35,973 nucleotides of DNA from Alistipes sp. GTDB lineage: Bacteria; Bacteroidota; Bacteroidia; Bacteroidales; Rikenellaceae. The translations under genes and the position numbers were made by a program. Each line of letters begins with the position of its first letter. Position 1 is the stretch's first letter. Of the stretch, positions 1 to 35,973 are shown piece by piece. The notes under the pieces are model-generated. The model did not search any database. It worked only from the letters and a program-made list of their open reading frames with translations, and had not been told where the DNA came from. Where the stretch lies: positions 1 to 35,973 of the forward strand of contig JAFUOK010000077.1 of NCBI GenBank assembly GCA_017481925.1. The letters run 5' to 3'.

Positions 1-42
1 AGAATGAGATTATGAATCATTAGGAATTTTTGTTCATATTAA

Positions 43-80
43 CAAAGGAGGTAGATTTCTTCTGAAATCTACCTCCTTTG
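43..80. terminator. perfect 17-bp hairpin, possible terminator
   Basis: Two perfectly complementary 17-nt arms (43-59 and 64-80) flank a TTCT loop. The distal sides carry only short T-rich runs, so it may be a bidirectional terminator for a gene outside the window or some other structural element. An 81-codon open frame on the minus strand (34-279) runs straight through this hairpin and resembles no family I know, so I do not call it a gene. The stretch 81-316 is AT-rich and otherwise shows nothing I can identify. Confidence 0.5.
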
Positions 81-316
81 CTATTAATATAACGTCATTC
101 CACATTTTCACTACTGATAACCTCTCTGATACAGATTTGAATGTAAGTGAAAATGATTGGAATCTACCTTTGTGTTTACATCCTTGATGATACTGACTAT
201 TCTTCATATCTATCAGTAAAGCATTATTCACAAAGGTTGATTGCCACGAATCTGCATATAATGCATACTGTATCAGCAATGCCCTAAAATGCAGATTCTC
301 GCAATGACTTAGTAAA

Positions 317-350
317 AACCCAGCAGATTACCGAAAGAATCTGCTGGGTT
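317..350. terminator. bidirectional intrinsic terminator
   Basis: A 13-bp perfect stem (317-329 with 338-350) has an 8-nt loop. It is followed by ATTTT on the plus strand and by TTTTT on the minus strand. It lies about 40 nt past the stop codon of the minus-strand membrane protein gene at 392-667 and probably ends that transcript. Confidence 0.75.
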
Positions 351-391
351 ATTTTAATAGCACATCATTTCAAGAATATTTATTTAAGGCT

Positions 392-667
392 CTACTCCTG
401 CTCTTTTATATCATAATAAACTTCAATATTAGCCTTTGTATATTCAGCTGACTCTACAAGTGTAACAAAACCTCTTATAAATGGCAAGTTAATTAGCAAT
501 GTAATCATAGAACTTACAAAAATGCCTACTCCCATATCTGTTACTCCTACTATAACCATAATTACTCCCGCAAGTAGTGCAATATAAGAAACAATCTTAA
601 AAAACTCACAAACCTTAATAATCTTCTTAGAGACTTCGTTATTAACACATAAAGATTTCTTTTCCAT
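392..667 (-). CDS. small two-helix membrane protein, function unknown
   Basis: A 91-residue protein I do not recognise. I start it at the second Met of the frame (MEKKSL, at 667) because the 11 residues before it are Asn/Tyr-rich and unlike a natural N terminus. There is a charged N-terminal tail of about 20 residues. Two hydrophobic segments follow, roughly residues 24-43 (YIALLAGVIMVIVGV) and 48-66 (GIFVSSMITLLINLPF), then a charged C-terminal tail with several Glu. There is no signal-peptidase site and no catalytic motif. The gene sits alone in an AT-rich kilobase, between a candidate structured RNA upstream and a terminator downstream. Base composition is clearly lower in GC than the genes after position 1050, which fits acquired or fast-evolving DNA. 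The coding call rests on length, hydrophobic pattern and the well-placed terminator. Confidence 0.55.
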   Translation of the reverse strand: MEKKSLCVNNEVSKKIIKVCEFFKIVSYIALLAGVIMVIVGVTDMGVGIFVSSMITLLINLPFIRGFVTLVESAEYTKANIEVYYDIKEQE

Positions 668-730
668 ATGATTATAATTTAAGTTAAACATTAGATACAT
701 TAATAATAACAGATGGCTACCGTTTAACTT

Positions 731-922
731 AAAAAAGAGAAGCGTGGATAATGCCTATTATTGAGAAGGTACGACCAAGCACCCATACGAACATAAGCAC
801 ACCCACGCCAAAGGCGTGAGCATTTAACGTGCCTATTGTGTGTTCGTAGTAATAATTTGGTCGTTTTACTCAATAACAACAATAGCCTAAATGCCATCTA
901 TAGAAACTACGTATTCCGCAGT
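731..922 (-). ncRNA. candidate 6S-like (Bacteroidales-1-type) structured RNA
   Basis: On the minus strand a TACCTTTG promoter (929-936) precedes about 190 nt that fold into one long interrupted hairpin and end in a T-run (731-736). Nested helices: 869-876 with 758-765, 857-864 with 771-778, 841-848 with 786-793, a 7-bp helix including a G.U pair just inside, and an apical CACGCC/GGCGTG hairpin (804-818). The G.U pair exists only in minus-strand RNA, which agrees with the promoter. Length, single long rod shape and stand-alone transcription match 6S RNA and the Bacteroidales-1 motif as I know them. The family name is inference; the structure is seen. No convincing open frame covers it. Confidence 0.55.
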
Positions 923-928
923 CCAATA

Positions 929-936
929 CAAAGGTA
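929..936 (-). promoter_or_regulatory. TAnnTTTG promoter box for the structured RNA
   Basis: Minus-strand TACCTTTG matches the Bacteroidota -7 consensus. A TTTG lies 24 nt upstream (961-964), a little further than the usual 19-21. Predicted start is near 922. Confidence 0.5.
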
Positions 937-1030
937 ACAAATATTTTTCTCTATATCGTTCAAAAAGAATAAAAAAATCTAAACCACGCAAATCACCTCT
1001 CATAATTATCGCTATTGACAAAAAAAAGAT

Positions 1031-1038
1031 TAAATTTG
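1031..1038 (+). promoter_or_regulatory. TAnnTTTG promoter box for the hydrolase-murF-ddl cluster
   Basis: TAAATTTG lies 15 nt before the ATG at 1053, which predicts a very short leader of about 8 nt. There is no good -33 TTTG at the normal spacing, only TTGAC at 1015-1019. The next genes follow closely, so this box may drive the whole run to 6043. Confidence 0.5.
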
Positions 1039-1052
1039 TATTCTGAGAGATT

Positions 1053-1826
1053 ATGGATAAATTCTTCACATACCAATCACTGCGCCTGCACTACACCGAC
1101 TGCGGCGAGGGGCACCCTATCCTGCTGCTGCACGGCTGGGGTTGCAACGCCGACACCTTCAACGCCGTACGCCCCTTTCTGGAAGCGAGGTTTCGTGTCT
1201 TGACCGTAGATTTTGCAGGCTTTGGGCAGAGTGATGAGCCCAAGGAAGCGTGGGGCGTCGAGGAGTACACCCGTTCGGTGGAGGCATTGGCCAAGGCCGA
1301 GGGTGTGGAGAACCCTATCCTTATAGGCCACTCATTTGGCGGTCGTGTATCGATAGTATATGCCTCACGCAACAAGGTGCAGAAGGTTATATTAGTCGAT
1401 GCGGCAGGCGTAAAGCCCCGTCGCTCACTTTCCTACTACCGCAAGGTATATACCTTCAAGTTGATCAAACGCCTACTGCCTCTGGTTGTGGGCAAGGTAC
1501 GTGCCGAGGAGATTATCGAAAAGCGTCGCGCCAAGGCTGGTTCGTCAGACTACTCGCAGGCTACGCCTATGATGCGCCGAGTGCTGTCGAAGGTTGTAAA
1601 TGAAGACCTATGCCACCTGATGCCTCACATCAAAGCCCCCACCCTGCTCTTTTGGGGTGAGCGAGACACGGCAACACCCCTTGCGGATGCAAAGCGGATG
1701 GAGAAGTTGATTCCCGATGCAGGACTTGTGACGGTTGCGGGGGCCGGGCACTTCTCATTTTTGGAGAATACCCCTCTGTTCCTGCGTGTGGCGGAGAGTT
1801 TCCTAAGTAAAGAGATGAAAAAGTAG
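1053..1826 (+). CDS. alpha/beta-hydrolase fold protein
   Basis: A 257-residue cytosolic protein with a complete alpha/beta-hydrolase core. The oxyanion-hole LLHGWG is at residues 25-30, the nucleophile elbow GHSFGG puts the serine at 94, a WGERDT turn offers the acid at about Asp205, and the catalytic His is about 233 in GAGHFSF. Length is normal and there is no signal peptide. The substrate cannot be read from sequence. The frame ends one base before a membrane-anchored MurF-like ligase, which is followed by a D-Ala-D-Ala ligase. That layout suggests a role in cell-wall precursor metabolism, such as hydrolysis of an ester or amide in a peptidoglycan intermediate, but this is inference from neighbours only. 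Similarity is strongest to generic esterase and haloperoxidase-like hydrolases, a catch-all group. Confidence 0.88.
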   Translation: MDKFFTYQSLRLHYTDCGEGHPILLLHGWGCNADTFNAVRPFLEARFRVLTVDFAGFGQSDEPKEAWGVEEYTRSVEALAKAEGVENPILIGHSFGGRVSIVYASRNKVQKVILVDAAGVKPRRSLSYYRKVYTFKLIKRLLPLVVGKVRAEEIIEKRRAKAGSSDYSQATPMMRRVLSKVVNEDLCHLMPHIKAPTLLFWGERDTATPLADAKRMEKLIPDAGLVTVAGAGHFSFLENTPLFLRVAESFLSKEMKK

Positions 1827-1827
1827 T

Positions 1828-3381
1828 ATGCTGATCGAAAACATTATATTCTGGCCGTTGTACATCGCCCTGTGGGCAGCCGTGGTGCGCTACGATGTGC
1901 ATATGTTCCAGCACAACTCATACCGCGTGGATCGCTATGCACGTTGGTTTACGTCGGGGCATAAGTTTCTGCGAGCAGCAGTTATTGCCGCCCTTGCGTT
2001 GATATGCTTTATAGGAAATCCCGTCTTTTGGGGGTTCTCGGCGGTCTTTATGGCTGTGATGGCGTGGCGTGAGTTCCGCACCGTGTACAAGAAGCCTATT
2101 GTCTATACGATGCGAGTAAAGCGTATGTTCCTTTCGGCTGGGCTTCTGTCCGCAGCAGTGATTGCGGTGGCACTATGCTTTGCCCCGAAGTATGCCCCTG
2201 CGGTGGCGCTGGCGCTCTTGGCGATGCCCGTGGTAATGCTCCTGGCCAATGTGATAAATATGCCGTTGGAGGCGGCTATCTCGCGCTGGTACTACAACGA
2301 CGCAAAGCGTATCCTGCGTTCGATGCCCGACCTGAAGATTATCGGCGTGACGGGTAGTTTTGGCAAGACCTCTACGAAACACTACCTCTACCGCATCCTC
2401 TCGGAGCGATATAATGTGCTGATGACACCCGGCAACTTCAACACTACGTTGGGCGTGATTCGCACCATCAGAGAGCACCTGAAGCCTCATCATCAGATAT
2501 TCATCGTCGAGATGGGTGCCAAGCAGGTGGGCGATATACGTGAGATCTGCGAGTTGGTGCACCCTTCGATTGGCGTGGTGACGGCCGTAGGTGAGATGCA
2601 CCTCGAAACATTCGGCTCGCTGGAGAATGTGCGCCGCACGAAGTTCGAGCTCATTGACTCGCTGCCCGCGGATGGCGTGGCGGTGGTAAATCTCGACTCG
2701 GAGCCCATAGCAAAGGCTACACTTCAGACCTCTCGCACGATTGGCTACGGAGTGGAGAATGCGAAGGCTGAATATCAGGCCCTGCAGGTGGATTATTCGC
2801 CCGCGCAGACAACATTCTCCGTTCGCAAGGGCGAGACCGAGAGTGAGGGCTATGCTACCCATCTGGCAGGCCGTGGCAATATACTCAATCTCTTGGCGGC
2901 CATAGCCGTAGCGGATATATTCGGTATAAGCGAGGCGTTGCAGAAGCGAGCCATACGACAGATTGAGCAGATCGAGCATCGCCTGAGCATTAAACATACG
3001 GGCACCGTGACCATCATCGACGATGCCTACAACTCCAACCCCGCAGGTGCTGCGATGGCACTCGAGGTGTTGCGTGAGTTCAACCGTTCAGAGGGTGCTC
3101 GCCGCATAGTGGTAACGCCCGGCTTTGTGGAGATGGGCGAGAGCCAATACCGCAACAACCGCGAGTTAGGACGTCAGATAGCCCTTTCGGCCGACATAGC
3201 CGTGGTGGTCAATCGCACCAACCGCGATGCGATAGTAGAGGGTTTGCGTGAGGCGGAGTTTGAACAGCAGAACATCGTGCAGGCAGACTCCTTTGCCGAG
3301 GCTTCGGCATTCCTTGCTGGGACGATGCGCGTGGGCGACATAGTTTTGTATGAGAACGATCTGCCCGACTCATTTAAGTAG
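1828..3381 (+). CDS. membrane-anchored MurF-like Mur ligase
   Basis: A 517-residue Mur ligase of the MurF type. MurF joins D-Ala-D-Ala to UDP-MurNAc-tripeptide using ATP. The ATP loop GVTGSFGKTST is at residues 173-183, the VEMGA motif at about 227-231, and the MurF-typical DDAYNSNP at 398-405 opens the C-terminal domain. What is odd is the N terminus: instead of the usual UDP-sugar-binding domain, residues 1-145 hold four or five hydrophobic helices (about 5-20, 49-75, 101-119, 123-143), and the ATPase domain begins almost directly after. It may therefore act at the membrane, perhaps on a lipid-linked substrate, or be a paralogue of a conventional MurF elsewhere. It starts 1 nt after the hydrolase stop and is followed 23 nt later by a Ddl ligase, so co-expression is very likely. 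Family call firm, substrate uncertain. Confidence 0.85.
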   Translation: MLIENIIFWPLYIALWAAVVRYDVHMFQHNSYRVDRYARWFTSGHKFLRAAVIAALALICFIGNPVFWGFSAVFMAVMAWREFRTVYKKPIVYTMRVKRMFLSAGLLSAAVIAVALCFAPKYAPAVALALLAMPVVMLLANVINMPLEAAISRWYYNDAKRILRSMPDLKIIGVTGSFGKTSTKHYLYRILSERYNVLMTPGNFNTTLGVIRTIREHLKPHHQIFIVEMGAKQVGDIREICELVHPSIGVVTAVGEMHLETFGSLENVRRTKFELIDSLPADGVAVVNLDSEPIAKATLQTSRTIGYGVENAKAEYQALQVDYSPAQTTFSVRKGETESEGYATHLAGRGNILNLLAAIAVADIFGISEALQKRAIRQIEQIEHRLSIKHTGTVTIIDDAYNSNPAGAAMALEVLREFNRSEGARRIVVTPGFVEMGESQYRNNRELGRQIALSADIAVVVNRTNRDAIVEGLREAEFEQQNIVQADSFAEASAFLAGTMRVGDIVLYENDLPDSFK

Positions 3382-3404
3382 AAAACGATAAACAAACTAT
3401 ACAG

Positions 3405-4619
3405 ATGAAGACAAAAATCAACGTAGGTGTAATCTTCGGTGGCCGTTCGGTCGAGAACGAGATCTCGGTACTCACAGCCATACAGGCTATGGAGGCCATC
3501 AACACCGAGAAGTACGACATCACACCCATATACATCACCAAGGAGGGTCGCTGGTACACGGGCGAGGCCCTGCGTCAGAGTCAGAACTACAAGAATATGG
3601 AGCAGCTCTACTCTTCGTGCGAGGAGGTATATCTGCGCCCCATATATGGCGACAACCACCTCTACAAGGTGCGCCGTCCGTTGTTCGGCAGCGACGTAGT
3701 GACTACACTCGACGTTATCCTGCCCGCCCTGCATGGCACCAACTGCGAGGATGGTTCATTCCAGGGCACAATCGAGATGACAGGTATCCCCTACGCAGGT
3801 TGCAACGTGCTGGCGTCGGCCAACGGCATGGATAAGATCACGATGAAGATGGTGCTTGCAGCGAGTGGCATACCTGTGATTGACTATGTATGGTTCTCCG
3901 ACAAGGAGTGGTTCGACAAAGAAGAGGCCACAATAGAGCGTATTGAGCGTACGCTCTCATATCCCGTCATCGTGAAGCCTGCCGACTCGGGTTCAAGCGT
4001 AGGTATCAAGGCCGTGCACAACCGCGAGGAGTTGCGTGAGGCGGTGGAGAATGCCATATCGTACTCAAAGCGCATCATCGTCGAGCACCTGGTCGAGCAA
4101 CTCAAGGAGATCAACTGCTCTGTCCTGGGTAACTACTACGAGTGCGAGGCATCGGTATGCGAGGCTCCCATTCGCAGCGGCGAGATCCTGAGTTATGAAG
4201 ATAAGTATCTGGGCGGAGGTAAAGGTGGTGCCAAGGGTGGCGTGAAGGAGTCACGAGGTATGCACTCAACGGTGCGCGAGATACCCGCCCGACTGCCCGA
4301 AGAGCAGACTACGTTCATCCGCACCAAGGCCGTGGAGACCTTCAAGGCGCTGGCGTGCGACGGCGTGGCCCGCATCGACTTTATGATTGATGAGAGCGAC
4401 GGCAAGATATATGTGAATGAGATAAATACTATTCCCGGCTCTTTATCGTTCTATTTATGGGAGGCTACAGGTTTAAGCTTCGAGAATCTGGTTGAGCGAT
4501 TGATCGAGATAGCCTTCTCGCGTAAGCGCGACTCGTCGTTCAAAACCACAAGCTACAAGGAGAATATCTTCAACTACTCGTTAGGCGGAGCGAAAGGCGC
4601 AAAGGGCACAAAGCGATAA
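3405..4619 (+). CDS. ddl: D-alanine--D-alanine ligase family protein
   Basis: A 404-residue ATP-grasp ligase that makes the D-Ala-D-Ala dipeptide consumed by MurF. Visible family marks: N-terminal VIFGGRSVENEIS, LPALHGTNCEDGSFQG (usually HGxxGEDGxxQG), the ATP-binding VKPADSGSSVG, the DKY region of the omega loop, RIDFM and NEINTIPGS at the metal site. At about 400 residues it is longer than typical Ddl (300-360). The extra length includes a Gly/Lys-rich stretch after DKYLGGG in the omega-loop area and a low-complexity tail ending in KGTKR. Changes in the omega loop can alter the second substrate (D-Ala, D-Ser or D-Lac), so strict D-Ala use is not certain. It directly follows the MurF-like ligase, making a plausible two-step supply unit for the stem-peptide terminus. 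Confidence 0.9.
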   Translation: MKTKINVGVIFGGRSVENEISVLTAIQAMEAINTEKYDITPIYITKEGRWYTGEALRQSQNYKNMEQLYSSCEEVYLRPIYGDNHLYKVRRPLFGSDVVTTLDVILPALHGTNCEDGSFQGTIEMTGIPYAGCNVLASANGMDKITMKMVLAASGIPVIDYVWFSDKEWFDKEEATIERIERTLSYPVIVKPADSGSSVGIKAVHNREELREAVENAISYSKRIIVEHLVEQLKEINCSVLGNYYECEASVCEAPIRSGEILSYEDKYLGGGKGGAKGGVKESRGMHSTVREIPARLPEEQTTFIRTKAVETFKALACDGVARIDFMIDESDGKIYVNEINTIPGSLSFYLWEATGLSFENLVERLIEIAFSRKRDSSFKTTSYKENIFNYSLGGAKGAKGTKR

Positions 4620-4660
4620 ATAAGTGTGCAAACAAGTATAACCTACTAAAACCCACAGTT

Positions 4661-5452
4661 ATGAAACGATTGATTTTAGCATTTGCGATGGCGTTCACAC
4701 TCTCATCGTGTGGCGTTGGCTACTATGTCTATGACACTCCGGCGCCCGTAACCGGTTCTATCAATATCTCGTTGCAACCATCGTGGGGCCCAGCGGGTTA
4801 TGACTATGCGATGTATTACTACTTCCCCGAGTTCAACTTCTACTACGATGTTGAGCGTGCCATGTTCCACTACCTGAACTATGGCCGTTGGGTATCGGCA
4901 AAGGTGCTGCCGCACGGTCGTCACTTCCCCACCGACCTGCATCGCTACTACAAGGTTGTCATCAACCACCGCAACCCGTGGCACTACAACCGTCAGCACA
5001 AGAATCAGTACAAGCACTACAAGGGGGTCTATAACCAGCGCAACCTGCGTGACGTGAGAGGTAACGGCTACTACCAGAACAATCCTCGCACCGAATCGCC
5101 GCGCCGCATACACTACCAGAACTCTACACCCTCGCGCAACAACAACACAACGATGCTGCCGCAGGGCAACCCCAATCGTGGTCAGGGTTCACGTGGCAAC
5201 GTAGGCCAGGGCACAACCAACCGCGGGCAGGGCAACATCGCGCGTCCGAGTGGCAACTCACGCAACAACTCGTCAGGTAACGTGCGCCCGGGTAATAACT
5301 CGTCGCGTAACAACTCCTCGGGCAACGTACGCCCCGGCAATCAGGGCTCGTCACAGAAGGGCAACACAGGCTCAAAGAGCAGTACAAATAGCCGTAACTC
5401 GTCATCACAATCCTCATCGGGTTCACGTTCTACGGGTTCACGCGGCAGATAA
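4661..5452 (+). CDS. predicted lipoprotein with Asn/Gly/Ser-rich repeat tail
   Basis: A 263-residue protein of unknown function. A short signal ends in the lipobox LSSCG, with Cys17 as the likely lipidated residue. Residues of about 30-130 are rich in Tyr, His and aromatic pairs (YYYFPEFNFYYD, HRYYKVVINH) and look like a compact folded domain. From about residue 145 the sequence becomes low-complexity Asn/Arg/Gly/Ser/Gln, with NRGQG units and a 12-residue unit RNNSSGNVRPGN present twice (DNA 5261-5296 and 5306-5341, 45-bp spacing). The basic, disordered tail could bind polyanions such as cell wall or nucleic acid; that is speculation. It lies 41 nt after ddl and 24 nt before a beta-barrel gene, so it is probably transcribed with them and placed in the envelope. 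Confidence 0.8.
   Translation: MKRLILAFAMAFTLSSCGVGYYVYDTPAPVTGSINISLQPSWGPAGYDYAMYYYFPEFNFYYDVERAMFHYLNYGRWVSAKVLPHGRHFPTDLHRYYKVVINHRNPWHYNRQHKNQYKHYKGVYNQRNLRDVRGNGYYQNNPRTESPRRIHYQNSTPSRNNNTTMLPQGNPNRGQGSRGNVGQGTTNRGQGNIARPSGNSRNNSSGNVRPGNNSSRNNSSGNVRPGNQGSSQKGNTGSKSSTNSRNSSSQSSSGSRSTGSRGR
5261..5341 (+). repeat. 36-bp in-frame repeat, two copies
   Basis: Units at 5261-5296 and 5306-5341 encode the same 12 residues with many synonymous differences, so the protein repeat is maintained even though the DNA copies have drifted. It is part of the low-complexity tail of the lipoprotein. Confidence 0.75.
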
Positions 5453-5476
5453 TACTAACCTAAAAATTGATTTGAG

Positions 5477-6043
5477 ATGAAACGACTACTACTTATTTTT
5501 GCTATGGCGTGCATCGCGGTGCAGGCCTCGGCGGGTGTTATCCCCAAGTTTAAGTTTGGAGTAAAGGCCGGTCTGGACTACCAGAGTAACAACTTCAACG
5601 ACCGCATCAAAGACCTCGACTTCGAGTCAAGCACAGGCTGGTTTGCAGGTGTGCAGGGCGATTTGACGTGGGCAGGTTTCGGTATTCACCCCGAGATTAT
5701 CTTCTCGCACAACGCCTTCGACGTGGCGGGTGATGCTGGCAAGGTGAAACTGAATAAGGTGGATATACCCATCCTGTTGCAGTATCGTCTGCTCGGAGTG
5801 CTGGCTTTGCAGGCAGGACCTACGTTCTGCGTGATGACCAACACCGATGGTAACTTCGGTGGCGTGGAGTGGGACTTCAAGCGCCCCACAATCGGCTATG
5901 CCGTAGGTGCCGAGGTACGCATCTGGAAGTTGGGTGTATCGGCCCGTTACAACGGCTCATTCAAGCGTAGCGAGGTGTTGGGTTACACCACAGGAAAGAA
6001 CAAGATTGACACATTCCAGTTGGGTGTAGGATTCTATTTCTAA
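5477..6043 (+). CDS. outer-membrane beta-barrel protein, PorT-like family
   Basis: A 188-residue protein with an N-terminal signal peptide (MKRLLLIFAMACIAVQASA, cleavage after ASA). It then alternates polar and aromatic residues through about eight short strands, and it ends in GVGFYF, whose terminal Phe is the usual outer-membrane barrel signal. It fits the small eight-strand barrel group called porin family or PorT in Bacteroidota (outer membrane protein beta-barrel domain). Function in this group is mostly unknown; PorT itself is linked to type IX secretion, but that cannot be claimed here. The gene is 24 nt after the lipoprotein gene and is followed by a strong terminator, so it closes the cluster that begins at 1053. 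Confidence 0.85.
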   Translation: MKRLLLIFAMACIAVQASAGVIPKFKFGVKAGLDYQSNNFNDRIKDLDFESSTGWFAGVQGDLTWAGFGIHPEIIFSHNAFDVAGDAGKVKLNKVDIPILLQYRLLGVLALQAGPTFCVMTNTDGNFGGVEWDFKRPTIGYAVGAEVRIWKLGVSARYNGSFKRSEVLGYTTGKNKIDTFQLGVGFYF

Positions 6044-6060
6044 CCGCTGACATACTAATA

Positions 6061-6099
6061 AAAAAGGAGGCCGCCCTTTCGGGACAGCCTCCTTTTTTT
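6061..6099. terminator. bidirectional terminator between convergent genes
   Basis: An 11-bp GC-rich stem (6061-6071 with 6087-6097) has A-runs on one side and T-runs on the other. It lies between the barrel gene (+) and glpF (-) and serves both. Confidence 0.88.
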
Positions 6100-6111
6100 A
6101 TTTACTACATA

Positions 6112-6852
6112 TTAGAAGTTATATACTGCAACATAAGCCAATGCCGCCAGCGCAGCACCTGTAAGCGGGCCAAGGATAGGTACCCAGCTGTAGCCCCAGC
6201 CGCTTGAGCCCTTACCCTTGATAGGAAGCAGAGCGTGAGCGATACGAGGACCGAGGTCACGTGCAGGGTTCAGGGCATAACCCGTAGTACCACCGAGTGA
6301 CATACCTACAGCAACGATCAACATCGCTGTGGGGAAGCTTGCCAGACCACCCATACCTACGGCGGGAGTATTCTCCGCATTGCCGATAGCCAGGATGACA
6401 AAGATCAGGAGCATTGTAGCCACCACCTCGCAGAAGAAGTTACGACCCTTATTCTCGATGGCGGGGATGGTACAGAAGATACCGAGCTTAGTAGCCGGGT
6501 CGTCGGTGATATCGAAGTGATCCTTATAATAAAGGTACACCAGCGTTGCACCGCAGAATGCGCCGAGCATCTGTGCTACGATATATCCAGCAACGTGTGC
6601 CCACGGGAATGTACCCGCAACGGCAAAGCCGAGTGTCACGGCAGGGCTGAGGTGTGCGCCCGAATAAGGCCCTGCGATAAGCACACCGCTCATCACGGCC
6701 AGACCCCACGCCAGCGTGATGACGATCCAACCTGCGTTATTACCCTTTGTTCCCTTCAAGGTGTTGTTGGCAACGACTCCGTCGCCCATCAGAATGAGTA
6801 CCATCGTACCGATGAACTCAAACAAGCATTGTGTAAAAAAAGGTGTCTCCAT
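6112..6852 (-). CDS. glpF: glycerol facilitator (MIP/aquaglyceroporin family)
   Basis: A 246-residue inner-membrane channel of the major intrinsic protein family with six predicted helices and two half-helix loops. The second loop has the normal ALNPARDLGPR, where the Asp after NPAR marks glycerol channels rather than water-only aquaporins. The first loop reads SGAHLSPAVT, so the first of the two conserved NPA motifs is SPA (codon AGC where Asn would be AAC). That position normally caps the pore helix, so conductance or selectivity may differ. The gene starts 15 nt downstream of the glycerol kinase stop, the classic glpK-glpF pair: uptake followed by phosphorylation that traps glycerol. It ends just before a terminator shared with the opposing barrel gene. 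Confidence 0.93.
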   Translation of the reverse strand: METPFFTQCLFEFIGTMVLILMGDGVVANNTLKGTKGNNAGWIVITLAWGLAVMSGVLIAGPYSGAHLSPAVTLGFAVAGTFPWAHVAGYIVAQMLGAFCGATLVYLYYKDHFDITDDPATKLGIFCTIPAIENKGRNFFCEVVATMLLIFVILAIGNAENTPAVGMGGLASFPTAMLIVAVGMSLGGTTGYALNPARDLGPRIAHALLPIKGKGSSGWGYSWVPILGPLTGAALAALAYVAVYNF

Positions 6853-6867
6853 ATCTTTTGTTTAAGG

Positions 6868-8355
6868 TTAATTACTCTTTAGCGTACGGCGCACTGCATC
6901 GTGCCAGCCATCAATAGCCGTCTGTGCAGCATCACGATCCATCTCGGGCTTAAACTCACGCTCGGCCTGCCACTGCTCACGAATCTCCTCCAGGCTTGAC
7001 CAATAACCCACGGCCAGACCTGCAAGGTAAGCCGCTCCAAGTGCCGTAGTCTCGGTAACCTGGGGACGAATAACACGCGTATTCAAAACATCCGACTGGA
7101 ACTGCATCAACAGATTGTTGCGTGCCGCACCGCCATCGACCTTCAGCTCCGTAAGCTGAATGCCTGCATCACGCTGCATAGCATCAACGATATCGAGAGT
7201 CTGGTAGGCAATACCCTCCAGCGCTGCTCGAGCGATATGTGCCGCCGTGGTGCCTCGGCTGATGCCACTGATGCTACCACGAGCATACTGATCCCAATAG
7301 GGAGCGGCCAAGCCCGTCAGCGCCGGGACAAAATATACACCTCCCGTATCGGGTACAGACTCTGCCAAAGCCTCCACCTCGCTCGACGACGAGATAACGC
7401 CCAGACCGTCACGCAACCACTGCACAACAGAGCCTCCGACGAAGATACTACCCTCCAAAGCGTAATTGACCTTATCGCCAATCTTCCACGCAACCGTCGT
7501 TAGGAGATTATTCTTCGAGTCGATAGGACGCTCGCCGCTATTCATCAGTAGGAAGCAACCCGTGCCGTAGGTGTTCTTCACCGCACCAGGCTCCACGCAC
7601 ATCTGACCAAAGAGCGCCGCCTGCTGATCGCCAGCAATACCTGCGATGGGGATATTATCGGCAAAGATCGTTGCACTGGTCGAGCCATAGACCTCGCTTG
7701 ACGAGCGCACCTCAGGCATCATCGACAAGGGAATATCGAACAGACGGAGCAGATCCTCATCCCACTTGAGGGTGTGGATATTAAAGAGCATCGTGCGCGA
7801 TGCGTTACTTACATCCGTGACGTGGACCTCGCCCTTGGTGAGGCGCCAGATAAGCCACGTATCAACCGTACCGAACATCAACTTACCCTGCTCGGCACGC
7901 TCACGTGCGCCCTCAACGTTATCCAGGATCCACTTAACCTTCGTGGCACTGAAATATGCATCGATGATAAGACCCGTGCGTGAGCGGATAAACTCCGTAT
8001 GACCGGCCTCCTTCAAGCTGTCGCAATACTCCGAGGTGCGACGATCCTGCCATACGATGGCGTTATAGATAGGCTCCTCGGTCTCGCGATCCCACACAAT
8101 GGTGGTCTCACGCTGGTTGGTAATACCGATAGCGGCAATGTCCGCCGGTGCAATATCCATCGATGTGAGGGCTTCGGCCATAACCGATGCCTGCGATGAC
8201 CATATCTCATTGGGGTCGTGCTCAACCCATCCCGAACGGGGAAAGTGCTGCGTGAACTCACGCTGTGCCATAGAACGGATCTGACCCTGCTGGTCGAAGA
8301 CTATCGCTCGTGAGCTGCTGGTGCCCTGGTCGAGCGAAAGAATGTATTTTTCCAT
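6868..8355 (-). CDS. glpK: glycerol kinase
   Basis: A 495-residue FGGY-family kinase that converts glycerol and ATP to glycerol 3-phosphate. The start is marked by the phosphate-binding [11 protein letters not shown]. Further family signatures are [13 protein letters not shown], the glycerol-binding [30 protein letters not shown], and the C-terminal [16 protein letters not shown]. Length equals that of characterised GlpK enzymes and no key residue is missing. It is the first gene of a two-gene operon with glpF. A complete promoter (TTTG, 19-nt spacer, TAAATTTG) lies upstream at 8430-8460, giving a leader of about 70 nt. The leader contains a small GC-rich inverted repeat (CTCGCGGTG region) but nothing I recognise as a riboswitch. 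Confidence 0.97.
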
Positions 8356-8429
8356 AGTTTAATGTTTTAGGTTCAGTTGGAAGAACGTCACCGCGAGAGC
8401 GAATATTATTATCACAGCAACAATTCATA

Positions 8430-8460
8430 CAAATTTAACGATTTTTCCACTAAAAACAAA
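8430..8460 (-). promoter_or_regulatory. glpKF promoter
   Basis: On the minus strand TTTG (8457-8460), a 19-nt spacer and TAAATTTG (8430-8437) match both halves of the Bacteroidota housekeeping promoter. The -33 box lies inside the T-rich tail of the upstream gene's terminator. Confidence 0.82.
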
Positions 8461-8488
8461 AGGGCTACCGAGAAAACCTCAGCAGCCC
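8451..8488 (-). terminator. terminator of the polysaccharide operon
   Basis: Minus-strand stem GGGCTgCtGAG with its complement (8462-8488), followed by a TTTTGTTTTT run. It sits 26 nt after the stop of the aminotransferase gene, and its T-run overlaps the glpK -33 box. Confidence 0.75.
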
Positions 8489-8513
8489 AACATATTATTA
8501 CTCATAAATCGCT

Positions 8514-9716
8514 CTACGGCATCACACGACCCGGATAAGCCTCCAACGCCTTGCCCAATATGAAGAGAGCACGACGCAAATCCTCCTTCTTTAGCACATA
8601 GGCGATACGCACCTCGTTGCGGCCCTTGGTGGGATCCATATAGAAGCCCGATGCAGGGGCAGTCATAACCGTCTCTCCCTCATACTCAAACTCCGAGAGG
8701 CACCAAGCGCAGAACTTGTCGCTGTCGTCGATCGGAAGACTTGCAACCGTATAGAAAGCACCCATAGGGATGGGCGAATAGACTCCGGGGATCTTGTTCA
8801 AGCCATCGATAAGGCAGTTACGACGCTCGATATACTCCTCGTAGGTGCGGATCATATACTTGCGTGGAACGTCGAGCGAAGCCTCGGCCACAATCTGACC
8901 AATAAGCGGCGGACTAAGGCGTGCCTGGCAGAACTTCATCACAGCCTTACGCAGTTCGTGGTTCTTGGTGATCAGCGCACCGATGCGGATGCCGCACTCC
9001 GAGTAACGCTTCGACACGGAGTCGATAAGCACCACATTCTGCTCAATACCCTCCAGGTGGCAGGCCGAGATATAGGGCGAGCCCGTATAGATAAACTCAC
9101 GATAGACCTCATCCGAGAAGAGGAACAGATCGTACTTCTTCACCAGATCGCGGATGCGGTTCATCTCCTTGCGGGTGTAGAGGTAGCCCGTAGGGTTGTT
9201 GGGGTTACAGATCAGAATACCGCGTGTACGCTCGTTGATAAGCTCCTCAAACTGCTCAACCTTGGGCAACGAGAAACCCTCCTCGATAGAGGTCGAGACG
9301 GTGCGGATAACGGCTCCTGCCGAGATAGCAAAGGCCATATAGTTGGCGTAGGCGGGTTCGGGGACAATGATCTCGTCACCAGGGTTAAGGCACGACATAA
9401 AGGCAAACAGCACGGCCTCCGAGCCTCCCGTGGTGATGATAATATCGTCTGCAGAGAGTTTTATCTGATATTGGTCGTAGTAGCCAACCAACTTCTCTCT
9501 TAACGACAGGAATCCGTCGCTGGGGCTATACTCCAACAGTGTGCGGTCAATGGTCTTGAGCGCATCCAGACCCTCCTGCGGCGTAGGCAGGTCGGGCTGA
9601 CCGATATTGAGATGATAGACCTTCACGCCACGACGCTTGGCTGCGTCAGCCAAGGGTACCAACTTTCTAATAGGCGATGCCGGCATACGGATCGCACGTT
9701 CTGAAATATTGGGCAT
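8514..9716 (-). CDS. PLP-dependent aminotransferase, class I/II (aspartate aminotransferase-like)
   Basis: A 400-residue fold-type I aminotransferase. Visible marks: LNIGQPDLPTP near the N terminus, the PLP-contacting NPNNPTGYLYT, SDEVYREFIY, the Schiff-base lysine in DSVSKRYSECGIRIG, and NEVRIAYVL with the carboxylate-binding Arg near the end. It most resembles aspartate aminotransferase and related amino-acid transaminases; the exact amino donor cannot be read. It starts 9 nt after the stop of the WecA-like gene and is the last gene before an intrinsic terminator, so it is transcribed with a polysaccharide-assembly set. It could supply an amino sugar or amino acid step, but its sequence looks like a general amino-acid enzyme and not a sugar aminotransferase of the DegT family. 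Co-transcription may be incidental. Confidence 0.9.
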   Translation of the reverse strand: MPNISERAIRMPASPIRKLVPLADAAKRRGVKVYHLNIGQPDLPTPQEGLDALKTIDRTLLEYSPSDGFLSLREKLVGYYDQYQIKLSADDIIITTGGSEAVLFAFMSCLNPGDEIIVPEPAYANYMAFAISAGAVIRTVSTSIEEGFSLPKVEQFEELINERTRGILICNPNNPTGYLYTRKEMNRIRDLVKKYDLFLFSDEVYREFIYTGSPYISACHLEGIEQNVVLIDSVSKRYSECGIRIGALITKNHELRKAVMKFCQARLSPPLIGQIVAEASLDVPRKYMIRTYEEYIERRNCLIDGLNKIPGVYSPIPMGAFYTVASLPIDDSDKFCAWCLSEFEYEGETVMTAPASGFYMDPTKGRNEVRIAYVLKKEDLRRALFILGKALEAYPGRVMP

Positions 9717-9725
9717 ATTCTCTTA

Positions 9726-10895
9726 CTAACCTAAAAACTTCTTTCCGTCGAGCATACGCTGAATCTTCAGCAGGACACCCGTACGATGAATACTATGTTT
9801 TGCGACAAAGGCCTGCATCGAGGCATAGGTCGCAGGACAATGGTTGCGAATCCACTCAACACCATAGTACAAACCTGTGGTAGCCAGCAAACCCGATGCT
9901 ATTGTGACATACAGCTGCACCTCGGGGCTACAGTCAAAGACATTGCACATATGCCAAGCGACAACGACCAGGCCATTGAGGAAGATGACATTCAACGCCG
10001 TAATGACGTGGCTGAAACCCAAGGCAATAAACATATGGTGGAGGTGAGTCTTATCGGGACTAAAGGGCGAGCGACGCTGCAATATACGGGCAGTCATAAC
10101 TCGCAGAGTATCGAACACGGGCACAGCCAATACAGCCAACGTGAAGCTGATCGTAGAGCCCGTAACCACATCGTAGCCCGACTGGATAACACGCATCACA
10201 AAGAGCGAGCAAATAAAGCCAAGCACCAATGAGCCGCCATCGCCCATAAACATCTTATAGCGGTGACCGAACATATTATGCAGCATAAAGGGAATGAGTG
10301 CTCCAAAGACAGAGTATGCAAGCACAGCATACGACACATCGCCCATACGCTGGAAGCAGACGGCGAACATAATCGCAGCAAACATACCATAGCCCGAGCA
10401 GAGGCCATCCACACCATCGATAAGGTTGATGGAGTTGATAATACCCACGCACGAAACCAGCGTAAGCGCAATGGCAACAACCGTAGGCAACTTATATATG
10501 CCCCACAAGCCGTGGAAGTCGTCGATATAGATACCACCCAGGAACATCATCAGGCAGACGGTGAATATCTGCAAGCCAAAGCGCAAGCGCGGCGAGAGAT
10601 TCAGGATGTCGTCACCCACGCCCGTATAGAGCATAATAAGCATGGCGATGATAAGCTCGAACTGTATGCTCATTTCGGGAATGTAGTATCCAGCAACACT
10701 GAGGCTGAACATTAGACCGATAAACACACCCACACCGCCCAGCACAGGGATGGGTACCTTGTTGAGCTTACGGGCATTGGGATTATCGACAATGTTCTTC
10801 AGTTTGGCGATCTTCACCAGTTTGGGGTGGACTGCAGATACAACAATAGCTGCAATTAATATCGGCAATACTACCGAATATACAACATCTGCCAT
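9726..10895 (-). CDS. undecaprenyl-phosphate N-acetylhexosamine 1-phosphate transferase (WecA/MraY family)
   Basis: A 389-residue polytopic inner-membrane enzyme that transfers a sugar 1-phosphate from a UDP-sugar to undecaprenyl phosphate, the first step of many surface glycans. Signature sequences are GVGDDILNLSPRLR (aspartates on the cytosolic face), NLIDGVDGL, KMFMGDGGS and the HLHHM histidine motif that marks the WecA side of the family rather than MraY. About ten or eleven hydrophobic helices are visible. The C-terminal 40 residues are basic and cytosolic. It lies 24 nt downstream of the Wzz-like gene in an operon with a Wza-like exporter, so it is probably the initiating transferase of a capsule, exopolysaccharide or O-antigen-like polymer, most often using UDP-GlcNAc. 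Glycosyltransferases for the rest of the polymer are not in the window. Confidence 0.92.
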   Translation of the reverse strand: MADVVYSVVLPILIAAIVVSAVHPKLVKIAKLKNIVDNPNARKLNKVPIPVLGGVGVFIGLMFSLSVAGYYIPEMSIQFELIIAMLIMLYTGVGDDILNLSPRLRFGLQIFTVCLMMFLGGIYIDDFHGLWGIYKLPTVVAIALTLVSCVGIINSINLIDGVDGLCSGYGMFAAIMFAVCFQRMGDVSYAVLAYSVFGALIPFMLHNMFGHRYKMFMGDGGSLVLGFICSLFVMRVIQSGYDVVTGSTISFTLAVLAVPVFDTLRVMTARILQRRSPFSPDKTHLHHMFIALGFSHVITALNVIFLNGLVVVAWHMCNVFDCSPEVQLYVTIASGLLATTGLYYGVEWIRNHCPATYASMQAFVAKHSIHRTGVLLKIQRMLDGKKFLG

Positions 10896-10919
10896 AATAG
10901 TATATTTTAGGGATTGATT

Positions 10920-12092
10920 TTACTCTACATCACTCTTTGCGGGGAGCTCCTTCACAATGCGCTTCATGCGCTCCGAACCCACGATCTCCGCCACAGCGGG
11001 AACAAGCAATACACAACCCATACCGGCAACAGCACCGAGGAATGTAAAGGCAAAGAGAATCATTGCTCGCTGAGGCTTACTCTTCTTATAAGGTACCGTA
11101 ACGGGCTTGATAACGGTCAGAATAGGAGTGGTCTCCTTAACCGAGATCTTGGCCTGTTCAACCTGCTGCGCAAGTGAAGTGTAAACACCCTGTGCCAGAG
11201 TATATTCTGCATCCAGACGCTCCATCTCCGTACGGGCAGCATAACGAGTAGTGTTCATATTGGCATCGCGCAGGCGGGCACGACGTGCCTGGACATCCTC
11301 AAAATTACGCTTTGCCTCATCGAAACGCTCCTGCACAAAGTCAAGATTTGACTGCACCTTCTCAATCTTAAACTCGGTAATATAGCGCTGCAACAACGTA
11401 AGGGTTGCCTGCGCCATCTGTGCCGCAGCAACAGCCTCGGGCATATTGGCGGTAATGGTTACATAACCTTTTTTGTCATCGAGCGAGATGCCGATGCTCT
11501 CGCCAAGAATCTGCATAGCATCATACTCATCCTTTGAGATAGTCTCGATTGCATTGCTATCGCCTCCTACACCGCTATAATCGGGCTCGGGCTGCTCACC
11601 ACGAATGGCATTGAGGATAGTAAAGGGCAGACCGATGGTATACTTCTTAATATACGAGAAGACACTCGGCTTATTATACTCCTCCGATGTATAGTAGTCA
11701 AAGAAACTTACGGGATGACCAACCTCCTCAAAATCAATCATAGTCTGCATCAACTCCTTACGGAACGTTGTACTACCCATGATATTCTCATATACCTCGG
11801 GCGAAAGACTCTCGGCACTCTGAACTGCGTTAAGGTTGATACCCGCCAACGCCGCCAGCGAACTCATACTTGATGAAGCACCCGATTTGGACGTTTGCGG
11901 CACCACATCGCACGATGCGGTAAAGACCTTGGGGCTAAAGAGAGCCACGAGCACTCCCAGCACCATAAAGACCGCCGTAACCTTGACAATAAGCCAGCGA
12001 TTGACCCACATACGCTGGATCAACTCCACAAGGTCGATCTCCTGCTCCTCGGGCAGGTTTGTATATTGATTCTGCATCTGATCCATAACCAC
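10920..12092 (-). CDS. Wzz-type polysaccharide chain-length determinant
   Basis: A 390-residue inner-membrane protein of the Wzz/PCP group. A short cytosolic N terminus (EEQEIDLVELIQRMW) leads to TM1 at about residues 33-52. A long periplasmic part then has coiled-coil character around residues 215-310 (Glu/Arg/Ala-rich helices), and the Pro-rich approach TPILTVIKPVTVPYKKSKPQR precedes TM2 at about 340-362. There is no C-terminal tyrosine kinase domain, so it belongs to the regulator-only class. In such systems it sets polymer length and bridges synthesis to the outer-membrane channel. The Wza-like gene upstream ends 2 nt before this start, giving near translational coupling, and the phosphosugar transferase follows 24 nt later. 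Confidence 0.9.
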   Translation of the reverse strand: MVMDQMQNQYTNLPEEQEIDLVELIQRMWVNRWLIVKVTAVFMVLGVLVALFSPKVFTASCDVVPQTSKSGASSSMSSLAALAGINLNAVQSAESLSPEVYENIMGSTTFRKELMQTMIDFEEVGHPVSFFDYYTSEEYNKPSVFSYIKKYTIGLPFTILNAIRGEQPEPDYSGVGGDSNAIETISKDEYDAMQILGESIGISLDDKKGYVTITANMPEAVAAAQMAQATLTLLQRYITEFKIEKVQSNLDFVQERFDEAKRNFEDVQARRARLRDANMNTTRYAARTEMERLDAEYTLAQGVYTSLAQQVEQAKISVKETTPILTVIKPVTVPYKKSKPQRAMILFAFTFLGAVAGMGCVLLVPAVAEIVGSERMKRIVKELPAKSDVE

Positions 12093-12094
12093 AA

Positions 12095-14614
12095 CTATTT
12101 AGTAGCAAGATTAATAGCCGAAATAACCACTGCACCCATTGATGCCGTAGATGAGAGCATCTGAACCAGCTGTGCCCAGTTGATAGGCTCCTTGGCCATC
12201 TTGCTCGGGATAATGATAATACTACCAGGTCGTACCTTTGCCGACATTCCCGAATCAACCATACCGTTCATATAGATTACAAATGCTCGATTCTTTCTTG
12301 CACGGTTATCAAAACCTCCGGCTGACTTGGCATAGTACTTCAGGTTCTTACCCTCCTTATAGGTTACCGAATTGGGATACATCACCGCTCCCATCACACG
12401 TACGGTACCGTTATACTCCGGAATAACAATCTGGTCGCCATCACGCAGCACCACATCGGCATCCGAGCCGGGACGCTCCAGGGCTGCGGCAAGGTCAATA
12501 CCTACGGTATATACATCCTGCAACTCCATACCAACCATACTCAGTGAGTCACGCTCTGAACCTGCCTGTTTGTCAATCATATCCTGCAATGACTCGCTCT
12601 GCTGACGCTCCTCGGCAGTCATACGACGCAACAGATAGGCACCCTCGATAAATGCTCCGGAGTTGGTGCCACCTGCAGCCGAGATGATCTCCGAGAGTCG
12701 CATATTGCGGCGTGCCAGGGGGTAATTACCTGCAAAGGCCACCTCGCCCTGTACTGTAACACTGCTCTGCGTGATATAGACGGGCGAACGGCGAATATAG
12801 ACCTGATCAAAGGGCTGCAACTCGAAATTAGAGCCATCTACCTTAAGGTCATTATCAATCTCCACCGTGAAGGTCTCGAACAGCGTCTCGCTGATCTGCA
12901 TACTCTTGGGATCCTTTATGCGACGTGTAACGGTAACATTAGCCGTAGATGCCGACTCCAGCAATCCGCCAGAGGCTACAACCAGATCCTCGATAGTCAT
13001 CTTATCGGCATAGGGGTATGTATCGGGACGAGCCACCGAACCGAAGATTGTAACCGAGTACTCCTCCTGCATCTCCTTAACCGACGCCACAACCAGCAAA
13101 TCATTTGCACGCAACGGCACATCAGCCACACGGCCTGCCATAAGAGCAGAGAGGTCGATAGCCTTGGCCTCCATAGTCCAGTCAGGCTTCTCGCGGTAAA
13201 GAACGGCACGTGCCATAAAGGCATCCTCACGCAGACCATCGGCGCGTGCGATAAGTTGCTTTACGGTCTTCACATTGTCGTCGATAGCGTAGTAACCCTC
13301 ACGATATACGGCACCCATCACCTCGACACGGTTCTCGTGGCGGTCAATGCTACCTGCAACCGATACCACATCGCCATCCTCCAGCGCAAAGCGATCCAGC
13401 TCGCCACCAGCCACGGTGAATGACTTATATGCTCCGCCCTGACGGCGTGTTACGCTGACCATATTGCGATTTGCATCGTTGGTGAACTCACCCGCGTAGC
13501 CGATCAAGTCGGCAACAGTCTCACCCGTGCGCATCTCATAGAACATCGGACGACGAACCTCTCCCGACACCTCGACCAGCTTGCCATAGGCTGACACTGA
13601 GATCAAATCGCCATCACGCAATGCCACGTCGCCCTCACTCTTGCCACGCAGAATATAGTCGTAAACATCCACCTCCGAGAAGAGCTTGCCACCACGATAG
13701 AGCTTGATGCTACGCAGTGTACCGATCTCATTCACACCACCCGCTACGTAGAGGGCGTGGAAGAGTGTAGCCAGCGAGGGGAGAGTATATGTGCCTGCAA
13801 CGCCTACCTCACCCATCACATTGACCTGGATGCTGCGGATACCGCTCAGCGTAAGGCTCATCTGCACAGTACCATCGTACAGTCCCTCGTAGATCGTGCC
13901 CAGAGCACCACGCATACGCTTGGTCGCCTCCGAGATGGTAAGGCCTGCAACGGTCACGGGACCTACATCGGGGATAACCACACGGCCATCGGGTGTAACC
14001 GTAGTCTGGTGTGTCATCTGCGAGTTGCCCCACACATCGACAATAATCTCATCACCTGCTCCCAGAACATAGTTCTCGGGGGTTGCGATATTGAGGTTGG
14101 GCTCAAATGTCATCTGCGAATTGCTGAACATATCCTGACCGAAGATCTTCAAGGTCTTGGTCGTCTCGTTCAACATTCCACGCAACTCAGGCATCAGGCG
14201 AAGCAATGAATCGCGCTGACGCTCCTCGGTAGCCACCTCACTGCGACCACGACGGGGATCGAAGTCACGTGCCTGATTGGTAAGAATCTTATAACGGGGG
14301 TCGTTTGTATTGAAGCGGAAGGTACCATCCTCGCCGAGGGTATATTGGATACCCGGCACATAACGGCCATTGATGTAGTATCCGTTCTGCCAGTCGCCCT
14401 GATTCGTGGTCTCGGTCTGCTGAGCCTGCGAAGCGGTGGTTGTCGCGTTGCTCTGACGTGTGCGACGCACATCCGTAGTACTGCGAGCCTTGCTGATCTG
14501 TGCCTGCGTGAGCGTACCATTACGGTATGCCTCCAGCAACTCCTGCTGACTCTGCGCCATAGCCACCGAACAAGCGGCCACAAGGGCAAATAAAAGAATT
14601 GAGATTTTTTTCAT
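12095..14614 (-). CDS. Wza-like polysaccharide export outer-membrane protein with SLBB repeats
   Basis: An 839-residue secreted protein. I start it at MKKISILLF (14614), five residues inside the longest frame, because this gives a clean signal peptide ending AMA. There is no lipobox Cys. After a Gln/Thr-rich linker, a polysaccharide export domain occupies about 165-245 (YVLGAGDEIIVDVWG, then TVTPDGRVVIPDVGPV). Several SLBB (beta-grasp) repeats follow to about residue 790, recognisable by repeated patterns such as VMGEV, VSGEVRRPMFYEM, VMGAVYREGYY, IFGSVARPDTYPY, VQGEVAFAGNYPL and VMGAVMYPNSV. A hydrophobic segment near the C terminus may span the outer membrane. It is the first gene of the operon ending at 8514, with its own promoter about 110 nt upstream. 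The family forms the export channel; the polymer is unknown. Confidence 0.92.
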   Translation of the reverse strand: MKKISILLFALVAACSVAMAQSQQELLEAYRNGTLTQAQISKARSTTDVRRTRQSNATTTASQAQQTETTNQGDWQNGYYINGRYVPGIQYTLGEDGTFRFNTNDPRYKILTNQARDFDPRRGRSEVATEERQRDSLLRLMPELRGMLNETTKTLKIFGQDMFSNSQMTFEPNLNIATPENYVLGAGDEIIVDVWGNSQMTHQTTVTPDGRVVIPDVGPVTVAGLTISEATKRMRGALGTIYEGLYDGTVQMSLTLSGIRSIQVNVMGEVGVAGTYTLPSLATLFHALYVAGGVNEIGTLRSIKLYRGGKLFSEVDVYDYILRGKSEGDVALRDGDLISVSAYGKLVEVSGEVRRPMFYEMRTGETVADLIGYAGEFTNDANRNMVSVTRRQGGAYKSFTVAGGELDRFALEDGDVVSVAGSIDRHENRVEVMGAVYREGYYAIDDNVKTVKQLIARADGLREDAFMARAVLYREKPDWTMEAKAIDLSALMAGRVADVPLRANDLLVVASVKEMQEEYSVTIFGSVARPDTYPYADKMTIEDLVVASGGLLESASTANVTVTRRIKDPKSMQISETLFETFTVEIDNDLKVDGSNFELQPFDQVYIRRSPVYITQSSVTVQGEVAFAGNYPLARRNMRLSEIISAAGGTNSGAFIEGAYLLRRMTAEERQQSESLQDMIDKQAGSERDSLSMVGMELQDVYTVGIDLAAALERPGSDADVVLRDGDQIVIPEYNGTVRVMGAVMYPNSVTYKEGKNLKYYAKSAGGFDNRARKNRAFVIYMNGMVDSGMSAKVRPGSIIIIPSKMAKEPINWAQLVQMLSSTASMGAVVISAINLATK

Positions 14615-14723
14615 ATTGCGAACTATCATAATTATCTATTATTCAACTATATATCACCTACAAGCACACTCGTTGCCGAGGCCTTATCACCTCAAAAACG
14701 ACCCGTAAGGGTATATATTGTCG

Positions 14724-14755
14724 CAAATATACGGAAAAATTGCCTTTTAAGCAAA
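14724..14755 (-). promoter_or_regulatory. promoter of the wza-wzz-wecA-aminotransferase operon
   Basis: Minus-strand TTTG (14752-14755), a 20-nt spacer and TATATTTG (14724-14731) form a full consensus promoter. Predicted start is near 14717, leaving a leader of about 100 nt. The leader contains short inverted repeats (ACCC/GGGT right at the start, and CTCG/CGAG near 14670-14680). Confidence 0.8.
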
Positions 14756-14793
14756 CTTTAGGCGTTCGAATATACGGCCGAAAACGCTCTCTG

Positions 14794-15375
14794 CTAACGC
14801 TTTTTGCCTTTGCGGGATTTCTTGCGCACCGACCACCCAAAGTGGCCTATCACCTTACCCAGCGAGAAATACTCGCCGTGAGAATAGACTATAGGTTCGG
14901 CTCTCTCAAGGTCAAGACGTCCCGTTTCGGGGTCAATCCACTGCTCATCAACGAGGACATTCACCACATCAGCCAGGAACATATCGTGCGAACCCAAAGG
15001 GATGATTTGCCGCACACGGCACTCAATGGATATGGGCGACTCCTCCAATGCGGGGGCCTTAACCACAGCGGCGGGAATGGGTGTTAAGCCCATCTCGCTG
15101 AACTTGTCGTAGTCCCTGCCCGAACGCACGCCACACCAGTCGGTTGCGCGAGCCAAAGAGGTGGTAGTGAGGTTGATAACAAACTCGCCCGTGCGTTTGA
15201 TTATGTCGTACGAATGGCGTTCGGGTCGCACCGAGATGTAGCACATCGGCGGGTTGGTGCACGCTGTGCCCGTCCACGCCACGGTAAAGAGGTTCTGCTC
15301 GTCGCCATCGCCGCAGCTCACCAGCACGGCAGGCAAGGGGTATATCATTGTTCCGGGTTTCCAACTCTGCTTCAT
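14794..15375 (-). CDS. flavin reductase family protein (FMN-binding split barrel)
   Basis: A 193-residue protein of the flavin reductase-like family. Family marks include the N-terminal YPLPAVLVSCGD, the central NLFTVAWTGTACTNPPMCYISVRPERHSY (split over FMN-contacting strands), GEFVINLTT and the late EPIVYSHGEYFSLG. These proteins bind FMN, and many reduce flavin with NAD(P)H or serve as small electron carriers; the partner cannot be deduced. The C terminus is strongly basic (RKKSRKGKKR), which is unusual and may suggest nucleic-acid or membrane contact. It is probably a single-gene unit: a 9-bp-periodic intergenic array lies upstream, and the wza promoter lies just past its stop codon. No terminator is obvious in the short gap. 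Confidence 0.9.
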   Translation of the reverse strand: MKQSWKPGTMIYPLPAVLVSCGDGDEQNLFTVAWTGTACTNPPMCYISVRPERHSYDIIKRTGEFVINLTTTSLARATDWCGVRSGRDYDKFSEMGLTPIPAAVVKAPALEESPISIECRVRQIIPLGSHDMFLADVVNVLVDEQWIDPETGRLDLERAEPIVYSHGEYFSLGKVIGHFGWSVRKKSRKGKKR

Positions 15376-15442
15376 AGTCGAGGAATTTTCCCCAAAGATA
15401 CCGAAGAGAATTCAAAATGCAAAATACAGAATGCAAAATGCG

Positions 15443-15550
15443 ATAGGTGCCATAAGTGTTATAGGTGATATAAGTGTTATAGGTGTAATACCCTTGCCTA
15501 TGCCCATTACACTTATTACACCTATTACACTAATTACACTTATTACACCC
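15443..15550. repeat. palindromic array of 9-bp units, copy A
   Basis: Twelve consecutive 9-bp units in exact register. The left arm has five units of type ATAAGTGTT or ATAGGTGTA, the centre two units (ATACCCTTG, CCTATGCCC), and the right arm five units of type ATTACACTT or ATTACACCT. The arms are complementary and could fold into one long hairpin. An AT-rich tail with degenerate TGTAATT steps follows to about 15585. A related array in inverted orientation is at 18429-18518. No coding role is visible. The array fills most of the 327-nt gap between the flavin reductase and gdhA, with the gdhA terminator in the remainder. Confidence 0.85.
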
Positions 15551-15586
15551 CTGTAATTTCTGTAATTGTGTAATTGTAATTTTGAA

Positions 15587-15628
15587 TTAAAAAGAATGGG
15601 ACTGCCTTATAACCATCGGCAATCCCAT
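15587..15628 (-). terminator. gdhA terminator
   Basis: Minus-strand stem ATGGGATTGCC (15618-15628) pairs with GGCAGTCCCAT (15596-15606) with one mismatch, followed by TTCTTTTTAATT. A second small GC hairpin (GGCGC/GCGCC, 15634-15653) lies between it and the stop codon. Confidence 0.82.
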
Positions 15629-15702
15629 CCTACGGCGCCAAAGCAACAGCGCCGACCCAAATACTTACGTCCTATAGTTTAACCTAACCTATCTACACGG
15701 TG

Positions 15703-17058
15703 TTATACGATACCCTGCGCCAGCATAGCCTCCGCAACGGTCATAAAACCTGCGATGTTGGCACCCTTCACGTAGTTCACGTAGCCATCATCCTCGGTAC
15801 CGTACTGCACGCATACGGCGTGAATCTTCTTCATAATCTCCTGCAACTTGGCATCTACCTCCTCGCCGCTCCACTTCAGACGCATAGAGTTCTGCGTCAT
15901 CTCAAGGCCTGAGGTAGCCACGCCACCAGCGTTCGACGCCTTACCGGGCGAGTAGAGAATCTTTGCCTTCTGGAAGCACTCGATAGCCTCGGGCGTAGAG
16001 GGCATATTAGCACCCTCGACAACGCACTTACAGCCATTAGCCACCAGCATAGCAGCCTGCTCGCCATTGAGCTCGTTCTGCGTAGCACAAGGCATAGCGA
16101 TATCGCACTTCACGCTCCAGGGACGCTCGCCCTCGAAGTACTGTGCCGAAGGATACTTCACGGCATACTCGCGGATGCGGCCACGAAGCATATTCTTCAA
16201 CTCAAAGATATACTGTAACTTATCCTCGTCGATACCATCGGGATCGTAGATATAGCCGTTAGAGTCGGACATCGTCACAACCTTTGCACCCAGCGAGAGA
16301 GCCTTCTCGGCTGCATACTGCGCCACATTACCCGAACCCGAAATAGCAACCACCTTGCCGGCATACGAATCACCCTTGGTAGCCAACATAGCCTGACCAA
16401 AGTAGCAAGCACCATAGCCCGTAGCCTCGGGACGCTTGATAGAGCCACCGAAGGTGATACCCTTACCTGTAAACGTACCCGTAAACTCGTTCTGCAGACG
16501 CTTGTACTGACCGAACATATAGCCCACCTCACGGCCACCTACACCAATATCACCTGCGGGCACGTCGGTGTCGGGACCAATATGACGATACAACTCGGTA
16601 ACGAAACTCTGGCAGAAGCGCATAATCTCCATATCAGACTTACCCTTGGGGTTGAAGTCCGAGCCACCCTTACCGCCTCCCATAGGCAGTGTAGTGAGTG
16701 AGTTCTTGAAGGTCTGCTCAAAGGCCAGGAACTTCAAAATGCTCAGGTTCACACTTGCGTGGAAACGGATACCGCCCTTGTAGGGGCCGATAGCGCTATT
16801 CATCTGCACGCGGTAGCCCTTATTGATCATAATCTCGCCATTGTCGGCCACCCACGGAACTCGGAACATTATGACACGCTCAGGCTCAGTGATGCGCTCC
16901 AACACCTTCATCTTAACGAGTTGGGGATTCTCCAATACATAGGGAGCTACGCTCTCAACAACCTCACGTACGGCCTGATGAAACTCGGGCTCATTGGGGT
17001 TCTTTGCCACCACGTCAGCCATAAATTGCTCGACGTACTCTTTAACTGTCGTGTTCAT
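15703..17058 (-). CDS. gdhA: NADP-type glutamate dehydrogenase
   Basis: A 451-residue hexameric-type glutamate dehydrogenase interconverting glutamate with 2-oxoglutarate and ammonium. Motifs: YKGGIRFHASVN, the catalytic-lysine region LPMGGGKGGSDF, PAGDIGVGGREVGYMFG, the dinucleotide-binding ISGSGNVAQYAAEKA (GxGxxA form typical of NADP-preferring enzymes) and the C-terminal NAGGVATSGLEM. Length matches bacterial GdhA, and no key residue is missing. It is a single-gene transcript with promoter box TAATTTTG (17090-17097), CTTG 19 nt upstream, and a terminator at 15587-15628. Bacteroidales use this enzyme as a main ammonium assimilation route. Confidence 0.97.
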   Translation of the reverse strand: MNTTVKEYVEQFMADVVAKNPNEPEFHQAVREVVESVAPYVLENPQLVKMKVLERITEPERVIMFRVPWVADNGEIMINKGYRVQMNSAIGPYKGGIRFHASVNLSILKFLAFEQTFKNSLTTLPMGGGKGGSDFNPKGKSDMEIMRFCQSFVTELYRHIGPDTDVPAGDIGVGGREVGYMFGQYKRLQNEFTGTFTGKGITFGGSIKRPEATGYGACYFGQAMLATKGDSYAGKVVAISGSGNVAQYAAEKALSLGAKVVTMSDSNGYIYDPDGIDEDKLQYIFELKNMLRGRIREYAVKYPSAQYFEGERPWSVKCDIAMPCATQNELNGEQAAMLVANGCKCVVEGANMPSTPEAIECFQKAKILYSPGKASNAGGVATSGLEMTQNSMRLKWSGEEVDAKLQEIMKKIHAVCVQYGTEDDGYVNYVKGANIAGFMTVAEAMLAQGIV

Positions 17059-17089
17059 AATCGTATGAGTTTATTAATTAATTATGTTG

Positions 17090-17120
17090 CAAAATTAGTA
17101 AAAATTATTAATAACACAAG
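17090..17120 (-). promoter_or_regulatory. gdhA promoter
   Basis: Minus-strand CTTG (17117-17120), 19-nt spacer, TAATTTTG (17090-17097). One mismatch in the -33 half. The leader is about 25 nt and AT-rich. Confidence 0.7.
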
Positions 17121-17260
17121 CGTTTTATAAATAAAAATCACAATTTTCTGCATACTTATTCCACATTTACCCTCAATATGCAGAATCTGCTTGCATAATT
17201 ATAGGCTTGAAAATTGTAGCATCTTACGCCCAATGATATAGATTATTCGGCAAAAAATAG

Positions 17261-17268
17261 TATCTTTG
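17261..17268 (+). promoter_or_regulatory. TAnnTTTG promoter box for the sialidase-fold gene
   Basis: TATCTTTG at 17261-17268. Because transcription should begin near 17275, the longest open frame (from 17266) cannot be the real protein start, which supports the ATG at 17320. Confidence 0.7.
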
Positions 17269-17319
17269 TATATATTTATTGCAAATTGGCACATTAAACT
17301 TAAAAATTATAACAACCTT

Positions 17320-18345
17320 ATGAAACGTATTCTTTTAATCTGCTTTATGACACTTTCGACCACATTTTGGTCGAAAGCACAGCAAATCTCCTATTCGGCG
17401 GAGAAAATCTGGGACAACGGCATGCACAATGCCTTCACCTCGATCGAGAAATTCAAGGGCGAGTACTACATCACCTTCCGCGAGGGCGAGACCCACATCT
17501 TCGACAGCCGAGGCAATGCCGAGGGTAAGATTCGTATCCTCCACTCGAAGGATGGTCAGAAGTGGGAGGCTCTGCCAGCCATCGGCAAGGAGGGCTACGA
17601 CCTGCGTGACCCTAAGTTTTCCATAACGCCCGACGGCCGTCTGATGGTAATCATCGGAGGCTCTATATATAGAAATAAGGAGTTGGTGGGTAGTCAGCCC
17701 CACGTGATGTTCTCAAGCGACGGTCGCACATTCACCGAGCCGCAGCCCGTGAATGTGGACCCGAAGTACCGCACCGAGCGCGACTGGCTGTGGCGTGTGA
17801 CGTGGCACGGAGGCGTGGGCTACTCGGTAAGTTATGGCCGCAACGAGCAGGGACAGACACCGCTCTACCTCTACTCCACTACGGATGGCATCAACTATAA
17901 GCACATCACCTCGTTCAACATCGACAACTTCCCCAACGAGGCTACCATACGCTTCCTCAACGATGGCCGTATGGCTATTATGGTTCGCCGTGAGCAGGGC
18001 GATAGAGAGTGTATGTGGGGCGTGAGTGCAGCACCCTACACCGAGTGGGAGTGGAAGAAGATGGGTACGTTCCTCGGTGGTCCCGACTTTATCGTGCTGG
18101 ATGATGAGCATATCGTGGCAGGCGGTCGCACACTGTTGGGCTATGACGCCAAGACCTCACTCTTTGTCGGCACAAAGGATGGCAAGTTTGAGCAGACGGT
18201 GATTTTGCCCTCAGGAGGAGATACAAGCTATCCCGGCTTCGTGGTTGTGGGCGATGAGTTGTGGGTGTCGTACTACTCGATGCACGACTCAAAGAATGCC
18301 TCTATCCACCTGGCAAAGATACCCTTGTCGGTATTTGGGAAGTAG
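17320..18345 (+). CDS. secreted sialidase-superfamily (beta-propeller) protein
   Basis: A 341-residue secreted protein, started at MKRILLICF so that the signal peptide ends in SKA. Repeated Asp-box-like turns (SKDGQKW, SSDGRTF, STTDGINY) and YYITFREGE point to a sialidase/neuraminidase-type propeller. Proteins like this are often annotated as exo-alpha-sialidase or glycosyl hydrolase. I cannot identify with confidence the arginine triad, Tyr/Glu pair and Asp of true GH33 sialidases, although FREGE, RDWLWR and MVRREQGDRE supply candidate charged residues. It could act on another sugar or bind without cleaving. It has its own promoter and no close neighbour in the same direction. Downstream is a 370-nt gap full of inverted repeats. 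Confidence 0.75.
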   Translation: MKRILLICFMTLSTTFWSKAQQISYSAEKIWDNGMHNAFTSIEKFKGEYYITFREGETHIFDSRGNAEGKIRILHSKDGQKWEALPAIGKEGYDLRDPKFSITPDGRLMVIIGGSIYRNKELVGSQPHVMFSSDGRTFTEPQPVNVDPKYRTERDWLWRVTWHGGVGYSVSYGRNEQGQTPLYLYSTTDGINYKHITSFNIDNFPNEATIRFLNDGRMAIMVRREQGDRECMWGVSAAPYTEWEWKKMGTFLGGPDFIVLDDEHIVAGGRTLLGYDAKTSLFVGTKDGKFEQTVILPSGGDTSYPGFVVVGDELWVSYYSMHDSKNASIHLAKIPLSVFGK

Positions 18346-18365
18346 GAATTTTTGTTTTGCATAGC

Positions 18366-18415
18366 GTTACACCGTTACAGTAGTTACACCCCTTGTGACA
18401 CTGTAACGGTGTAAC
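18366..18415. repeat. 16-bp perfect inverted repeat
   Basis: Arms 18366-18381 and 18400-18415 are perfectly complementary around an 18-nt loop. The arms carry GTTACACC-type units, so the sequence resembles the neighbouring 9-bp array. No T-run follows, so a plain terminator is unlikely. It lies 20 nt after the stop of the sialidase-fold gene. Confidence 0.8.
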
Positions 18416-18428
18416 TGCGTAATGCAGA

Positions 18429-18518
18429 ATAGGCGGGATAAGTGTAATAAGTGTAATAGGTGCAATAGGCATAGGCTCGGTTATAACACTTATAACACTT
18501 ATAACACCTATTACACCT
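18429..18518. repeat. palindromic array of 9-bp units, copy B
   Basis: Ten 9-bp units in register: five on the left (ATAGGCGGG, ATAAGTGTA twice, ATAGGTGCA, ATAGGCATA), one centre unit (GGCTCGGTT) and four on the right (ATAACACTT twice, ATAACACCT, ATTACACCT). The centre GGCATAGGC is the reverse complement of the centre of copy A, so the two copies are the same element type in opposite orientation, 3 kb apart. Confidence 0.85.
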
Positions 18519-18530
18519 ATATTAACACAA

Positions 18531-18565
18531 AAATAGGTCACCCTACGGGGCGACCTATTTTCATT
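18531..18565. terminator. bidirectional terminator
   Basis: AAATAGGTC (18531-18539) pairs with GACCTATTT (18552-18560) with CC/GG inside the loop; T-rich on the right side and, read on the minus strand, also on the left. It separates the sialidase-fold gene (+) from the structured element and metallophosphoesterase (-). Confidence 0.75.
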
Positions 18566-18595
18566 ACTATCTACACAAAACCTATACTTACATAC

Positions 18596-18718
18596 GGTAG
18601 TTGTATAATACGTCTATTTTGGGGCTGGTCGCAGTCCAAGAAACCGCAGCATACTGAGGCGTATGTGAGGATTTCGAGGGCAAGCCAGACAACGAAAGAG
18701 GCGTATTAGGCGGCTACC
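18596..18718. repeat. stop-codon-linked structured element, copy 1
   Basis: A 123-nt element sharing its core with copies at 24059 and 32541. Plus-strand helices: GGTAGTTG/CGGCTACC outside (two G.T pairs), then a TA/GG internal loop, TAATACG/CGTATTA (18606-18612 with 18702-18708), CT-TTT/AAA-AG, GAAACC/GGATTTC with one bulge, and an apical CATAC/GTATG hairpin. The right edge is the last base of the metallophosphoesterase stop codon (CTA, 18718-18720). Invariant blocks are GGCTGGTCGC, CCGCAG, TGAGGA and AAGCCAGAC. Role unknown. Confidence 0.85.
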
Positions 18719-19896
18719 TACTGCACCTTTACAGTATGCTTGTGCAACAACTTACCCGTAGCATCCAGCACCTCCATTACGATCTCCTCCTTGGTGGCAC
18801 GCACCTTCACGCGATCGTTGTTTGAGTTTACCAGGATGGGGAACTCATTATCAGCATCACCCTTCTCCAGATAGCTGTAACGGTGGTTATGACCGCTGAG
18901 CATCACATCCACGCCCGACTCATTCAGCAGGGGCAGCAACAGACGCTTCAACTCATTATTACCATACCAGCCCGTACCCTTGGCAAAGGGGATATGTAGC
19001 AGAGCAATCTTCACAGGTGCCGAGCGGAACTCCTCGCTCTGTATAGCCTCCTTGAGCCACGCCGCCATAGCCTCGCGGTAGGCGTCATAGGCCGCCGTGC
19101 CACCGTACTCTATATCGCTGTCGGGCTTATCCTCGCCACTATCCAACACCACGAATGCCACAGGGCCCTCGCGGAACATAAAGTAAGGAGTATTGGTTGG
19201 CGATGGGAAAAGGTTAAGATACTCGCTAAAGCCGGGGCCACGCGTCTCGTGATTACCACGCACATATACCAACGGAAAGTCCGTGGCAAAGGTCTCCGTA
19301 GCGCGTGTCATAAAACCCTTCTCAATATCCTCGGTCGAACCCATAAAGCTCACCATATCGCCATTGAAGACCACGAAGTCGGGCTTCTCGCTGCGTATAT
19401 CTTTGGTCAGGGCCAGCATCATAGAGTCGCGGCCGTGGATATCGTTAATCATCGTGAATGTGCAATCCTCCTTCTTAAAGTCCATCGTGCGGATAGCATA
19501 CGGCGCACGCGAATAGACATCGCTGGCGCTGATATAACCGCTCGGCACGGGGTTATGGCCACTATCATCCACGCCCTGCTGATAGATGCGGTAGCGGTAT
19601 GTAGTGCCAGGCTTGAGGCCCGTAATACGCACGTGATGCACATCGGATACCACGTGACGACCCATAAAGTCCTCGTCGTAGCGGGGACGCTCCTCGGCAT
19701 AGAACGATGTACCATCGTCGGGTGCAATCTCCACCCAACCCATACAACGATCCGTAGAGGTCCACACCACGGTCATCTCCGTGTCGGTCACACCAACCAC
19801 CCAAGGGCCACACTTGGTCTTCACACGTGGAGGATCAGCCGCAAATACGGCCGCCACAGCCACAAGGGCCACAAAAGTCAAAAACAGTCTCTTCAT
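18718..19896 (-). CDS. secreted metallophosphoesterase with N-terminal Fn3-like domain
   Basis: A 392-residue protein resembling purple-acid-phosphatase-type metallophosphoesterases. A signal peptide (ends VFAAD) precedes a beta-sandwich domain of about 100 residues with the Fn3-like VRITGLKPGTTYRYRIY. The catalytic domain shows the metal ligands in order: DIHGR (about 145), NGDMV, RGNHETRG, LLHIPFAKG and GHNHRY. All five motif blocks are intact, so it should be an active phosphatase or phosphodiesterase in the periplasm or on the surface; the substrate is unknown. It is the last gene after an S41 protease and a 58-aa membrane peptide (17-nt gap to the latter). Its stop codon forms the edge of structured element copy 1. 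Confidence 0.88.
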   Translation of the reverse strand: MKRLFLTFVALVAVAAVFAADPPRVKTKCGPWVVGVTDTEMTVVWTSTDRCMGWVEIAPDDGTSFYAEERPRYDEDFMGRHVVSDVHHVRITGLKPGTTYRYRIYQQGVDDSGHNPVPSGYISASDVYSRAPYAIRTMDFKKEDCTFTMINDIHGRDSMMLALTKDIRSEKPDFVVFNGDMVSFMGSTEDIEKGFMTRATETFATDFPLVYVRGNHETRGPGFSEYLNLFPSPTNTPYFMFREGPVAFVVLDSGEDKPDSDIEYGGTAAYDAYREAMAAWLKEAIQSEEFRSAPVKIALLHIPFAKGTGWYGNNELKRLLLPLLNESGVDVMLSGHNHRYSYLEKGDADNEFPILVNSNNDRVKVRATKEEIVMEVLDATGKLLHKHTVKVQ

Positions 19897-19913
19897 AATT
19901 ATAGTTGTTTACG

Positions 19914-20090
19914 TTATTCTACCACAGGCTCTGCGCTCTCAGCCGCACTCTCCACAACCGTCTCCGCGCTCTCGGCCGAGAACAGGTCGTCGGGCAGCAT
20001 TGACTGATATGTACCCGCACCCAGCAAGGCAAAGACCATAACGGCCACCACGGCAAGCGAGAGGATAATACCTATAATCTTCTTTATCAT
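19914..20090 (-). CDS. 58-residue membrane peptide between protease and phosphoesterase genes
   Basis: An unrecognised small gene. It reads MIKKIIGIILSLAVVA and continues hydrophobic to about residue 27, then GTYQSMLPDD and a strongly acidic tail with three AES/SAE-type repeats. One transmembrane helix with a basic inside end and an acidic, probably periplasmic, tail is clear. It starts 2 nt after the S41 protease stop and ends 17 nt before the phosphoesterase start, so it is almost certainly co-translated with the protease. The tight fit in a 196-nt slot, start and stop in phase, and protein-like composition support coding. It could be a protease partner, anchor or substrate; that is inference. 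It is short enough to be missed by default gene callers. Confidence 0.72.
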   Translation of the reverse strand: MIKKIIGIILSLAVVAVMVFALLGAGTYQSMLPDDLFSAESAETVVESAAESAEPVVE

Positions 20091-20092
20091 AT

Positions 20093-21796
20093 CTACTTCT
20101 GAATTTTAATCACCATCTCGGGCAACTCACGGCTAATCATCGGCTCACCCTCCTCATGTTCGGGCATAGGCATCTGCTGTAAGATCTCCACCGAGCGAAG
20201 CAACACCTCGTCAATGGGATAGATGTTGTAGTAGAAGCCATCGTCCTCGAGGGCCGTATTGCGACCTATGTATGCACGCAGCTGCGCCTCCATAATCTTG
20301 CGCGAGCGGGCTATATCGCTCCTGACGGGTTTCACGCCCTGACGTGCAGCATACTGCACAAAGTCCTCGAAGAGTGTCTTATCGCCATCCAGCAACGCCT
20401 GCAACTCCTCCATCGTACGCACTGAATTGATAGCCTCACGGTGACGGTCGGCATACTCCAGCGTATAGCGGTAGAGGATATTGCGACCCGTAACCTCGAT
20501 GTAGTAGCGTGTCATATCCGTAGTATCCATCGGCACAAAGACATCGGGCATAATACCGCCACCGCCATATACCACCTTACCCTTCGGAGTGGTGAACTTC
20601 AGAGAGTCGGCAAAGTGGATGCTGTCGGCCGAGAAGAATTCGTTGTTGTTGTAGCGGCGCACAAGGTCCATATCATACTCCTCGTCATTGCCGTTGGTAT
20701 AGGGCTTCTGTATAGAGCGACCCGTGGGTGTGAAGTAACGTGCAATAGTCAGGCGCAGGGCCGAGCCATCGGGATAGGGAATCTGACTCTGCACCAGGCC
20801 CTTGCCGAACGAACGGCGTCCCACAATCGTACCACGGTCGTTATCCTGAACCGCTCCCGCCAGAATCTCCGATGACGAAGCACTACCCTCGTCAATCAGA
20901 ACCACCAATGCCAAATCAGTCGAAGTGCCACTGCCGTCGCTGTACTCGCGTGTCTGCTTACGCTCGCGATCCTCGGTATAGACAATGAGTTTACCGGCGG
21001 GCAGGAACTCGTTGGCAATCATAATAGCCTGATCGAGGAAACCGCCCGAGTTATCACGCAAATCGAATATCAGGCGCTTCATACCCTCCGCTCTGAGCTC
21101 CGCCAGGGCTGCCAACAGCTCAGTGTAGGATGTACGGGCAAACTGCGAGAGGCGGATAAAGCCAATATCGTCGGTTAGCATAAACGATGATTCGATGCTC
21201 TTGATAGGTATGGCATCACGCACCACCTGTACATCGACCAGATCGTCGATACCCTGACGCTTAAGCGAAAGTTTGACCTCCGAGCCACGCTTACCACGCA
21301 GACGCTTGACAATTTCGTTCTGCGGCATACCCACACCAGCGACCAACGTATCGTTAATCTCGATGATGCGGTCGCCAGCTACAACGCCCGCCTTGGCACT
21401 CGGGCCATTGGCGATAACGCTCAGCACGACGATAGTGTCGGAGGTAGTATTGAACGATATGCCCACGCCATCGAACTCGCCCTCAAGGGGTTCGTTTAAT
21501 TGCTGCATCTCACGCGCAGGGATATAGACCGAGTGGGGGTCGAGCTTCTCCATCATCATCGGGATGACCATCTCGGCCAAAGAGTCCATAGAGATAGAAT
21601 CGACAAAGCGATGCTCGATGAGCATACTTGTCTGCATAATCTTGTTGGTCATATTCATACCACTGCGGCTGACAATCGACCGCAGCTGTGTCTCGGCACG
21701 ATTGCGCCCCACAAACTGACCCAGCAGAATACCCAGCACCACTCCTACGGCAAGCAGCAGCGGAAATATAATAGCGTGTTTAGAATTCTTATACAT
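20093..21796 (-). CDS. S41-family carboxyl-terminal processing protease (CtpA/Prc type)
   Basis: A 567-residue protease, started at MYKNSKHAII (21796) so that the N terminus gives a membrane anchor (about residues 8-30). The longer frame start would add 22 residues unlike a signal. A PDZ domain follows at about 90-170 (EGEFDGVGISF, GPSAKAGVVAGDRIIEIND). The S41 core has LIFDLRDNSGG, the nucleophile Ser in GSASSSEILAGAVQDNDRG and the general-base Lys in RSFGKGLVQ. A 180-residue helical C-terminal extension is typical of Bacteroidota members. It would cut periplasmic or lipoprotein tails. It lies 87 nt after the DUF3078-like gene and is followed without gap by a 58-aa membrane peptide. Confidence 0.93.
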   Translation of the reverse strand: MYKNSKHAIIFPLLLAVGVVLGILLGQFVGRNRAETQLRSIVSRSGMNMTNKIMQTSMLIEHRFVDSISMDSLAEMVIPMMMEKLDPHSVYIPAREMQQLNEPLEGEFDGVGISFNTTSDTIVVLSVIANGPSAKAGVVAGDRIIEINDTLVAGVGMPQNEIVKRLRGKRGSEVKLSLKRQGIDDLVDVQVVRDAIPIKSIESSFMLTDDIGFIRLSQFARTSYTELLAALAELRAEGMKRLIFDLRDNSGGFLDQAIMIANEFLPAGKLIVYTEDRERKQTREYSDGSGTSTDLALVVLIDEGSASSSEILAGAVQDNDRGTIVGRRSFGKGLVQSQIPYPDGSALRLTIARYFTPTGRSIQKPYTNGNDEEYDMDLVRRYNNNEFFSADSIHFADSLKFTTPKGKVVYGGGGIMPDVFVPMDTTDMTRYYIEVTGRNILYRYTLEYADRHREAINSVRTMEELQALLDGDKTLFEDFVQYAARQGVKPVRSDIARSRKIMEAQLRAYIGRNTALEDDGFYYNIYPIDEVLLRSVEILQQMPMPEHEEGEPMISRELPEMVIKIQK

Positions 21797-21883
21797 CAAA
21801 TATTCATTAAAAAACCTAAGAATCGTAGCAAGCGGCGTACCATTTGCGTGCCGACGCACCACAACCCTACGGAGAGAGGGAGA

Positions 21884-23056
21884 CTACTTATTCTTGAACG
21901 TGTAGGTCAAGCCCAACGATATGAACGACTTGATCATCACCTGATCGCTCAACGCCTTATCGTAGTAGAGGTCCACCATAATCTGTGTCTGGAAATATGA
22001 CGATGCCTTGATCGTGATCGTGTTACGCCAATCAACTGTAGGATGCAACATCTCGTGACGAGGTACTGCCGCAGGCTCCAGACCCTCAGGACTGCCATCG
22101 GCTACCCACTTGTCGTGAGCCTCGAGGTAATCCTCGTAGTCGCGAATCTTCGAGAGTGAGCTCACATTGGTGATCCAACCATAGTAGCAGTAGAGGTTAC
22201 CGTTATAGCCGAGCCAGTTGTTCTTGCCCCACGTGCGTGCAAACTCAAACTTCACTGACGAACCACCCGTGAAGAAGAGGTGCTTGTCGATGTCGATACC
22301 GAACCAGCTCGTGTTACCACGACCACGGAAGTTTTCCTCGACCTGCGAGTTCTTGGCTATGATAGCATTACCAGAGAGGGGGAAGAACGAAATCTTGATA
22401 GGGAACTTCTTGCTCGGGCTGGCAAAGTCCATACCCACAGAGAAGTCCAGATAACCCGGAGCCATAAAGCCCGACTTCAAGTGCTCATCCTCCTGCTCGG
22501 TAGCACTCTTGTAAGAGTTTGAGAACTGGCTGCGGAACTTGGCCAGGGCGGTGTATGACCAGCGGTCGTTCACGGCCAACTTGGGCTGTATCTGCGCCCA
22601 GAACTCGTCGATATTCTTGAACCATATACCCTTCGAGTCATCCTCCTCGGTCTTGTAGTTCTGACGGCTGTAACCGTAGCGGGCATTGACCTGCGTGTTG
22701 TTCGAGAAACGTTTGTTGGTGTAGGTGTGCTTCAGGCCGAACGTACCCAGAATAGACATTGTATTGCTACCACCTTTCGACGATGATAGCCACGCATCGT
22801 TATACGAAGTCATCGAGCCCTGCAACGAGAGCGACACCTCCACATAGTTGCGCTCCTTGCGCAGACGCTGACGCTCCATCTTGGCACGTGCTTCGCTACT
22901 GAAGTCGGTGGCGATATTCATATCCTGCAGAGGGTTCTGCAGCTCCACGTTACCCGTAGATGTGGTCTTGGTCTCATCCTCAACGGTAAACTGTGCATAC
23001 GCATCGCTTACGGACAACGCAGCAAGGAGTGTCAATATAGTAAAAAGTCTCTTCAT
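21884..23056 (-). CDS. DUF3078-like outer-membrane protein
   Basis: A 390-residue secreted protein with a signal peptide ending SDAYA-QF. After a short coil (ARAKMERQRLRKER) the sequence is a series of amphipathic strands with many aromatic residues: WLSSSKGGSNTMSILGTF, TNKRFSNNTQVNARYGYS, DEFWAQIQPKLAVNDRW, and a C-terminal LGLTYTFKNK. This is the pattern of the DUF3078 barrel-like family of Bacteroidota, whose function is not established. The last strand ends in Tyr-Thr-Phe followed by three residues, a slightly unusual barrel terminus. A promoter box TAACTTTG (23095-23102) lies 39 nt upstream, close to the divergent nfo promoter. It may head the operon that continues to the S41 protease, since no terminator is visible in the 87-nt gap. 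Confidence 0.75.
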   Translation of the reverse strand: MKRLFTILTLLAALSVSDAYAQFTVEDETKTTSTGNVELQNPLQDMNIATDFSSEARAKMERQRLRKERNYVEVSLSLQGSMTSYNDAWLSSSKGGSNTMSILGTFGLKHTYTNKRFSNNTQVNARYGYSRQNYKTEEDDSKGIWFKNIDEFWAQIQPKLAVNDRWSYTALAKFRSQFSNSYKSATEQEDEHLKSGFMAPGYLDFSVGMDFASPSKKFPIKISFFPLSGNAIIAKNSQVEENFRGRGNTSWFGIDIDKHLFFTGGSSVKFEFARTWGKNNWLGYNGNLYCYYGWITNVSSLSKIRDYEDYLEAHDKWVADGSPEGLEPAAVPRHEMLHPTVDWRNTITIKASSYFQTQIMVDLYYDKALSDQVMIKSFISLGLTYTFKNK

Positions 23057-23094
23057 AAGGCTGTTTTTTTGATTTTACTTTTGAAATAACAATA

Positions 23095-23102
23095 CAAAGT
23101 TA
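23095..23102 (-). promoter_or_regulatory. TAnnTTTG box for the DUF3078-like gene
   Basis: Minus-strand TAACTTTG. It lies 20 nt from the divergent nfo box, so the two promoters share an AT-rich spacer and may compete. No clear -33 TTTG. Confidence 0.6.
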
Positions 23103-23122
23103 CAACTTTTAATAAAAATAGT

Positions 23123-23130
23123 TACATTTG
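23123..23130 (+). promoter_or_regulatory. TAnnTTTG box for nfo
   Basis: TACATTTG 31 nt before the ATG at 23162, giving a leader of about 25 nt. No clear -33 TTTG. Confidence 0.6.
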
Positions 23131-23161
23131 TAGAGGACTAATTAATCAACAATTTCGCATT

Positions 23162-24007
23162 ATGAAGTATTTTGGTGCACACGTGAGCGCATCGGGCGGC
23201 GTAGAGAACGCTCCGCGTAATGCTGCAGAGATAGGAGCAACGGCTTTTGCCCTCTTTACCAAGAACCAACGCCAATGGGCCGCGCCCCCACTCTCTGAGG
23301 CGCAGATCGAGGCTTTCCGCATGGCGTGCGAGGAGTGCGGCTATGCGCCACAGCAGATTCTGCCACACGATAGTTATCTAATAAACCTCGGCCATCCCGA
23401 AGCAGAGGGACTGGAGAAGTCACGCGCATCATTCCTGCACGAGATGGAGCGTTGCCAGCGTCTGGGTCTTGACCGCCTGAACTTCCACCCGGGCAGCCAC
23501 TTAAAGAAGATCTCCGAGGAGCAGAGCCTCGCCCTGGTGGCCGAATCGATCAACATCGCACTCGATCGGACCGAGGGCGTGACGGCCGTCATAGAAAACA
23601 CCGCAGGTCAAGGTTCGAATCTTGGCTATGCCTTCTGGCACCTGGCCTATATCATTGATCGTGTGGAGGATAAGTCACGTGTAGGCGTATGCCTTGACAC
23701 CTGCCACTCGTTCGCTGCAGGCTACGACCTATCGACCGAGGAGGGTTGCGAGCGTGTATTTGCCGAGTTTGAGCGTGAGGTGGGATTTAAGTATCTACGC
23801 GGTATGCACCTCAATGATGCTATGAAGCCGCTGGGTAGCCGTGTCGATCGCCACTCGCCGATGGGTGAGGGTTATCTGGGCATCGCACCATTCCGCTACA
23901 TTGCCCGCGATGCACGCTTTGACAATATCCCGCTCATACTCGAGACGCCCGACGAGAGCCGCTGGGCCGAGGAGATTGCCCTGCTGAAGAGTTTTTCGCA
24001 GGAGTAA
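23162..24007 (+). CDS. nfo: endonuclease IV (AP endonuclease)
   Basis: A 281-residue TIM-barrel DNA repair enzyme that cleaves the backbone 5' of abasic sites. All zinc-site blocks are present in order: GAHVSASGG at the start, [54 protein letters not shown] and LILETPDE. Length is normal and nothing is missing. It is a single plus-strand gene with its own promoter, divergent from the DUF3078-like gene, and it ends at a strong terminator shared with the opposing operon. Confidence 0.97.
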
Positions 24008-24023
24008 CAAAAGAAAATAACAG

Positions 24024-24055
24024 AAAAAAGCCTATCCGTGTGGATAGGCTTTTTT
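24024..24055. terminator. bidirectional terminator after nfo
   Basis: A 14-bp stem with A/T runs built in: AAAAAAGCCTATCC (24024-24037), GTGT loop, GGATAGGCTTTTTT (24042-24055). It serves nfo on the plus strand and the opposing operon on the minus strand. Confidence 0.92.
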
Positions 24056-24058
24056 CTT

Positions 24059-24179
24059 AAAATTGTATAACAAGAACTATTTTGAGGCTGGTCGCCGCCC
24101 GAGAAACCGCAGTTTGCTCGGCGCAAATGAGGATTTCGAGGGCAAGCCAGACGCCAAAAGAGTCTTGTTAGACGATTTT
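24059..24179. repeat. stop-codon-linked structured element, copy 2
   Basis: A 121-nt element. Helices: AAAATTG/CGATTTT outside (one T.G), TA/GA loop, TAACAAG/CTTGTTA (24068-24074 with 24164-24170), CTATTTT/AAAAGAG, then GCCC/GGGC, tandem GA/GA, GAAA-CC/GG-TTTC with one bulge, and a TTTGC/GCAAA apical hairpin that replaces CATAC/GTATG of the other copies. The right edge overlaps the stop codon TAA (24178-24180) of the stomatin-like gene by two bases. It lies 3 nt from the nfo terminator. Confidence 0.87.
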
Positions 24180-24576
24180 ATTCGCCTTTGGCTTCCAGGA
24201 TAGGCAGTCCCGCTTCGGTAGGAATGTAGATAACCTTATTTGCCGCAGAGTTCTGCTGTCGCACCCAAAGGTATTGGATGTAGGTCGGCGTCAGCGAGCC
24301 GTTCTCAATCTTGATAGCCTCGGCAGCACCCTGTGCTCGTACCACCTCGGCCTGTGCATTCAGTTTCTCGGCCTCGAGGTTAGCTTTTGCCTCCTCAATC
24401 TTGATTTGGCGATTCTGCTCTGCCTGCGCCAACTCCGCACGACCCTTCATCTCCTGCTGCCACACCTTGTATCGTGGCACACCAAAGAGGAAGAACGCAA
24501 TGATGATAAAACATACCAATGCAATGGACAAAACTCCACCTGCCGTGATTACGGCACCCTGATTTCTCTCGCTCAT
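24178..24576 (-). CDS. short stomatin/prohibitin-like membrane protein lacking the SPFH domain
   Basis: A 132-residue protein. One transmembrane helix at about residues 12-33 is followed by a charged Ala/Glu/Lys/Gln-rich helix (about 40-90) of coiled-coil type ending in AQGAAEAIKIENG. Then comes LTPTYIQYLWVRQQ with a short C-terminal tail. This is the layout of the C-terminal third of SPFH proteins (prohibitin, HflC, stomatin), where the AEA-rich helix and a following Leu/Pro/Tyr motif drive ring assembly. The SPFH domain itself is absent. It may be a compact scaffold or an adaptor for a full-length SPFH protein; function unknown. It lies 30 nt after a class-III aminotransferase and is the last gene of the cvpA operon, ended by structured element copy 2. 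Confidence 0.7.
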   Translation of the reverse strand: MSERNQGAVITAGGVLSIALVCFIIIAFFLFGVPRYKVWQQEMKGRAELAQAEQNRQIKIEEAKANLEAEKLNAQAEVVRAQGAAEAIKIENGSLTPTYIQYLWVRQQNSAANKVIYIPTEAGLPILEAKGE

Positions 24577-24606
24577 AGCTTTAAGTTTTAGTTGGTTATA
24601 CCTAAT

Positions 24607-25806
24607 TTACAATCTATCCAAACAACTTCTTATGATCCTCACGCTGTCGCGAATCTCCTCGTCCGAGATAATGAGCGGCGGCGAAATGCGGAAAGCCGTA
24701 TCGCAGTAGAGGAACCAGTCGCTCAGGATTCCCTCCTCGATAAAGAGATCCATAATCTTGTAGAGTTTCTCGCTCTGCCCCAACTCCACCGCCAGCAGCA
24801 GACCGCTACGGCGAATCTCCTTAACAGCCGAGTGATCCTTTAAGAGCTCCTCGTAGAGTGCGCCCTTGCGCTCCACATCCTCAACCACTTTATTGTCAAT
24901 CAAGTAGCGCATGGCCGCAAGACCTGCCGCACAGCATACGGGATGACCGCCAAAGGTTGTGATATGCCCCAGCACGGGGTCAAACGTCAGCGTGGACATA
25001 ATCTTCTGACTCGAGATAAACGCTCCCAGAGGCATACCGCCACCAAAAGCCTTTGCAAGGCAGACTATATCGGGTGTCACGCCATATCGCTGCATAGCAA
25101 ACATCTCGCCCGAGCGACCCATACCCATCTGTATCTCATCGAAGATAAGCAGTGCACCCACCTCGTCACAACGCTTGCGCAGAGCCTGCAAATAGCCCTC
25201 TTCGGGGGGTCTTACGCCTGCCTCACCCTGCACGGGCTCACAAAGCACGCACGCCGTACGAGTGGTAATCTGCTTAAGATCCTCCTCGCAGTTAAAGCGA
25301 ATGGCCTTCGTGTCGGGCAACAGTGGTCGAAACGCATTCTTCCACTCCTCCCCCTCGGGTGCGCCCATCATACTCATAGCGCCGTGTGTAGAGCCGTGGT
25401 AGGCACGCCGCATAGAGATCATTTCCGTGCGGGCGGTATAACGCTTGGCAAGTTTCAGAGCACCCTCCACGGCCTCGGCTCCCGAATTAAGGAAATAGAC
25501 CGTATCCAACGGCTGGGGCAGGCACTCGGCCAACAGACGGGCATACTCCACCTGCGGACGCTCAACCATCTCGCCATAGACCATAATATGCATATAATCA
25601 GCCACCTGACGCTGCACAGCCTCCACAACGGCACGATTGCCGTGGCCGACATTATTGACCGACACGCCCGAAATCAGATCGTAGTAGGGTTTGCCCTCGG
25701 GAGTATAGAAAAAGACTCCCTCGGCTCGTGCCACCTCGATTAGTTGCGGCGAGGGCGAAGTCTGCGCCACGTGACGAAGAAATTGTTTGCGAAGAATATC
25801 GTTCAT
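24607..25806 (-). CDS. class-III PLP aminotransferase (acetylornithine/4-aminobutyrate type)
   Basis: A 399-residue fold-type I class-III aminotransferase. I use the ATG at 25806; the longer frame starts with a GTG that abuts the trmH stop. Signatures: DLISGVSVNNVGHGNRAV, FLNSGAEAVEGALKLA, LIFDEIQMGMGRSGEMFA, the Schiff-base lysine in CLAKAFGGGMPLGAF, and the phosphate-contacting THITTFGGHPV-like segment (GHITTFGGHP). The best matches in my memory are acetylornithine, ornithine and GABA transaminases; the exact amino donor is not determined. It follows trmH with a 5-nt gap in a housekeeping operon. Confidence 0.9.
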   Translation of the reverse strand: MNDILRKQFLRHVAQTSPSPQLIEVARAEGVFFYTPEGKPYYDLISGVSVNNVGHGNRAVVEAVQRQVADYMHIMVYGEMVERPQVEYARLLAECLPQPLDTVYFLNSGAEAVEGALKLAKRYTARTEMISMRRAYHGSTHGAMSMMGAPEGEEWKNAFRPLLPDTKAIRFNCEEDLKQITTRTACVLCEPVQGEAGVRPPEEGYLQALRKRCDEVGALLIFDEIQMGMGRSGEMFAMQRYGVTPDIVCLAKAFGGGMPLGAFISSQKIMSTLTFDPVLGHITTFGGHPVCCAAGLAAMRYLIDNKVVEDVERKGALYEELLKDHSAVKEIRRSGLLLAVELGQSEKLYKIMDLFIEEGILSDWFLYCDTAFRISPPLIISDEEIRDSVRIIRSCLDRL

Positions 25807-25811
25807 AATCA

Positions 25812-26525
25812 CTACTTTTCAGGAAATTGCCTCTCTAAAATTCTCTCGGCATCACGCACCGACGACATCACCCAGCGGAACAGCATCTCGCGCTCGTCCG
25901 CCTCCTTCAGATGCCAATCTATCGAGGGCGAGAGACGCATACGCTGCGAGAGCATATAAATCAAAATAGCCGCCGAAGCCGATACATTCAGGCTCTCGAC
26001 CATGCCACACATCGGGATACGCAGATACTCATCCGCCGCCTCGATAATCTCGTCCGTGACACCTGCATGCTCCGTACCAAAGACCAGGCAGAAGGGTCCT
26101 CGCTCCACGTCGAAGGTCTCGGGTGTGCAGCTCTCACGGTGAGGAGTAGTGGCAACCAAACGGTAGCCCGCACCCTTCAATGCCGCAATAGCATCGGCCG
26201 TAGAGTCGTGACGTGTAATATCGACCCACTTATCCGTGCCACGCACGATGTTTACGTTGGGATTAAACTTACAACGGGTCTCAACTGTATGCAACTCCTG
26301 CACGCCAAAAGCCTCGCAGTGACGCACCAGCGCCGATGCATTCTGCGGATGGAAGGTATTTTCGGTAAGGATAGTCATATAACGAGTACGCGAAGCAAGC
26401 GTGCGACGCAGCACCTCCTTGCGCTCCTCGGTAAGAAAACTCTCCATATAGGCCGTGCGCTCATCCAGCCATTCGGCCGCGCGGTCGGCCGCGAGCGATT
26501 TCAATCTATTTGCGATACTTGTCAT
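25812..26525 (-). CDS. trmH: tRNA/rRNA 2'-O-methyltransferase, TrmH (SpoU) family
   Basis: A 237-residue SPOUT methyltransferase that methylates a ribose 2'-OH in RNA with S-adenosylmethionine, most likely tRNA G18. An N-terminal helical region precedes the knot domain with NTFHPQNASALVRHCEAFGV (motif 1, catalytic-Arg region), FGTEHAGVTDE (motif 2) and IPMCGMVESLNVSASAAI (motif 3, SAM-binding knot). The motifs fit TrmH better than RlmB. Its 5' end overlaps the rsgA frame by 20 nt (26506-26525), so translation is coupled to the ribosome-assembly GTPase before it. Confidence 0.92.
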   Translation of the reverse strand: MTSIANRLKSLAADRAAEWLDERTAYMESFLTEERKEVLRRTLASRTRYMTILTENTFHPQNASALVRHCEAFGVQELHTVETRCKFNPNVNIVRGTDKWVDITRHDSTADAIAALKGAGYRLVATTPHRESCTPETFDVERGPFCLVFGTEHAGVTDEIIEAADEYLRIPMCGMVESLNVSASAAILIYMLSQRMRLSPSIDWHLKEADEREMLFRWVMSSVRDAERILERQFPEK

Positions 26526-27429
26526 CTTCGTCCATAATTTTCAGGTAACTCTCATATCGGGGGTAGGCTATCTCGCCACGCTCGACAGCCTCCACTACGG
26601 CACAATGCGGCTCGTGGGTATGAGAACAGTTATAGAATCGGCAATCGGGCAGGTAGCGCATCATCTCGGGAAAGTAGTGTGCCAGCTCGGCATCCTCAAT
26701 ATCAATCAATCCGAAGCCCTTAATGCCAGGAGTATCAATTATATATCCTCCCTCCGAGAGGGGGTACATCGTCGAGAAGGTTGTAGTATGCTTGCCCTTA
26801 TGGTGGCTCTGCGAAATCTCGCCCGTACGAATATCCAGCCCCGGCTCCACGGCCGCCACAAGTGTCGATTTGCCTACGCCCGAATTTCCCGACAGCAGCG
26901 TAGTCTTGCCTCGCAGCAGTTCTCTCACCTCCTCTACGCCCTCGCCCTCGGTAGCCGACACCTCAACGATGCGGTAGCCGGCACGCTCATATATCGCGTG
27001 AAACTCCTCCACAGCCTCGGGTCGCGTGCGAGCCAAGTCAATTTTTGCAAGGAGAATCGTCACGGGGACTTTATATGCCTCGCAGGTGACCAGAAAACGG
27101 TCGATAAACTCTGTTGCCGTCTCGGGCGAAAAGAGCGTTGCGACCAACAACGCCTGATCCACATTGGCGGCTATGATATGCGACTCCTTCGAGAGATTGG
27201 AGGCTCGGCGGATGATATAGTTGCGACGCTGTTCAATTGAGGAGATGACATAGCCCCCCTGTTCATCCATCTCCACACGCACCTCATCGCCCACGACCAC
27301 GGGATTGGTCGAGCGCACGCCCTTTAGGCGTAACTTTCCTCGGATGCGGCACTGGTAACGTTCTTCATCGTGCAACACCTCGTACCAACTGCCCGTCGAG
27401 CGTACTACGATGCCTGTAAAATGGTCCAT
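26506..27429 (-). CDS. rsgA: small-ribosomal-subunit assembly GTPase RsgA
   Basis: A 307-residue circularly permuted GTPase (YjeQ). An N-terminal OB domain (GIVVRSTGSWYEVLHDEERYQ, split over strands) is followed by the G4 motif LLAKIDLA, the P-loop GNSGVGKSTLV and G3 DTPGIKGFG in the permuted order typical of the family. The C-terminal zinc finger has Cys and His ligands in CRFYNCSHTHEPHCAV. It helps mature the 30S subunit. It starts 3 nt after the cvpA stop and its end overlaps trmH. Confidence 0.96.
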   Translation of the reverse strand: MDHFTGIVVRSTGSWYEVLHDEERYQCRIRGKLRLKGVRSTNPVVVGDEVRVEMDEQGGYVISSIEQRRNYIIRRASNLSKESHIIAANVDQALLVATLFSPETATEFIDRFLVTCEAYKVPVTILLAKIDLARTRPEAVEEFHAIYERAGYRIVEVSATEGEGVEEVRELLRGKTTLLSGNSGVGKSTLVAAVEPGLDIRTGEISQSHHKGKHTTTFSTMYPLSEGGYIIDTPGIKGFGLIDIEDAELAHYFPEMMRYLPDCRFYNCSHTHEPHCAVVEAVERGEIAYPRYESYLKIMDEDDKYRK

Positions 27430-27432
27430 AGT

Positions 27433-27921
27433 CTAATCCAGCAATTTGTCAGCAATATCCTCAAAATATGGTGTCAGCTTATCCGTGATACCCTTCACCT
27501 GCGCAAACCAGCGCGACTCTTCAACCTTCTGCTTTGAGGCCCACTCATAATTCTTATTGACAGATGCAAACCACGAGAAGAGAACACTCACGATAAGCAT
27601 CACCTTCGCAACCGAGAAGGCTATACCCAGCAGCACATCGGCAATACCCAGCCCCGCAAAGCGGAACACGGCACGAAGCAGATACGCAGCAATGGAGATA
27701 AGCAACAGAGCCGCGATGAAGATTACTATAAATCCTGCCACACCCTTGACGCCCACCTCTATGCCGAGCATCGTCTCCAGTTCGGCACCATACTGCGTAG
27801 CGAAGTAGAGCGCCGCCACAACGGCCACAAGCGAGAGCATCTGCAACAGGAATCCGCGACGCCAGCCGTTGAATACGGCCCACGCCAGCGCCAGATAGAC
27901 TATAATATCAAATATATTCAT
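27433..27921 (-). CDS. CvpA-family inner-membrane protein
   Basis: A 162-residue protein with four predicted transmembrane helices: FDIIVYLALAWAVFNG, FLLQMLSLVAVVAALYF, VAGFIVIFIAALLLISIAAYLL, and VLLGIAFSVAKVMLIVSVLFSWF. The last 40 residues are soluble and helical. This is the CvpA/colicin V production layout, including the NGWRRGF motif after helix 1. Named for a need in colicin V export in E. coli; its general role is in envelope homeostasis and is not well defined. First gene of the operon with rsgA and trmH. An imperfect promoter box (TAACTTCG, 27976-27983) lies about 55 nt upstream on the minus strand. Confidence 0.88.
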   Translation of the reverse strand: MNIFDIIVYLALAWAVFNGWRRGFLLQMLSLVAVVAALYFATQYGAELETMLGIEVGVKGVAGFIVIFIAALLLISIAAYLLRAVFRFAGLGIADVLLGIAFSVAKVMLIVSVLFSWFASVNKNYEWASKQKVEESRWFAQVKGITDKLTPYFEDIADKLLD

Positions 27922-28005
27922 ACAAACTTTGGGTTATTTTGTCCATTTTGTTCGTCACTGAGGACGAAATTTCGCACGAAGTTAGCATATTTTTTTGAGA
28001 ATTGC

Positions 28006-28013
28006 TATATTTG
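28006..28013 (+). promoter_or_regulatory. TAnnTTTG promoter box of the GH2 transcript
   Basis: TATATTTG. Expected start near 28020, only about five bases before a short ORF. A -33 TTTG at normal spacing is not present. Confidence 0.6.
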
Positions 28014-28024
28014 CATTTAGTAAA

Positions 28025-28090
28025 ATGGATTATCACGGGCTTACGGCCCTCCTCAAAGGAGCATTTCAGGGCGCTATCGGCGACTGCTGA
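28025..28090 (+). CDS. possible 21-residue leader ORF upstream of GH2
   Basis: ATG to TGA encoding MDYHGLTALLKGAFQGAIGDC, beginning within a few bases of the predicted transcript start. Within it are two small hairpins (GGGC/GCCC at 28037-28049 and TCCT/AGGA). Its stop codon lies inside GCTGAA (28086-28091), which is complementary to TTCAGC (28123-28128) just before the GH2 start. That allows a model where translation of the leader controls access to the GH2 start codon. Coding is unproven: no ribosome site is visible and length alone would allow chance. Confidence 0.35.
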   Translation: MDYHGLTALLKGAFQGAIGDC

Positions 28091-28130
28091 AGGCTCACGA
28101 TCCATACCGAAACAGATAAATTTTCAGCCT

Positions 28131-30128
28131 ATGAAACGTATTTTAATTGCCCTCATATCAGTTTTGATTTGTGCCTCCGCCCAGGCCCGCGAAGTATTCT
28201 CGCTCAACGACGACTGGCAATTCTTCTACAAACTGGACACAAGCAGCGACAATGCCCGCCGCATATCACTCCCCCACACCTGGAACCTCGACGCCTTGGC
28301 AGGTCAGGGATCATATCACCAGACCACGGCCAACTACTCGCGCAACATCTTCGTACCCGAAGAGTGGCAAGGCAAGCGTCTGTTCATCAAGTTCCACGGC
28401 GTGCAGAGCGTAGCCGACCTCTTCGTCAATGGCCACCACGTAGGTGAGCACCGCGGAGGATGGACCGCCTTCACGTTTGAGATTACGAAACACCTTGAAT
28501 ACGGCAAAGATAATTCGCTCGTTGTGGTGGTGAGCAACGCCTACCAGAACGATGTGTTGCCCACATCATCGGAGGAGAATCTCTATGGCGGAATATATCG
28601 CGATGTAGAGCTGATCGTAACCGAGGCTACGACAATATCGCCCCTGCACTACGGTTCGGACGGTATCCTGGTGCATCAGAACAACATCACCGACACAAGT
28701 GTCGAGGCTACCGTAGCCGTTTATGTCACTACCCTCTCGGAGAAGGCGTGCGATCTAGCACTCACGGTGCGTGCCCCGACGGGCGACGTGGTGCTCTCGC
28801 GCTACGTGAAGGGGCGCATTGAGGCCGGCAAGCCCATCAACATACCCATAACGCTGGAGGAGCCTCTGCTATGGTACCCCAACGAGCCCAACCTCTACAC
28901 CATAACCGTGGGCATAGGTACCCACGAAGAGGATGAGGTGAGTGTAACCACAGGCTTCCGCCGTATTGAGGCCTCAGCCGAGGGGCTGAAAATCAACGGC
29001 GAGCGTATAGCCGTGCGAGGCGTAGCCCTGCACCACGACCGTGCCGCCATAGGCAGTGCCTTACGCACACGTCACTATGAGGAGGACCTGGAGCAGATAC
29101 GCGACATCGGCGCCAACGCCATCCGTTCGGTGACGGCACCGCACGCTCAGTATCTCTACGACCGATGCGACGAGACGGGTATGCTGGCGTGGATTGATAC
29201 CCCGTTCTCGCGTGCACCCTATCTGAGCGACGTATTCTACTATGCGACAGATAAGTTCCGCGATAATGGCTTGCAGCAGCTGCGAGAGATTATCACCCAA
29301 AACTATAACCACCCCTCGGTGGTGATGTGGGGTATATACTCTCTGATTTGGATGCGTGGCGACAACGTTATAGACTACGTGCGTACGCTCAACTCTACGG
29401 CCAAGTCGATGGATGCGACTCGTCCCACGGTGGCGTGCAGCAACCAGGATGGCGACATCAACTTTATCACCGACCTGATTGTATGGCAGCAGTCGCTGGG
29501 CTGGGAGCGTGGCGTGATTGACGATGTTAAGGTGTGGAGCGACAAGCTACACGCAGAGTGGAGTCACCTCTGCTCGGCCGTAGCATACGGCGAGGGCGGC
29601 TCTATTGATCAGCAGACCAAGGAGCCCCTGCAATCAGGACAGATTGATATGCGCTGGCTGCCCGAGCAGTGGCACACCGCCCTGCACGAGGGCTATGCCA
29701 AGATACTGGAGACGGACGAAAAGTTCTGGGGTGTATGGATCAATAATATGTATGAGTTCGGATCGGTACGCCATAACGATGGCATATCTCGTACGGGACT
29801 GATTACCTTCGACCATAAGGACAAAAAAGATGCCTACTACCTCTACCGTGCGCTGTGGAACAAGCAGAGCCCCACGCTGCACATCACAGAGAAGCGTCGC
29901 AACATACGTCAGGACTCGATGCAGAGCGTAAAGGTATATTCATCACTCGAGGAGGCTCCCACGATGACGGTAAACAAGGAGCCTGTGGAGCTTAAGGAGG
30001 TTGCACCCTGCATCTACGAGTCGGAGGCGGTGCCTATGACACGCCGCACGCAGATAGTCGTGAAGGCTGGCGAGCAGCAGGACAGCGCAACAATCACAAT
30101 TGGCAACGCATTAGCACAGAGTCGATAG
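28131..30128 (+). CDS. secreted GH2-family protein lacking both catalytic glutamates
   Basis: A 665-residue protein started at MKRILIALIS (28131), giving a signal peptide ending ASAQA. Domains in order: GH2 sugar-binding jelly roll (about 25-165, with VPEEWQGKRLFIKFHGV and NLYGGIYRDVEL), Ig-like domain (about 170-275), TIM barrel (about 280-590). The fold marks are intact (NGERIAVRGVALHHD, NYNHPSVVMWGI, EKFWGVWINNMYEFGS). The acid/base site that should read N-E after MWGIY is S404-L405, and the nucleophile site that should read SEYG is VAYG with A485. Both catalytic Glu are replaced, so ordinary beta-galactosidase or glucuronidase activity should be lost. It may bind sugar or sense ligand. 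Its last 35 nt overlap the wbqC gene end to end. Confidence 0.9.
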   Translation: MKRILIALISVLICASAQAREVFSLNDDWQFFYKLDTSSDNARRISLPHTWNLDALAGQGSYHQTTANYSRNIFVPEEWQGKRLFIKFHGVQSVADLFVNGHHVGEHRGGWTAFTFEITKHLEYGKDNSLVVVVSNAYQNDVLPTSSEENLYGGIYRDVELIVTEATTISPLHYGSDGILVHQNNITDTSVEATVAVYVTTLSEKACDLALTVRAPTGDVVLSRYVKGRIEAGKPINIPITLEEPLLWYPNEPNLYTITVGIGTHEEDEVSVTTGFRRIEASAEGLKINGERIAVRGVALHHDRAAIGSALRTRHYEEDLEQIRDIGANAIRSVTAPHAQYLYDRCDETGMLAWIDTPFSRAPYLSDVFYYATDKFRDNGLQQLREIITQNYNHPSVVMWGIYSLIWMRGDNVIDYVRTLNSTAKSMDATRPTVACSNQDGDINFITDLIVWQQSLGWERGVIDDVKVWSDKLHAEWSHLCSAVAYGEGGSIDQQTKEPLQSGQIDMRWLPEQWHTALHEGYAKILETDEKFWGVWINNMYEFGSVRHNDGISRTGLITFDHKDKKDAYYLYRALWNKQSPTLHITEKRRNIRQDSMQSVKVYSSLEEAPTMTVNKEPVELKEVAPCIYESEAVPMTRRTQIVVKAGEQQDSATITIGNALAQSR

Positions 30129-30699
30129 CATCGACTCCCTCACACAAGAGAAGATCCAACACCGAGAGATTCTCGGCAAAAGGCATACGGTCTGAAAAGA
30201 CCTGAAAATAGGGCTGGGCAACAAATGTCGAGCCCTCTTTTGTTTTGGGACGCAGATCGAGATCCTCCTCCGTGGCCACAACATACTGCTCCGAGGTGCG
30301 CACCTCGCACTTCGCCCCCAGCAGGCGCAACAACGTGGAGGTGTACTCCATATTATAATCGACCAGATAACGCCACTCTCGACGGTAGAAGGGTTCTATA
30401 TCGGCAGCAAAATGGTCGAAGTAAGGCGATGATTTATAGGCCGAAAGGATAGATACCCAATGCTGATGTTGCCAACGCTTCGAGTAGTCGATCCTGACAT
30501 CTCGCATCCTTTGACGCGGACGGTTGGCATTCTCGACGTGCACGGTGAGCGCCATAACGCCATTGGCGGATAGTATCGAGGCGCGATTGCGCTCCGAACG
30601 CTTAACATAGTTCTCGCCCAGGTCGATGACGCACTCCTCGCGCAAAAGACGTGCCACATACTCCACCGAGGGCATATATGCTGAAGGAAGTATTACCAT
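30094..30699 (-). CDS. WbqC-family protein
   Basis: A 201-residue protein of the WbqC-like family. Visible marks are the N-terminal LPSAYMPSVEYVARLL, EECVIDLGENYVKRSERNRASIL with ANGVMALTVHV, and YFDHFAADIEPFY. Members sit in O-antigen or surface-glycan loci in some bacteria and are widespread in Bacteroidota; the biochemical activity is not established to my knowledge. It starts 1 nt after prmA. Its end overlaps the opposing GH2 gene by 35 nt with no terminator between, so both mRNAs have complementary 3' ends. Confidence 0.85.
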   Translation of the reverse strand: MVILPSAYMPSVEYVARLLREECVIDLGENYVKRSERNRASILSANGVMALTVHVENANRPRQRMRDVRIDYSKRWQHQHWVSILSAYKSSPYFDHFAADIEPFYRREWRYLVDYNMEYTSTLLRLLGAKCEVRTSEQYVVATEEDLDLRPKTKEGSTFVAQPYFQVFSDRMPFAENLSVLDLLLCEGVDAIDSVLMRCQL

Positions 30700-30700
30700 A

Positions 30701-31528
30701 TTATTGTTTTTTACACTCTACAACCATCCACCCCTCGCGCTCACTTACGCGCTCAACCACAAAGCCCTGCTCTGCAGCCGCAGACTCTATCACGGGCACA
30801 TCCTCCACTAAAAATCCACTCATAAGCAGACGTCCGCCCACATCGAGCGCCGCAGCAAAAGCAGGCATCATACCCACAAGGATATTGCGGTTGATGTTGG
30901 CCAGCACGAAATCGAACTTTTCGCCCGCAACCACATCCATCGAGCCACAACGCACATCTATCTCTACGCCACTCAGCGCCATACTGTCACGGCAACTGTC
31001 GCACGCCCAATCGTCAATATCTACGCCCACCATACTCTGTGCGCCACACTTCAGCGCAACGATTGCCAGAACGCCCGTTCCGCAACCCATATCCAAGCCT
31101 CGCAGGCCCTCAACACCCATCTGCGCTATGGTCTGCGACATCAGAGCCGTAGTAGCATGGTGCCCCGTGCCGAAAGACATTCGCGGAGCAATCACTACAT
31201 CTATAACCCCAGCCTCGGGTGCCTGGTGGTGTGCGGCACGGATAAGAATAGACTTTTCACCCTCAACACGCACGGGATCAAAGGCGCTCTCCCACTCCTG
31301 GTTCCAGTTCTGCTCGGCGACATCCACGATGGTGTACTCCACACCCTGCTCTGCAAGCAACGCCTCAACATCGGCAGAGCAGGCCGTGTAGTCATTGGAG
31401 AGGATATAGGCTTTGAGCGAGCCTTCATCCTGCAGGAAGGAGTCGAAGGGATAGTCCGACAATAGTGCCGTCAGAATCTCGGCCTGCTGATCGTCGATAG
31501 TGGAAATATTGAGTTCGGAGTATTTCAT
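30701..31528 (-). CDS. prmA: ribosomal protein L11 methyltransferase
   Basis: A 275-residue SAM-dependent enzyme that methylates ribosomal protein L11 on amino groups. I start at MKYSELNISTI (31528); the longer frame would extend past the promoter. An N-terminal substrate-recognition domain ends with the NWNQEWESAFDP motif. The catalytic domain has MSFGTGHHATT, the SAM loop LDMGCGTGVLAIVAL, GVDIDDWA and the NINRNIL motif. All are intact. Divergent from xerD; a TAACTTTG box lies at 31573-31580 on the minus strand. Followed directly by wbqC. Confidence 0.95.
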   Translation of the reverse strand: MKYSELNISTIDDQQAEILTALLSDYPFDSFLQDEGSLKAYILSNDYTACSADVEALLAEQGVEYTIVDVAEQNWNQEWESAFDPVRVEGEKSILIRAAHHQAPEAGVIDVVIAPRMSFGTGHHATTALMSQTIAQMGVEGLRGLDMGCGTGVLAIVALKCGAQSMVGVDIDDWACDSCRDSMALSGVEIDVRCGSMDVVAGEKFDFVLANINRNILVGMMPAFAAALDVGGRLLMSGFLVEDVPVIESAAAEQGFVVERVSEREGWMVVECKKQ

Positions 31529-31545
31529 ATTATGTAAAATTTTCG

Positions 31546-31553
31546 TAATTTTG
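31546..31553 (+). promoter_or_regulatory. TAnnTTTG box for xerD
   Basis: TAATTTTG, 36 nt before the ATG at 31589. It excludes the earlier in-frame ATG at 31556 as start, because transcription would begin near 31560. Confidence 0.65.
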
Positions 31554-31572
31554 CGTTGCACAGAACACCCTA

Positions 31573-31580
31573 CAAAGTTA
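31573..31580 (-). promoter_or_regulatory. TAnnTTTG box for prmA
   Basis: Minus-strand TAACTTTG with TTTG 22 nt upstream (31603-31606). The -33 half lies within the first codons of xerD, so the two divergent promoters overlap. Confidence 0.65.
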
Positions 31581-31588
31581 GAAAGAAT

Positions 31589-32488
31589 ATGGCAGATAAC
31601 ACCAAAAAATGGATGGAAATTTCGCGCTCGTACCGCATACACCTGCGTCTGGAGAAACATCTCGCGGAGAATACGGTCGATTCATATATGAGCGATCTGG
31701 CGAAGTTCGCACACTTCATTCTGCGTATGTACGATATACCACCCACCAAGGTGGAGCCCGAGATGATCAGCAAATATATGGTTCGTCTCTACGACCTGGG
31801 GCGCGAGAAGAGTTCGCAGGCGCGAGCACTGAGTAGCATAAAGAGTTTCTATAACTACCTTTTGCTTGAGGGCAAGATGGAGGCCTCGCCCGCCGAGTTG
31901 ATCGAAGCGCCCAAAGCCTCACGACCGCTGCCCGACACCCTGACGGTGGAGGAGATCGACCGTCTCATCGCCTCGATAGATGACTCCACGACAAAGGGGC
32001 TGCGTGACCGTGCCATCCTGGAGGTGTTGTATTCGTGTGGGCTGCGTGTGAGCGAGTTGTGCGACCTGCGTGTGGGCGATCTCTTCTTTGGCGAGGGGCA
32101 TATCCGCGTGGTGGGCAAGGGTGACAAGCAGCGTCTGGTACCTATCTCGGGCGTAGCACGCGAGCGCATAAATCTATACTTCGATAGAAGGAAGGAGCTA
32201 CGACGCAAGGAGGATACCCTCTTCCTGAATAATCGCGGAGGAAAACTTACGCGTGTGATGATCTTCACCATCATCAAGCAGGCGTGCCTGCGTGCAGGCA
32301 TAACAAAGAAGATTAGCCCCCACACCTTCCGTCACTCCTTTGCAACGCATCTGCTGGAGGGTGGCGCAAGCATCCGTCAGGTACAGGAGTTGCTCGGTCA
32401 CGAAAGTATCCTCACCACCGAGATATACACCCACCTCGACACACAACATCTGCGTCAAACGCTGGAGGAGCATTTGGCTTTTGAGTAA
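31589..32488 (+). CDS. xerD: tyrosine recombinase XerC/XerD type
   Basis: A 299-residue site-specific recombinase that resolves chromosome dimers at dif. An N-terminal SAM-like core-binding domain is at residues 8-95. The catalytic domain has all active-site residues: Arg in GLRVSELCDL, Lys in VGKGDKQRLVP, HTFRHSFATHLLEGGAS (His and Arg), LLGHESI and the nucleophile Tyr in EIYTH. Length equals chromosomal XerC/D; it lacks the insert characteristic of integron integrases. A single plus-strand gene ending at a strong terminator, next to structured element copy 3. Confidence 0.95.
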   Translation: MADNTKKWMEISRSYRIHLRLEKHLAENTVDSYMSDLAKFAHFILRMYDIPPTKVEPEMISKYMVRLYDLGREKSSQARALSSIKSFYNYLLLEGKMEASPAELIEAPKASRPLPDTLTVEEIDRLIASIDDSTTKGLRDRAILEVLYSCGLRVSELCDLRVGDLFFGEGHIRVVGKGDKQRLVPISGVARERINLYFDRRKELRRKEDTLFLNNRGGKLTRVMIFTIIKQACLRAGITKKISPHTFRHSFATHLLEGGASIRQVQELLGHESILTTEIYTHLDTQHLRQTLEEHLAFE

Positions 32489-32499
32489 ATAAAGAAAAA

Positions 32500-32531
32500 G
32501 GGGTTGTTCGACTCAATAGTCGAACAACCCC
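32500..32531. terminator. bidirectional terminator after xerD
   Basis: A 14-bp perfect stem (32500-32513 with 32518-32531), CAAT loop, AAAGAAAAA before and TCTCTTTT after. Works for xerD (+) and for the opposing oxidoreductase gene (-). Confidence 0.9.
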
Positions 32532-32540
32532 ATCTCTTTT

Positions 32541-32661
32541 AAAATTGTATAACAAGAGCTATTTTGAGGCTGGTCGCAGGCTGAAAGTCCGCAGCATACT
32601 GAACGTATGTGAGGAACTTGAAGCCAAGCCAGACGCCAAAAGAGCCTTGTTAGGCAATTTT
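32541..32661. repeat. stop-codon-linked structured element, copy 3
   Basis: A 121-nt element. Helices: AAAATTG/CAATTTT (32541-32547 with 32655-32661), TA/GG loop, TAACAAG/CTTGTTA (32550-32556 with 32646-32652), CTATTTT/AAAAGAG, GGCT/AGCC, tandem GA/GA, AAGTCC/GGAACTT with one bulged A, CATAC/GTATG hairpin. The right edge is the first base of the oxidoreductase stop codon (TTA on plus, 32661-32663). It begins 10 nt after the xerD terminator. Confidence 0.87.
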
Positions 32662-34055
32662 TACTCTTTGGCGATGGACAATGCCTTGGTGGTAGTATAA
32701 TATTTAGAGATCATCTGCGAACGCTCCCACGCAGGAATCTCACCCTGCTTCAGGTAGTCGAGATATACCTGCATAACAGAGCTGAAACGTTGCTCGTGAG
32801 TCTTGACAATCTCCGAGGGGATAACCACCTGCCACTCGTGATCGGCGGTCTTCTTCACGTCCAAACCGGGGTACTCGTTCGAAAGCGAGCGCAGCGTGCG
32901 GCGCAGTGTTGACTCTGCCTCGGCATCGTCGCTCATCTTGCTAACGACGTAGAGCATAGGCTTATAACCCTGCTCGGCACCCTGACGAATCTCGATATTT
33001 GCCTTCGTGCCCTTCACCACCGAGTAGTGCGTATCGCCCGTACCCTCGGTACCTACCTCGGCCATAAAGTTCCAGACAACGCTCACGCGGACATTAACGC
33101 CATTCAAGCGGTAGTTCATCTCGCCATTGGAATATACCTGCAACGTGTCGTTCACCACATCGGGCAACAGGAAGTCGGGATACTCATCCTGACCCGTCAC
33201 CAGACGGTACTTATCCGATGGAATAGGCGTAGCCCAACGGCGTGCCGAGGTGAACTCGATATCCTTCTTGTAGTCGATCTCCTGCTCGGGCATAACGGTG
33301 CACTGTACCAGATCTACAAGGTGCGTCGTAACGTCCACAATACCCTCACCCTGCTGATCCACATCGAAGTACCACTCGGGACGACGCAGGGGCTGACCCG
33401 ACACATACTTGAAGAAGTGGTGTACGCTCTCCTTGGTGATGGCGGGGTCCTCAGGCGTACCCTTCTCCATCTCGCCAAAGAGGTCTTTATTGGCAACCAG
33501 CACACGCTGAAGTTCGTTGTTGATCTCCGAGCGCTCGGTCATAATATCATAGACCATCGAGCCCTTCGCGGGAGCCTCCTGAAGCGTCTGCTCCAACATT
33601 GCAAACTTCTGCTGGTCGATGGCCATCGGCTTATCCGACAACACGTTAATACCTGCATCTACGGCGGCCTTCACGTAGCCCGTCTTCTTGCCGTTATTAC
33701 CCGCCAAGACCACTACGTTGCCCTTCTTCTCCGCGATCATCTTCTCCAAAAAATCGTCGCCCGTGTAGAGCACTTCGTTCCACGATGTGGGACGTTCCGA
33801 GCGCTCGTTGTAGATCTTGATGCGATCCAAGTGCATCTGTGCATCGTCACCCTCGGGGGCATAGACATGAACCGTGGGATCGACCTCGTCGTACATATAC
33901 ATCTGCACCAGCGCAGCGTGGAAGTGGCCCGGGTCGAGCGTAAGGAGTTTCACCTCGCCCTTTGTGCCATTAAAGCCTTCGCCCGCAGGCGTATTAGGTG
34001 AGCAACTGCCAAGAGCCAAAGCCATAGTAGCCATAAAAATAAGGTTTTTTTTCAT
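32661..34055 (-). CDS. lipoprotein Gfo/Idh/MocA-family oxidoreductase
   Basis: A 464-residue protein with a lipoprotein signal (lipobox ALGSC, Cys18) and the Gfo/Idh/MocA layout: Rossmann part to about 165, VVVLAGNN, then AVDAGINVLSDKPMAID with the catalytic-type Lys of the DKP motif, and a large C-terminal sheet domain typical of Bacteroidota members (VDVTTHLVDLVQ, NPARRWATPIP-like stretch ARRWATPIPSDKYR). The usual GxGxxG at the first strand is replaced by LTLDPGHFHAALV, so NAD(P) binding may differ or be absent. A lipidated location outside the inner membrane is also odd for a cofactor-using dehydrogenase, although lipoprotein members of this family are common in this phylum. A TATCTTTG box (34122-34129) drives it. 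Confidence 0.85.
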   Translation of the reverse strand: MKKNLIFMATMALALGSCSPNTPAGEGFNGTKGEVKLLTLDPGHFHAALVQMYMYDEVDPTVHVYAPEGDDAQMHLDRIKIYNERSERPTSWNEVLYTGDDFLEKMIAEKKGNVVVLAGNNGKKTGYVKAAVDAGINVLSDKPMAIDQQKFAMLEQTLQEAPAKGSMVYDIMTERSEINNELQRVLVANKDLFGEMEKGTPEDPAITKESVHHFFKYVSGQPLRRPEWYFDVDQQGEGIVDVTTHLVDLVQCTVMPEQEIDYKKDIEFTSARRWATPIPSDKYRLVTGQDEYPDFLLPDVVNDTLQVYSNGEMNYRLNGVNVRVSVVWNFMAEVGTEGTGDTHYSVVKGTKANIEIRQGAEQGYKPMLYVVSKMSDDAEAESTLRRTLRSLSNEYPGLDVKKTADHEWQVVIPSEIVKTHEQRFSSVMQVYLDYLKQGEIPAWERSQMISKYYTTTKALSIAKE

Positions 34056-34121
34056 ACTATTTTCGTTTTATAATTTTCCTCTCATAGGGCGCGCCGACCA
34101 TCGACCACGCCATCAACCCAA

Positions 34122-34129
34122 CAAAGATA
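34122..34129 (-). promoter_or_regulatory. TAnnTTTG box for the oxidoreductase gene
   Basis: Minus-strand TATCTTTG; a TTTG lies 23 nt upstream (34153-34156), slightly long spacing. Leader about 60 nt. Confidence 0.65.
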
Positions 34130-34190
34130 CAAAAATATTAAATCTCGAACAACAAATAACATAATCAACCGCCAACGGCTATTTTTTTAT

Positions 34191-34198
34191 TAACTTTG
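34191..34198 (+). promoter_or_regulatory. TAnnTTTG box for the gene at 34221
   Basis: TAACTTTG, 22 nt before the ATG. No -33 TTTG at the proper spacing. Divergent from the oxidoreductase promoter. Confidence 0.6.
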
Positions 34199-34220
34199 TT
34201 GCCTAATTTTTGTGAATGCT

Positions 34221-35396
34221 ATGAAAATTCTTACATTTCTACTCTCCGTTGCTACGATTTTATCCGTATCGGCACAAACTCATGATGTGAAAGATTTTGT
34301 CGCAAGTGCCACCCAAAGAGGCACAGAACCTTTGGATTATATTTTCCGACTATTCGAGCAGTCCGACATCGTGGTCATTGGCGAGCGCGACCACCGCGAC
34401 ACCACGCAATATGAGTTGATTTTGGATATTCTCGGCGATCCCCGCTTTATCGAACGCGTGGGATATGTATATACCGAGGTGGGATGCGTAAATCGAACCG
34501 ACGAGGTGAACCGCCTCATAAAAAATCGTTCGCTATCGGATAACGAGTTTAACGAAGAGCTCTACTCGTATCTTCGCAAGGGAGAGGTCTTTTACCCACT
34601 ATGGGAGAAGTACAATCGCGTGCAATTTCTCAAGGGATTACATAAAATCAACCGCGACAGCCGTCGAAAAATCACTTTGGGACTGACCGACTGCGACTTT
34701 GCGTGGGAGGATGTAGATTCAGCCCAAGAGTATCTTGATATATACAATGGCCCCGCCTGCGACTATCGCGACTCGACGATGGCAGCCAACTTTGCCAAGA
34801 TGTACGCCAAGCAGCGCCCCCTAAAAGGGAAACGCAAGGCGCTTATTATCACCAATCAACCTCACGCAACGAATGCCGCATTTGCGAAACGAGATTACCT
34901 TCGCCAAGGCCGTTGGTTGAAGAATCTTTTTGGCGAGCAGAGGGTAAAAATCGTGATGTTGAATTGGGCCGAATATCGTCTCTTCGATGGGCGACGCATG
35001 CCATTGGTGGCAGATGGCAAATGGGATGCTGCATTTGAGATATTGGGATGCAAACCCTTCGGAATGGATATTCAAGATACCCCGTATGGCGCAACGCCAT
35101 ACGCTGATCCCGCTTACGGCAAGTTGCTGTGGCAAGATATCGCCGATGGAATTATCTACTACAAACCCTTCTACGAAACGGTGATTGCCGCAGGCGTTCG
35201 TGGCATTGTCGATAAAGAGTTTGAGGAGGAGTTTATGCGTCGAATAAATATCTTTCTCGAGGCTATGGGATTACCAGAGACCTCACTAAACGAAGCAAAG
35301 TCATCGTACGACGGGTTTACCGCAGTCGAGGGGACATTCCCGCAAAAAGCCGAGGAGGTGAAGGCCTTGATACGTTCGCTGATTTCGGATAAATAA
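34221..35396 (+). CDS. secreted protein resembling the ChaN/EreA (Tiki-like) superfamily
   Basis: A 391-residue protein with signal peptide (MKILTFLLSVATILSVSAQ), started at the ATG at 34221; the frame could begin at a GTG three codons earlier. The first strand reads SDIVVIGERDHRDTTQYE, which recalls the GE-x-H motif of ChaN haem-binding and erythromycin-esterase-like folds. A later LGLTDCDFAW and ALIITNQPHATNAAFA supply acidic and His residues placed like the rest of that metal or haem site. This is a fold-level guess. Codon use is more A/T-rich than neighbours. Single gene, no partner in the same direction until rpsA, which has its own promoter. Confidence 0.6.
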   Translation: MKILTFLLSVATILSVSAQTHDVKDFVASATQRGTEPLDYIFRLFEQSDIVVIGERDHRDTTQYELILDILGDPRFIERVGYVYTEVGCVNRTDEVNRLIKNRSLSDNEFNEELYSYLRKGEVFYPLWEKYNRVQFLKGLHKINRDSRRKITLGLTDCDFAWEDVDSAQEYLDIYNGPACDYRDSTMAANFAKMYAKQRPLKGKRKALIITNQPHATNAAFAKRDYLRQGRWLKNLFGEQRVKIVMLNWAEYRLFDGRRMPLVADGKWDAAFEILGCKPFGMDIQDTPYGATPYADPAYGKLLWQDIADGIIYYKPFYETVIAAGVRGIVDKEFEEEFMRRINIFLEAMGLPETSLNEAKSSYDGFTAVEGTFPQKAEEVKALIRSLISDK

Positions 35397-35460
35397 TCCG
35401 TCAGCCGATAGCCGCCACATGGAAGTCTGCATCATAGACATAAAAAAATTGCGTAAAATG

Positions 35461-35490
35461 TTGATTTTTACATTTTTTGCTGTATCTTTG
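35461..35490 (+). promoter_or_regulatory. rpsA promoter
   Basis: TTG (35461-35463), 19-nt spacer, TATCTTTG (35483-35490). Predicted start near 35497, giving a leader of about 88 nt that opens with a GC-rich hairpin. Confidence 0.78.
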
Positions 35491-35495
35491 TCCTC

Positions 35496-35521
35496 GCTTT
35501 CGCGCGCGTAAGGCGCGAGCG
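35496..35521 (+). promoter_or_regulatory. GC-rich hairpin at the start of the rpsA leader
   Basis: GCT-TT-CGCGC pairs with GCGCG-AGC (about 35496-35505 with 35513-35520), loop of about seven nt. It lies at the very 5' end of the mRNA, so it may stabilise the transcript or take part in S1 autoregulation. The remaining leader is AU-rich and has no Shine-Dalgarno. Confidence 0.5.
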
Positions 35522-35584
35522 CAGGCATAAAACATTTATTATTAACCATTTAACGAGCGATTGTATCGCACAAATTTTTCCACG

Positions 35585-35973
35585 ATGGAAGTATTGAACA
35601 ATGTAGCAAACGAGAGTTTCGATTGGAACGCGTTTGAGAATGATTTGGATCTCTATGGCGGTCAGACCAAGGAGCAGGTTTCTGAGGCTTATGACAAGAC
35701 TTTGTCTAACATCGCTGTTGGCGAGGTTGTAGAGGGTACCGTTAGCGAGATCAACAAGCGCGAGGTAACCGTAAACATCGGCTACAAGAGCGAGGGTATG
35801 ATTCAGGCAACTGAGTTCCGTTACAACCCCGAGCTGGCTGTAGGTGACAAGGTTGAGGTTTACGTAGAGTCAGTTGAGGACAAGAGCGGTGCTTTGGCAC
35901 TCTCGCACAAGAAGGCTCGTCAGCTCAAGTCTTGGGATCGTGTAAACGAGGCTTTGAACAACGACGAGATCAT
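35585..35973 (+). CDS. rpsA: 30S ribosomal protein S1, N-terminal part (runs off the window)
   Basis: The first 129 residues of S1. A short acidic N-terminal region (DWNAFENDLDLYGG) is followed by the first S1/OB repeat (GEVVEGTVSEINKREVTVNIGYKSEG, written over two strands), then KVEVYVESVEDKSGALALSHKKA, the typical end of repeat 1. S1 brings mRNA to the small subunit, which matters in this phylum where Shine-Dalgarno pairing is little used. The frame is open to the edge of the window, so the C-terminal repeats are not seen. Codon choice is more biased to common codons than neighbours, as expected for a highly expressed gene. Confidence 0.95.
   Translation, partial: MEVLNNVANESFDWNAFENDLDLYGGQTKEQVSEAYDKTLSNIAVGEVVEGTVSEINKREVTVNIGYKSEGMIQATEFRYNPELAVGDKVEVYVESVEDKSGALALSHKKARQLKSWDRVNEALNNDEI

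Follow-up and report, generated by a model that had tools for sequence, protein, structure and literature searches.

A dispersed, structured hairpin repeat in Alistipes and its relatives in other phyla

Integron attC sites are strand-specific hairpins that follow stop codons and fold from their bottom strand. The element described here resembles them in being a strand-specific hairpin behind stop codons and differs in the boxes and the integrase, neither of which was found in the copies and genus genomes that we searched. ERIC, YPAL and RU are intergenic, MITE-like repeats of enterobacteria that measure approximately 100–170 bp and form long hairpins (PMC2229807, PMC2759123). They have their size, intergenic site, long hairpin and MITE-like nature in common with our element, whereas the available parts of these two accounts mention neither an orientation rule relative to stop codons nor relatives in other phyla, and the RU sequences shown there share no core with it, as judged by eye only. 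For E. coli, a survey of stem-loop repeats includes BoxC, Eco-1, ERIC and PU-BIME, none of which could be matched to the element from the survey table alone (PMC2267715). Rfam family sX9, a Xanthomonas sRNA, is one of the sRNA families annotated most often in bacteria (PMC9029176), and several sX9 genes are present in one Xanthomonas strain (PMC10924375); as far as the available parts of these papers go, the latter is what a repeat family would give. A literature search of open-licence papers returned no description of the family as a mobile repeat.

The DNA that we analysed (the window, 35,973 nt) belongs to an Alistipes sp. genome of 1.9 Mb that is 84% complete; other genomes and loci are denoted by G and L numbers, respectively. 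An earlier note, made from the sequence of the window, had claimed three copies of an element with covarying helices. All three are present, and a covariance model built from 28 copies of the same genome (R1) places them on the plus strand at 18595..18719 (113.8 bits), 24057..24181 (135.2 bits) and 32539..32663 (135.8 bits), each as a hairpin element of type A. The sequences contain the stem changes that had been listed for the paired regions, as well as the tandem GA/GA step in copies 2 and 3. The outer stem, which is GGTAGTTG/CGGCTACC in copy 1, does change on both sides, but its pairing had been drawn too perfectly, as the copy 2 arm reads CGATTTT and hence includes one G-U pair. Folding of the plus strands of copies 1, 2 and 3 yielded −57.6, −49.8 and −50.0 kcal/mol (z = −7.6, −6.3 and −6.9), and for each of them none of 200 shuffles was as stable. 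Folds of the minus strands are likewise favourable (z = −3.7, −6.3 and −5.9), though less stable than those of the plus strands.

All three copies abut the stop codon of a minus-strand ORF. The end of copy 1 meets the TAG of a metallophosphatase gene (PF00149, 18718..19896), while TAA stop codons lie within the last bases of copy 2, for a 132-aa ORF that has no Pfam match (24178..24576), and of copy 3, for an oxidoreductase gene (PF16490/PF01408, 32661..34055). Terminator-like hairpins, read from the sequence, occupy a position that we term P0 upstream of copy 1 (18532..18559) and just upstream of copies 2 (24030..24049, with A/T tracts) and 3 (32500..32531). The second of these comes after a plus-strand gene (23162–24007) and the third after a phage-integrase-family (XerD-like) gene (31556–32488). 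Copy 3 had no match to plasmids and phages. Non-coding runs of near-repeats, such as GTGTAATAAGTGTAATAGGTG and its inverse, were observed at 18360–18540 of the window and also in L025 and L136.

A DNA search with copy 3 returned 45 matches in its own genome at E-values up to 10. The covariance model search that the earlier note had proposed returned 64 matches in this genome, 57 of which are full length (about 124 nt) and score above 87 bits. The seven that were dropped comprise three core-only matches, two with internal deletions (48.5 and 35.6 bits), an opposite-strand duplicate and a match of 29.5 bits. For the quantification of covariation, 28 of 30 loci from the DNA search were aligned with MAFFT (alignment A2), leaving out two truncated loci. 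The fold of copy 3, with 45 pairs, provided the consensus structure; four of these pairs can form in only some of the copies (46–50% paired) and were omitted before counting.

Across the 28 copies, 34 of the remaining 41 pairs showed two-sided change, compared to a mean of 19.5 in shuffled alignments, and cells with two-sided change numbered 191 versus 56.3 in the shuffles, which ignore relatedness. Paired cells amounted to 93.3%, against 76.2% after shuffling and 35.5–45.6% when the partner was slid by one to three columns. Ten of the 11 best-scoring column pairs were pairs of the structure, as were 17 of all 36 listed. Within the inner hairpin, the pair of columns 57 and 75 is G-U in 27 of the 28 copies. 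Columns 52, 55 and 79 covary as well (C,C,G in 16 copies, G,G,C in 11 and C,U,G in one), and this joint change may reflect a base triple or a different way of pairing. By eye, the copies fall into two subfamilies that differ in the mid-stem.

G-U combinations outnumbered A-C combinations in the 28-copy alignment by 75 to 14, or by 48 to 14 without the fixed G-U pair. The excess was 128 to 9 in alignment A3, which like alignment A5 was fitted to the model and is biased towards it. Because G-U exceeds A-C, the plus strand is likely the functional, folding strand. Together, the covariation and the G-U excess make selection on a folded nucleic acid, as the earlier note had proposed, well supported; the rival account of the same pattern is template-switch correction.

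The position of the copies relative to genes is one-sided. In 40 of the 57 copies, a minus-strand gene has its stop codon no more than 5 nt from the right end, and in 46 no more than 30 nt, while the left end lies within 5 nt of a plus-strand stop codon in none and within 30 nt in a single copy. As a control, random non-coding positions in the same loci were drawn 11400 times, and 702 of these draws had such a stop codon between −6 and +8 nt. Among 36 copies from congeners, for which a looser ORF rule was used, 28 had a minus-strand stop codon within 30 nt of the right end and four had a plus-strand stop codon within 30 nt of the left end. Copies in two other Bacteroidales families share this geometry, with one lying 7 nt from the stop codon and the other overlapping it by 1 nt. 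The adjacency is weaker in further families of the phylum, from which 29 loci were examined (stop codon within 15 nt on the right in 13 and on the left in five). The one-orientation placement behind stop codons is therefore not universal.

Copies were found in 34 of 61 genomes, including the own one, and six of the positive genomes, with one to seven matches each, lie outside the genus. Copy number per genus genome ranged from zero, in nine of 37 genomes, to at least 58, with a maximum of 58 candidates scored in each genome. Several copies in each of G030 and G001 agree at all 121 nt yet have unrelated right flanks, and three copies in G027 are 96–98% identical. The element also occurs in tandem arrays. 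Some units in G030 include the upstream terminator-like hairpin P0; of 30 P0 sites in this genome, 19 precede the 5′ arm of the long hairpin, seven precede a short unit without this arm and four precede neither, and 13 of the 30 coincide with a covariance-model match.

Filled and empty sites could be compared directly at two gene junctions. Of ten argG-argC loci that we read, five are empty, four are filled and one, in G074, carries a dissimilar insert of 137 nt (L425, 2301–2437). The argG stop codon overlaps the argC start codon at empty sites (TAATG), and at filled sites the element is located directly behind the argG stop codon, with TAA on both flanks of the insert in the own genome. The murG-murC junction is filled in the own genome. 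Elsewhere, 14 murG-murC loci were read, 13 of them on both sides, and the two genes are closely spaced in 11, about 60 nt apart in one and separated by a gap of about 490 nt in one. Compared to relatives in which murG ends in TGG-TAA, the filled murG of the own genome is extended by a few codons and terminates at a new stop codon (L037, 1475–1500), and the insertion thus seems to lengthen the predicted MurG protein. The element is short, non-coding, inverted-repeat and dispersed, with both filled and empty sites, which are traits of MITEs. With its dispersed copies, the unrelated flanks of identical copies and these filled and empty sites, it behaves as mobile.

In a tree of 53 chosen copies, including 27 of the 57 from the own genome, the four argG copies form one clade (support 100/88). 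As they are monophyletic, a single insertion is likely. Among these four apparently orthologous copies, 12 of 41 pairs showed two-sided change in a model-fitted alignment, in which 95.7% of cells were paired; nine of the 12 pairs are located in the outer helix. The covariation across orthologues indicates that the stem is kept in an apparently non-moving copy. Selection at this site could explain its retention in place, and so could template-switch correction.

As copy number varies from none to dozens within one genus, comparing which genes its genomes possess or lack offers a way to look for the mover. Neither a Y1 (HUH) transposase nor an integron integrase above the cut-off was found in any of the 37 genus genomes; the former result speaks against a REP/REPIN-like element moved by a RAYT. 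Below the cut-off, the integron integrase model matched in nearly all genomes, as tyrosine recombinases in general do, and such recombinases are present in genus genomes and may include the mover. Reverse transcriptases were found in 13 of the 37 genomes, namely in eight of 28 with copies and five of nine without. They are present in the copy-rich G030 and G033 and were not found in the copy-rich G000, G001, G005, G016, G021, G027 and G035, which argues against a group II intron or another element moved by reverse transcriptase. DDE_Tnp_1 (IS4/IS5-type) was rejected as it is present in only three of the 37 genomes. None of these four families fits as the mover, with the reservation that the genus genomes are drafts, many of them incomplete, and that the absence of an enzyme from them is not proof. 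The identical and near-identical copies in G001 and G027 are thus puzzling, as none of the four families was found in these genomes, and so is a repeat with a rule for both site and orientation.

Target duplications were sought in 42 rows that scored 12 or more, the arms of which were extended with a drop-off. Direct repeats of 3 nt occurred in three of the 42 at the best offsets, where 0.7 were expected. Direct repeats of 2 nt occurred in 11 of the 42 at one offset, and every one was self-complementary at that position, which a paired stem would produce. None of the offsets in these 42 rows revealed a consistent target duplication of fixed length. An IS5-like 3-nt TNA duplication, attractive by eye in some enterobacterial copies, was likewise rejected because no offset gave a consistent signal. 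A remnant at L025 was considered as the end of a larger transposon, and none was seen in about 760 nt.

We found relatives of the element well beyond the genus. A second model, R2, had matches in 38 of 395 genomes of the phylum, counting the own one, and 33 of these belong to family f43, which the names of matching records suggest to be Chlorobiaceae. A core pattern with 21 fixed and six half-fixed bases was matched exactly in at least 120 stretches, where about 0.01 would be expected by chance (an estimate that assumes even base composition). The 80 matches listed include Chlorobium, Alistipes, Cryptobacteroides, Syntrophus, Desulfobacula, Deferribacteraceae and Betaproteobacteria, as well as Vampirovibrio, Manganitrophus, Rickettsia endosymbionts, Yersinia, Pectobacterium, Citrobacter and others; since many of the sources are metagenome assemblies, individual taxon assignments could be mistaken. 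Unpaired loop bases are in part kept across phyla.

The earlier note had also known of no named family with this shape. This holds for the window, in which an Rfam scan identified no family at threshold, but not for a betaproteobacterial relative (L272), which passes sX9 (RF02228) with 47.4 bits against a gathering threshold of 44. The match to sX9 extends over 76 nt, roughly half the hairpin, and runs along the complement of the folded strand. Matches below the threshold were found in Formivibrio (41.3 bits), Pectobacterium (34.2), Yersinia (33) and Chlorobium (30.5), and at four loci from other families of the phylum (24.6–33.6 bits). There was no sX9 match in the window, nor any at lax E-values up to 5 in five loci of the own genome and two of congeners.

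In E. coli, a Citrobacter copy used as query identified one to eight places in 5375 of 5426 genomes. A K-12 strain has a copy between glrK and qseG, 3 nt from the glrK stop codon and with the folded strand antisense. Other strains have copies behind glnA (glnA-glnL) and before pheS (pheM-pheS), where the folded strand has the same sense as the gene upstream. Of 40 listed matches to the glrK region, spread over the ranking, 39 had full coverage and one 12%, so the glrK copy looks fixed or nearly so; coverage of at least 80%, found in 5374 of 5426 genomes, does not bear on this, as an empty site would reach that level too. These intergenic repeats share the core of our element and have few copies per genome and outer arms of their own. 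They may be the same as the E. coli repeat RSA of about 152 bp.

The glnA copy, present in some strains, is situated in the glnA 3′UTR, the GlnZ region (L380, 1494–1609). The available part of a published study describes an O111-type glnA 3′UTR with a 98-nt insertion between AGGTTCAAA repeats, expressed as GlnZ RNA (PMC9731577). Since the AGGTTCAAA repeats lie 107 nt apart in L380, this insertion would fit the element. The shorter O157-type 3′UTR may then be a deletion between the AGGTTCAAA repeats rather than the ancestral form. One structured repeat family unites an Rfam sRNA, E. coli intergenic repeats and unnamed hairpins of Chlorobium and gut bacteria.

On balance, we consider it somewhat probable that the family is a non-autonomous mobile element consisting almost entirely of one long strand-specific hairpin, the folded plus strand of which is recognised by a mover. 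Moving machinery would recognise this strand, as single-stranded DNA or as an RNA copy, by its conserved internal loops and fixed G-U pair, and the outer stem would be free in sequence provided that pairing holds. Copies would insert, or persist, immediately behind a stop codon, the folded strand being antisense to the gene that ends there, and such an insertion leaves the reading frame ending at or near its former place. The distribution of the four enzyme families and the lack of a consistent target duplication argue against a mobile element of this kind, as do the two E. coli copies with a sense folded strand and the weaker adjacency in other families of the phylum. The stem retained in place in the four argG orthologues is also unfavourable, as a purely parasitic element need not keep it. 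The two-sided changes at this one site would instead suit an element useful to the host at the 3′ ends of genes, where once-mobile copies are kept as hairpins, often beside a terminator, that protect or end the transcript. The adjacency to stop codons, the terminator-like hairpins adjoining the three window copies and the expression of the insertion-bearing glnA 3′UTR as GlnZ RNA are consistent with such a role. We nevertheless hold it to be rather unlikely, as the G-U bias marks the plus strand, which is antisense to the abutting gene, so that in the transcript of the gene itself these pairs would be A-C mismatches; moreover, no copies were found in a quarter of the genus genomes (nine of 37) and half of the ten argG-argC loci read are empty.

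Quasi-palindrome correction, in which template switching during replication copies one arm onto the other, would produce two-sided changes without selection on the fold, in an element that would still be mobile. A long near-perfect palindrome lends itself to this process, the tandem copies attest to replication errors in the element, and the concentration of the argG changes in the outer helix points in the same direction. Correction should, however, erase mismatches, yet asymmetric internal loops and the near-invariant G-U pair persist; the joint variation of columns 52, 55 and 79 and the partial conservation of unpaired loop bases across phyla also speak against it, and we regard it as improbable. 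That the copies are attC-like recombination sites of integrons has been largely refuted, and we give it hardly any weight. The geometry is alike and some arm ends resemble GTTRRRY by eye, but RYYYAAC and GTTRRRY were found at the ends of none of 28 of the 57 own-genome copies and none of 21 Chlorobi-type copies (from the 29 loci L229–L257, alignment A4) on either strand. In addition, no integron integrase passed the cut-off in the 37 genus genomes, and the copies adjoin ordinary genes such as murG, murC, argG and argC. Beyond the mobile hairpin that we favour for the family itself, a broader proposal is possible, although doubtful: an ancient class of mobile nucleic acid found across phyla, with a folded single strand, a near-invariant core, an exchangeable outer stem, one-orientation placement behind stop codons and an enzyme that has gone unrecognised.

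Other hairpins accompany the element at several loci. A separate palindrome of about 110 nt lies near one copy (L008, 1743–1854), for which microRNA precursor models remained below threshold on both strands. Some copies contain a second, unrelated small hairpin insert (L132, about 1600–1745; L137, about 930–1000; L138, about 940–1004; also L166, L169, L184 and L188), and the motif TTGCTTCG..TCGGCAAA...TTTGCTCTC recurs in part of these inserts.
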